In this document: piece by piece, positions 1 to 64,000 of the stretch
Layout of the letters: each line of letters starts with the position of its first letter
Position numbering within the stretch: position 1 is the first letter of the stretch
From: Liolophura sinensis
Taxonomy: Eukaryota > Mollusca > Polyplacophora > Chitonida > Chitonidae
Direction of reading: 5' to 3'
NCBI RefSeq assembly: GCF_032854445.1
Contig: NC_088297.1
Coordinates: forward strand, 14,863,039-14,927,038
DNA: 64,000 bases
Translations under genes and position numbers: made by a program
The notes under the pieces: generated by a model
Told to the model about the DNA's origin: nothing
What the model saw: only the letters and a program-made list of their open reading frames with translations
Databases searched by the model: none

Positions 1-187
1 GGAGTCAAGATTTTGTTACAGGTTTCTGTAATCCTATCCTGTCTCTGGGATGAGTCAGGTTTTGTTACATTGTCAGTACATTTTTACAATTTTCTCTATA
101 CTTGTATCCCCTTTGGAGAAAGAGTCAGGGTATGGTTACAGTTTTCTCTGTCCTCTGAAGTACCCACTGAGGTTGTCTTTGGAAGAT

Positions 188-456
188 TTTTTTTTTTTTT
201 TTTGATTGGTGTTTTACGCCGTACTCAAGAATATATCACTTATACGACAGCAGCCAGCATTATGGTGGTTGGAAACCGAGCAGAACGCGGGGGAAACCCT
301 CAACCATCCGCAGGTTGCTGGCAGACCTTCCCACTTACGACCGGAGAGGAAGCCAGCATGAGCTGGACTTGAACTCACAGCGACCGCATTGTTGAGAGGC
401 TCCTGGGTCATTATGCTGCGCTAGCGCGCTAACCGACTGAGCCACGGAGGTCCCTA
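188..456 (-). repeat. SINE A, full length
   Basis: tRNA-like head (A-box TGGCTCAGTCGG; B-box-like GAGTTCAAGTCC), core and short T-run tail in reverse orientation. It is flanked by a 14-bp direct duplication, TGTCTTTGGAAGAT at 174-187 and 457-470. This is a clean insertion and defines the family ends. Likely one of the molluscan core-SINE families; exact family not asserted. Confidence 0.92.
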
Positions 457-929
457 TGTCTTTGGAAGATCAAGACTGTTGAAATTTTTAATATTGTATG
501 TGGAGGATATGCAGAGAATGTTTTCATGGTATGTGGTAACACCGTTCATGGAAAATAATGTATTTGTTACAGAATAAATTATTTCACCGTTACCATATCT
601 TCTTGTGTGTTTGTAAATGTGACTGATGGAGATGCTGTTGTCTTAATGTGGCTTCTGGCCTCGAGGATATGAAATAGGCGAAAGAAATGTGCTAGAAACA
701 CTTGTTCCTTAAAAGTTTCTGTTTGGTAAATTATTACGGTAGAGGGCCCAGTTGTTCAAAACTGTTTAAGACTCAATACCAGATTTAACTTTAAACCAAG
801 TCTTCAGTTTAGTAATTTGCCCAAAAATAATTGTGTAACAGTGTGTTCAATATGAACTAAATTTGATGCTGTTATGCTTTGACTTTGGAATACTACATTT
901 GCTGCTGAATTTGGCTAAAATCTCAAATA

Positions 930-1045
930 TACTCGCCCTGCCACAAGACACAGTATATGACCACACATCTAACGACTCCTCCTCGTCATAGGACTGAAAA
1001 ATTGCTAAGTACGAGACATAAAAACCCCAAGCATACGTCAACGCG
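930..1045 (+). repeat. SINE B, 3' part
   Basis: CACAAGACACAGTATATGAC, then CGACTCCTCCTCGTCATAGG and a diverged ACCCCAAGCA end. Member of the second family seen at 20.6, 57, 58.3 and 60.3 kb. Confidence 0.65.
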
Positions 1046-1112
1046 CAATTCTCAGTCATCACACAATCGTGACAACAGTCAGCTAATGCTTATGATTGTC
1101 TGGATGAAGTCG

Positions 1113-1384
1113 ATTTATTTATTTTTATTTATTTGAGTGGTATTTCACGCCGTACTCGAGAATATTTCACTTACACGACTGCGGCCAGCATTATGGTGGG
1201 AGGAAACTGGGCAGAGTTCAGGGGAAACCCTAGGCCATCCAAAGTTTGCTGGCAGGCCTTCCCACATACGGTCTGAGAGGAAGCCAGCATAAACTGGACT
1301 TGAACTCACAGCGACCACATTGGTGAGAGGCTCCTGGGTCATTACGCTGCACTAGCGCGCTAACCAACTGAGCCTCACAGCCCC
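1113..1384 (-). repeat. SINE A, full length
   Basis: Complete copy from the TTTATTTATT tail to the head (GAGCCTCACAGCCCC), diverged by scattered substitutions. Confidence 0.9.
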
Positions 1385-2087
1385 CTTTGGATGCAGTTGA
1401 CAGAGTAATAGAGTAAACAGAGACGAGTAAGAAAATTTTGTCATTTTTTATTGTGTGGCACAAGAAAAAGTATTCACTCTCAGAACTGTAGAAGATGCAC
1501 TGTACAAGGTAAGCAGGTTGTAATATTAAATACTATGTATAAACTGTAAATATGTAGAATTTGGAATGTGTAAATATGTCACCAGTAGAGACAATCATTT
1601 AAGTACACACATGTATACATGACACTGAAATATATTTTCTTGATGACCTTTGACTAAAACTAACAAGACCACAAAATAAGGACACTTCACCAAGCTACAT
1701 GTAAACATAAACATCTATGTGTTTGCACCAACTTCTTCGAATTTTTAGGGTAGATGTAAGAGTGCTAACAGCAAAAATATTACATTTCTTTCTTTTTCTT
1801 TTTTTTTTTTCTGAAGAGTAGTGGTATTTACTTGTTATTTGTTAGATGGACTGGCCATGTGAGAAAAGAGAAAAATAAGTATTCCAGGTACAACTTACAA
1901 TCTATCCTGGCTAAAAAGAGAAAACCAGATGCCCCCACAAAAGAAACTTTTAAACATATATTGGATGGTACCAATGCATGGAAATATAATAAAATTTGTT
2001 TACAAAGAAGCACTTCATCAAAATTGATTTTGAGCATAAAAATCGACATACTGCTTAATTTACATAATCTGTTAAGAGTATTTTTCT

Positions 2088-5000
2088 TTAAACGCGAGGC
2101 TCTCCAGCAGTCACCTGGGACTCGATTCCACACTCGTCTTGTCCGCGAAGGATTTTGAAGAAACCTGAAACAATTGTAGACAAAGACTGAAAACAAACAT
2201 GGACGATGGAGAACTCCTTCCCACCTTCAGCACAGCGACCTCAAAGCTATGAATGTTCCCTTCAGTTCAATTCCCACACAGCACTTTTTCGGCGTACATG
2301 TGCTCATTAAACACTTAGATAGTACCCAAGCATAGAAGAGTGACTGTTATACTGCGACTAAGTTCTCTTGGTACATGTACATCCAGTCAAGAGTCTTCTA
2401 TCATATCATTACAAAAGCAGAGTGACCTCCCTTTGTTCCACACATTGGTGTTTTTACTTCAACCTTTGGCTCAACTTAACTCAAGACCAGTTTCTCAAAG
2501 ATGTCCTACATGTATGCTTATCGCATGTATAGGACAATGGTACAGTAATAGTGACGTACAAAATACCACACTACAAAAGACAAACTGCTGTATTAGGGTG
2601 GTCTCACTATACCAGTATTCATTGTGGCAGATCACTATTCATAACTTTGAGCATCCCGGTTCCTCGCATAGACAATAAATGATGAATAGCCTGGAACTAA
2701 ATGCTGGCTTTTTTCTGATTTCTAAAGTTTAAAGAACTACAAGACAAAATATTTGAAGTTTAGGCACATTCTGATTATTTTTCCAGAAAAATTTCTTACC
2801 TAAAATCTATATTTTTCATTATTCATGTTAAATTCTTATTCAAGGCCTATCTCACCTCGGTTAAATTCGGTTTGATTTTGCCTCAGAAGATTTTTGGTGT
2901 TAACCTTTGGATCTTCTCCATACATATACGACTAATCATTTCATACAAGTTCATTTTAGGCTGCATGAAACTGTACTTGGGATAAATATTCTCCAGTTCT
3001 ACAAGCATCAAGCAACTTAAAAATGTTCCTCTTAGTTGAATTTTCTTTCACACAGCTATCCATAAAGCAAATGAGAAACAAATTTCTCCCAAGAGATGAC
3101 GTCAACACGGGTAAAGCTCGGGTTGCTTCTATAGGCATTAAGGCCCAGTTTCACAAAGAAGTCGCACATGTACGATAATTGTACATATAGGACAATGGTA
3201 CAGTAATTGGGATGTAGCAAATATCGTACGACAAATGTACCATAAAAAAAGTGTTGAATGCTGCCTTGTGAAACTCGGCCTTTAGATTTGAACCTGATTT
3301 TCATTTCTCCCTTGAAAGACTAAAAGCTCTATGTGTGAATAATAAAAAAAATCCTATTTTGGTAAGTCACCAGTTTAGCACTGTAAACAGTTTTAGAGAT
3401 AAGACACAGTTTTGCTATTATGTATAAGACAGATTCACGATCCTGGGGCCTGTAAATTGGCCCCAAGCATGTGTGCCAAGCTAGTTATAAATTCCAAGGC
3501 TTTTCCTGGTTCAATTAGAGGCTTTTCCAGGCTTGTTAAGGTCCTGAAAAAGTTTAAATTATCAGGCTTTTAAAGGTTTTCAATTTGCAGGCTTTTCAAG
3601 GTTTTCAACTTTCCAGGATTTTCAATCTGTTTATTTTCCATGCTTTTAAAGCTTTTCAACTTCCAGGCTTTTCTAGGCCCTGTAAAAACCCTGTTACTCT
3701 ATCCACACACACTAACCGTTATCGCCCCAGTCTGAGTTCCAGGAGTTAGCGACCAGCCAGTATGGGGTGTTATTCTCGGTGCCCCAGCCGAGGATCTTGA
3801 TAGCATGACCCCCAAGGGCTGCCCCAGACTCATGTTTATAGACACCTGAAAAACAGACACATACACTAAAATGAACATCAAAAATGCCCTTTTTACATGG
3901 CCAGAGTAATAAACTGGGTTAAACACAAAAGTCACTACATGTATGAGCAAGTCTGTCATCAGCCATAAGAAAACAATACAGCAATGAACTGGCCTAAATC
4001 TGACCACATGAAAAGACAAAATAATTTCAGTTTTGAAGTATATTTTATATTTCTTAATAACCTCCCTATTTTTACTAGGTATACTTTCCGTCAATAGTCC
4101 AGAATGATGCCACCAGAGAATACACTGGAATGCGAAACTGATTTAGCAGCCCCAGTTAGCAGTCTCCTCACAAACAAAGTTGTTTTGACAGATATTATGA
4201 GAGCGACATTAACCACTGAAATAGATAGAAAATAAACATACCACTCTTGTAGTTGGGGAAGTCGGCATAGACGGTGAAGGCAGCCTCCACGGGTCCATTT
4301 GTCATAATCTCTGTTTGAATCTGGGTAACTTCTCTCTTGATGGAGTATGCAGATGTACCTGTAACAACAACATTGGTCGCTTAGTTTTGAAACTTCAAGA
4401 TTTACTTACAGGATACAAGAAAAAGGAATGCTGAAACAAAAATTAAGGTTTTAAGGGAAATGAAGAATGTCATGCAAAAAAGAAAAATTCACTTTCACGC
4501 ATATTTTACAGCTCTTAATTACCAGTTTTATGCATATTTTCTGTCAATATCGGTTGTCAGACATTTTCAAGAATGACGCAAAAACGAAGAACTTAATGGG
4601 AACTTTGGCTGATTTTAAAATCCCTCATTTGGACCCTTAATTTACCACCACCCTCCTCCACCAAACAATTAAATTAACAGGTCTGCATGGAATGGCATGC
4701 TTTGCCTTCACCAACTGTCACTCTGTTCTCAGCCTATGAAAAAGGGCAAGCTGCAGCACTGTATCTTGCCTTACTAACCCTACAATCTACGGTTCAATAA
4801 GAACTCCTGTTTCCAACACTAAAAAATGAAATCTGCATTAATGCCATACATTCATATAGCCTCGTACCTGATTTGACTGGATGTACCCAAGTTTGAGGAC
4901 GCATGTTTTCACTACAGCTATGTTTTGAGCCACCTTTCATACACTGGGTACCCCGTCAATCTCCACCTCTTCAACTGAAACCCGCCATATACTGCCATAT

Positions 5001-8000
5001 ATAGCATTGTTTTTGACTGACCCAAATGCACTCAATTTTGTTCATTCTATACACCATATATTCCTTCAAGTGGAGAGACTTACCATAGTGCTTGTCGCTG
5101 TTGTAGGTATTGTTATAACTAGACTCGCATTTCTTCTCACACCTGGGCGTGGGTTGCTCTCCCTTGGAGCAAGGTGCCAAGTGACCTATCACATGATGAT
5201 CGCAGGCTTTGATGGTGTATGGACGACAACCCTGGAAAAAAACAAAAACAAATATACTAACCACTACACGTTATGATTGGTCAGATTTGTTCATGTTGTT
5301 GAGCTCAGAGTTTAAACTGCTGACAAAACCAACAATGCAATTACTAATATTCAACGCCATGTTAAAAAATGGCGGGTTGATTTTTTTATGTTGTTGAGAC
5401 AAGTGCAAGCTGCATGTGGTGGGATGCCATAGTATTGCACAAAAGGGGATATATACTTCAGGGCTTAAAGCTGACATTGTCAACTGAACAAATCACAAAG
5501 GGAGATCACTCTGGCACCCACTGAAGCTGACATTGTCTACAATGTAATAATAACGAAAATCAGTTCTCTTAAGTAACCTATAAAAGTAATTAATTTGTGA
5601 GCTTTTTATGGTTCTACATGTAGTTGAAGAATTGACAATGGGAGATCACTCTTCCATCCATTACCTGGTGTGAGTCATACTGTCCTCCTGTCACCAAACC
5701 ATCCTTCTCGAAGTATTCCCAGGCAGCACTGAGGAAGCCACCATTGCACCTACAGGGGGAGACAGATCAAGATTGTGGCTGGAGTACTTATTACACTATT
5801 TTGTATTTTTGCAAAAGCTATATATCAGTTACTTCCCTTTTTGAGGATTTACCTCCCTTGATGGCAGGCAAGCCTATTCACCCTTTATTTTAGCATTAAA
5901 ACATATTTTGAACCATGCAAAATTATGTTGTCAGTTTCTCAATTTTCCTGAGGATGACTTCATTTTAGTCAAAGTATTGAGACAGTCACAATGAATTTCC
6001 TTGGAGCTCTTTTCATTTTTACCAATGCAGTTGCTGTAAGTTCAAGTCCAGCTCATTCTGGCTTCCTCTCCGGTCCTACATGGGAAGGTCTGCCAGCAAC
6101 CCGTTGATGGTCATGGGTTTCTCACGGGCTCTGCCCGGTTTCCTCCCACCATAATGATGGTCACCGTCATATAAGTGAAATGTTCTTGAGTATGGCATAA
6201 AACACCAATCAAATAAATAAATACTAAGGTGTTCAGTGAATCAACTACATCAAAATACACATAATCATGTAGACTAAGGCTGAAAAATGCAACCAGAACT
6301 GTTTTGCACATTATTGTATTCCACCTAAAGTTGGTATGTAAAACTACATTTTATTAAGCCCAGAAAGGTTTTAACATTACTTTTGATGCTAACACTTCAA
6401 TTCTTCTGATAATAAATTAATCAAGTGTACTTTATAAAATTCTCCTCAAAAGTGCCCCAATTAAATTGGATAAAACTATCAGAATCAAGCAAAATGTGTC
6501 ACTTGAAAATTATGCTAATGTTCAGGTGAAGTACAGAATTTGCAATACTGGTATACATAACTATACACTTTATTGTATCACTTCAATCACCTTAACATGT
6601 ACAGTTTAAAACTTAAAGGAAAAGACCTCTAAACATCGAAGTAAGCATCACTAAATAGACCACTTTAAATTATGCATACATATACATTCACTTATTGTTT
6701 TTTTAAGATTTTTTTGAAAAGAGTGAAAGGCACTCAAACCGTTGAATTCTAAGGTGGGCTTTATGGACCATACTATCAGAGGTTAGAAACTCTGACGTTA
6801 CAGAAAGTTTATCCATTTCTAATCACGACACTGAATATTGGAATAACTGTTTTTAGTTTATCATTTTCAGAGGCCACACCAGTTAAAACTTTTAAACGTT
6901 TTGCACGGCAGAATCAATCTTTTTTCAATGTCGGAAAAAGGTATATAAATAAAACTGGTTAAATCATTTAATTTGTAGGAAATGTGGACTGCACCAGCAA
7001 CTGTTCCTGTTAAAACATATATTCACGTGTTGTGATCAGAAAACTACGAAAATCTAAAAAATCATAAATGTATCAAGAAAGGGGAAAAACGAAAATGGAG
7101 GATTTTCAATTTTATTTTATTCCCTTTCGGATTTTTCAGTGTTCGCTCGCCCGTAACACAAAAAAAAATGCCTGCACAGGAAAATCAGGAAAAAATACTG
7201 TGTTGGGCAAAGGTCAAATGAAGGTCAAATGGCAATGTCAGGATGGACCTTTTAAGGCGAGTGAAAAGGGAGATAACACTTGGATTAATTCAACACTTAT
7301 GGTAAATGCCTACACATTCGATCAGAACAATCAGAAGGAAAAGGTTCAATTGAAGGTTAAACAGCAAGGCAGAGGTCAATTATTCTCAGCAAAAGTCAGA
7401 GTACAAGCGTCATGGGTGAATGACAAGGCAAAGTGACTGGCTGGCAGAAGAACTTGACTTACCCAAACCCGCAGGCGTGACAACAAGACAGAAGATCCTC
7501 AGCAGAAATGTGAAAGTTTTCTGCATTACCAGATTTTATGCAAATTCTGTCACTCATAGACTCCACGGCCCCAAAAGCCTGCAAAATAGAGTAAATAAAA
7601 AAGGAAAAGTGAATTACTGACAAGAAACAAAGACACCTCACTTTCTCAAGTGGATATTTAACTATACTGTACTCCCAGGAACCTTATGTCATCACTAAAT
7701 AAAAATTTGTTCTCAAGCAAGAACGTTGTCTGCTGTTACTTACTGTTAAATAATGAGGGTGTAAACAATGGCTTTCTAGGGGGGAAAAAAGCAGAAAAAT
7801 GACCACGAAAAAATCTGAGTGTGTGAAGTAACAACAGCCAGTGATAAGACACAGTCAGTAAGAAAATATAGTACTACATAAAAAAACTATACTGAAGATT
7901 CTTGTCAAAAAATCAATTAGCACAAATCCAATCACATTTTTACTAATATTTTAGAATAGCCCACACAATTTCCTTTCACAAAAATTCAACGTCGTCTGTG

Positions 8001-11000
8001 CATATGTTACTGTCCAACATTGGTTCCAAAAATTTATACATGTAAAGTAGGTTACATTGTGACTTTCTTACACTTCAGAATCATGTTAACAATGAAAATA
8101 GTAGAGGTAACAGTCTGATATTTACTGAAATACAATAATTTGAGCTGTTCTGCATTGGTAAATATATAGAAAATTTGAAAAAGGCCTCCTCTGAATTACC
8201 TCCCTTGTCATATCAGCAGGTATAATGTAAGGCAACACAGGTGATATCTTACCTACATGTAATTCTGTAAGACGGCCCAGAAGCTAGAGACCACATGATC
8301 TCCTTAGTAAGAGATAGCGTGGATGGTGAGTAACATGTCTGCATATTGCTATCGCAAAGGGAAATAGCCGTTTCTGAATCGCTGTCACCCATAGTGTATT
8401 TGTTTGATTTGTATAATTTTCAGCTTTCCAGATAGTCTGAGTATTTCTATAGAGCTTATCCGATGTTTTTTTTTGTACACCCAGGGCCTACTGATTGATG
8501 GAGGGGCAAACATGGGGGTATTTTCCAATGCTTCTACATAGTGTGGCTAAATGTATGTCATTTTCACTTGCACTACAGCAATCAGAAGACCTCCTACTTC
8601 TGGGGCTTTACATTTCTACAATTTATAGGCTACACTTAGGTCACTATGAAGACAAATATTTGCTAAGTATAAAAACATGACATCAGCCATTGAGAGTTAG
8701 AAAATTTTCAAGAGATCTTACACGAAGTTCTTCAGCTTAGGTGGAAAATACATACATGTACATGTATCTAATAGAGTTTGCTGAAGCTGTCTGTTGTGGA
8801 TAATTTTTTAAATTACTTCTTCCTAATCTGTCTGAAAGCTTGTCTTCAACAAGCTTTTTAATACATGCCTTTTGAAAATTTATTTATTTGATTGGTGTTT
8901 TGTTTATTCATTTATTTATTAGATTAGCGTTTTACTCCGTACTCAAGAATATTTCACTTATATGACGGCCGCTAGCATTATGATAGGAGGAAACCGGGCA
9001 GAGACCGGCGAAAACCCACGACCATCCACAGGTTTCTGGCAGATCTTCCCACTTGATCGGTGTTTTATGCTGTACTCAAGAATGTTTCACATATATGATG
9101 GTGGTCAGCATTGTGGTGGGAGGAAATCGGGCAGAGCCTGGGGGAAACCCACTACCACCTGCAGTTTGCTGGCAGATCATGCCTTTTCATAAACTCTAAA
9201 CTCGCAATTAGCCATACATTTTCAAAGGACCCATACACCCACAGCCTTATCCTAAAAACACACCTTTTAAACGAGACAGTTATCTGAGAATCTTAAGTAG
9301 ACAACAGTTTTTATTTCCCTCCTCTTTGATCAAGTCACAAATTTCTCTGAACCAAGATAGTGATCTAAGTGAAGGAAATTTGGTTGACCCTTAGCTATTT
9401 ATGTAGAGAACAGTTTTTATTTCAATCTTCCGTGATATAATCACACATTTCATTGAAACCGGGTGGGGTGAGTCAGCTTCGGTGCATGTAATGTTACTGA
9501 AGGGAGAGAAGGCTCTGCAATCAGTATTACATGCACTTACATTTGTATTAATTGTTCATAAATACCATACTCAGCAACTTTCCGCCAATAAACATGCCAA
9601 ATTCAGGGTCAAATGCAAGAACATTCTTCACAGTTGCCTAAATCACAGCAAACCCTTTAATAGTCTCAGATTATGGAAAAAGTGCCCATGAAATTTAACC
9701 TGAATGTCTGAAAAATGTCCCCATAGTTATATGCACTGACAGTACTAAGATATATAAGTAATTTTTCAACAATAATTTGATATAAGGCTTAAGATCAGGT
9801 GTTGTAATACCTTGAAATATTTTAGCCTAAAGTTAGCTACTAAAAGGGTGCCCAAATTAAAAGGCTGTATTTGGCGAATGAAATGCCGGGGGAAGACAAG
9901 CGGTCTTTTACCAACGTTAGACCGCGCTAATGGCTAACGGTCAAACACTGAAAGAGGTAAGGTCTAGGTCTGAGTTACCTGCATAAACTCATCTTACAAA
10001 GTTAAAGTTGTATTATTCCAAAACTAGAGTCAAATTGTTTTCTTGTCTCTGGCTTGACTTACCCAGCAAGATCCGCATGACCCTTGATCCCTGACTTCTT
10101 TAATAGTTGGGCAGTTCGGCCACTGCTTGCGAGCGTCAAACGTGTCAGGGATGTCCATCAAAGTGGGGTGGACCTTGACAGGCAATTTGTGCCAAAAGGG
10201 GTCCTCCAAGGCACCACACAGCCTCTTAACCCCTGAGACAGTCCATCCCTCAAAGCTACGGCCAGCCTGTCAAATACAAAATACTGCTCAATTACAGGCC
10301 AAAAATAAAAAACATCACAAAGGTGACCTTATCTACAATGCCAAACTTAAATTTATTTATTTATTTGATTGGTGATTTACACTGTACTCAAGAATATTTC
10401 ACTTATACAACGGCGGCCAGCATTATGGTGGGAGGAAACCGGGCAGAGCCCAGGGGAAACCCATGACCAGCCAGCATAAGCTGGACTTGAACTCACAGTG
10501 ACGGCATTGGTGACAGGCTCCTGGGTCACTACGCTGTGCTAGCGCACTAACCAACTGACCCACGGAGGCCCCGCCAAACTTAAAAAGTACACCACATTTC
10601 CATGCCAAAATAAAAACAACACAACATTTACAATATGGGCCACAATTAGACAAATACCTCATTTATAAGCCAAAAATAAACAGAACATATATTTTACAAG
10701 TTGTTTGTTTGGGGTAACTTTATATGCAAATATTGGGATGGGCTTGATTTCTCTTTTTTTCTTTTTTTTAAAGAAAAATGAATAATTCTTTGAGTATTAC
10801 ATGTGCACATGAAACTTATTAAAATTTTTGGTGATTTCAAAAAAGAAAAAAAGCCACGAGTTAAAATATGACTTTTTTAAGGGAATCCCAGCAGATTCTT
10901 GTAATTTTAGCTTATAACAACAGTTACATAACGAGAATCAGATTCCCTGATTACCATCGAAAGTAAAAACCCTACAGGGAGAGTTGTATTTCTGACATAT

Positions 11001-11942
11001 CATGTAGATTTATTTGATTGGTGTTTTACGCCGTACTCAAGAATATTTCACTTATACAACGGCGACCAGCTTTATGGTGGGTGGAAACCGGGCACAGCTC
11101 GGGGGAAACCCACGCCCATCCGCAGGTTGCTTGCAGACCTTCCCATTTACGGCCGGAGAGGAAGCCAGCATGAGCTGGACTTGAACTCACAGCGACCGCA
11201 TTGGTGAGAGGCTCCTGGGTCATTACGCTGCGCTAACCGACTGAGCCACGGAGGCCCCCACACTGTAGATACATGGAAGTTATTGTGATCGGTACATTTG
11301 CACTCTGCAGGCACGTGACTGGAGTGCTTGATGTGAAAAAGACGTAAATTTGATTTTAGCATAAATAATCAAATACATATATATATATTTCATTATCTAC
11401 ACTAAAATTGTATTACATAGATTTTACTTGTTTTAGGTAAGGAATTCTTTCTGTAAAAGTACTTGTAATTTAGTGTCTTCTTTAGAAATCTGCAGAAATC
11501 GTCATTTTGCCCGTTTAGCTCCATTACCCTAATTCTTCATCTTTTTCGCTTATCAAAGATCAACTTTCAGTGCAATTTATGCACATTTTAATTTGATTTT
11601 AAATAGAGACAAAACTACAACTGGTAGGATTTGCCGGGTTTCAACACTTTACAAAAAGTACAACTTTATCAGTCAACGCTGAAAAATGCCTTCAGAATAT
11701 GCTTGAATGAAAACCTTGCCAACATGCAAAGACAATTACAGCAGTCATTCGTCCACTCCTGATCGTTGCCAGGAGATCGCGTGCTTGAAACCAAACGCAG
11801 TATTCACCTTCCATGTAGCACTAGGTTTTGTGTTGATATACTGGATCAGCTCATCTGAGAGAGGCTCAAAAGAGGGGTAATACTTGACACTGTGCGCAGA
11901 GGCCATGGCCACGAGTAGACAGCTCAGGATCAGGGATTTCAT
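2088..11942 (-). CDS. CTSB: Cathepsin B-like cysteine protease, complete 8-exon gene
   Basis: Papain-family (C1A) lysosomal or secreted protease. Coding exons in order: 11942-11808, 10266-10063, 7578-7463, 5749-5665, 5231-5084, 4358-4242, 3845-3717, 2164-2088. All junctions are GT-AG and the phases join to 336 codons plus TAA, the usual cathepsin B length. Residues 1-17 form a signal peptide; a propeptide with [10 protein letters not shown] follows. The active-site Cys112 lies in DQGSCGSCW, His282 in [11 protein letters not shown], and Asn302 in [16 protein letters not shown] and the occluding-loop segment [12 protein letters not shown], with its His pair, separate cathepsin B from cathepsin L; the occluding loop gives dipeptidyl-carboxypeptidase activity in the family. 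An acceptor at 11961 just upstream of the ATG implies a further non-coding 5' exon that I could not place. Introns carry SINE copies. No disabling change seen. Confidence 0.95.
2484..2604. repeat. Relative of the GGCCCAGTTTCAC inverted-repeat element
   Basis: Shares the interior ATAGGACAATGGTACAGTAA and a CCAGTTTCTCAAAG end with 3140-3282; the other end is diverged. Confidence 0.5.
3140..3282. repeat. Short inverted-repeat (MITE-like) element
   Basis: Ends AAGGCCCAGTTTCACAAAG and its imperfect mirror CTTGTGAAACTCGGCCTT. The interior has GGACAATGGTACAGTAAT. Related copies at about 2484-2604 and 54061-54160. Confidence 0.65.
3490..3690. repeat. Degenerate minisatellite
   Basis: Repeats of AGGCTTTTCAAGGTTTTCAA, about 20-30 bp each, in the last cathepsin B intron. 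Confidence 0.65.
6021..6223 (+). repeat. SINE A, head-truncated
   Basis: Starts inside the tRNA-like head at ACCAATGCAG and runs through the core to CAAATAAATAAAT. It lies in the intron after cathepsin B exon 3. Confidence 0.88.
8876..9187 (-). repeat. Two head-to-tail partial SINE A copies
   Basis: The first copy (tails from 8876, core to about 9050) is followed at once by a second (9053-9187) starting GATCGGTGTTTTATGCTGTA. Two tail starts in tandem (8880 and 8910) suggest further nested truncation. Confidence 0.85.
10352..10572 (-). repeat. SINE A with internal deletion
   Basis: Flanked by the 12-bp duplication GCCAAACTTAAA (10340-10351 and 10573-10584). Roughly 45 bp of core is missing after CCCATGACCA. 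The head is complete. Confidence 0.9.
11010..11263 (-). repeat. SINE A, nearly full length
   Basis: Flanked by TGTAGAT (11003-11009 and 11264-11270). Lies in cathepsin B intron 1. Confidence 0.88.
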
Positions 11943-11960
11943 GTTCACTGATAATTATAC
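11943..11960 (-). other. 5' UTR part of cathepsin B coding exon 1, with upstream acceptor
   Basis: A pyrimidine-containing tract ending in CAG at 11961-11963 lies 19 bases upstream of the ATG at 11942. This suggests the start codon sits in the second exon of the transcript. The first exon and the promoter are presumably between about 12 and 17 kb but are not recognisable by eye. Confidence 0.5.
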
Positions 11961-12237
11961 CTGTCAAAGGTAAATAGAGAATGTATGAATATCTACGTTT
12001 ACATCTACAATTATAAACTAACCATATAATGGCTGAAAAATTGTACGATGTAAAACCTCAAGCACACATACATTGACGCTACGAGTATTTGTTTTAATTC
12101 CTTACTTACTTGCGAATTCCAAGTGAAATGAAGCTTTTTCCAATAAATAGGATTAAAAAAAATGATTTGTTTTTTTCTTTTCAGTTGGTGCTTAACTTGT
12201 ATTCTTAGTCCACTTAAATTTTATATATTTGTTTTTT

Positions 12238-12300
12238 TTTTATTTATTTGATTGGTGTCTTACGTTGTACTCAAAACAATTTCACTTATCTGACTGCGGC
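12238..12300 (-). repeat. SINE A tail fragment
   Basis: TATTTATTTGATTGGTGTCT and the following CGTTGTACTC; only the 3' end remains. Confidence 0.7.
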
Positions 12301-13065
12301 TGTTTGTTTGTTTCACTACTCAGGAATTTAACCTCATACTCAGGAATTTTACACTTGCATCTACATGGTGGTCAGTTTTATGAGTGGAAGAATCCGGAAC
12401 ACTCGGAATAAACCTTTGACCTTTGGCAAGTTACTTATGAGCTTTCCCACAGATATATGTATATTATAGTGGTGGAAGACAAGTGGTCTGCCATGGACAT
12501 ATAAATAAATCATATTGCACAATATTAAACCTGTTTGTCTGCATTTAAACATTTATGACTCATATATTGTGCTGCCTCACTTAAATGCTATGCATGGAAC
12601 AGAAGCAGCAGAACCCTTGGCAACTGGGAAGAAGTACCCTCCCCTCCCAGGTTCCACAGACCTCTTTAAGACATCTACCGTAACAAGCCCACCCAGTTGT
12701 AGTACATGGGCATACCAGCATACAGCCGACCAGTATTTGATCTCTCAAACATAACATTGATTGTTTATTCTTTTCTGAGTGCCACTCTGGAGAAGTTAAT
12801 TCCTTTTATACTGATTTTACAGTTTTTTCACAAGTGCAATGTATGACCAGATTGGGAATTGAACCTCCAGGTCAGCCACACCTGACTTTTTTTTGGTTAT
12901 CAAATTACTTCAAGTTCAAACATTTGTCTATGAAGGCTTCACCTTGCTGAAAAATAATCCATTTTGGTGAATGTTATTTAAGTTGTCTTATCCATATCAA
13001 TGCTTGATTTCCAATTACCCAATATATAGTAGACCTACATTCCAGCCGGCCATGAGGAAAAAAGT

Positions 13066-13215
13066 CTGACAGCAACCTGCAGATGGTCATGGGTTTCCCC
13101 CAGGCTCTGCCCAGTTCCCTCCCACCATAATGCTGGCTGCCGTCGTATAAGTGAAATATTCTTTAGTCCGGCGTAAAACACCAGTCAAATAAATAAATAC
13201 ATAAATAAATACATT
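13066..13215 (+). repeat. SINE A, 3' half
   Basis: Core from CAGCAACCTGCAGATGGTC to an extended AAATAAATACATAAATAAAT tail. Confidence 0.85.
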
Positions 13216-13572
13216 CGAGCCATACGGTGGACACACACTGGTCGGATAATATGCGCCACTGTACACGTAAGATGAGCGTACAATCTGATCAGGATGTGCA
13301 TATCATGGGACTACCATGGTACCATTGTGGCCGGGTGATACAAGCATGATTTTACATCAGCACAACTGCTACATGTACTTGTAGTGAGTCAAAATGAAAA
13401 CTCTACAACAGTGTAACTATTTAGATGTCTGTAGATTATTTCCTGCAGCTAACGATAACATCACAGCATCATTCATCTAGGTTCCCAATCTGTACAAGCG
13501 TGTAAGATTAAAGTCTACACTGTATTAATATACGCTCAGAGTACATGTATGCATGCACAATAGTCCCCAGTA

Positions 13573-13630
13573 CTTATTTATTTATTTGGTTGGTGTTTTA
13601 TGCCCTACTCAAGAATATTTCACTTATACA
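13573..13630 (-). repeat. SINE A tail fragment
   Basis: TATTTATTTGGTTGGTGTTT to CACTTATACAATG; the remainder is absent. Confidence 0.75.
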
Positions 13631-14599
13631 ATGCCAACACCCAGGGGATAGTCCACAGTAGAATAGGCTACAAACACCAGTGCTATATACTCAAATACTG
13701 CAGGAAACCTTCCAGGAAGAAAATATTTGCTCATTAATACATAAAGGCTGGACAGATTTGCTGTAAATAATTAAATTCATAACAAACAGCATGCATAAAC
13801 ACTGGCAACGCCCATGGTGCCATGATGGGCCCACCATGAGCGTACGATCGTGTCAGGATGCCTGTAGGGAGTAGATCAGAGTCCGTGTATGTATGGTCAG
13901 GCCACAATGGGTATAGGATATTCAGATGGATCCGACTGTACTGTACTCTGTCAACAACCTGATGTCAAGATGTGGGATATAACGGCTAGGATACCAATAA
14001 TATATTACTTACTAAAATTTTATGTTGTTTTTTTTTTGTTTGCTTGTTTTTTTTTTTTTTTGCAAATTACACCTGATTCTCATTGACTCACTCATCTTAC
14101 CTATTAGGTATACTTATGGGAATTTTTGTTAAGCTTGATTAAACTTCTAGCTCTGCCAATGGTATTGTAAAATTTGACTGGTTCAGGCCAATACAATTAA
14201 AAACTTCAAATTGGATATATGGACCTACACATGTTCAGAACCAGCCCAAAGCCAACGTTCCTACCGTAGTAACACCGAACTGGCCGCCTCCCAGGAAGTT
14301 AAATCAGTGCGTGAAGGTTTGCAAACATCATAATTGTCACGCTAGTTCAATTAAATTAAACCTCGAGGTCTACGTTCAACAATTCATCCGATATTTACCT
14401 TAGGCAGCTAAATACAAGAAATACCGGTACCGGTAAGCCTCGAGTCTAGGCTCAACAAATACAGTATTTAGTCAGTGTCAGGAGCCCTGTAATCTCACTG
14501 ATGAGCTCGGAAGAAGTTTTGCGATGTGTCTCAAACTACAACTTCGATGACATAACCTGCGTCAACCGGAGGTAGGAACCAGATCACTGTTGTAACTTA

Positions 14600-14810
14600 C
14601 CTTCAGCCTCTGCCGATATGGGTGAAAGTGAAAAGGATCAAAATGCCTTCTTGTTTAAAAAGCAAATTAGGAGGCAGCGAATTTCGCTTGTCACGAGGAA
14701 ACCCTCTGGCTGTCACATGACCGTCAGATCACATGATATGTCATGTGACGAACTCCCGTGTTTGACGCAGTCAAAACAACAAAATCTGTCGACATATGTC
14801 AAGTTGGACA
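14600..14810 (+). repeat. Dispersed repeat C, copy 1
   Basis: Shares with 20335-20590: CTGCCGATNTNGGTGAAA, CTTGTCNNGAG, CACANGACCNTCAGATCACA, ATGNGACGAACTNCCG and ACAACAAAATCT. Family unknown; open frames through it are not conserved between copies. Confidence 0.55.
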
Positions 14811-15236
14811 CAGATTCATACAAACGGTTATCGATCTTTTGTCTTGCAATATCTGCTCAGAGCATATGGAATTCGAAAAACACGTGGTCTGCCTTGAGAC
14901 GACACGCCCCCTTTTTTTTAACCTACAGAAATCAGTAGTAACTATCACCAACATTTGCTTGCGAATTAAAATACGGTAGAATACACATTTCAGTGACGTG
15001 ACAGTTTTGTTACTGTTTCAGTGACCAATATTTCCGGATAGCATAGTTTATTTTTAATCATTTACACAAAATACATCTTAGCATGCACGTGGTTCATACC
15101 TGCATTTTTGTACTCTGATATTTTATAAGACTTGGCACAGACGTGACACGGGACTACCAAATAAACTCATTGTAAACATATGTTCAATTTAATATACGTT
15201 CATACAAATGATTATTGATCCATTCACTCTGGAAAA

Positions 15237-15437
15237 TTTATTTATTTGACTGGTATTTTACGCGATAGGCCTACTCAAGAATATTTCACTTATACGACGA
15301 TGGCCAGCTTTATGGTGGGAGGAAACCGGACAGAGCCCGGGGAAACCGGACATTCCGCAGGTCGCTGCAGCTGGAAAGGAAGCGAGCAAGTGCTGGACTT
15401 GAACTCACAGCGACCACATTGGTGAGAGGCTCCTGGG
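15237..15437 (-). repeat. SINE A, partial
   Basis: Tail and core with an internal deletion, ending within the head at GGCTCCTGGGA. Confidence 0.85.
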
Positions 15438-16689
15438 ACATGGCAGTCTTGAAAATGTCACGCCTGAGAAGAAATGTGATTAAATAAGTGATGCGTACTA
15501 GTGTTATGGCCAGGGCATTGAAATGAAATTCGAACAAGCGGAACACGCCCCCTTTTCCTGTCTACATAAATCATTAATGAGCCTTTGCAGACTCGTGGTT
15601 GTGTGTTAAGGGTCTCCTGATGTGATATTTGTCAGAAAATGCGCCTATCTCTATTTGTGTCTGTCTTTGCATGCCTATCTGTATTCTACACAGCACAACA
15701 GCCAACCCATTAGAATAATCCTCAGAATGCTCGGAATATACAGACCATAACCATACCTTATACTAATTAAACCATTTTTTATTGTAAAACAATAACATGC
15801 TGAAGTTTTTAGCTAAGACTCAAAACAAGCCTTATGTATGCCTTTCGGACATCCTACCAAGATTTTTACAAATTTCTGACAATATCAGTGGCATATTTTT
15901 CATTCAGAGTTTACTGATCATGTCCATTACATTTTCTTAGCTCTCCAGTGGTATAATATATGATATTTTCAAAAAGCACATGCCCCACATGGTCACATGG
16001 GAATTGTCGTGCATGATAAATTACACATCTGCACAAGAAATAGAAATAAAGATATGTATGCATGTTTTAGTCTATGTCATTGTCTTAGAAAATAATTATA
16101 TAACTTTAATTACTTCTTGACGGGTTTACTGCGTGGCAGTCTTATTGCTGCTTCAGTAAGGAAAATTTATTGAAAGCGTCAAAATTTTTTAACTTTTAGA
16201 ATGCTTACCGATAATTGAACAAAGTGCATGTATGTGACCATACATCAGGATAGTTATATACGTCAAAACTGGTCAATTTTTATTTTTAAAATCGATCTTA
16301 TTTCAGACATCAGCTTGTCAGAGAATGATCTACTCTTTTCTGTTTTCACAACTGGGATTTATATCAAAAATTGGCTTCAGAAGTCGCTCCTGATGACTTT
16401 TCTTTTCCTGGCATTCTCTGAGTGAACCAGCAAATTATCTATACAAGAGATTTGGGACAAAAAAAATCAATATTTCCTAATAAAAGTGCATTTTCTGTAT
16501 TTACCAAACATAGCTCAAGTTATCGCCGTTTAATAAATGTCAAGCTCGTGCCTGTAATATTTATAGCGTTAAAGTGATATTTTGTAACAGATACCGTAAT
16601 TATTTGAATTTTTACTTAAATAATGTCAAACATTCAGTTGGATTTGTGTTGATCAACTTTTCGCCGAAAATCACGGTTTCGCCTAGAGT

Positions 16690-16900
16690 TGAAATGTACA
16701 TGAAAATCTGTATAAATGCCTCTTGTTATCACAGGACACGCTGACTGAAAAAGAGATCTCAGCTGCAGAAAACTGCTGTTTTCTAGAGTTAATGAAAGCC
16801 TTCAAATAAAAATCAGTTCCAAATATCTCTGTCCACAGGCAACTTGAGGATATATACATATAATACGCAGTATGCTACTGGGGGTGAGATAGTTATTAAG
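16690..16900 (+). repeat. Dispersed repeat D, copy 1
   Basis: Resembles 41170-41305: GAAAAAGAG, CTGCTGTTTTCT, CACTGTCCACA or its equivalent, GCAACTTGAGG and CAGTATGCTACT occur in the same order. Diverged and of unknown class. Confidence 0.45.
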
Positions 16901-17816
16901 ATAGTTATATCTCGGGCAAGTTTCACAAAACTTCATACGTTTTTCTTAACTTTTAACGACGTCGCCTTGTGGAAATGTAACCTAAACAAATACCAAAATG
17001 GAATAAAAAAGTAAAATTGAATATCCACTTTCTTGTTTCGTTCAATCTATTTTTTTTCTCATGATTTCCCCGTTTTTCAAGTCTTTTCGATCATATGTAA
17101 CAAACGTGGCTTGAACCGGACATTCCACACTTCTCAGAAACGAGATAATGTTTCAGTTTTGTTTTATTTTGATATCCTCGGTATCAGACATTGAAAAAAG
17201 ATTCATTCTTCTCGCAAAATCCAAATTGAAGCTGTTGTGACCTAATGTTACTTTATGTCTCGTTAAATCAAGAAAATATTGAAACTTGATGGGCTTAATC
17301 ACTGAACCACGATGCAGCAGACACCCGAGATGACACCTCGTGCCACTGAGAGGTAACAATGAACTTTCCCACATTTGATATATTTGGATGTATTGGTGGA
17401 AGACAAGTGGTTTTCAGCGAACTTTATTAGTACTGGTTATTGTCAACGAGTAAATCTGGTTTATCTACTGTTAATTCACGTATTTCTGGGCTCATATTGT
17501 CCCTGTATTCCGTCGCCTGTGTCATGAAACTGCACCACTTACACAAACTAAGGGAGGTAACTCCACAAAAACCATCTGAAGAATAATACTTGGTTCTGAA
17601 TGATGATCTCTTATTTCTGTGTTTGTGACATTATATTTAGTATTCTGAAAGCCAGCCATAACATAACACTTTATCAGACGTACAGTACCGTACATGGTTT
17701 ACATTGCGGTACCTTGCCTTTGATTTACCTTACTTAAGCATGGCACTACCACAGTTTACCTTGGATCACCATGCTTGACATTATTTCCCGGTTGATCAAA
17801 CACTATACTTAGCCAT

Positions 17817-17915
17817 GGTTGAGGACCTCCGTGGTTGAGGTGAGCCTCTCAGGGGAAGGGGGATCTTCGTATGAAGTGAAGTATTCTTGACTACAGCGTA
17901 AAACACCGATCACAT
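17817..17915 (+). repeat. SINE A, strongly deleted
   Basis: Head start (GGACCTCCGTGGTTGAGGTG) fused to the 3' end (GTATTCTTGACTACAGCG); most of the core is lost. Confidence 0.65.
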
Positions 17916-17990
17916 TACCTTACTTTTGATTTACCTTAATTAGCTAAGGCACTACCACAGTTTACCTTGGATTATTACTTCTTCCCATTT

Positions 17991-18244
17991 CTCTGTCGGT
18001 TAGCGCGCTAGCGCAGCGTAATGACCCAGGAGTCTCTCACCAATGCGGCCGCTGTGTGTTCAAGTCCAACTCATGCTGGCTTCCTCTCCGGCCGTAAGTG
18101 GGAAGGTGTGCCAGCAACCTGCGGATGGTCGTGGGTTTCCCCCGGGCTCTACCCGGTTTCCTCTCACCATAATGCTGGCCGCCGTCATATAAGTGAAATA
18201 TTCTTGAGTACGGCGTAAAACACTAATCAAATAAATAAATAAAT
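17991..18244 (+). repeat. SINE A, nearly full length
   Basis: Flanked by the 10-bp duplication CTTCCCATTT (17981-17990 and 18245-18254). Lacks the first bases of the head but reads GTCGGTTAGCGCGC onward. Tail (AAAT)n. Confidence 0.9.
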
Positions 18245-18254
18245 CTTCCCATTT

Positions 18255-20100
18255 GATTAAACGCGATAAGGTCCACCTCCTGTGAAGTACATGAATTCAG
18301 TTCAGTATAAATAATACCCAGGAAAACGAACTGTTGGTGGTAGGATCATAGACTGCTTAGCGAAGTGTGAGCTTGTTTATTACATTCGTGGACTGTCTAT
18401 ATGATCACCTGGCCACCCCTAACTCTTCCTCGCGCCTGTCAGAAAGAACCACAATCAACGCAACGGATCATGGGAAACGGTTACATGAAGCAAGTCTTGG
18501 AAACTTTTCTCACTTGTTGTTTAATAAAGGCAGGCATATATAAGAAAGCTGGCTGAGATCACCAGTGTTTATATTATTGGACCAGGTTACAGGTTTGCCA
18601 AAGATTCCATGGAGCTCTGGAGACCTGAGTAAAACAGGTTTTTGCCCGACAATATAAAAGAAAGTACACACACTGTGTATATAACTCAGCCGAATGTGTC
18701 TTACTAAAACTGTCCCCTTTTGATAGACCATCAGTTATCGCTTGCCTACCAAACCACTGCCTACTGATTACGGCTTTTTTGACGATATTTTAAACGAGCA
18801 CCACTGGAAGTTAGCGTTTGGAATAAAAACTTGCAGATAAATCGTATAATAACAAGGTAAAACCAGATTACCTTAAAAATAACTATTGAATCATTATTGT
18901 TAGTTTCATGCAGTACATAGATGAATTTCATGCAATAATATTCAACCCTCTACTGTGTCTTCTTGTAGCAGGGCAACTACTCCGCTTTGCATTGGACTAC
19001 AACGGTCACGTGGGTCACAGATATATTCCCGAATCCTGCAGACGACGCCAAAAGTGTGTTCTGAGTAGGCTATCTCTCTTTATTGGGTTGTGAATACAAC
19101 GGTTATATCGCTGAAGCTATTCACCTATACATCGGTGGGTCTTTGCACGATAAATGCGCAAATATATAGTGCCTGTAACCTTTATACTGGGAGAGGCGTA
19201 TGAAGATTACTGACTCCATATAATTGCGCATCCTATCGCTGAGCAACCCTGTAACTATATTTATAGTATCCTATAATGGAGATGGCTTTTTCTCTGCATG
19301 GTCCAATATTTGTCGTTAATTGTAATCTCTCATACCTTTCTGGTTTCTGGAGCATACTGGTGCTTGGATTCATGTAATTAATCAATCTGTTCTGTCAACA
19401 ATTAGGTGAGATGGCAGTATGTGCCTTATATACTATGTAGATGTGCTATATTTCTTTATAAATTTGACCTTGGAGATATATCACATATATATACCTCAGC
19501 AAATTAACAGAATTATAAAATTTTACTGTTTTAGGCCTATTCAAGTTTTACATATGTTTTTACATAGGACATTAACAAAAGGTACCAAAACCAAGAATGA
19601 AAATAGGATTTATACTTGATCAAACCAAGAAATGAAGTCTTTACGTGTCAACTTCAAGTAACAGTATATGTGCCCACTTGAAAATACATGAAAAAACTTT
19701 GCAAACACGATTATAGCCATGTTCCAGCCTTGTTCAATTACCCAAATGACCCCAAATTTCGCCCACAAAGGTGCATTTTTAGAGGCAAATATGTGTCGCA
19801 TAATATTATTTTCCAGTGCTGAAACATACAATTTTCCAGTAGAATATCAATATCATCCTAAGTTCCAATCAAACCTCAAAACACCGTTCTTAAATCAGAA
19901 CAGATTTTTTAGAATTAGAGAAAATGGGCAAGTTAGTCATGGACAAAATTTATTGTCATTTAGGGTGAATTAAACGTGGAGATCTATGTTCAACAAAATC
20001 CGGTGGTTAAAAAAGACCGCAATGTACAAGTTTAATTTAACAAGTTGTCAGGCATTCTTACTGATGAACGCGTATCACTTTGAGATGCGCCTTTAACTAG
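18255..20100. other. Intergenic region, no gene recognised
   Basis: Only short frames without recognisable features; no clear repeat. Confidence 0.45.
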
Positions 20101-20102
20101 GA

Positions 20103-20262
20103 TCCGGCCGTACGTTGGGAAGGTCTTCCAGCAACCTGCGGATAGTCGTGGGTATCCCCCGGGCTCTGCCCTGTTTCCACCCATCCATAATGCTGGCCGC
20201 GGTCGTATAAGTGAAATGTTCTTGAGTACGGCGTAAAACACCAGTCAAATAAATAAATTAAT
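20103..20262 (+). repeat. SINE A, 3' half
   Basis: From CCGGCCGTACGTTGGGAAGG to CAGTCAAATAAATAAATTAA. Confidence 0.85.
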
Positions 20263-20334
20263 TTAAATAGGACTGGCATAATGGGAATCGGTGTCAACCT
20301 TGTGGTATGAGCTGGATCGCTTTTATAACTAACC

Positions 20335-20590
20335 TCAATTCCTGCCGATGTTGGTGAAAATGAAAAATACCAAAAGGTACTTACCGCTGGTACCAAAACA
20401 GTTAGTGGATAGTCCCTAACTACTACACAACACCTTTGTTGTTTAGCGGGTGGCGAATCTGGCTTGTCGTGAGAAAGATCTCCAGGCAGCCACACGACCA
20501 TCAGATCACATGATACTCCACTACATCATATGACGAACTTCCGCGTTATGACGCAATCATGCAAGACAACAAAATCTTACGAGTCTAATC
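20335..20590 (+). repeat. Dispersed repeat C, copy 2
   Basis: Same landmarks as 14600-14810 in the same order, with an insertion around 20370-20450. Confidence 0.55.
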
Positions 20591-20599
20591 TGTCCATAT

Positions 20600-20822
20600 T
20601 GGTTGGCCCGGTTACAGTATTATGTGACTAGGTGGGCTGTCATGTCTGGTGTCTTCGGCATGATACTTCAGTTGAGGCAGCACATTGGGGGCATGCATGG
20701 ACTCGCGCTGCTCAACATGGCCCAGTATATGTACACACATGCAACTAATGACTCCTCGTCGTCATATTACTGCAAGATTGTTAAGTACAGAGTTAAACCC
20801 GAAGCAGTGATTCATTCAAATT
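20600..20822 (+). repeat. SINE B, long copy
   Basis: TTGGCCCGGTTACAGTATTA, GTCATGTCTGGTGTCTTCGG, GACTCCTCGTCGTCATATTA, ending GAAGCAGTGATTCATTC. The family ends in ACGTTAAACCCCAAGCA plus a CATT/CACT-like repeat. Confidence 0.7.
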
Positions 20823-21454
20823 TCTTTCCATAAATAAAATGTGATTGGGGTTTTGTGGTGTACTTTTTGGATCATTTAAGCTGGATGACAGTAACATCAA
20901 TATCTTTTTAGCTGATAAACATCCTCTCATTGCTATACGTCTACGTTAAACATGAACATTCATGTCGTGTTACATCTAGATCAGTATTTAATGCGCAAAT
21001 GTAACACACTTCTTAAGCAGTCTCTAAAGCAGAATATGTGACTTTGTGAGAATATGTGCTTCAGCATATCCAAAATGTCTCCAAATATCCGTCGCTGAAC
21101 CTCAATGATGTTTGCATTTTATCAATCGTATTAAGTTTTAAAAAAAAATGACGAAAGCTATATCTGGATGGTACTTGAAATGGTCCATCGGATGAAGCAT
21201 TTTTCCCCCTCATATATGTATGGGTGGTCTCCAGATAAAAATGATGCCAAAATAAGATGAAAGGGCTTTCAGAACGTATTTGCAAATATTACCTTTAATA
21301 TTTTTTCGATTTTTTTTTTCAGGAAGAAAGGGTATTTAAAGGTATGGTGGGGGTATTTGGGACAATTTTGGGGTATTTATCGTCGTTGCGAATTAAAGTT
21401 CTATAAAAGGATGTGATGTATGTCTAATAAATATATTTGAATGTGAGTAGTTGA

Positions 21455-22051
21455 GAATGTGGGTTTGGTTCCGTTTTGAGGTGGCGGTTTTTGTGGTTTT
21501 GAGGTGGCGGGTGTTGATGCCCAGTTGCCCCGGCTGGGGCAGGCTGGGCAGGTTGGTGGTGACGTCACACCTGCCAGCCCAAAGGGCTGGCAGATGTTGC
21601 AGGTGTGACTTCACCCCTTCGCTGGGGAAGTTTGGTGGGTTTTTTCCACGCCGCGGGGCGTATGTGATGTGTGTAGTAGACTAGAGTATAGTATAACAGT
21701 ATAACCGTAGAGTATAGGGGTATTGGGGAAAAAAAGAGAAAAAAAAAGAGGCAAAACGTCAGCGTGTAAAGTGGCGTGGGACAGCTCGAAAAGAGCTCCC
21801 TGGCGCCAAAACGGACCAATGGGTGAGCCGGATTTGCCCCAAAACGGCCCAAATGGAGGGCCCGCAAAACGGACCTACCTGTGGGGGAGACGGGGGAAAA
21901 ATGAACCCAGCCCGAAGGGCTGGCAGGTGTGACGTCACCCCTTCGATGGGGAGTTTGGTGGGTTTTTTCCACGCCGCGGGGCGTATGTGTGTATACTAGC
22001 GTTATGTATTGACGCACCGGCTGGCTGGCTGGCAACAATGTATACAATGTA
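21455..22051 (+). repeat. GC-rich repeat block (left arm copy)
   Basis: Markedly GC-rich against AT-rich surroundings. Contains two related sub-blocks, about 21568-21685 and 21908-22000. Each has GGGCTGGCAG, then CACCCCTTCG, GGTGGGTTTTTTCCACGCCG and CGGGGCGTATGTG, and between them lies a CCAATGGGTGAGCCGG segment. Long open frames cross it on both strands, but none resembles a known protein and they follow from the GC bias. Boundaries are not marked by clear terminal repeats. Confidence 0.6.
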
Positions 22052-23569
22052 TACAAGGCGCAGCCGATCAAAACAAAAACCACGTGTCCAAACAAAAACC
22101 ACGTGTCAAAACAAAGCACAGCTGACAACATTGTTTGCCTGACTGCGGGCCGGCTGGCGGGTAGGATCGCTCAGCGTGTCTTTGCAACACTGTTCGCCCA
22201 GGAAGGCTCACTGCTGCAGGCAGAGGGTCGGTGTTATGAACCGTAGAGCCTGTCGGTGGGATTTTTTTGGGGTGATCTGCCTGTCTGTCTACCTGCTGGT
22301 TGTGGTAGGGATGGATGGATCGACACCACACCTAAACATGCATGTGCACTGGAGACTCTACTCTACTATACTCTACTCTACTATATACTATATATAGGCG
22401 GTGTAGTGGAATAGAGTACAGTAGAGTATAGGGGAAAAAAAAGAGAAAAACTTGAATCAGAAAATCTCGAAGCTTATAAGAAACTTGGAGATCAATGTGA
22501 TGGTATTTCGCACATATTTTCAGCATCTATATTTTCACCAACATCCACATATTTAAGCGAGATATGTATTCTTAAACGGTTAAATTCAATTATTCTTTAT
22601 CCACTAATCTTCACACACATCTATACAAGACAACCAAATGACCATGAAGGAGAAAACAACTACCAGGTTATATAAAAAAATTCTTTTTTTTTCAATGTTT
22701 TATTCTTCTCTATCAAAAATCTGAAATACGAAAGGATATACCGAAACATACTAATATCTTCAACAGAAACTTGCAGTACTTGCTATGGGGAACCTAAAAG
22801 AGCCCATACGTGTAAATGATAAATACATGATATTGAAAATAAATGATAAATGGGTGCACTGAACAGCTAATTTGACTTTGAAAAGACCGGTCAAAGCAGG
22901 TGTCAAAATGTCTGGCTCTATTAGTAGAGATGTGCTTTCCAAAACATGAGGCAAAAATGGAATTAAATGCTCACAGCAAAGCCATCTAAAATACAACAAT
23001 GGTTTTCTTAAATGGTTAAATTCAGTTATTCTTTATCCACTAATCTTAACACACATATACAAAACAACCAAATGACCATCAAAGAGAAAACGACAACTAC
23101 CAGGTTATATTAAAGAATTCTCTTTTTTTTTTTTTTTTAATGTTTCATTGTTTTCTATCAAAAATCTGAAATATGAAAAGATATACCGAAACATACTAAT
23201 ATCTTCAACAGAAACTTGCAGTACTTGCTATGGGGAACCTAACAGAGCCAGTCTTACATGTTACATTGTACAGCATTGCTGCTAATTTGACTCTGGTTCA
23301 GATGCACTACAAGTACATTTGATAATGAAGCTTTATACACATTTATAACAATGACTTCAGGGAGTTGTAACTTTACATAGTGTAATATTTCATAAACACA
23401 TGGTCAGTACTCAAAGTATTGAGTGAAAACCATGAACGTACATCCTTGAGCTTTGCACTGCCTATGGCATTAGGACATGGTACATGTGTACTGGTGGAAT
23501 GATGCAGAAAAGAGGCAGTGTGTTCAGAAATATTCACGTATATGGCCTATATAGGCCTTTTCTCCTCAA
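22052..23569. repeat. Left-arm-specific segment with an internal direct repeat
   Basis: Absent from the right arm. Holds a direct repeat of roughly 220 bp: about 22575-22800 and 23008-23245 share TTCTTTATCCACTAATCTT, CAACCAAATGACCAT, CTACCAGGTTATAT and AACTTGCAGTACTTGCTATG. A run of CTCTACT/TATA motifs lies at 22355-22435. No gene seen. Confidence 0.6.
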
Positions 23570-23735
23570 GGCCCTGTTCTTTGTACTATTATTGTTATAT
23601 TATTATTATTAACCTTATTAACATAAATCTGCATACAGCTCTTTAATATAAACGAACCCACTCGCCTAGAATGATAACCAAGCATGATGTCCAGTTAAAC
23701 ATGAGATAATTAAGCACACAACACCAATACTTCAC

Positions 23736-26700
23736 CTCTCTGTAAGCATTCAGTGTCCTTGCATCAAACAACATCTGGGTTATTTCTTCGGAATCCCGAA
23801 TGTTCCTGTATTCTGCAGGAACCCTTCCATCCTGACAATGAGATACAGAAAAACACTGAACAAGAAGCAAGACAGATCATTTTTTTTTCGTTTTTTTTTT
23901 ATAGTAAACTTAATTCATGCCCTAAAAATTCACCTGAATATGAAATATTTTTAGAGGTAAATAATGGTCATAAATTATAAAATGAAATTGTGGGAGCTGA
24001 AACTATCGTTTTTCATAAAGAATGTCATCTTACATTCAGGCGTTAAAGCATGTTTCCTCGATTAATAGAACTCCCTGGTTCAGACAAACTTGCTTGGGCG
24101 GTGAAGTATTTGTTTGTCTTTCCTTTTTTCTCTGGACACTAACTTTACCTTCAAGAGGCACACCTAACTGCATCAAAGTGTACTCTGCTGCAAAAACCTT
24201 TGCCCCCTCAACAGTAAAACACAGTTTATTTGGGGTAAATGGGTTACCATTTGGAAACTGAGTACCGAGAGCTGGTATGGTGATCTGAAAGACAAATGTA
24301 CTTTACCATAGATTAACAATGTAAATGCCTAACATCAACTTCTACATGACACTTATACATGTATAAATCACAACCACAAAATTCTTTTTTCGATTTACTT
24401 CAGATCAATTATTTTTATATGATAATTTACTTCTTATTCTTTCTGGTACACATGGACATGATTAATTGTATAAATAAATAAAAAAAGTTACATTCCAGCA
24501 AAAGAACTTGATTCTTATCTCTTCAAACAAGTTTCTTATCAACATTTTGTTGAAACCTATGGTAGTACCTTGTAGAAAAAGAGCTTTAAGAGCTGTTGGG
24601 CACCACTTCCATCCCTTCCCATGTGAGAATGAAGCTGGTATACAGGACTTCCCCATCCATTCTTCTGGCAAAGGTCATCGAGCACCTATAGTGAACATCG
24701 TTACATGCATACACTTTTTGACACTCTTGATTTACTGAAGCCTCACTAGGGCAATCGGGCTATAAATTAAAGGTAATTAGTAAAACAAAAAATTCTTCCA
24801 CAAAACAAAATCATGGTCAAACGTTAAACACAGAGCCTTGCATTATGACAACTTTCAATGATAACAAAACAGCCAATTATTTTAGCTATTAACACACCTG
24901 ATTAACGAAATTTAATTCAAAACTCATTACATGTATAGGAAATATTAGATAAGAATTAGTTTCTAAGTATGTTACCTGTTACTTCAAAGTTTAAACAAAC
25001 ACTTATCTTCAACGAAACTGAACTATCTCACCTTCTGGTTAATTGCACAATCGGTTCATGCCTTTTAGTACGGCGTAGGCAGATTATAGATTTTAAGACT
25101 GCGTAATCCTTTAAGCATGCTCCAGAATAAGTTGCAATGCGCAACTTTTTAATGGGATATGGGACCGGAAACCTTCTGCATTGACAACGATACACACCTC
25201 TGCTGGATGTTTCCTAAAGCCCCACCCCATCATCATCCCTCGGCCTCCCACAGGGCTTCTGATCCCCATGGGACCTCGCTCTGCCAACGCCCTGCTAACA
25301 GTACAAAAAGCACAAATATTCAAGCTATTTCATGGTAAAAATTATGTGACTGAGCATTCTTAAAGTTTCTTCTTCCTGCTTTTCCTCCTGAGATGTTCAC
25401 ATAAAATCAAATATATTGAGCTATTAAAGTTTGGTTGATGAAACTTAATGCGTCTTTGTATACTTACATGTAAGAAGCTCATAAAACGTCTTTTTTTCGA
25501 GGACATTGCATGGATAACACATAAATGCAACTTCTTTCACGTCAAATGACTCTATCAACCACAATGGCAAAACCACTAAATATGGTAGTGTACCTTTCCT
25601 ACATGTATGCTGTTGAATGGAAAGCTACAGAGTGACAATTAAAGAATATAGGTCACAGGTGGTACGAAGTTCACATTAATTCTTGGCAAAAAAGCAAGCC
25701 CCTACCATTCAATAAAATCGCCTGTTTTCAATAAAGCTATGCCTTGCGCAGTCTTGCAAATATTTCTGCTCCATGTGAAGCACCTTCCAACTGAAATCCG
25801 TCATTACCTCATTTTGGATTTTAGTTGCCAAAGTAGACTTGCCCATGTCATTTTTCTAGTTCTCACTCTGTACTCTGTATCCATTAGCATATCAGCAGGA
25901 GAGCTACAACACTGTACTTTGTAAAACCCACTTACATATGCTTATTTACAGTTACAGTTATTACAGACAAATCATAGGTAAAATTTAATCTTAGGTTATC
26001 TAAGATTTCATCTTAGATGATCACAACTGAAATGATTTAAAACCAAAGACAAATATCCTGTTCCTGGTCTGATGCACACAAATGACAGAGCATCTGACAC
26101 TTCTGAGAACCCTGATATTAAACAGACAAACTGGACACACACGGTGGAATATGACAACCTATGCTCTTAATTCCGCAAATATTGTTCTAAGCTAACCGAT
26201 TTTTTATAAAAATTCCAAGAATACAACTCTATTCTGACTGCAAGATCATCTGCTGTGCTGGATTCTCATCTGTATTCTTATATTGGGTGAACAGAGTTGT
26301 GGATTTCAGGCCAAAATAGTTCTTACCTTGCGGGTGGTGGAGACATCGGGTTGTAATACGATGGAGGCGAGTAACTAGGATCATAGCCATAGCCCTGAAA
26401 AATTTGTCACAGTATCAAGTACACTTGTCATACAACCAAAGCATGCATAAAAGCAGATTCGCTCAAACGGCTGAACAGCTGACTTGCTTCCACTGTAGGT
26501 ACTTGACCTATAAATTCATGTACAAATCCAGGTCTTACTCTACCCTGACATAACAGAACCCCCTATCCTACCACATGAGGAACTCTTACCCTGACATATG
26601 ATACTTCTTTCTGCTTCCAAGATTCCAACGCTTCCTGGCCTCTGTTGTATGCTCTATCAACCTCACCCAAGTGGCAGTCCTGATTAGCCTGCAATAAAGA

Positions 26701-29700
26701 ATTTTCATCAGTAATAAAATTCAATTATTTACCTGATATAAATATATATAAATAATTTGGTTTTTATATGCAAAGCTTACTTCACACGTACCTGACATAT
26801 GAGAACCTCCTACCCAGATATATGAGAACCCCCTACCTTAACATATGAGGAACTCTTACCCTGACGTAACAGAGCCCACTACCCTAACATACGAGGAACT
26901 CTTACCCTGACATAACAGAGCCCACTACCCTGACATATGAGGAACTCTTATCCTGACATATGAGAACCTCCTACCCAGATATATGAGAACCCCCTACAGA
27001 TATATGAGAACCCCCTACCTTAACATACGAGGGACTCTTACCCTGACATAACAGAACCCCCTATCCTAGCACATGAGGAACTCTTACCCTGACATATGAT
27101 ACTTCTTTCTGCTTCCAAGATTCCAACGCTTCCTGGCCTCTGTTGTATGCTCTATCAACCTCACCCAAGTGGCAGTCCTGATTAGCCTGCAATAAAGAAT
27201 TTTCATCAGTAGTAAAATTCAATTATTTACCTGATATAAATATATATAAATAATTTGGTTTTAATATGCAAAGCTTACTTCACACATACATGACAGATGA
27301 GTTTACAATGGTGAAAGAAAGCTGATGGGGGAAAAATGTGGACAGGTCCCAGTTTCCGACCAAATACCTTCCACAAACTCTCAATTTGAAAACATTTGAA
27401 CTCTTCCAACTTAACACAGTTTACTTTACATACTATGTTACAGACAAACTTAACCTATGGGAGAGGATGATCGCTGGGCTGTCCTGAATTACACATTTGA
27501 GACGATTTTCACGATGTGGCAGCAACATTGACCAAATGATTTCTTACCTGCTTTCTTCCTCTCGCCCATACAACCTCAATGTAAGCACCTTCAACATTCA
27601 TTCCTAGAGAGAAATATATATATGACTTATTATATAATGCCTTCTCACCTTGATCTTCCTTTAATTTTATTTCTTGAAAGAATGAGGACATAGTACAAAT
27701 GCTACACATCAGTTAAAAAGTGTTCCAGATACAGTCTACCTTGAGTTTCTCCCAAAGAAAACCTCTTATTTTCTCAAAAAATTCCTGGCAAAATGGTCCT
27801 GGGAGCTTGGGTTCAATATTCAGCCTATTACATGTAACTGTTGAAACAACTTCCCTCTTTTAAACATTTGATCATTTAATGTTCAACAGCTTCTTTTCAT
27901 GCTGAATGATTTATTGATTGGCGTTTTTATGCCGTACTCAAGAATATTTCACTTATACGACGGTGACCAGCATTATAGCATGAGGAAACCAGGCAGAGCC
28001 TAATGGAAACCCACAACCATTCACAGGTTGCCGGCAGACCTTCCCATCCATGTTGAATGAGGGATGATATTAAGTTAATAATAAGCTAACATAAAATCCA
28101 ATTTATACAGAAATTTATACAAACAAATATTCTAGAGAATGCCCACACCTTATGTTTTGAAGTGTGAATTTATACTGTATGTGCTCTTCTGTGAATATAT
28201 GTAAGTCTGTCCCATAATTGTGAGCCATTTCCTGTACCTAGTTGGAGTATCAAACATCCTATAGGCAAGCGATGTGTCAGTTATTCACTGTTTCATCTTA
28301 ATTACTTGAGTTAGCATGTTTTTCAAATACTCTCCCTTACATGTTGGTGGATATTCTATCATGTAATTTTCTGTAAACATCAATCAAGTGAAAAACTAGT
28401 TAAAAAATACTAATGTACCACATGTGACTGACAAACGAAAATGAACTTTAACTTATCAGAAACAGAACTATCCGAATGGAAATACATCACACTCTATAAA
28501 TGCACACAAAAACTACATTCGCCTACCGATAGAAAAAATATACTTCCGTTAATGCATTTGTATTTATCCAAAACCAATCAACACAACTCCAAAATAAATA
28601 ATTGTTCTCACCATTAAGTTTAGTCATGGCCATGATAGCAGCATCTCTGTCTCTAAAATGAATGAATGCATAATCTCTTATCTTCTTTACTCTTTCCACA
28701 GCATTGTCTCTTCCCACAACTTGACTGCACAGCTTTCTAATTTTGTCTTCTGTAGTTGTCGACCTAAGGTTCCTCACGTGCAAAACTCTCCTCTGTAATA
28801 CAAATATGCACAACATAAATATTATTCCAGTCATACAAATATGCACAATATTAATGTACAAGATGACGATGCGTCCTTGCTTTTAAGCCATAAGTGACTA
28901 TATTAATTATTACCGCAGCCTCCCATACAAAAGAAATCACTTGTTGCAAGAAATGTTGCGCGCGCGCGCGCACACACCACCCTCTTGTGACAGAAAATGC
29001 AACAAATGCTGCACGCGCGCGCGCACACACACACACCACCTTCTGGTGACGGAAAATGAAAGAGCTGACGATAAGAAATTTCAAGAAGTTACGCGACATT
29101 TTACACATATCCACCCACACAAAATACCCCTTTGATACAAAAAACTTTAGTTCAATTATAACTTTTCAAATAACGGCTTACATAAAGGTCAAATTTGTTT
29201 GGACTGTGATACCTACTCGTGAATTTTACAACTAACCAACCGATATTTCCGACGTCTGGTGCTGTCTACATTGGCAATTAAATGTGTTTTAATTTGCAAC
29301 GAAGAGACAACCAAAAAAGCTTCTATAATGGAAATTACATGACTTACGGGTGAGTTGCAAACACCCAAGAGCTGGCCTTTACGAATTTCGTAGTTGTTAA
29401 GCTCCTTTACCGCTTGATTCGCGTGTTCTTTGTCAGTGTATATAACGAATCCATATCCTCTATGGGATAAAGAGCGGGGGTTCATTACGAGTGTCATTTC
29501 GTAAATCTTCCCTATCTTCTCAAATACTGGAACAAGCTCGTCTTCAAAACAGTCTTTTGGAATACCTCCGACGAAAATTCCACAACCCTTTAAAGAAGCC
29601 GAGCTTTCCCAGTCAGGAGGTGGACCGCCGTACTTTCTTTGCCCTTTTTCTTGCCGTATGGTGTATCCTGTTCTTTCCATAAGTTTCAGCGAGGCTTCGT

Positions 29701-29749
29701 TTAGCTCCCGGGTCACACGACGCGGCAAAGCCTCCTCCGCGGACGCCAT
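23736..29749 (-). CDS. A1CF/RBM46/RBM47-like RNA-binding protein (RRMs plus C-terminal dsRBD)
   Basis: Exons: 29749-29348 (ATG; RRM1 with [10 protein letters not shown] and GYGFVIYTD), 28792-28612 (RRM with RVLHVRNL and DYAFIHF), 27603-27548 (ends [11 protein letters not shown]), 27186-27088 and its near-identical duplicate 26688-26590, 26394-26327 (Tyr/Pro-rich), 25291-25198 (Gly/Arg-rich), 24685-24569 and 24284-24149 (ds[17 protein letters not shown], then [22 protein letters not shown]). All these junctions are GT-AG and in phase. The family binds mRNA (A1CF is the APOBEC1 cofactor; RBM46 acts in the germ line). The middle RRM of the family is missing although RRM1 joins the next RRM in frame. 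The C-terminus is uncertain. Reading through the 24149 donor gives an in-frame TGA at 24038-24036. A possible extra exon 23831-23736 ([13 protein letters not shown]) is open but not in phase with the 24149 donor. Confidence 0.85.
26530..27085 (-). repeat. Minisatellite carrying copies of an exon end and its 5' splice site
   Basis: Units of roughly 30-45 bp read, on the plus strand, like ACATATGAGGAACTCTTACC followed by CTGACATAAC. The segment CTCTTACCCTGACATA is the reverse complement of the exon end plus its GTAAGAG donor. Full donor-like copies lie near 26853, 26899 and 27035; a mutated one (TTATCCTG) is near 26945. The true exon donors at 26589 and 27087 are the array's edges. Confidence 0.75.
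26590..26688 (-). CDS. Duplicated 99-bp exon, downstream copy
   Basis: Encodes [18 protein letters not shown] through YVR, 33 codons, starting and ending in phase 0. It has its own acceptor (AG at 26690-26689) and donor (GTAAGAG from 26589). The copy at 27088-27186 matches it, including splice sites and a good part of the flanking intron. Because the exon is a multiple of three and phase 0/0, including one or both copies keeps the frame. Confidence 0.85.
27088..27186 (-). CDS. Duplicated 99-bp exon, upstream copy
   Basis: Second copy of the 33-codon exon, about 500 bp upstream in the transcript sense. The duplicated unit spans roughly 27055-27290 and corresponds to about 26550-26793. It has intact acceptor (AG at 27188-27187) and donor sites. 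Confidence 0.85.
27906..28050 (-). repeat. SINE A, tail and core
   Basis: In the intron between the second RRM exon group and the duplicated exon; ends at CAGACCTTCCCATCC. Confidence 0.85.
28940..29060. repeat. Two (CG)n(CA)n microsatellites in a short direct repeat
   Basis: GCGCGCGCGCGCACACACCA and GCACGCGCGCGCGCACACAC occur about 60 bp apart with similar flanks (GTGACAGAAAATG and GTGACGGAAAATG). They lie in the intron between the two RRM exons, where the middle-RRM exon would be expected. Confidence 0.8.
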
Positions 29750-31052
29750 ACTTACACCTTGCTGCTGGTCTCACTGCTGACGAACTAGAAGTAGGTAAAT
29801 TGGACTGCGACGCACGTAAGTGGGCTTAGAAGAGCCCTACAGCGCCATCTATGATGTCCAATAATTATTGTTTTATTCAAATTTACATAGAAAAGGAACC
29901 AAATCCCGAGAATGTGACCACAGAAACGTGTAAGGCAACATATAGGTAAAAAAATAAGCTGATAACTTGGAGGCATATGGTTATCTATCACTCGCTGTGC
30001 CACTGCGAAAGCAGTTCACCTGTGAGTCTCAAGTATCGTAAATTGAACCATTCATAGTACGAAATATGGCATGTGTTTATACTTCAGTGAGTGTTCGGTA
30101 CTATAGTCGTGTCAACAAGCGGCCCGGAGTTATTCCCCCTGAAATTCGCTGAACGAAATACATGTCTTTATACTGCATGCTCGTATGATAAATATGTCAG
30201 TTTTAGTCGACGGCCTGCATGTCTAGCGTTATGTTGTACAAAAAAAAACATCACATGAGTTCTGCAAAAAACACCAAGGCTGTTGAAAATGACCCAAATC
30301 CAATCTACTATCGCTGACATCGATTTGACAACAGGCATTGTCCTGTGTAATATTCAAAAATATAAAAAAAAAAACAAATTTTGTTTTCGCGTGGTTCTAG
30401 CTTCTGCATTGTCTTCTAGAACAGCTTATCATGTTCCAGGCAAACCTTCGCACTGCGACGTCCAATGAGCGAGGGACATGACAGACCAATGAGCGCGACA
30501 AGGAGCAAAACGTTGTAAAGTCGAGTGGAGCAGCTCCAACAGCTCCATGCTATGCCAGCTATGCCAACCACCCCGACCCACCTGTGGAACTCTTCCAACA
30601 GATCATGTGATCAGCCATGGATGACCTACGGTACATGTATATTGATCCGGCACTTCAATCTTTCAGACATGGATATACATGTATAACTTAGATTAGGGCC
30701 TGTAAACTAAACACCTGCCTAAACATGGCTCGCATGAGAAAGGTTTGTATTATAATGTGTTATAATAAAGACCGCATTTTTTGACAAATAGAGTTAATTT
30801 TTTTTTTCTTTTTTCATTTTGAAATTGTAGTTTAATTTTCTATCATCTGTATCGATCAATTATACTGCTGGTTTAATATACAGAACCTGTTAAGTATGCA
30901 TGACACGTCTGAGTCAGACTTACCTGGTGACGACACCCGCCTTGATTACTATAGGCCTGATTCTGGGATCAACCATGGCTGTAAGGAATCAGTAACAAAT
31001 CCGAACGTTATCTGAAGACGCCGCGTTTGGGCTTACTCTTCAGGAGATGCGC
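29750..31052. other. Upstream region of the RNA-binding gene
   Basis: About 1.3 kb between the ATG at 29749 and the Harbinger element. Presumed promoter and 5' UTR. CpG-containing stretches lie at 29690-29760 and 30430-30550, the latter with two similar CCAATGAGCG motifs (30461 and 30486). No other gene seen. Confidence 0.35.
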
Positions 31053-31225
31053 TTAAGGTCCGTTTATACAGAGCGCGAACGCGAACGCGGCCAAAGCGAA
31101 CGCGAACGCGAACGCGACTTTTTAGCAGTTTGGCCGTTCAAATAGAGCGCGGAAAACCATCGACAGCTTTCCAGGCGGCTCGCCTTTTTCTTGTTGTGAG
31201 AGTTAAAATTTTGTCATTCTGGATC

Positions 31226-33862
31226 ATGGCACAGGCAGAGTCAGACACGGAGGAGATCATAGCTCTGTATTTATACACAAAACAGCGTAGAAAGAGAAAG
31301 AGGCGTGTGTCCGTGCATGAAATTTTACAGAGAAGAAGTGAATATGGAGAGTACCACCACCTCGTCCAAGAACTGTATTTTCATCCTGCAAAATTTCAGC
31401 AATATTTTCGAATGACTGAGGAGCAATTTGACTACATTTTGGAATTAATTCGAGGCGACATTTGCAAACAAGATACTAACTGGAAGAAGGCCATCACCCC
31501 AAGAGAACGACTGGCCATTTGTTTGAGGTAAGTAAAGTTTCAGTGTTTTCCCTATAATAAGTTAATTTTGGATCTGCAATGTTTATATTTCAGTGGGAAA
31601 TACTGTAGCAGACACGCATTGACAAGGATGGAAAAATAATTAAAAAAAGAAAAAAAACAAAAAAAAAAAAACAACCAAAAAACAAAACAAAACAAAAAAA
31701 AACAAAACAAAACCAAAAAAAAACGTGTAAAATTATAATTAAAAGATTTTATTTATACAATGCATTCGTTAACTAAAACAATACTTGAATAGCATTTCAA
31801 ACATTTATTATGTATGCTTGTGTTCAGTGCAGTAAATCTTTATAATAGGTTCGAGTGAAAAAGAAGCAGTAGTAAAAAATAATCGTAATTATTGTATTAT
31901 CGATTCAAATGTCCAAAATGAAAATAATTACAGTTTGTTCCATCGAATCTTGACTGAAACAGTTCAAAATGAAAACAATAACATTTCCTTTCCATCGCAT
32001 CTTGATGAAAACAGTTCAAATGTTCAAAATTAGCATGAACACTGTTATGTGTTTCTCATTTTGTTTAGCAATATTTTCCTAAATCTAAAGATTTCCTTAA
32101 AATTGTCATCTGCAATTTAAAATTATAATAACTCAAAGAAACAAAGATGCCCTTGTGGTCATCACGATCCCTGAGAGTCCAGAAACTGGGAGTACGACTG
32201 GAAGCCCTGAAAGGTTGATTCCAAGTTGCTTCTGACGGTGGGCTGGCTGCCCATTGGCTGCATGTCATGCGCAGGAGATGTCATGCATCGGGTGTACGTC
32301 AAATTCGGAAGTTCACTCATGGGCTGCATATCAACTGGTGTCGACATTTCAGGGAAGCAGCACTGCATTTCCGCTTGATGTACGACGCTATGTATTTTAA
32401 ACTTAACCTCGGCCCGTTTACGTGCAGGGAGCTTTCTGATTGTTCCGGCCATTGACAGAAGGAACAGATCCACATCATCTTGCTTTTCCTCTCTTTTCTC
32501 AGGAGTACGTGACTTCTTCTTCAAATAGTGACATAAGGTGGCGTCCAAATCATCCTGAGTGCGCCTTTGTTTTCGCTTGGACTGACTTGAGGAGGCAACA
32601 CTGGTGCTCAGTGGTGTAACTGGTCGATCATGTCGTGGCTGGATGTCAGATATTTGACTTGCATCATCTTCTTCGTCAGAGAAGGTGTCTGGTGGCAATG
32701 GGTCCTCATCTGATCCCTCTGTCAAGTTGCTGCTGGTGGGTCTGTCACCCAAGTAGGGGGTTAGAAAGGACAGAGCTTTTGCGTACTTGTATTCCTTGAC
32801 TGGTTTAGCTGCATCCCCGCTCTGGCATTTCAGCTTCCTTTTATATTTAGAAAACCCATCACGCACATTCTTCCAACGAGTTTCCACTTCTTTACCTGAA
32901 ACAGAAATGCAGATCTCTATTAATATCTTTTGTTTGCTTTCAGGTTCTTGACAACTGGGGATTCCTACCACACCATAGCATCGAGTTACCGTGAGGGGGT
33001 TGCGAGAGTGGCAGCAATCGTACGTGAAGTATGCGAGTCGATTTGGAATCAACTACAACCAATTCATCTACCTCAGCCAACTCAAGAAATGTGGCGGCAA
33101 ACTGAAAGGGGATTTCGTGAAAGATGGCAGTTCCCAAACTGCATAGATGCTTTAGATGGAAAGCACGTATTGATTCAGGCGCCTCCCTGTTCAGGAAGTA
33201 AATACTTCAATTACAAAAAATCTTTCTCAATCGTTCTTCTGGCCCTCGTGGATTATCGGTATCGTTTTACATTTGTGGATATTGGTTCATACGGGTCAAA
33301 CAGTGATTCTGGCGTTTTCAAAAACACTGCATTGTTTCGAAAGATGCAAAACAAAACGCTTGCCCTACCGGATGACAAACCATTAATCGTGGATGATCAA
33401 CCCTGTCCTCATGTAATAGTAGGAGATGAAGCCTTCCCGCTCATGACCAATTTGATGCGCCCGTACCCAGGTTCTCATCTGAATGATGCAAGGCGGATTT
33501 ATAATTACAGACTATCGCGAGCAAGGAGAATCTCTGAAAACGCGTTTGGCATACTGGCAAATCGGTGGAGAATGTATCACAGAAAACTCTCTCTATCACC
33601 TGAAAATGTGGAGTGTGCAGTGAAAGCAAGCATAGTTTTACATAACATGCTGTGTGGTGAACTGGAGGTCGGTGCACACGGGGCTGACGTGGAGGCCATG
33701 GAAACAGACATCCACGATGGTGTATTGAGGCCTTTCAGGCGAGAAGGCCATCGACCTAGGGATGCAGCCATTGAGGTGCGAGAACAGTTCAAAAACTATT
33801 TCGTCTCCCCAGCAGGAGCAGTCACATGGCAAATGGAAGAATGCTTTGGACATGCCAATTAG
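31226..33862 (+). CDS. Harbinger transposase (DDE_Tnp_4 / HARBI1-like)
   Basis: Two exons, 31226-31527 and 32944-33862, joined GT-AG in phase to 406 codons. The join gives AICLRFLTTGDSYHTIA, a typical Harbinger helix. Acidic motifs: D172 in CIDALDGKH, D213 and D222 in the segment FVDIGSYGSNSDSGVF, and E299 in RRISENAFG. I cannot tell by eye which of D213 and D222 is the catalytic second Asp. HARBI1-type proteins cut and insert DNA at TWA sites. An in-frame ATG at 31130 could add 32 residues; I chose 31226 because the upstream part looks unlike the family. No stop or frameshift seen, so the protein may be functional. The intron (31528-32943) contains an AAAC-rich run at 31640-31725 and the opposite-strand MADF exon. 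Confidence 0.93.
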
Positions 33863-34585
33863 GACATAGACATGCATCCACACATTCAGAGGACGTTTTA
33901 AACAAAGTGTGACAACAGTCAATTTCCCCAAAGAAGATAATAACATTCACAGCTCTGTCTAGACAATAACGAGAACAGATAGACAAACAGATTGCCTGTG
34001 TTTATTGTATTCCTGTGTATCAGATCTGTCAGTGTGAGACGCAGGCTTTATAATATCGTAATTCCTTCATATACAGGTACGTCTCATAAAATTAGAATAT
34101 TATGAAAATGGTCAATATTTTTGTCAGTTGGTTCAGAAAGTATAAATCATACATTTTGAGGATTTATTACATAAAGTGTTAAATATTTCAAACAGTTGTT
34201 CTTGAAATTTTGCTAATTGGTAGGACATTGTCATTGAAATCAGAAAAAAATATTATCTAAAAATATATTAAGCATTTCCATCATATTCTATTTTTTTTTC
34301 GACGTACCTGTAGTTCTCTCAGAGCTAAAATGGTGTCATTATGATGACTGCTAACATGAAAGTTAAAACGTGTTTAATAATTGAATTGGTACATACAATT
34401 ATGTTAGTTTCATACCATTGTTGACAGAGGCAAAATAAATTGAAATTAATTTCAATCACAGACCTGTCAGTCCAATTTTCTCTCCAATTGCCTTCCAAAT
34501 ATCTTTCTTTTTGACTGTCTCTTTGTAAGCTTTATCAGACTAAAATCAAGACTTCCGTTTTATCCATCTTCTCGGCATCGGCCAT
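32162..34585 (-). CDS. Harbinger accessory MADF/BESS-domain protein, probably disrupted in exon 1
   Basis: Exon 2 (32895-32162) starts GKEVETRWKNVRDGF, the second half of a MADF (Myb/SANT-like) domain. It continues through an acidic and Ser-rich linker and KRKQRR to a BESS-like motif (DDVDLFLLSMAGTIRKLPAR). Exon 1 (34585-34464) starts MADAEKMDKTEVLILV and ends with KAYKETVKKKDIWKAIGEK. Between these parts a short internal deletion removes the expected start of the MADF helix and shifts the frame, giving TGA right after LILV. Harbinger elements use such a protein to help the transposase reach the nucleus and bind DNA. The exon 1/exon 2 splice is otherwise in phase (G|GT). Confidence 0.75.
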
Positions 34586-35249
34586 ACCCTACAAGCAACG
34601 TAGACTGGTTATGAGTAGCGTTTTTCTTGGAAAAGCCATGCCTACAAGTTTCTATTTTTGGAAATGATGCAATGGGAGGTGGTACTTCCTGATTGGTTGA
34701 TACAACCTGATAGTAAGAAATCCGCCGCGGCGTTCTGAAAAATTCGCTCTGGGGGCAATCTCGGCGGTCGTTCGCGCGAACAAATATTTGTTCGCTTTCG
34801 CGTTCGCACTCTATTTGAACGGTTCCATTATAAAAGGACTATACCATTCCAGGACGAAAAACCGCGTTCGCGTTCGCGTTCACGTTCGCGTTCACGTTCG
34901 CGCTCTGTATAAACGGACCTTTACAATTTCTGCTTTTCTGACTGCTGTTGTTGTAGAGATGAGAGCGGCTTCTGCAAGATGGCAACGGTCTAATTATTGA
35001 CTGGTGTTTAACACTGTATATATAGTTCTTTCTCTCTTGACTACCCATTACATGGCGACCGCTCCTCGCCAGGTATATATACAACCCTCAGGCTGACGTA
35101 AAGTTGACGCGGAACCAGCGAGAGCTCTATTCGAACGCTGAACCATTTGGTTAAGGGCCATGGTGAAATTCCTATATAAGCTTTTTCTTTCCTCGGCTAT
35201 TGTAGCATAGACCTATATTAACTGGTATCTTAGGGCATACATTGTACAT

Positions 35250-35700
35250 TACAGATACTATGTATATACAGATACAAAGTTCTGGATTGCTCAACTTCAT
35301 AAACCGGACAGTTTACTCCATTAAGCACCAGATCTTCATTAAGTAATTTTTGCTTCACCTCCTCATTGGGGACAGTGACATTCCACAGATCCCCAGTAAC
35401 GTGGACCAAACCCCTCAACACTTTGGGTCCGCTGCCGATGCGTTCCTGCAACCCATAATAAACGTCAATCGCTTTTACATTGCCTTTAATTCGCAATTTA
35501 AGGCTAAGAGGCCTTTTAATGCGGAAAGCCATTCTGGTGGTGTAAAAAAAAAAAAAAAAAAAAAAAAACCCTCGCCCAAAGGCGCTACCCGGCTGACACG
35601 TCCAACTGTGTGGACGGCCAGTCAGGTACTGCACTGCGTTCTCAACCCCTTGACTGATCAACAGTCAAGTGACAGTGGCCAATGAACTTCGTGCAAGAGT
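35250..35700 (-). pseudogene. Fragment of a retrotransposon-like ORF with an adjoining homopolymer
   Basis: Minus-strand frame with MAFRIKRPLSLKLRIKG, then DLWNVTVPNEEVKQKLLNED and VNCPVYEVEQ. This looks like the RNA-binding ORF1/gag-like proteins of animal retroelements, from which I recall similar DxWNVTxxNEExKxxLL segments. It is short, ends without further domains, and is interrupted upstream by a 24-base homopolymer (about 35546-35569). It lies just outside the inner edge of the right arm. Confidence 0.4.
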
Positions 35701-35862
35701 GCACGAATTTGCTGGTAGGGGGTTCTCATATATCTGGGTAGGAGGTTCTCATATGTCAGGTACGTGTGAAGTAAGCTTTGCATATAAAAACCAAATTATT
35801 TATACATATTTATATCAGGTAAATAATTGAATTTTACTACTGATGAAAATTCTTTATTGCAG

Positions 35863-38812
35863 GCTAATCAGGACTGGCCACTTGGGTGAGGTTGATAGAG
35901 CATACAACAGAGGCCAGGAAGCGTTGGAATCTTGGAAGCAGAAAGAAGTATCATATGTCAGGGTAAGAGTTCCTCGTATGTTAAGGTAGTGGGCTCTGTT
36001 ATGTCAGGGTAGAGTAAGACCTGGATTTGTACATGAATTTATAGGTCAAGTACCTACAGTGGAAGCAAGTCAGCTGTTCAGGCGTTTGAGCGAATCTGCT
36101 TTTATGCATGCTTTGGTTGTATGACAAGTGTACTTGATACTGTGACAAATTTTTCAGGGCTATGGCTATGATCCTAGTTACTCGCCTCCATCGTATTACA
36201 ACCCGATGTCTCCACCACCCGCAAGGTAAGAACTATTTTGGCCTGAAATCCACAACTCTGTTCACCCAATATAAGAATACAGATGAGAATCCAGCACAGC
36301 AGATGATCTTGCAGACAGAATAGAGTTGTATTCTTGGAATTTTTATAAAAAATCGGTTAGCTTAGAACAATATTTGCGGAATTAAGAGCATAGGTTGTCA
36401 TATTCCACCGTGTGTGTCCAGTTTGTCTGTTTAATATCAGGGTTCTCAGAAGTGTCAGATGCTCTGTCATTTGTGTGCTTCAGACTAGGAACAGGATATT
36501 TGTCTTTGGTTTTAAATCATTTCAGTTGTGATCATCTAAGATGAAATCTTAGATAACCTAAGATTAAATTTTACCTTATGATTTGTCTGTAATAACTGTA
36601 ACTGTAAATAAGCATATGTAAGTGGGTTTTACAAAGTACAGTGTTGTAGCTCTCCTGCTGATATGCTAATGGATACAGAGTACAGAGTGAGAACTAGAAA
36701 AATGACATGGGCAAGTCTACTTTGAACTAAAATCCAAAATGAGGTAATGACGGATTTCAGTTGGAAGGTGCTTCACATGGAGCAGAAATATTTGCAAGAC
36801 TGTGCAAGGCATAGCTTTATTGAAAACAGGCGATTTTATTGAATGGTAGGGGCTTGTTTTTTGCCAAGAATTAATGTGAACTTCGTACCACCTGTGACCT
36901 ATATTCTTTAATTGTCACTCTGTAGCTTTCCATTCAACAGCATACATGTAGGAAAGGTACACTACCATATTTAGTGGTTTTGCCATTGTGGTTGATATAG
37001 TCATTTGACGTGAAAGAAGTTGCATTTATATGTTATCCATGCAATGTCCTCAAAATAAAAAAACGTTTTATGAGCTTCTTACATGTAAGCATACAAAGAC
37101 GCATTAAGTTTCATCAACCAAACCTTAATAGCTCAATATATTTGATTTTATGTGAACATCTCAGGAGGAAAAGCAGGAAGAAGAAACTTTAAGAAGGCTC
37201 AGTCACATTATTTTTACCATGAAATAGCTTGAATATTTGTGCTTTTTGTACTGTTAGCAGGGCGTTGGCAGAGCGAGGTCCCATGGGGATCAGAAGCCCT
37301 GTGGGAGGCCGAGGGATGATGAGGGGGTGGGGCTTTAGGAAACATCCAGCAGAGGTGTGTATCGTTGTCAATGCAGACGGTTTCCGGTCCCATATCCCAT
37401 TAAAAATCTGCGCATTGCAACTTATTCTGGAGCATGCTTAAAGGATTACGCAGTCTTAAAATCTATAATCTGCCTACGCCGTACTAAAAGACATGAACCG
37501 ATTGTGCAATTAACCAGAAGGTGAGATAGTTCAGTTTCGTTGAAGATGGGTGTTTGTTTAAACTTTGAAGTAACAGGTAACATACTTAGAAACTAATTCT
37601 TATCTAATATTTCCTATACATGTAATGAGTTTTGAATTAAATTTCGTTAATCAGGTGTGTTAATAGCTAAAATAATTGGCTGTTTTGTTATCATTGAAAG
37701 TTGTCATAATGCAAGGCTCTGTGTTTAACGTTTGACCATGATTTTGTTTTGTGGAAGAATTTTTGTTTTACTAATTACCTTTAATTTATAGCCCGATTGC
37801 CCTAGTGAGGCTTCAGTAAATCAAGAGTGTCAAAAAGTGTATGCATGTAACGATGTTCACTATAGGTGCTCGATGACCATTGCCAGAAGAATGGATGGGG
37901 AAGTCCTGTATACCAGCTTCATTCTCACATGGGAAGGGATGGAAGTGGTGCCCAACAGCTCTTAGAGCTCTTTTTCTACAAGGTACTACCATAGGTTTCA
38001 ACAAAATGTTGATAAGAAACTTGTTTGAAGAGATAAGAATCAAGTTCTTTTGCTGGAATGTAACTTTTTTATTTATTTATACAATTACTCATGTCCATGT
38101 GTACCAGAAAGAATAAGAAGTAAATTATCTTATAAAAATAATTGATCTGAAGTAAATCGAAAAAAGAATTTTGTGGTTGTGATTTATACATGTATAAGTG
38201 TCATGTAGAAGTTGATGTTAGGCATTTACATTGTTGATCTATGGTAAAGTACATTTGTCTTTCAGATCACCATACCAGCTCTCGGTACTCAGTTTCCAAA
38301 TCGTAACCCATTTACCCCAAATAAACTGTGTTCTACTGTTGAGGGGGCAAAAATTTTTGCAGCAGAGTACACTTTGATGCAGTTAGGTGTGCCTCTTGAA
38401 GGTAAAGTTAGTGTCCAGAGAAAAAAGGAAAGACAAACAAATACTTCACCGCCCAAGCAAGTTCGTCTGAACCAGGGAGTTCTATTAATCGAGGGAACAT
38501 GCTTTAACGCCTGAATGTAAGATGACATTCTTTATGAAAAATGATAGTTTCAGCTCCCACAATTTCATTTTATAATTTATGACCATTATTTACCTCTAAA
38601 ATATTTCATATTCAGGTGAATTTTTATGGCATGAATTAAGTTTACTATAAAAAAAAACGAAAAAAAAATGATCTGTCTTGCTTCTTGTTCAGTGTTTTTC
38701 TTTATCTCATTGTCAGGATGGAAGGATTCCTACAGAATACAGGAACATTCGGGATTCCGAAGAAATAACCCAGATGTTGTTTGATGCAAGGACACTGAAT
38801 GCTTACAGAGAG
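35863..38812 (+). pseudogene. Inverted partial copy of the RNA-binding protein gene (3' exons only), frameshifted
   Basis: Exon copies: 35863-35962, 36158-36225, 37261-37354, 37866-37982, 38266-38401, 38717-38812. They correspond one-for-one to the minus-strand exons from the 99-bp exon to the end, with introns preserved, so this is a genomic duplication and not a retrocopy. The first exon has an extra G near 35875 (GACTGGCCAC against GACTGCCAC in the parent), giving an in-frame TGA soon after. No RRM exons precede it. Missense changes include Leu to His at the start of the dsRBD exon, Met to Arg in the Gly-rich exon, and Gly to Arg and Phe to Ser in the second dsRBD exon. Splice sites are retained. 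Only the 99-bp exon frame is visibly broken. Confidence 0.85.
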
Positions 38813-38977
38813 GTGAAGTATTGGTGTTGTGTGCTTAATTATCTCATGTTTAACTGGACATCATGCTTGGTTATCATTCTAGGCGAGTGGGTTCGTTTAT
38901 ATTAAAGAGCTGTATGCAGATTTATGTTAATAAGGTTAATAATAATAATATAACAATAATAGTACAAAGAACAGGGC

Positions 38978-39537
38978 CTACATTGTATACATTGTTGCCA
39001 GCCAGCCAGCCAGTGCGTCAATACATAACGCTAGTATACACACATACGCCCCGTGGTGTGGAAAAAACCCACCAAACTCCCCATCGAAGGGGTGACGTCA
39101 CACCTGCCAGCCCTTCGGGCTGGGTTCAATTTTCCCCCGTCTCCCCCACGGGTAGGTCCGTTTTTGGGCAAATCCGGCTCACCCATTGGTCTGTTTTGGC
39201 GCCAGGGAGCTCTTTTCGAGCTGTCCCACGCCACTGTACAAGCCGACGTTTTGCCTCTTTTTTTTTTTCTCTCTCTTTTTTTTCCCCTATACTCTACGGT
39301 TATACTGTTATACTATACTCTAGTCTACTACACACATCACATACGCCCCGCGGCGTGGAAAAAACCCACCAAACTTCCCCAGCGAAGGGGTGACGTCACA
39401 CCTGCAACATCTGCCAGCCCTTCGGGCTGGCAGGTGTGACGTCACCACCAACCTGCCCAGCCTGCCCCAGCCGGGGCAACTGGGCATCAACACCCGCCAC
39501 CTCAAAACGGAACCAAACCCACATTTTCAACTACTAA
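38978..39537 (-). repeat. GC-rich repeat block (right arm copy)
   Basis: Reverse-complement copy of the 21455-22051 block with the same two internal sub-blocks (39047-39125 and 39345-39440). It ends at CCAACCTGCCCAGCCTGCCC and the following AAACCCACATTTTC. Confidence 0.6.
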
Positions 39538-39899
39538 TGTGAATTTGTTTTTTACGTCCAAACATATGCATTTATTCTGAATTACGATAATATTAATGAA
39601 TATATCAAATATAAACATGATCAAAATCCAGGTTGAACACATTTGTTAGCTGAAAAGACCAAACATTTTATTTTTCATTATTTATACCATTATTGCTCAT
39701 ATTTACAACTAATTTTTCATACTCTTATGACCTTTATGTATTTTTTACGCATTTTGTAATTAACAGTAACACTACCTGCTGTGCTTGAGGGACTACTTTT
39801 GTGAGGTTTGCCCTCACCAGGGCTGTTTCCTTGCTGTAACCTCTAAGTAATGAGCGCCAAGAGAGACAGCAGCTCGTACGGAACCATTTTTTAAGCCTT

Positions 39900-39985
39900 T
39901 GGTACGACCCGACCAGGGTTTGATCCCGGAGTCTCCAGACTTCGAGGCGGACAATTTAAACCACTATGCCACTGAAGCGATGGCC
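39900..39985 (-). repeat. tRNA-like head of a possible third SINE
   Basis: Minus strand reads TGGCATAGTGG (A-box-like) and, about 35 bases on, GGGATCAAACCC (B-box-like), ending TCGGGTCGTACC. A tRNA fold is not clean, and the sequence runs on into unrelated-looking DNA. More likely a SINE head or tRNA relic than a working tRNA gene. Confidence 0.4.
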
Positions 39986-41169
39986 CACCAGTATAGGCCG
40001 ATATGGAGGTACAGACCTACATTAATTTCATCATTGTACCCAAAAGGATTTTAAGCCCCAAATTACAATTTAATTATATCACGTAAATTATCTAACATTC
40101 GAAGTTGGATCATTGTGTGTTAATGAGAAACTAAAATAGTAGATATATACTGAAAATAATTGAATTTCCTTCTCTCCTGATGGGTGAATGGAGGGCATGC
40201 GCCAATTCTGAAAGTCGCCAATGTAGCAGTTCGCCAATTATTTATAAAACAATATCATCATTTTTGAAATGAAAATTTACTTTTTTTGAAATAAATTCTA
40301 CTTTCAAAATAAAACTTCATCAGTTTTGAAATAATCCTGCTTCCTCCATTTGAAATATCAGTTGACTTTTTTTTTCATGTAAGTTGCACTTTAGAAAAAA
40401 ATTGACCACTTGTGGAAAAAGTGCATTATTTCAAAACTGGTAGAAGTTTATTCCAATAAATTCCAATCAATTTTTATTTCAAAAGTGGACAATATTTCCA
40501 AAATGGTGTATTCTTATTTCAAATGTCGTTTTTCTTTCAAAACTAGCTTCTAAAGCTTTTTCTGATGATGGCTTTTCTTTATCTCAAAAAGAGGCTATAC
40601 CGGAGATTCTCGGCAAAAAATCCATATATTTGTTTACGAAATTTTTCTGATTTTCCCCATTATTACCTTTCAGAAATATCACACTTTTGAACCTGTACTA
40701 CTCATCCTTTTAACACCATGCACAGGTGAGACTTACCTTGTGAAAGGAATTATTTGGGCTATTCTAAATTAATTTCAAAACATTCTACTGAACGTGCGAT
40801 GATTAGTTTTTGCCAAAATCTCCAGCATATCCTCATTAATGTTGCAGATGACAATCTCTTTTGTTAAGACAGGACACATTAACGTATTTCCAGAATTTCA
40901 CTGGTCATGTTATAAGCACGTAAACACAGAAAGGATTTGCTGTGACAGATAATATTTATCGCTATCTTTTCCCATTACCATAATCAGCTTTGTTACATGT
41001 TTTTGTTGTTACTCTGAAGTATAACAACTGTGCACAAAACATTTATATCTTTGAACACAAAATTAAACAATGTAACAAAATGTTGCCTTAACAGCAGCTT
41101 TTTCACTGTTACTATTGCAAACAGCAAAGAGAAGGAAGAAGCACGTACATATAGCACTGCTACCGATAT

Positions 41170-41305
41170 GAGCACCTTGATGCCGAAAAGAGCTGTTTTC
41201 TGAACAACATAAAACACTCAAAATAAAAGCTAGTTCAAAACATCACTGTCCACAAGCAATTTGAGGGTATGCACATATAATTGGTAGTATGCTACTATAA
41301 TAGGA
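41170..41305 (+). repeat. Dispersed repeat D, copy 2
   Basis: AGAGCTGTTTTCTGAA, CACTGTCCACAAGCAATTTG, TAGTATGCTACTATAA; see 16690-16900. Confidence 0.45.
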
Positions 41306-41349
41306 GCTTATAATGGCACATCCACAGGCCCTTGCATCAACTTACCTAT

Positions 41350-41490
41350 TCATTTGATTGGTGTTTTACGCCGTATTAAAATATATTTTACTTATAGGAC
41401 GGTAGCCTGCATTAAGGCGGGAAGAAACCGGCCAGACCCCGGGGAAAATCCATGACCATACGCAGGTTCCTGGCAGACCTTCCCAAGTAT
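41350..41490 (-). repeat. SINE A, tail and core
   Basis: CATTTGATTGGTGTTTTACG through GGCAGACCTTCCCAAG, diverged. Confidence 0.8.
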
Positions 41491-41515
41491 GTCCAGAGTG
41501 GGAGTCAGTCCTTTA

Positions 41516-41675
41516 TATTTATTTATTTGATTGGTGTTTTACGCCGTATCGGTACTCTTGAATATTTCACTTGCAGCCACGAGGTCTCCATGGCCGAAGT
41601 GCCTAGCGTGCCAGCGCGGTGCGATTACTCAAGAGCCTCTCACTAATGCAGTCATTGCGAGTTCAAGTCTAGTTC
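41516..41675. repeat. Composite of a SINE A tail (-) and a SINE A head (+)
   Basis: 41516-41575 is a reverse-oriented 3' end. 41578-41675 is a forward head (GAGGTCTCCATGGCCGAAGT ... GAGTTCAAGTC). The two pieces meet in opposite orientation, indicating rearrangement or nested insertion. Confidence 0.7.
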
Positions 41676-41718
41676 AATTATACATGACCTCCAGTATAAA
41701 TGAAAAAGAAAAATGTAA

Positions 41719-42717
41719 TGTTATGTATGACTATTTAACGTCTTCATGTACTGTTAGTCTGCGGACCTTTGTGAAAGCATAACAGGCCCTGTTATATATG
41801 TAAAGCGCGGACCTGGTGGAAAGCACCTTGTTCAAGGCTTTGTTTATTTCACTGGCTGTTAATTCTGTGTTTAAAAATAGTTGAATCCACATGGGACGTA
41901 TATAAGCCGTGTTTTCTGTGCAGAGGGGAGGTATTTTTGCTGCATCCACTGGGAGCCAGGAGAGCGTGCGACGCTCTCGTATCGAGTCCATTATGTTTAT
42001 ATGAGCTGGTGATGCCAGTTTCATTTGGGAGGACAGATTTTTATGCCGGCACCGTTTGTGTACCACAGTAGTACTGATGTCTGGTTTATGTGAATTTCTG
42101 CGGAAGTCACGTTTATTGGTGTTCGGATCTTTATTATGATTATACAGTGTTGACTGTGTAATTTGTTTAACACGCTGACCTCACCTGACCGACAAGGTCA
42201 AGGACTCTAAACTGAAGTTTTCAGTTTTGCAAAGGACGTTCGTTCTGCCACAAGGTGACATTACTCTACGTCTCTGAACGGCTCGTTTGTGAGCTTCTGC
42301 GGGAGCTGTGACTGTTCTAAAGTGGATTATACCTCCATGCCTGTATTTACCCTGTGTTGTGCTCTGCGGGTGTGACGTCATTCAAAGGCTTGACTGTTCC
42401 AGTTCTGTGTAACCTGTGTACTGTGTTCGCGTTCGCTATCCTAGCGAAGTACCTGACTAGGACAATTTGTGACTTGTGTGAATTGTGTGTTTATCCCATG
42501 GTCTTTACGTTGGATCTCCTGGAACACGTTCCTTGGGATGCAAAGGTGAACTGGAAACTTGTAAAGACCGGTAATACTGATGTGTATGTTTTTTTATGTT
42601 GTTGTTGTTGAACTGTCCGTAAAACTGTACGTCTCATTTTATATATAAAGCCATTGTTTACATTGTAATATTGAGTCACTGAGTCTGTTTTCTGTTGCTG
42701 TTTTCAATACCGTTACA
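41719..42717 (+). mobile_element. Solo LTR of an LTR retrotransposon, 999 bp
   Basis: Begins TGTTATGTATGAC, ends AATACCGTTACA, and is flanked by a 4-bp duplication GTAA (41715-41718 and 42718-42721). A TATA-like TATATAAG near 41900 fits an LTR promoter. No coding domain lies inside. The same flanking sequence without the insertion is present at about 42985-43042 (GGAAAATGTAAGATACTC), which fixes the boundaries. The strand is not determined by content; plus is nominal. Confidence 0.75.
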
Positions 42718-42747
42718 GTAAGATATTCAAGACTAGCCCTCATTAAT

Positions 42748-42943
42748 GTATTTATTTATTTGACTTGTGTTTTACGCAGTACTCAAGAATATTTCACTTA
42801 TACGACGGCAGCCAGCCTTATGGTGGGAGGAAGCCGGGCAGAGACCGGCGGAAACCCAAGACCATCAGCAGGCTGGTGACAGACCTTCCCACGAACGGCC
42901 GGAGAGGAAGCCAGCATGAGCTGGACTTGAACTCACAGCAACC
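42748..42943 (-). repeat. SINE A, partial
   Basis: Tail and core to CTTGAACTCACAGCAACCGC; the head is truncated. Confidence 0.88.
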
Positions 42944-42984
42944 GCACAAAACAGTTTTGATACAGACTATACATTTAGGATCGT

Positions 42985-43042
42985 ACATGACCTCCAATAC
43001 AAATGGAAAATGTAAGATACTCATGAATAGCCCTCATTAATA
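42985..43042 (+). repeat. Empty-site paralogue of the solo-LTR insertion locus
   Basis: CATGACCTCCAATACAAATG, then AAAATGTAAGATACTCATG and AGCCCTCATTAAT, match the two flanks of the solo LTR (41683-41718 and 42718-42748) joined with a single GTAA. Confidence 0.7.
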
Positions 43043-43044
43043 TA

Positions 43045-43800
43045 ACAACTGTTTATGCAAATACATGTCCTTAACTTCCAATATCATATACATGTATATA
43101 CAGTGTAAGTGTACGATTTCTATCCATTATATCTCACTCCTGTTATTCTGGTTAGTGGGGCATGCCAGTAAAGCATGTGAAGGGGTTTTACTCATACGCC
43201 TTACAGTGCATGGATTGCTGTCTACGTTCACTTCACATCACTGTCGCCAATAGTAAATTGCCAGCAATGCCAAGGTCACTTGGGTCACCCTGATGAGGAT
43301 GAAAGTGGTGTCAGAAAACACGAAACAATCCGTCTAAACCTTTGCCTCTAAACAACACGTAATACACATGCATTCTCTTTATCTAGAGTATTTTTAACAT
43401 GATTCTAACCAACACTTAAATCAATCTTATTCATGATGGCTGATTAACCACGCAACGACACAAGTGGTGAGGCTAAGCCTTAAAATGCCTAAGCGCGTCA
43501 ACCTGGGTTCAAAGGTCAAGCTTGTCTAGAGATGGCAGGGATGTAAAGCTAGCATAGAGAACGACACTTGCGTTGTAAGGGGTGTGCAGCTTACTTTGGA
43601 GACATTCGATTGTAAAACTGGGCAGGGAGTTTTGAAAAGTGACCAATTTGTGTGCACCTTGTACATACTAAATGGGTGACCCCATAACTTCGGCACTTTG
43701 TATGCAACAGCCACCAATGTCTACTATTACCACTTTCAAATCCCAGATCTGTCTATCGCATCTTGTCCAAGAATAGCATAAAAATTTCACATGGCTAAAA
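43045..43800. other. Intergenic region between the solo LTR locus and TDP2
   Basis: No gene or repeat recognised apart from the (TA)n run at its end. Confidence 0.4.
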
Positions 43801-43802
43801 GG

Positions 43803-43805
<3 letters not shown>

Positions 43806-43847
<42 letters not shown>

Positions 43848-43880
43848 TTATATATTACATATATATATATATATATATCA
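43806..43880. repeat. (TA)n microsatellite
   Basis: Long alternating TA tract with one interruption (TGTATATTTATATATTACAT). Confidence 0.95.
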
Positions 43881-44139
43881 ATATAAAAATACAATGGATG
43901 TACTGAATTGAATAATTACAATGTTAGCACTACATTCAATGATGTGAGCAGGACAATGACTTAAATGATGTGAGCAAGACAATGACTTAAATGATGGAAA
44001 TAAGTCATGGACACTTTAATTCCTGCATCTATCCTCTGTACCTTCCAAGACAAGGGAGACCTCAGCCATCATGGGTTTGATAGACACACAAATATGGTCT
44101 TCTAATTTGGAAGTTAGAAGAGTTTACAATGTGTGAAAA

Positions 44140-44465
44140 TGCATGATATCAGCTCGTGTCAAAATGTGTTTTATCAGTTTACGTAAAATCTCAGATCAGC
44201 TAATACAAGTAAGCAACATGGAATCGGCTGACAGGTAAGCGTTGAAATCAACTTGATCGCGAACAATCTCACTTCAGCTAATGAAGATAAGCTGCATGAA
44301 AGCTCAGGCAAAAAGTGTGATCTTAGACAGGTAAACTGTGTGGCGTCAGCTTAAGAACAATTTGATTTAAGCTCGTCCAGGTAAGCAGCATAAGACCAGC
44401 TTAGGTAAACTGTGATATCAGCGTAAAATGTGCGATGTCAGTTCAAGTGAACTGTGTGATATCAA
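44140..44465. repeat. Degenerate short tandem repeats at the TDP2 3' end
   Basis: Loosely repeated TCAGCTNANNNAAGTAAGC and GTAAACTGTGTGATATCAG motifs of about 25-35 bp. The TDP2 stop and last codons (ITQFT) fall within the last unit, so the protein's final residues appear to derive from the repeat. Confidence 0.45.
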
Positions 44466-47400
44466 AGTGAGCCAGTAATCCCCAGTGATCACTCGGGAAA
44501 CGCTGACATGTCGGTATTTTCTCTATTCCAATGAGCTCAAAGTACACAGGTTTTACTTTCGGTTTCGGTTTGGAATGTCGCAGGTACAGCCTGTCAAAAC
44601 GATGGCAGGGACGGAATTTAGAGTCAATTGAAATGTTTTCATTTCGACGACTGTCCCAGGTGAACTTGGCTTCAGGTCGTTTTCCAGTGACCTCCCAAAG
44701 GTCAAGGACATCGTCTGGTAATCCTCCTATCTCTGCAAGCTGGCAATCAATGAAACAGAACATTAAACATCTCTGCCAAGTTTACACATATTGTTAGACG
44801 GAAGATGATACACCATTATGGGAATCTACCAACGGCAATTTTTTTTTTATTTTCATTTAGTTTTAGAATCTCAGATTAAGGTCACTGGTTCAAACCCAAA
44901 AAAGTCATCCCTTTACAAAAAGCACACTGCACACTGTTGTGATAATGCTCAAATGCAGCTTATGGGCGCTTCATTTTCCCTTGTCATGGAGTGTCGGGGG
45001 AGATGACAGTGGGAAAGGCTAAGGATAGGTGCCCCTTATGCAAAATGCACAACACCTTGTGGCACGTGCAACTATCTTGGCAACACAACCGTTACATCCG
45101 TATATACATGTATTACCGTCACAGTTTTGCAAATTGGTACATGCAGCCTTTGTAAAAACAGGCTCCTGGTGAGCAAAATATAAAGGCTATCTACGGTCAG
45201 GTGCAATAGTCATGACAATGCAACAGTCACATTGTCACATGTTACCGTCATAGTTTCGCAAATTAGCATATCCTTTGTAACAGTGGCCCCTGATAGAGAG
45301 AAAGAGCAAAATATAAAGGCTATCTAGTCAGGTGCAACAGTCACGGCAATGCAAACAGTCACATTGTCACATGCTACCATGATAGTTATGCAAATTAGCA
45401 CATGCTTTGTAAAAAGGATCCTGGGAAAAGAATATAAAAGCTATCTAGAGCCAGGTGCAACAGTCATGGCAACACAACAATCATGGCAACACAACAATCA
45501 TGGCAAAGCCACAGTCCATGCAAAGCCACAGTCACATATATGCAAGTGCGTGTTACCATGACAGGTATGCAAATTGGCACATGCTTTGTAAAATTTCCCC
45601 CTGCACAAGAGGAAATAAGAACAGAATATAAAGGCTATCTAGAGTCATGTGCAACAGTCACGGCCACGCAACAGTCACATATGTGCATGTTACCGTGACA
45701 GGTACGCAAATTAGCACATGCTTCGTGCACAGTGTACAATATGAAGGTTATCTGCAGACAACCATAGTAACAGGCATTTCCCTGCAAATTCAGTGCTTAA
45801 AGGGAAAGAGGAATCTATTCTGATTGATTGTTTATTTATTTATTTAATTGGTGTTTTATGCCATACTCAAGAATATGTCACTTATACGACGATGACCAGC
45901 ATTATGGTGGGAGGAAACCGGGCAGAGCCTGGGGGAAACCCACGACCATCCGCAGGTTGCTGGAAAACCTTCCCATGTACGGCCGGAAAGGGACTGATTG
46001 TTGTGATAGATAAGTTTGTCCAGGTTATATATGTAGCCTAAGCTTAAAGGAGAAGAAAAACTTAAAACCATGACACTATAGGCTGAAAAGAGCACTTTTT
46101 TTTGTATCTGGTGGTGCCTGTTACATAATTTTGCGATTTTTCCTCCCGATACACGTAAAGCCTGAAAACGGCAAAGCTGGCATAAATCGCTGAGTCCATG
46201 GTGTCCCTCCATCTTTAACACCCTGTAATTTATGCTGGTGGTGCGTTGCCTCTCAGCCAATAAGAGTCGTCAAAACCGCCGGCTTGTTTGTGTAAACTCG
46301 GAACCTACATCCAACATTCAGTTTCCCGATCGTCAAATGGAAAACGAACTGTACTGTTCACTACCTTCTGGAAGAGTTCTACCGGAAATGTACAAACTGT
46401 ACTTTGGCTGGTTTCCCACAGCAATTCTCCTCCTAACACAGAGAAGACTTCAGGACTAGTTCTTAGGCAAAATGGAATTACCCACAGCTGATTTGGCACT
46501 GACTTTATTTTTAATTTATCAACTTGAGGTACATATTAGAATTTTTATGGCATGCACCTGCGAGGAAATGCATACTCTTTTCAATTTGATAGATATTTAA
46601 ATTTTCTTCTCCTTTAATTTGAAATATGGCAGATTTATTCAAGTGTGACCAAGGGTGCAGGGTTTTATGCCAGAGACCTTATCTACACTGCCAGCTATAA
46701 GCATCAAGTTTGTATCCCATCAAAGGACCCGGTACCCTAATTCTTTCAACCTTTCTGCATGTCTGCAAGGTGTTCAGTCAAGCATTATTCTGTGTAGGCT
46801 AATGAAACTGTAATTTCTGAGTTGCCCTGAAATTAGGCAATCCAACCAGTTTAGTTTTGTCTTCCAATTCAAATTAGAAGTTTTCCAAGAATTGCACTGA
46901 AAAATTGCTCTTTCATAAGCAGAATGATTGAGGAATTAGGGTATCAATGCACCGGCACAACAACGCTGAAATCGTGACAGCATTTTCATGATCTCCACTG
47001 ACCTCTTTGTCCCTCAAATTAAGGTCACCTCCAAATATGGCTGTGCGATGTTCATCAGCTGACCTCATGACCTCTAGAGCAATCTTCAGCTGTTTCTTCC
47101 TCTCCTCAGCATGTTGTTGTGTGCTCTCCAAGTGAGACGTTATCAACAGGCAGGGGACTCCCTTCACACGGCACTGGAAAAACAGGATTAAACATATCAT
47201 CTGACTGGTTCTCCCCTGCGACTCCCACACTCTGTGGGGACTTGATGATAATAAGGGGCTGACTACGCTTGATTGACGGTTTATGCAGTTTAACGTTCTT
47301 TAAATTATTTATTTATTCATTTGATTGGCGTTTTACGCCGAACTGAAAAATATGAAGAAGCTAGCCTTAATTATGGCGGGAGGATACCAGGCAGAGCCGG

Positions 47401-50400
47401 GGGGTACCCACGACCATCCACAGGTTGCTGCAGACCTTTCCACGTACCATATTTACACGATCAGAAAGCTTTGAGCAACAGAAAAATCATGATAATATCA
47501 AAATTAGATCAAATAAAAAATGTGGATTTTCAGTTTCATTTTTATTCCATTTCGGGAATTTTATAAAATACAAACTTATGGAACTGGTGTTGCCCTACCT
47601 TTGCGGACAGGAGATTCCTCATCATTCGACTGCTGTAGAACATCTGAATATCCTGGTCCTCTAGTACGACCACGCCCACTTTGATGAGTATCGCAGTGAA
47701 GTAACCTTGTTGTCCTCCGGGGAGAACCTGGTATTCTGGGCACTCCTTCTCCAGGATGCTCAGCGTCTGGGGAACTACCTCCTGTAAGAAGACTACGGCT
47801 GGGTTCTCCCTGCAAAACAACAAAGATGGGACAGTTTGAGTGACATGCAAGTACATGGATTGATTGATTGGTTGATTGATTGGTTGGTTGGTTGGTTGTT
47901 GTTTAACTCCTTCGAGAGGATGCTCTGCGTCTGGGGAACTACCTCCTGTAAGAAGACTACAGCTGGGTTCTCCCTGCAAAACAACAAAGATGGGACAGTT
48001 TGAGTGACATGCAAGTACATGGATTGATTGATTGGTTGATTGATTGGTTGGTTGGTTGTTGTTTAACTTCTTCTCCAGGATGCTCAGCGTCTGGGGAACT
48101 ACCTCCTGTAAGAAGACTACGGCTGGGTTCTCCCTGCAAAACAACAAAGATGGGACAGTTTGAGTGACATGCAAGTACATGGATTGATTGATTGGTTGAT
48201 TGATTGGTTGGTTGATTGTTGTTTAACTCCTTCTCCGGGATGCTCAGCGTCTGGGGAACAACCTCCTGTAAGAAGCCTACGGCTGGGTTCTCCCTGCAAA
48301 ACAACAAAGATGGGACAGTTTAAGTGACATGGAAGTGCATGGATTGATTGATTGATTGGTTGGTTGGTTGTTGTTTAACTCCTTCGAGAGGATGCTCAGC
48401 GTCTGGGAAACTACCTCCTATAAGAAGACTACGGCTGGGTTCTCCCTGCAAAACAACAAAGATGGGACAGTTTGAGTGACATGCAAGTACATGGATTAAT
48501 TGATTGGTTGGTTGGTTGGTTGTTGTTTAACTTCTTCTCCAGGATGCTCAGCGTCTGGGGAACTACCTCCTGTAAGAAGACTACGGCTGGGTTCTCCCTG
48601 CAAAACAACAAAGATGGGACAGTTTGAGTGACATGCAAGTACATGGATTGATTGATTGGTTGATTGATTGGTTGGTTGGTTGTTGTTTAACTCCTTCTCC
48701 GGGATGCTCAGCGTCTGGGGAACTACCTCCTATAAGAAGACTACGGCTGGGTTCTCCCTGCAAAACAACAAAGATGGGACAGTTTAAGTGACATGGAAGT
48801 GCATGGATTGATTGATTGATTGATTGGTTGGTTGGTTGTTGTTTAACTCCTTCTCCAGGATGCTCAGCGTCTGGGGAACTACCTCCTGTAAGAAGACTAC
48901 GGCTGGGTTCTCCCTGCAAAACAACAAAGATGGAACAGTTTGAGTGACTTGCAAGTACATGGATTGATTGATTGGTTGGTTGTTGTTTAGCTCCTTCGCG
49001 AGGACGCTCAGCATATGGGGAACTACCTCCTGTAAGAAGACTACGGCTGGGTTCTCCCTGCAAAACAACAAAGATGGGACAGTTTAAGTGACATGGAAGT
49101 GCATGGATTGATTGATTGATTGATTGATTGGTTGGTTGGTTGTTGTTTAACTCCTTCTCCAAGTTGCTCAGCGTCTGGGGAACTACCTCCTGTAAGAAGA
49201 CTACGGCTGGGTTCTCCCTGCAAAACAACAAAGATGGGACAGTTTGAGTGACATGGAAGTCCGTGGATTGATTGATTGATTTGTTGGTTGTTGTTTAACT
49301 CCTTCTCCAGGATGCTCAGTGTCTGGGAAACTACCTCCTGTAAGAAGACTATGGCTGGGTTCTCCCTGCAAAACAACAAAGATGGAACAGTTTGAGTGAC
49401 TTGCAAGTACATGAATTGATTGATTGGTTGGTTGTTGTTTAGCTCCTTCGCGAGGATGCTCAGCATCTGGGGAACTACCTCCTGTAAGAAGACTACGGCT
49501 GGGTTCTCCCTGCAAAACAACAAAGATGGGACAGTTTGAGTGACATGGAAGTACATGGATTGATTGATTGATTGATTGATTGGTTGGTTGTTGTGTAACT
49601 CCTTCGAGAGGATGCCTAGTGTGTTGGCAACTACTTTCTTTATGAACACGACAACAGAGACAGGGCTGATTGAGAATTACGACTGAGTTCCCCCTGCAAA
49701 ACTACAATGATGGGACTGCTTGAGTGACTCGTGAATACAAGGATTGATTGACTGACTGATTGTCTCATGTTTAACTCCTTCTAGGGGGTGTCCAGAGTAA
49801 GGGGAACTACTTCCTGTAAGAAAACTATATCTGGGTTCTATCTACAAGTCAATAACTTCGGAACTGCTTGAGTGAGTCATAAATACCAGGATTGATTCAC
49901 TGACTGACTGACTGCTGAATATTCACATTCCTTCTCCAGGATATCCAGCATCTGAGGAACTTAGCCCTGCACTTACCTGTGGCTCAAATCTGTACTTTAC
50001 CACTGGTAACAGAGACACAGCCCACAGCAGTTCCCCGGCCTGCCTCTAACCACGACAGATCTCACACACACGTCTTTATGCGTATGCTAAATGGACTCAA
50101 ACACACAGTCGTTAATGCCCTGGTACAAAGAATCTAATTAAAGTATTAATATTAATATGGTGATTTTTCATCCTGAGTCTGCCACAAGTTAGAGTACAAG
50201 GGAGACTCCAGTCAGGACACTACTACGATGGAGGGCAGATTCAGCCTAAACATTAACCACCAGGGATAATGTTGTTGGTTCGACTGTCTGTATCAGAGGC
50301 AGTCAGATCATGTGCTTGTGACTGAGTCTAGTATTTGTTTATTTATTTATTTGATTGGTATTTATGCCGTACTCAAGAATATTTCACTTATACGACGGCA

Positions 50401-52116
50401 AACAGCATTATGGTGGGTGGAAACCGGGCAGAGCCCGGGGGAAACCCACGATCATCTGCAGGTTGCTGGCAACACCTTCCCACTTACGGCAGGAGAAGAA
50501 GCCATCATGAGCTGGACTTCAACTCACAGCGACCGCATTGGTGAGAGGCTCCTGGGTCATTACGCTGCGCTAGCAGGCTAACCGACTGAGCCACGGAGGC
50601 CCCAGTGACTGAGTCTAGATGGGATATGCATCAGGATATTTTTTCTCATCAATCGCTACCCCTATCACTGGGACCCCCAGAAGAGCCTGAAAATGTACTC
50701 CTCCTACCATATAATCTTATATGTGAAATATTCTTCAGTAGGCTGCAAAACACCAATCAAATAAATTAATAAATTAAAGACCTTAATCTGAGATCTTATT
50801 TATCACGCAACTTAAGACTTATCACCCCACAATTTGCAAATACTTAAAAACAAACTGTAGTTGGTAAATTATTCTGCAGTAAAGAATTAGTTTAAATTTT
50901 AAATTTCCTAGAGTATTTTAATTGCAGAGGTGTCTAAAATTTTTGACTTAAGTCTTCAGACGTTTGATAAATGTAGCCCCTTGACTGTTTCAAATACAAA
51001 GACAAATAAAACTGTTTACTTTTTAATCGTCTGGCAGACAGCTTTGGTTCTAGTCTTGATGTTGTTTGAATCCAGCCCATCAATATTCCAACTCATCAGA
51101 CGAATCCGGTGTGGCTCCGGATCAAGGGGAGATGACTCTTCTCTGAAACATTTGAAGTGGAAAATAATGGAAAGATTTTCACAAAAATTAGAATGAATTT
51201 ATCTACATCTAGATATTCTGATTCACATTACTTTCCTGAAAAATACACTCTTGTCAGAAACAGATCCCTAAACTGTTTGAAAAAAAAAATGGAGCCATTC
51301 CAACAATTTCATATCTAAAATCTTCTTACTTCTTCTCTTTGCTTGTATCACCCACAGCAACAGTCAGTATTTTTTTTGATCACCAGTGTCTTCGTAAAAC
51401 GCATTCACAGATCTCTGAAACAAAAGTCAAAAGTGTAATATCTAAACAGAAAATTAACTTTTCTTGAGAAGTGTACCACAGTACACTAGATATACACATA
51501 CACAATGATGAATCAATCAGCCAGTGATCAATGAGGTCACAGGCTTGAATCCAGTTCTTTCTGGTTTGGCTGAGACTTTATTTGATTTATTTATTTATTT
51601 CATTGGTGCTTAAAGGTGTACTCAAGAATGTTCTACTTATAACAATGGTTGCCATCAATGTGGTTGGAGGAAACCCAGCAGAGCATGGGGGAAACCCTTG
51701 ACCATCCCACAGGTTCTTGGCAGACCTTCCTGGTAGAGGAAGCCAGCATGAGGTAGACTTGCACTCACCGCGACTGCATTGGTGAGAGGTTCATGGGTCA
51801 CTGCACCAAGCTGGCATTCTAGTAGGAGACCCCCTACCAACTTCAACTGGAGGGTCAGTCTGGTTACACTTAGCAAAAATGTCTAAGACTGGGATTGAAC
51901 TCATACTTGTGCAAGCAGTTGGAGTATCAATCCTGCTCACATTTAAATTCCTCCGCTACTGTGTCTACTTACATCAAGGTCCCAGTCTCTGTCCTGGAGG
52001 TAAAACATGGCCAGTGCGGTGTCTGTGCTCGTGATCTCTGCAAATCTCTGACATCGCTCTTCGCAGATTTCACGACTGGGAATGTTCGCATCATCAGAAG
52101 AATCAGAATCACTCAT
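44443..52116 (-). CDS. TDP2: Tyrosyl-DNA phosphodiesterase 2, 6 coding exons
   Basis: Removes topoisomerase II adducts from 5' DNA ends; Mg-dependent endonuclease/exonuclease/phosphatase fold. Exons: 52116-51973 (UBA-like N-terminus), 51414-51330, 51142-51020, 47809-47599, 47173-47003, 44739-44443 (TGA). Motifs, numbered on a 343-codon model: MSWNIDGLD (Asn96), VVFLQEVVP (Glu128), FGGDLNLRD (Asp238) and FPSDHWGLL (His330), all conserved with human TDP2. Junction phases agree except inside exon 2. There a run of 8 A near 51370-51378 puts TGA in frame; one more A would keep the frame to the AA|GTAAGAAG donor and into exon 3. It is therefore either a sequencing slip or a real frameshift. Intron 3 holds the exon-edge repeat array. 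Confidence 0.93.
45020..45760. repeat. Degenerate tandem repeat in TDP2 intron 5
   Basis: About five units of 120-180 bp sharing GTGCAACAGTCA(T/C)GGCAA, CACATTGTCACATG, TATGCAAATTAGCACATGC and ATATAAAGGCTATCTAG. Unit starts lie near 45060, 45200, 45325, 45455 and 45645. A smaller duplication (ATCATGGCAACACAACA) sits at 45463-45500. Non-coding. Confidence 0.65.
45828..45993 (-). repeat. SINE A, tail and core
   Basis: TTTATTTATTTAATTGGTGT through CATGTACGGCCGGAAAGG; in TDP2 intron 5. Confidence 0.88.
46044..46617. repeat. MITE-like element, 574 bp
   Basis: Starts TTAAAGGAGAAGAAAAACTT and ends with the near mirror TTTCTTCTCCTTTAA. No transposase inside. In TDP2 intron 5. Confidence 0.6.
47308..47455 (-). 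repeat. SINE A, tail and core, diverged
   Basis: In TDP2 intron 4. Lacks the usual TATTTCACTTATACG stretch. Confidence 0.8.
47816..49860 (-). repeat. Tandem array of the 5' part of TDP2 exon 4 with its 3' splice site
   Basis: About 11 good copies upstream of the true exon (GGGTTCTCCCTGCAAAACAA at 47965, 48125, 48285, 48437, 48589, 48749, 48905, 49049, 49209, 49357, 49501), plus two decayed ones near 49690 and 49834. Units are 144-164 bp, and length varies mostly by multiples of 4 through a GATT/GGTT tract. Each unit has a pyrimidine-rich acceptor ending TTTTGCAG, then codons for ENPAVVFLQEVVPQTLSILE, then intron-like sequence. The true exon 4 at 47809 is the last unit. Confidence 0.9.
50332..50604 (-). 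repeat. SINE A, full length, with 14-bp target duplication
   Basis: GTGACTGAGTCTAG at 50318-50331 and 50605-50618. Head complete to CCACGGAGGCCCC. Lies in TDP2 intron 3. Confidence 0.93.
50705..50776 (+). repeat. SINE A tail fragment
   Basis: GTGAAATATTCTTCAGTAGG to CAATCAAATAAATTAATAAA. Confidence 0.75.
51585..51830 (-). repeat. SINE A, nearly full length, diverged
   Basis: In TDP2 intron 1; several indels across the core, and the head is degraded. Confidence 0.85.
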
Positions 52117-52910
52117 CTTCCTGGTCAAAGATTAAATTTCTTCTTGACAGCAGATAACTGTGAGAAAACATAAGTAGTACACATATACGATATAATATAT
52201 TCACTGACTCTGCAGATCAATAGTAAAATAGCAGAGATCCATGATGTGAAGGAGATCGAATCCGTCTGGTTCAACGCTCCCGTCCCCTTGATGGCAATTT
52301 CTGAGAAATTATGGTGGCTTTTACAAAGAGACTTTCAGTGTTCGACAAATGAGATACACATACATAAAGACATACCACTATCTGTAAAATCTAACTTCCT
52401 TGTCTGAGAATCTATCTGTTCATTAAGTTTTCAATGCAAGTTCTTATTTAACACTTTGTTATTGGGTGGAGGAAGCTAGTCCAAATTTTTTTGACCAGAA
52501 AATCACTTACTATTAACCATTTCAAATTTAAAACCCATTTTGTCAGCAGAATTTATGCATATAATTATTATGAAAATGATGGCAAAATAATTTGCTTGTG
52601 TTACTATCAACAATGTTGACAATGATACGGATAAATTATCCATCTTATCTTTTTCTTTCACCAAGGTTCAAGCACTTATAGTCTTCCTCTCCATTTGTTC
52701 TTCTTTTTACTTTCAAGCCCATTTTTAACAAAATTTGGATGAGCAAAGTCCCCTTATTGCTTTCATTTTGTAACTGTGCACCAGACGCCCACTCTTAATC
52801 ATTCTAAATGGATCATTTTATAACTAAAACAAGCTGCGGAATGTAGCTCTATGCATCAAGCTATATGAAGTTTTGGGAGAGTTGACTGGAATAACTTCTT
52901 CTAATAGGGT

Positions 52911-53491
52911 CGGATTGACAGTAAGCCACATTAACCACATTTTCACAATCGCATTAAATCTTCCCTAGCTTAAGTCGATGTCAACTGAGTGGTCCCTATA
53001 ATCAGCTAACCTGTTCTGAGTCTCGCCGAACCAAAACAAACTGAATACATTTCAGACACTGTACACATTGTGGACGCCGTCACGTTCTGCCAGTCGTAAA
53101 TACAAGTCACGTGATCGATGTGACTGTAGAAAAAAAGGTCGTTCAAGAGAGATAATATGCATTATAATACCTATATCATTATAATAACACTAGGCAAGTC
53201 AAGTCCATTCTCAACTGGCACTAATCGCTTCAGTCCCCTTGGCCGTCGCAAGAGATTAAAATGGTGACAGGCGGCATATGGCCTCAGTGGTGTTAACATA
53301 CACGAAAATATGGTGTCTGAAAATGTATTTATTTTGTGAATTTGTGCGCTTGTCATGGATCGTTTTTCATTTGGCAAGACTCAAGTTACAAGTTAGGTGA
53401 TTATGGGGACCACTCCGTTGACATTGCTTTATGCTAGGGAAGATTTAATGCGCGTGTGAAGATGCGGTAAATGTGGCTTACCATCAATCCG
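52911..53491. repeat. Long inverted repeat, 581 bp (fold-back or MITE)
   Basis: About 100 bp at each end are inverted copies: CGGATTGACAGTAAGCCACA at the left and its mirror ending CATCAATCCG at the right, both containing GCATTAAATCTTCCCTAGC. Similarity fades inward over about 60 bp more. No clear target duplication. Just upstream of TDP2. Confidence 0.75.
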
Positions 53492-55427
53492 AAACATCTG
53501 AAGCAGTTATTCTGTTACTTTCCCAACAGTTCATGTTACTCGCTACAGAGTTACATTCTCCAACTGAACTAGACCTACACCATTATCACAATATCTGCTG
53601 TACGTTCTAGACAGAAAATTTTGACGAGGACACCATGCAATTCAATGTTAAGTGTATTACCTCCATATACATTTCTGCCATTCATTCGGTTGACCGAGAT
53701 GGTCAATGTCAGAATGTTAAAGAAGGATGGAGATCAATTAGCACGCTGAATTAGAATGACACAAGACTGCCCTGGTAAACCACCCTTTTTGCCAAGTTAT
53801 TAACCTACTAGCCGCAACTGCTTGGACAGTTACTGAACTAACGTACCATAGTCGTACCATCAAACGTTACCCAGATCAAAGCCCGAAGTTCGTCCTTGCA
53901 CCATTCAATTTAGGCCAGGAACTACAGCTGCGCTCTGCCTGAAGCAGAAACCCCCGTGGAAGACCACCACATAATCATATCATCCCCACATCCTGGCTAT
54001 ACCTGAGTAGAAACGAAATGCATCCCACTCGCTCACCTGAACTGGTCACCGGCCAGCATGGGCCCAGTTTCACACAGCGGCGTATGGCATTTTTCTACCG
54101 CATAACTGTCGTATGCGTGTGATAATCGTACATGTGCGACATTTTTGTGAAATTGCGCCCTGTGTATGGAAGGTGAACAAGGTTGCATATGCCGTGCAGG
54201 TAATAATGGCTAAAAAGCTAGGTTAATTTTTTCATATTCTGCTGAAAAAAAGCGCAAACTGCATGCATGTGGTGGTATATGGCATGGTACCATACGAAAG
54301 TTAGAGGATATACAGTTTGGAGGTACATGTATGTTACAATGCCTGCCTATCGCCGAGGAAAGGCATTGGATTTCATGTGTTTGACGTGGCGAACTAATTT
54401 TGGGGTTGAAGTTGACAAATTTGCTAAATGCTAAATAGTAAGGGAAATCGTGCCAACTAGTGAGCCAAGTTTTGGCCATATAATGTCTACATTTGCTACA
54501 AATGTCTATAAGAACAGAATGAAAGCTAAACACATTTGGACATTCTTTCTTTTAACGCTAACAAACCTTCCAGTGTCACGTATCAAACACTTGAACTTTA
54601 CTTGTCCAGTTGACAGGTTTTCCCGCGAGAAATGTTTACGGACATTACGTCATTGTAAAACGGAAGTTCTCTCGATCTCCAAGCAGAGTAGCTGCCCCTT
54701 AACTAGTATTCGCGCTCTGCGCTGCACCATTCGGAACCGACTCGACATGCAGCCCATCCTTCAGAGGTTTTTAGATGAAGCAGGCGGCCATTTTATTATA
54801 ATTCTTATACTGAAAATTCTTTCGCTTCACAAACGAACATAACAGAACCAATTGCGTGAAATCAAGTATCGTAAATGTACAATCGTATCTGGTTAAAAAG
54901 ACCTCTAGAGGCGGGTAGGCTATGTCTCATATTGTCGATTAAGTTAGAGGTGGAGATAACATAATAAAATGAAGTTTAAATGAAAGAGTGTATATACGCT
55001 GGGTATTTGGGACCACATTTTAAAAGAGCTATATATTGTCTTTAGATAATAATGCCCTGAATGAGCATATAACGCATGTTTAATAAATTTATTTGGACTA
55101 GAATTTCGTCTTTTTAGCTAAGAAATGTGTTCAACCTGAATTTTAATCATATTTATTTTTTTTATATATTAATAAATATTATCATAAACAGGATTAAATG
55201 CCTGTACCTGCATGTGACAAAAAATTTACATTAAAACAAATTTATTACACATGCATCACATCCTTATTTAGAACATATTAATGCAAACATATACGACATA
55301 TACCAACATGTGGCTCCAAATAGGCCTACCCATCATGCAGAAATATTTTCTAAAATCTATACAACATGGCCACGAAAAACGTCCCCCCCATCTGCCATGC
55401 ATTGTTGTCATTATATTTTATTTTCAG
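53492..55427. other. Region upstream of TDP2, no gene recognised
   Basis: Holds one short inverted-repeat element. A 130-codon frame at 54450-54842 has no recognisable domain. TDP2's promoter is probably nearer, at 52117-52900. Confidence 0.4.
54061..54160. repeat. Relative of the GGCCCAGTTTCAC inverted-repeat element
   Basis: GGCCCAGTTTCACACAGCGG at one end, TTTGTGAAATTGCGCCC at the other. Confidence 0.6.
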
Positions 55428-55695
55428 TTATTTATTTATTTATTTAATTGGTGTTCTACGCGGTACTCAAGAATATTTCACTAATACGAAGGCGTCCAGC
55501 ATTATGGTGGGAGGAAACCGGAGAGAGCCCGCGGAAAATCCACGACTATCCACAGGTTGCTGGCTGACCTTCCCGCTTCGACCGGAGAGGAAGCCAGCAT
55601 GAGCTAGACTTGAACTCACAGTGACCGCATTGGTGAGGGGCTCCTGGATCACTGCGCCGTGCTGGCGCCCTATCATCTCGGCAGCGGAGGCCTCC
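55428..55695 (-). repeat. SINE A, full length
   Basis: Tail from TTATTTATTTATTTAATTGG to the head end GCGGAGGCCTCC. Flanks TTTTCAGT and ATTTCAGT are an imperfect target duplication. Confidence 0.88.
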
Positions 55696-55699
55696 AGAT

Positions 55700-56405
55700 T
55701 AATTTCAGTGTGTAGGCATATAAATATATATATATAGATCATGACACGACCGCGGTGTGGCGTGCACATTGCCTACTGAGGTTTTATAACTCATTGCCCC
55801 TATTTATGAAACGTCTTATAAGCTCTAGGAAGTTTAAAAATTTGTACACTGATTCTTTACTGCAGAACATTGTTTATACCAACTGAGTTCTTTCCTCTTC
55901 TGTGTTTGTGCATTTACAATTTATGACTTAAGATCTTTGATAATACGAATCCAGTTGCATAAGTGATGAAAAAAAATAATAATAAAAAACCAAAAAAACA
56001 CAAACACAAAAAACACAAGGAATATACTTTCAAACTGCATGCGCAAAGTGTATGTATTTAAAAAAATATAACCCACTGGAACCGTTTCCAGTAATCAAAC
56101 TATACACAAATATCATCAAATGATAAGAAACGTGTCTTTCTGATGAAAAAGTTTAATTGGAGTGTCATCATTTCGGATTTGACATAATGAAGTATACGTG
56201 TTCCCTTTCTAAGATTTTTCAAGGAAATTTATAAACTAACACGGAATGAATAAACATGTCTAAACACCGTTGTCTGAGTATGTATGTATGATTTGTTATA
56301 GGCCTATACCTACCATTTTAACAACTCCTCTTGTACATGATATGGAAACTATACATGTAGGCCTATATATAGTGTACATACATTTGTGTACTAACAGAGA
56401 GCCGT
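55700..56405. other. AT-rich stretch, nothing recognised
   Basis: Includes an A-rich run at 55968-56020. No gene or known repeat. Confidence 0.4.
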
Positions 56406-56409
56406 ACAC

Positions 56410-56550
56410 ATGAAAAGGTCTTGCACCAACCTGCCGATGGTCGTGGATTTCCCATGGGTTCTGCCAGGTGTACTATCAAGCTGACAACCGTTGTGAAAGT
56501 GAAACTGAAATATTCTTGAGAACAATCATATGAATAAATAATAAATAAAA
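56410..56550 (+). repeat. SINE A, degenerate 3' half
   Basis: CCAACCTGCCGATGGTCGTG through a loose AATAAATAATAAATAAA tail. Confidence 0.75.
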
Positions 56551-56811
56551 GGCCTATTTAGAGTTATTCAGACATGTCACTAAACCATCTTACCTTTAAC
56601 AGGGTAAATGACACACTATACAAGATTGCACAACACATGTATCGGACTGAGACAGGTGTTGATCGATCTTTGAACTATTACCTATATACATATATAACGG
56701 TAATATATACTGCAGGTAATGATATATAAATCTCTCACTCCCTTATGCAGGCAGCTATTTGGCTGATGTTATATACTTACTTGTTTTCTCCTTATATGTA
56801 GGTCAGATGAA

Positions 56812-57110
56812 CTTAAAGGACTTAAAATGATACTTGTCGCTGCCTCGCTTGGCGAACAGCGCAGAGATGTTAGAACAAGGAAACAAGACTGGTTGGCAAG
56901 GTGTCAGTGTAATGTGACTGGTTAGGGTGTCATGTCTGGTGTCTTCGCCATGACACTTCGGTGGCGGCAGCACTCTGACGGCATGAGTGAGTGAGTGCTT
57001 GGGGTTTAACGTCGTACTCAACAATTTTTCAGTCATATGACGACGAAGGAATCATTAGGGTCTGACGGCATGAACGCGCCATGCCACAAGAAGACAGTAT
57101 ATTGTAGCGG
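56812..57110 (+). repeat. SINE B interrupted by a nested 74-bp insertion
   Basis: TCGCTGCCTCGCTTGGCGAA, then GTGTCATGTCTGGTGTCTTC and, after the insertion, AACGCGCCATGCCACAAGAA. The insertion occupies 56987-57060. Confidence 0.75.
56987..57060 (-). mobile_element. 74-bp 5'-truncated insertion of a SINE B-type 3' end
   Basis: Minus-strand ACGTTAAACCCCAAGCACTC preceded by GTCATATGACTGAAAAATTG. Flanked by the 13-bp direct duplication TCTGACGGCATGA (56974-56986 and 57061-57073). The duplication proves this tail was inserted by itself, probably by reverse transcription of a truncated copy or by the parent LINE. Confidence 0.8.
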
Positions 57111-58050
57111 TTCAATTATTGTATTTGTCTTATGTGCTTTCGTTTCTTATGATGTCTTCTCCTCAAGTAAAGGTACCTACGAGTACGACACCATTCAATC
57201 CCTTTAATCCTGTTCGATATTAACGTGCCGAGCGAAGCTTGTTAAATGAATAAACCAATCAGGATTCTCTCCCCTGAACTCGGAGACGCCGCTACTATTT
57301 GGATCCGATTTCATAACATTCCTCAATTCGGGTTGTTATTCAGTATGACTCCTACATGAGACTCGAGATTCTTATACGAAATGAAAGTTCTCCAACAGCA
57401 GATTGTCTTTGAATCAGATGATGAATATTTATTATGACGATGAAGAAACCAGCAGGTGACACAAGAACCAAACGGTTGAGTGTCGTATTCGACAGAGTCC
57501 AAGTTAAATAGATCTACAATACATGGCACAAAAAAGCCTCATAAGACTCTTGTCTCAGACTATGGTGCCAAAGTTCAGTTGACATATTCTGGTATATAGT
57601 CTCTTTGGTCCACTACTGATATCTCAGATAATTTCTACTTGCACGAGACTTGAGCTGGATTCTTAGGTTTAGTGAGACTGGAGGGGCCCACAATTTTGTA
57701 ACTGGGAAAGATTCCTAGATTTTTGACACTGTATTCCCGGCCTCCTGGGACTGGTTCCCACCAAGTGTCAACTGTCTTTGAGTTCTTAAACTGGATCATA
57801 AATCACTATTCCAGACACAGGGACTGTTTTGAGAACCCTAATTACCATAAATGGCTGCAACACAAACTTTTGATTTAGAGGTTAAACTGAGGACAATGAA
57901 TTTCATTTCACTGTGTAAAACAAGAGCGAAAATTGAAGGTAAAGGGTTTCCAGATAAGACAATACATAAGATTTTTGTCATTCCCACATTATTATCAATA
58001 CATTGCCTGAAAAATGATTACAACTATCCCAATATGTAGGAACGCCGATA

Positions 58051-58073
58051 CAACAACAACAACAACAACAACA
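58051..58073. repeat. (CAA)n microsatellite
   Basis: About 7-8 CAA units. Confidence 0.9.
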
Positions 58074-58304
58074 TCACTCGTCCATGAAACAGATAGGCCC
58101 CCTAAACGTAAGTTTAAATCTTCCAACGAGAATAATTAAACGCTATACTGGGCTTCATGAATTAACTAATATGGCCTGAGATAATGATCGTAACAAAACT
58201 TTCGTGAAAATTCATTAAAATATAAAAATATTATATATTAAAATATATGAAACTTTCCTACGTTAATTTATTTGTTTTAAATTCCTGTTTTAATATACAC
58301 ACCT

Positions 58305-58372
58305 AATGATTCGTCGTCATCATATGACTGAAGAATTGTTAAGTACGACATGACACGGTGCAAAACACCACT
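58305..58372 (+). repeat. SINE B, 3' fragment
   Basis: GATTCGTCGTCATCATATGA and CTGAAGAATTGTTAAGTACG. Confidence 0.65.
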
Positions 58373-59787
58373 GTAGGTAAAACAAAAACAACACATACAA
58401 TAAATAAAATTTCGTCTAGTTTAATATAAAATAAATAAATAAAAGACCATCTCATTTTTCTCAGCTTTTCTTATGTTTTCTCAATATCCATGACAAAACA
58501 GCCCTTTCTATAATATATGGACATATGGTGTTGTTTTCGACTGAGCAATCAGATTAGAAGACGTTATAGCCTATAGCATACACCTGTGCATGTACATACT
58601 CTATATAGGCTTTTCCATTAAATGTACAGGCACAAAAAATAAACCATTTTACCCACAGGTGAACAATAAATTCACTCTAAAATTAAGCGAAAAATAAACC
58701 AAACAAAAACAAAAAAACGGGAGAAAGAAAATGTTCCAAAAAGTCCCCAAGTTGCTCTCATGAGCAAGAAGTGTAGTCCGAGACTTCATCATATTTATGG
58801 CGTAAGCTGTATATGTACATACATAGCCTACACACGCATGTAGGCATATATACACAAATGTCACGTACTCAAGAGTTTTGACCCAGGTAACAAAAGATTC
58901 CTTAAGCTAAACAAGAATGTTCAAAAAATTCTGATTTCTTACCATACACACAAACACTAAAAATGGTAAAAAGTTCTCTTTTTATTCCCACAACCTCCAG
59001 CGAACAGTATGGTCTGAGCCAGCAATGTATATGTATATGCATGTATATATATATGTATATATATATATAACATTTTACATCTGGGTCACTCTGCACTCGT
59101 TCTGAAGTTGAGCCGAAAAAAAAAAAAGTTTTCATTTTATGCCTACAACCCCAAGCAATATCATTAGCTATTATAAGCACCGTGTCCTCTTTTAAAAAAG
59201 GAAATAAAAGATTTTTTTTTGCGAAAACTCACTGGACTATGGTGACCTGTGTCTCCATGCATAAGTCACATGTAGTTACACCCCGGTGAAGATTCGTAGT
59301 GCCTCACGGCGGCTTTTGACTCCATATTTTTCTGTATTTCCATAAAATTGATTTGTATCAGAGTCTGATAAAGTTAAACTGATGTATTCCACATGTTATC
59401 CCTAGGTTACGAACTCACGACTACGTGGAGACCTTTCAGTACTTCTCAAAATTATACAGTCCATGCCTGGACTATATCGAGGACGCACAGTTTATGTCGT
59501 ATTTACAATACGAACATACGTTATATACCCAGTCATCCAGGTGTTAAAACCAATGGCTTATTCATTCACTGTATAATTCTTCTGTGTTTTTGCATTTTTA
59601 AAGGCATACATACTAGACAGGTATATTTGTAAAGACATTAGCCCGGTTTCTTTTAACCCAGCCAACATTTTGCTTATAAATAAATATTAAAAAAAAATGA
59701 CTGACACACAAACTTTACTAATCTCTGCCGATGTATAACACCTATACATATATAAGTTTATAATACTTTCCGCACAGAGATGAAGTT

Positions 59788-59942
59788 ATTTATCTATCTA
59801 TTTGATTGATGTTTTACACCGCACTCAAGAATATTTTACAGTATGATAGTGAGAGGAAACCGGACAGAGCCCGGTCAAACCCACGACAATCCTCAGGTTG
59901 CTGAGAGACCTTCCCACGTACGGCAGGAGAGGAAGCCAGCGA
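59788..59942 (-). repeat. SINE A, tail and core
   Basis: TTATCTATCTATTTGATTGA through GGAGAGGAAGCCAGCGAGA. Confidence 0.8.
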
Positions 59943-60224
59943 GATGAATTGAACAAATAAACAGCTGCATTTTAATAATTGAGACAGACCTAAAATTGAA
60001 ATTCTCATAGAGGGCAAATCCCTTTGGCAAAAGGAACATGATTATATATCCAATGGTGTAAGAACAAATGAAGTGAAAGATAGCCATTATCACAATGCGC
60101 ATGTTTGTTACACTGGATATAACAACACACAACTCCATGACAGTTGTATTAGCTCTCACCAAACTCTCACAGGGAAGTCGTACGAATGTTTGTTTCGATG
60201 CCAAGATGAATATACCAAAGAGTT

Positions 60225-60455
60225 AAAATATGGTATTGGTTGCTGCCTCGCTTGACTTTCAGCACTGACAGGGTAGAGCAAAGAAACACGACTGGTTGGC
60301 CCGTTGTCATGCCTTCACTGGTTGCAGCACTTTGGTGGTATGGACTCGCCTTACCAGAAGAAGACAAAGTATATGAACACACAACTTTTGACTCATCGTA
60401 GTCATATAACTGAACATTTTTTCAGTACGACGTTAAACCCCAAGCATTCATTCAT
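60225..60455 (+). repeat. SINE B, nearly full length
   Basis: TTGGTTGCTGCCTCGCTTGA, CACGACTGGTTGGCCCGTTG, TCATATAACTGAACATTTTT, ending ACGTTAAACCCCAAGCATTC with an ATTC-repeat tail. Confidence 0.8.
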
Positions 60456-60879
60456 TCCTGGATTAATATCTTTTAGATAGGGAGTCATTAACTTAACGAA
60501 GGACCTGTGTGCGAGACGACACGAAATCATATGTCTCAGCTATTGCGAATTAAGCTTGTTTTTACAGGAAGTATTATTTTCAATAATTTTATTTTTTGCT
60601 TGAGTTTAATTTTCTTAATATGTTGTGGAATGGGTTTGGGAAAAATCGTCAGTTGAAGTGATTATGCGTGTAAATATCAGAAAGTGTATCGGTGAAGTTC
60701 GTGTGCATCTCATGTACATGATAGCTCCGTGCTGAAGTAACCACAGGCGGTGCAGGAAAAATAGAAATATTATAGAGGAGGGTTTTAGAAATATCAGTCT
60801 TTTTTTAAAGTAGCACAAACGACATTTACTCGATATGATTTGTGTAATATTTCTCTTGAAATTCCCTAGTCAGTAGGAA

Positions 60880-61215
60880 ACCGTTTCGATCTCAAGGAAC
60901 ACCAGAGAAAAACTGGACATTTTCCGTAGAAAACCTTTCAGATCGTGGAGGAAAACAAGCAGGCTGTTGAGGCAACCGAGCAAATCCCGGAGAAAACCGG
61001 GTAGATCTCGTAGGAAATCGGACATACACACATCCCGAGGGTAACTGATGCCCATATTTCGGATGAAACCCATCAGATTGTGGAGGGTAAAGGGCAAACT
61101 CATGAGGCAACCGAGCACATCCCGGAGCAAAAGGAACTGATCCCGTGAGACACTGGACAGGTCCTGGGGGATAACACACACCTTGCCAGGCATATGCCTT
61201 GTTTCTCGGCTGTGC
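60880..61215 (-). repeat. Degenerate minisatellite of about 24-30 bp units with long open frames
   Basis: Plus-strand units resemble ATCCCGGAGGAAACCGAGCA. On the minus strand two overlapping frames stay open (138 and 113 codons), with recurring FLRDLLG and RFSPGFARLP respectively. Repeat-derived reading frames are more likely than a gene. Confidence 0.5.
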
Positions 61216-61564
61216 TCCGGAAAAGGGTCCCAAAATTTTATCAACAATGGAATGCAGTTTACAACATATTTCATAAATAATAACAATGGAGAGGCAAGTG
61301 GATTTTATACCAAAATTTAATACACAGTATTTTTGAGAAAATTTTTTTTAGCGGCTCCCTCACAACTAAACAATGTACGTAACAGCTGTTCTGACGTTAC
61401 ACATCGTACATAAGTTCTGTTTCTATTAGAGAGTCACCTATTTTAAGTTGCCTGTAAAGTCAGTCTTGCTCGCTACCAAAACTGTTTTTAGTCAGTGACA
61501 AGTGATAATATAAACCCTACACATTGATATGTTTGAAGTTCACATTATTGCATGGAAAATGGAC

Positions 61565-62051
61565 TTAGAACACTTTTTCTAATTCATTTTTCTAAGTCCA
61601 TAAGCTCCGTTTAGGCATGAGCCTATTTCCTCGAGTGACGTCATAATTATTTAAAAAAAAAACCCAATGGCATGCCGGATATTGGGCGGACTTCAACATC
61701 TTTGACGGAAGGCGACACCAGTTTCCTAAACTGCAATTGATCTTATTGTAAATCCTGTTTCCGCCTCTGCCATATTTGAAATTGGCAGTATGGTTTTAAA
61801 GCTGAATGTTAGGAAATGTTGTTATAAAAAAACAATTCAATCCATTCGTTGAGCATGTAGTGTAGGATGTGCTACTGCGTGCAGTTTGTTCTTATCTCAT
61901 GTTGGTGCCCCTATTGTGAAACAAAGTACTCTCCACGCCCATTCCCCAGCATGCCACTGATTTTGGAGTAATTATGACGTCACCCGGGGCAATGAGTTCT
62001 TAGTGTCGAAACTAAGCTTATGGACATTATGAATTAGGAAAAGTGTTCTAA
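61565..62051. repeat. MITE-like element, 487 bp
   Basis: About 45-bp terminal inverted repeats: TTAGAACACTTTTTCTAATT at the left and the mirror AATTAGGAAAAGTGTTCTAA at the right, both followed inward by a TCCATAAGCT-like stretch. No coding content. Confidence 0.7.
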
Positions 62052-62485
62052 TTTGATTTCTTTGCAAGAATATGAATTTCTAACATATCCATGTGTAGAG
62101 CTTGTGTTGTAACGTGTCACTAACTATAGGCAATTTTGGTCTCGAGTCTGATTTTACAGACAGCTGAATGCAGGCAACTCTGAAAGAAATAGACTATACG
62201 CAAAGTAACTTAGAGCGCTGCTCCAGCATATCAATGTCTATCAGCTCTGCTCCTACTAAATAAAGCAGACTTCCAGTTAAACATTATGTTTTACAGCTGT
62301 GTTCTAGCTAAACAATGTGGCGTACAGCACTGTTCCAGTTCAACACTGTGTCATATATACACTGTTCCAACTAAAGAAAATAAATCACAGCACTGTTTCA
62401 GTTTAACACTGTGCCTTACAGCTCTGTTTCAGGAATTTCAGCTACAATCCAACATACTTATGAATTCACCTTGTTTACTTATACG
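62052..62485. other. Degenerate tandem repeat, non-coding
   Basis: At 62260-62440 a roughly 40-bp motif recurs: ACAGC(A/T)(C/G)TGTT(C/T)CAG followed by TTAAACA or CTAAACA and TGTG(T/G)C. No gene. Confidence 0.45.
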
Positions 62486-62625
62486 TTTTGATTGGTGTTT
62501 TACGCCGTACTCAAGAATATTTCACTTATGCAACGGTGGCCAGCATTATGGTGGAAGGAAACCAAGCAGAATTCGGGGAAAACCCACGACCATCCGCGGG
62601 TTGCTGACAGACCTTCATACGTATT
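62486..62625 (-). repeat. SINE A, tail and core
   Basis: TTTGATTGGTGTTTTACGCC through GCTGACAGACCTTCATACG. Confidence 0.85.
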
Positions 62626-62677
62626 AAATATTAAAATATTTATTAAATTTCAACAATAACGCCAGGTTGTAGCTTTT

Positions 62678-62703
62678 TCATATATATATATATATATATA
62701 TAT
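62678..62703. repeat. (TA)n microsatellite
   Basis: TATATATATATATATATATA tract. Confidence 0.9.
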
Positions 62704-63012
62704 TTTATAATAAATAAAAAGTTTAATGAATTCCATAAAATGCAAAAAAGAAGAAAAATGTGAAAAATTGAACAAATGGTACCTTCACATTACAGAAGGA
62801 AGTTCCACATGAATCACCTAGAAATTCACACACACCTGTACTGGCCATTTATGAAATTAACGCCGGTTTTGAAGCAAAACTCTTTTTAAAATAAGATTTG
62901 ACCATTTTTGAAAAAGGTTCCGCTTTTTAAAATAAAAATTGAAGAGCTTTGACATAATTGTATTAACAAGGTTCGAAAAGAATGTACCAATGATCTGATT
63001 ACGACCAGCACT

Positions 63013-63173
63013 ACACTAAAAAATGAATCTGTTAAATTTAACAGAAATGCTGTTATCTGAGTGATATTAACAGGATATTTGTTGAATATGACGATATTGT
63101 GTTATGAGTACATTCTAGCATCACTCAGACAACAGACTTCCTGTTAGGTTTAACAGATTAATTTTTGAGTGTG
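63013..63173. repeat. Hairpin MITE with CACTNAAAAAT-type ends
   Basis: Left CTACACTAAAAAATGAATCT and GTTAAATTTAACAG; right CTGTTAGGTTTAACAG and ATTAATTTTTGAGTGTG. A second copy lies at about 63658-63851. Confidence 0.65.
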
Positions 63174-63340
63174 CGGTCGAAGAAAACCGGGCTGAGCCAG
63201 GAGGAAACCCCTTCCATTTGTAGGTTGTTGGAAGACCTTCCAAGTACCAGCAGAGAAGAAGCTAGCATGAGCTGGACTTGAACTCACAGCTACCGCACTG
63301 GTGAGAGGCTCCTGAGTCATTGTGCTACGCAAGAACCCCA
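63174..63340 (-). repeat. SINE A, core and head without tail
   Basis: CGGTCGAAGAAAACCGGGCT through GGCTCCTGAGTCATTGTGC; abuts the hairpin element ending at 63173. Confidence 0.8.
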
Positions 63341-63657
63341 TCTGAGTTTAAATTGAATGGGTATACGACGAGCAAGTCGTAAGGTGAAGACAAATCTGTC
63401 CCAATTTCAAGCTTTTGCAGTGTAGACTAAACATTTTACTGAAACTTTTAACTTTACACAAAAACCACAAGCCCAGCTGCTAAAAGGAGTATTATTTTAA
63501 GAATGATTGTAACTATACAGTGACGTCATTTGTCACTATGATAGTTACCAATAACTTAATTAGCCTAAGAAAACTTTGTTGGAAAGGTCGAGGTCCATGT
63601 AAAGACACAGGTTTCCATGGCAACTGCAATTAACACAGCACGTGGTGCGTGGTATAT

Positions 63658-63851
63658 AACAGTAAGTCTGTTGTTGGAGTGATGATAGAATGTATATTAC
63701 ACATATTCTGTTAATTCAACAGATTCTATTAAACAAACACGATATTATGTTGAATATGACACACTATTATGTTATAACAACAACATATATTATAGCATCA
63801 CTCAACAAACTTCTGCTAAAATTAACAGATAATTTTTTTTTTTTAGTGTAA
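63658..63851. repeat. Second copy of the hairpin MITE
   Basis: Shares CTGTTAATTCAACAG, ATATTATGTTGAATATGACA, AGCATCACTCAACAAACTTC and the end TAACAGATAA plus a T-run and AGTGTA with 63013-63173. Confidence 0.55.
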
Positions 63852-64000
63852 AAAGATCTTGACTCAAACTCAGTTACAATTTACCGGTATCTCAGAAGTA
63901 CAGAAAATGACTCAGTTTTGTTACAATCAGTCGTATATAGGCCTATACAAAATACTTTTCACTTCCGATTTAGCTTGATACACAGCATACACTTCACAAA

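What the first reader, a model, noticed from the sequence alone, without database searches (positions are those of the whole stretch)
21450..39537. Large inverted duplication with an 8.9-kb spacer containing half a gene and a DNA transposon
Exons, introns and a GC-rich block at 21450-26838 recur in reverse orientation at 35711-39537. The arms differ by scattered substitutions, small indels and a 1.5-kb presence/absence. The inner breakpoint lies in a minisatellite that contains copies of the gene's own exon end. Transcription crossing both arms could fold into a long dsRNA matching the parent mRNA, a possible natural siRNA source. This is inference. Inverted duplications near contig joins can also be artefacts of heterozygous assemblies.
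Basis: partly seen in the sequence, partly recalled or inferred. Interest (0 to 1): 0.75.

Follow-up and report, generated by a model that had tools for sequence, protein, structure and literature searches.

The report
Polinton transposon carrying an RNA-binding gene
The mirrored stretch is the two ends of one 18-kb virus-like mobile element that inserted as a block and carries a cell-type RNA-binding gene, and relatives of that gene ride on the same kind of element around the genome while part of the protein changes faster than expected.

Summary
The inverted duplication is real, but it is neither an in-situ duplication nor an assembly error. Its outer ends (21446, 39535) are the termini of one 18,090-bp mobile element with AGTAGT...ACTACT ends and a perfect 6-bp target duplication. 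Its two flanks, joined, read continuously through 38 other copies of a host repeat, so it entered as one block. Same-ended elements in this 609-Mb genome encode Polinton/Maverick proteins (integrase with chromodomain, adenain-like protease, PolB-type frames).

The window copy has no PolB or integrase: a non-autonomous Polinton derivative with a nested Harbinger. The arms are its terminal inverted repeats, enlarged from about 0.1-0.4 kb to 3.8-5.4 kb in this copy. The gene is multi-exon cargo of the A1CF/RBM46/RBM47/DND1 type, present at about 24 loci. Six of nine end-matched elements hold it or a piece of it, all six with perfect target duplications. The window's subfamily lost the second RRM by an in-frame deletion; four other copies keep it.

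In cargo exon 1 amino-acid changes exceed neutral expectation (omega 1.8-2.1) and stops are depleted; PolB in related elements is constrained (0.22). The 3' exons fit neutrality. The siRNA idea is untested and poorly placed: only one arm lies in the gene's transcription unit.

The parts
21446..39535 (.). Whole element: non-autonomous Polinton/Maverick derivative, 18,090 bp (about 14.2 kb without the nested Harbinger)
   Evidence: Termini shared with dispersed elements; AGTAGT...ACTACT ends and 6-bp target duplication; joined flanks match an uninterrupted host repeat elsewhere
21440..21445 (+). Left target-site duplication AATGTG
   Evidence: Read
39536..39541 (+). Right target-site duplication AATGTG
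   Evidence: Read
21446..26837 (+). Left arm: enlarged terminal inverted repeat; includes the gene's 3' exons
35714..39535 (-). Right arm: inverted copy of the left end, lacking the 22052-23568 stretch
22052..23568 (+). Stretch in the left arm only; parts of it occur in other elements of the family, so deletion from the right arm is likelier than insertion into the left
29348..29749 (-). Cargo gene exon E1 (start codon, RRM1; RRM2 deleted from its 3' part)
   Evidence: GT donor and open frame; RRM_1 2e-16; deletion seen against L050
28612..28792 (-). Cargo gene exon E3 (RRM3-like domain)
27548..27603 (-). Cargo gene exon E4
27088..27186 (-). First copy of exon E5 (99 nt, phase 0-0)
26590..26688 (-). 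Second copy of exon E5
26537..27301 (-). Minisatellite built around exon E5 and its splice donor; contains the inner breakpoint of the left arm
26327..26394 (-). Cargo gene exon E6
25198..25291 (-). Cargo gene exon E7
24569..24685 (-). Cargo gene exon E8
24149..24284 (-). Cargo gene exon E9 (part of a DND1-type dsRNA-binding domain)
   Evidence: DND1_DSRM 3e-4, below Pfam cut-off
23535..24090 (-). Stretch found at full length in only one other listed place (C6:77.09 Mb) besides the right arm; holds an exon-like piece 23738-23831 whose join to E9 is out of frame
29818..30434 (.). Polinton sequence just upstream of the cargo gene, also present in a Polinton without the gene
   Evidence: L034
31056..34920 (+). 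Nested PIF/Harbinger transposon with TTA target duplications at 31053-31055 and 34921-34923; transposase ORF 32924-33862 (+), MADF/BESS protein 32162-33052 (-)
   Evidence: two other copies of the element run through the site uninterrupted (L029, L031)
35275..35713 (+). Fragment of an unrelated dispersed repeat at the inner breakpoint

Best explanation
This is one mobile element: a non-autonomous derivative of a Polinton/Maverick (virus-like, self-synthesizing) lineage. Shown: its termini, its 6-bp target duplication, insertion as a block, same-ended relatives that encode Polinton-type proteins, a multi-exon RRM gene inside it, and the same gene in other elements of the family. Inferred: (1) an ancestral Polinton captured the gene as DNA with introns; (2) this lineage lost PolB and integrase and is moved in trans by relatives that keep them; (3) in this copy the right end was replaced by an inverted copy of the left 5.4 kb, by a fold-back or template switch on the terminal repeats, turning short repeats into the observed arms; (4) a 1.5-kb deletion, the Harbinger and about 1.4% substitution between the arms followed; (5) the cargo protein is, or was until recently, made, and its first RRM is under diversifying selection.
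For: Termini: other loci begin at exactly the same base as 21446; the 28-base terminus (3 mismatches allowed) has 29 matches against 0 for the reversed pattern. (AGT)2//(ACT)2 ends plus 6-bp TSDs are what PMC8097293 (passages) gives for vertebrate Mavericks. TSD identical in 7 of 9 tested end pairs: window and 6 of 8 others. Empty site: 38 places match the joined flanks through the junction. Proteins in elements of this family: rve 3.8e-11 and Chromo 4.7e-10, protease 9.7e-6 to ASFV S273R, DNA_pol_B_2 4e-10 in a 1326-aa frame; 151 PolB and 119 integrase match rows genome-wide, some loci more than once. PolB or integrase lies inside 4 of the 6 cargo-bearing bounded elements. A gene-less Polinton shares the end sequence and 29818-30434. 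Arms are each other's nearest relatives (1.34% against at least 1.75% to 18 other copies). Terminal repeats of four other elements span 94, 116, 335 and 440 columns. Selection.
Against: The window copy encodes no detectable PolB, integrase, ATPase or protease (tblastn). Capsid-like frames matched nothing convincing in Pfam or, for the one tried, in the PDB; the protease has no Pfam match and the ATPase match is below cut-off; PolB pieces from same-ended elements score below cut-off (best 1.2e-4), and the clear PolB match comes from C4:17.78 Mb, whose ends I did not test. Two of nine end pairs lack identical 6-bp flanks, among them C6:1362203, the element with the best integrase. Exons E6-E9 fit neutrality by variant class, and several copies are broken, so many may be relics. 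How the arms grew is inferred from one copy.
Confidence: 0.9

Rival explanations
1. An in-situ inverted segmental duplication of a host gene that yields a long hairpin RNA and siRNAs against the parent mRNA.
For: The arms are long and 98% complementary; any transcript crossing both would fold.
Against: Outer ends are transposon termini with a TSD and an empty site. The sequence is dispersed. The gene's 5' end leads into one arm only; the other has no 5' exons. No small-RNA data here.
Confidence: 0.05
2. Assembly artefact: an alternative haplotype or chimeric read joined in reverse.
For: Arm divergence of about 1.3-1.7% could be allelic in a heterozygous animal.
Against: A misjoin would not leave identical 6-bp duplications at terminal-repeat ends nor flanks that close into an uninterrupted repeat; 6 of 8 other tested end pairs also have identical 6-bp flanks, each with its own sequence.
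Confidence: 0.02
3. A host gene family spread by ordinary duplication, into or next to which Polintons later inserted.
For: Only 6 bounded elements were shown here to hold cargo (about 24 loci have E1), one of them as a fragment; introns are kept, so copying was at DNA level.
Against: All 6 have perfect and mutually different TSDs outside the cargo; the block with cargo is what inserted; a Polinton without the gene shares sequence on both sides of it.
Confidence: 0.05
4. The cargo gene is a neutral passenger; the excess of amino-acid change in E1 is an artefact of base composition or of a few copies.
For: E6-E9 pairwise dN/dS is 0.80 and variant classes there fit neutrality, stops included; third codon positions also exceed introns; PolB and cargo were compared at different depths.
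Against: E1 omega 1.8-2.1 under GY in four row or column sets, 2dlnL 6.3-10.7, 1.46 under MG without a test; stops 1 against 6.5 expected; exons exceed introns at non-CpG sites too.
Confidence: 0.25

Closest known systems
Polinton/Maverick elements
   Same: (AGT)2//(ACT)2 ends, 6-bp TSD, 15-25 kb size class; relatives in the same genome carry integrase-chromodomain, PolB and an adenain-like protease
   Different: Window copy has lost PolB and integrase; its terminal inverted repeats are 3.8-5.4 kb; it carries a spliced, intron-bearing cellular-type gene, whereas intact vertebrate Mavericks are described with intronless ORFs (PMC8097293, passages)
Nematode Mavericks with wosp protease and krma kinase cargo (Widen, as told in PMC10680173, passage seen)
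   Same: A Maverick carrying cellular gene cargo in an animal
   Different: Here the cargo is an RNA-binding protein; no evidence here of transfer between species or of incompatibility
A1CF / RBM46 / RBM47 / DND1 / SYNCRIP RNA-binding proteins
   Same: RRM1, an RRM3-like domain and a DND1-type dsRNA-binding piece; PDB matches SYNCRIP, hnRNP R, DND1 and APOBEC-1 stimulating protein; other copies in the genome keep RRM2
   Different: The window's subfamily has lost RRM2; RRM1 lies in one exon but is split in the host paralogue at C1:64.38 Mb, which is 46-51% identical in the matched RRM1 and RRM3 pieces
PIF/Harbinger transposons (nested insert)
   Same: DDE_Tnp_4 transposase, MADF partner, TTA TSD
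   Different: Nothing unusual

Membership tests
Polinton/Maverick | (AGT)2//(ACT)2 ends | tested here: met
   AGTAGT...ACTACT in the window and eight other pairs, most of them chosen by this terminus; motif reported in PMC8097293
Polinton/Maverick | 6-bp target-site duplication | tested here: met
   Window perfect; 6 of 8 other pairs perfect, one more off by one base
Polinton/Maverick | PolB and rve integrase encoded in the element | tested here: not met
   None in the window copy; present in relatives, including 4 of 6 cargo-bearing bounded ones. Hence filed as a non-autonomous derivative, not as an autonomous Polinton
Polinton/Maverick (same-ended relatives) | Adenain-type protease | tested here: met
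   C6:1362203: 9.7e-6 to ASFV S273R in the PDB; no Pfam match
Polinton/Maverick (same-ended relatives) | Packaging ATPase | tested here: inconclusive
   Pox_A32 0.0014, below cut-off
Polinton/Maverick (same-ended relatives) | Jelly-roll capsid genes | tested here: inconclusive
   Long frames conserved between two elements, but no significant Pfam or PDB match
A1CF/RBM46/RBM47/DND1 | RRM1 and a further RRM | tested here: met
   RRM_1 2e-16 and 3.7e-9
A1CF/RBM46/RBM47 | Three consecutive RRMs | tested here: not met
   RRM2 absent from the window copy by an in-frame deletion of E1; kept in 4 other cargo loci
A1CF/RBM46/RBM47/DND1 | C-terminal DND1-type dsRNA-binding domain | tested here: inconclusive
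   DND1_DSRM 3e-4 (left arm) and 4e-5 (right arm), exon piece only, below cut-off
Hairpin-RNA siRNA locus | One transcript crossing both arms, and small RNAs | not testable with these tools
   No RNA data; the gene model covers one arm only
PIF/Harbinger | DDE_Tnp_4, Myb/MADF partner, 3-bp TSD | tested here: met

The most novel reading that the evidence does not exclude
A lineage of Polintons in this animal has taken over a germline-type RNA-binding gene as an effector. The protein's first RRM is diversifying under positive selection, most visibly in the stretch between RNP2 and RNP1; the second RRM was deleted in frame in the young, most numerous subfamily; and a phase-0 99-nt exon varies from 1 to 6 copies between elements. 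This fits an arms race with host RNA-level silencing, or competition between elements. Enlarged terminal repeats put half of the effector gene at both ends of an element.
Probability: 0.3. Interest if true: 0.82.

Novelty: new variant of a known kind. Interest (0 to 1): 0.62.

Why it matters
Polintons are relatives, perhaps ancestors, of many DNA viruses of eukaryotes, and what their animal forms do with captured genes is an open question. Here an intron-bearing RNA-binding gene rides on many of them, and its first exon shows excess amino-acid change while PolB in related elements stays constrained, which makes a role for cargo testable. The window copy also shows how terminal inverted repeats can grow inward and take in cargo, giving structures that read as segmental inverted duplications or assembly errors.

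Tried and rejected
Misassembly and in-situ duplication: rejected on the TSD and the empty site. Helitron (first idea, since gene pieces with introns were dispersed): dropped when ends and TSD appeared. No Rfam match in the window at gathering thresholds. One scan of IMG/VR, with one integrase, found nothing; that tool may leave out records near the window's genome, and no other viral-contig scan was run. The global alignment of the arms went wrong across the 1.5-kb gap, so its 10.8% figure is discarded and the BLAST figures are used. Exon-like piece 23738-23831: joining it to E9 shifts the frame, so it is left out of the gene model. My first test of PolB with short pieces gave no Pfam match; a longer frame settled it. 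In one search the local alignment of E1 stopped short of the splice donor in 17 of 20 copies; one search shows the GTAAGT donor in 16 of 20, the other four continuing into RRM2. Literature: eight searches listed no Polinton with an RNA-binding cargo; I saw listings only, except PMC6431247 (section 10 and passages), PMC8097293, PMC4046053, PMC10294476 and PMC10680173 (passages). Subscription papers are mostly not held. The organism was not identified.

Rows dropped. Of about 24 loci with E1 matches (two host-type loci excluded), 21 rows including the window were used for E1; three fragmentary loci were not fetched. C437 and C7 give identical E1 proteins and may be two haplotypes of one locus. 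One search lists 18 places besides the two arms with 2 kb or more of the 24092-26540 stretch; all 18 and C6:64.1 Mb (in pieces) were used for E6-E9, and 18 of these 19 in the alignment. One search's 16-row set leaves out the three most divergent copies and the right arm; its set labelled 'all 18' holds 19 rows. The site counts's Fisher tests were taken back from rounded rates.
Full report
Observation. Self-comparison of the window confirms two inverted arms: 23569-26837 against 38979-35714 at 98.3% over 3273 columns, and 21496-22051 against 39508-38979 at 91% over 560 columns, mostly gaps; 22052-23568 is in the left arm only.

The arms are a dispersed repeat. Searching the window's own genome (G000, 609 Mb, 632 contigs; window = C3:14863039-14927038) with the left arm gave many matches (310, partly listed). 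Eighteen places besides the two arms hold 2 kb or more of the 24092-26540 stretch at 91-97%, introns included, on eight large contigs and one small one. The 5' exons behave alike. A search with the left edge showed other loci starting at exactly window base 21446, which is also the mirror image of the outer end of the right arm.

Termini, target duplication, empty site. Both ends read AGTAGTTGA(A/G)AATGTGGGTTTGG..., and both are flanked by AATGTG. The 28-base terminus with up to 3 mismatches occurs 29 times in the genome and 0 times as reversed control. I tested nine end pairs: the window, six further pairs, and two whose second end came; 13 of the 29 termini were left unpaired. Identical 6-bp flanks: 7 of 9; the exceptions are C6:1362203 and C3:17882768, the latter off by one base. 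Joining the window's flanks over one AATGTG gave a 400-base query; 38 other places match it through the junction, most over bases 1-322, at 78-81%. The element sits inside a copy of another repeat and entered as one block. This removes misassembly and in-situ duplication as explanations of the overall structure.

What family. PMC8097293 (passages) gives (AGT)2//(ACT)2 ends and 6-bp TSDs for vertebrate Mavericks; PMC6431247 (section 10) gives 15-25 kb, PolB, integrase, adenovirus-like protease and packaging ATPase. Same-ended element C6:1362203-1374146, read in two pieces, has an integrase with rve (3.8e-11) and chromodomain (4.7e-10), a weak A32-like ATPase, and a protease similar to ASFV S273R (9.7e-6; no Pfam match). 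Element C6:45832359-45847239 has matches to all of these proteins at about 68-95% in damaged pieces. PolB: pieces from same-ended elements reach DNA_pol_B_2 at 1.2e-4 at best, below cut-off; the same protein as one 1326-aa frame at C4:17.78 Mb scores 4e-10, above cut-off. Capsid-like frames matched nothing significant. PolB and integrase queries gave 151 and 119 match rows genome-wide, several per locus in places. Of the nine tested elements six contain cargo sequence: the window, C8:9448363, C13:7063009, C3:12452229, C3:25169989, and C7:33701175 with a fragment only. Four of those six hold PolB or integrase matches: C13, C3:12452229 and C7 PolB; C3:25169989 three integrases. tblastn of the Polinton proteins found none of PolB, integrase, ATPase or protease in the window or in the fetched C8 pieces. 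The window element is therefore a non-autonomous derivative.

The arms as enlarged terminal repeats. Terminal repeats found between the end pieces of other elements span 94 (C8), 116 (C6:1362203), 335 (C6:45832359) and 440 (C3:17882768) columns; the C13 piece was cut short of its end and could not be measured. In the window they are 3.8 kb on the right and 5.4 kb on the left. None of the rows listed shows another pair of long copies of this part of the gene in opposite orientation close together. The two arms differ by 1.34% over 24149-26394, less than either differs from any of 18 other copies (minimum 1.75%). So the right end of this element was replaced by an inverted copy of its left end. 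At the inner breakpoint two bases (CC) are shared, and the neighbouring 35275-35713 is a fragment of an unrelated repeat. A fold-back or template switch on the terminal repeats is my inference; whether it came before or after insertion here is not fixed by the data.

The cargo gene. Splicing at GT-AG sites gives E1 29348-29749, E3 28612-28792, E4 27548-27603, E5 26590-26688, E6 26327-26394, E7 25198-25291, E8 24569-24685, E9 24149-24284, one open frame through all. RRM_1 in E1 and E3; a DND1_DSRM piece in E9 below cut-off. PDB matches: SYNCRIP 2.4e-34, hnRNP R 1.3e-33, DND1 7.4e-24, APOBEC-1 stimulating protein 6.5e-15. A host paralogue at C1:64.38 Mb is 46-51% identical in the matched RRM1 and RRM3 pieces and splits RRM1 over several exons. 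A Polinton without the gene shares the end sequence and window 29818-30434, 69 bp upstream of the start codon, so the captured stretch lies between.

Loss of RRM2. In 16 of 20 fetched E1 copies, as in the window, RRM1 runs straight into the GTAAGT donor; in four (C3:8.52, C6:64.14, C1:50.75, C1:53.68 Mb) it continues into a second RRM. The C3:8.52 copy has RRM1 and RRM2 in one 277-aa frame (RRM_1 4e-28, two stretches; DND1 1.4e-38 in the PDB). Against it the window lacks about 96 codons between RRM1 and the shared donor, an in-frame deletion. A genome search with RRM2 lists those four loci, the host paralogue and one short piece. So the cargo began as a three-RRM gene of the A1CF/RBM46/RBM47 type and the most numerous subfamily, including the window, lost RRM2.

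Exon number. E5 is 99 nt, phase 0-0, and sits in a minisatellite: 2 copies in the window and 1, 3, 3, 5, 6, 1, 6 and 6 in L001-L008 (overlapping hits merged by eye), none found in L010.

Selection on the cargo. E1 over 21 rows has 123 nonsynonymous, 30 synonymous and 1 stop variant against neutral means of 107.5, 40.0 and 6.5 (one-sided P 0.0006, 0.02, 0.006). One-ratio GY models give omega 1.80 (2dlnL 9.95 against omega 1); 2.12 in 15 rows (10.7), 1.87 in those rows without the most variable stretch (6.3), 1.86 without the window copy (10.3). The MG model gives 1.46, without a test; mean pairwise ratio is 1.27. The N-terminal part of the PolB frame in four related elements, one of them cargo-bearing, gives 0.22. 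Over 24149-26394 in 16 copies, exons differ more than introns (0.0401 against 0.0210; non-CpG 0.0289 against 0.0169), second codon positions most (0.055; third 0.039); by segregating sites P 0.004, non-CpG 0.03. Against this: E6-E9 variant classes fit neutrality and stops are not depleted there (3 against 3.8), pairwise dN/dS there is 0.80, third positions also exceed introns, and some copies have stops, a lost splice donor or frameshifts. Three of 6 exon indels and 8 of 62 intron indels are multiples of three, too few to decide. I read this as a gene that worked while the family spread, with RRM1 diversifying, and many present copies decaying.

The siRNA idea. The gene reads leftwards from 29749 and covers the left arm only. 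The right arm lacks E1-E4 and its E5 carries a one-base insertion. A hairpin transcript would need a promoter outside the element. Without RNA data the idea can be neither shown nor refuted; I rate it low.

Novelty. Polintons with cellular cargo are known: wosp and krma in nematode Mavericks (PMC10680173, passage). I saw none with an RNA-binding protein in eight searches of the open library, which does not prove absence from print. Intron-bearing cargo, loss of a domain, exon-number variation and kilobase growth of terminal repeats add to it. I file it as a new variant of a known kind.

Noticed in passing
44443-49961: Frames that look to me like pieces of TDP2 (name from memory, not searched), with a 155-160-bp minisatellite at 47742-49961 whose units encode part of a similar protein on the minus strand: possibly a second exon-derived minisatellite in this window.
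   Followed up: no
23535-24090; L009 2750-3294: A 556-bp stretch with an exon-like open frame is shared with C6:77.09 Mb and abuts the family-wide boundary at 24091; origin unknown.
   Followed up: partly
35275-35713: Repeat fragment, many of whose other copies lie about 6.1 kb apart in arrays on several contigs.
   Followed up: no
41716-42685; L029 3964-4956: A roughly 1-kb element outside the Polinton in the window is present inside the C8 Polinton at 94%.
   Followed up: no
C3:25203596-25208488 of G000: Three integrase frames of 431-436 aa, about 1.9 kb apart, within one cargo-bearing bounded element.
   Followed up: no
C3:12464423-12489461 of G000: Inside a 47-kb bounded element the 5' half of the cargo gene occurs twice in opposite orientation, perhaps a second internal inversion in this family.
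   Followed up: no
181-454 and many other places in the window: Abundant 150-260-bp dispersed repeat, likely a SINE.
   Followed up: no
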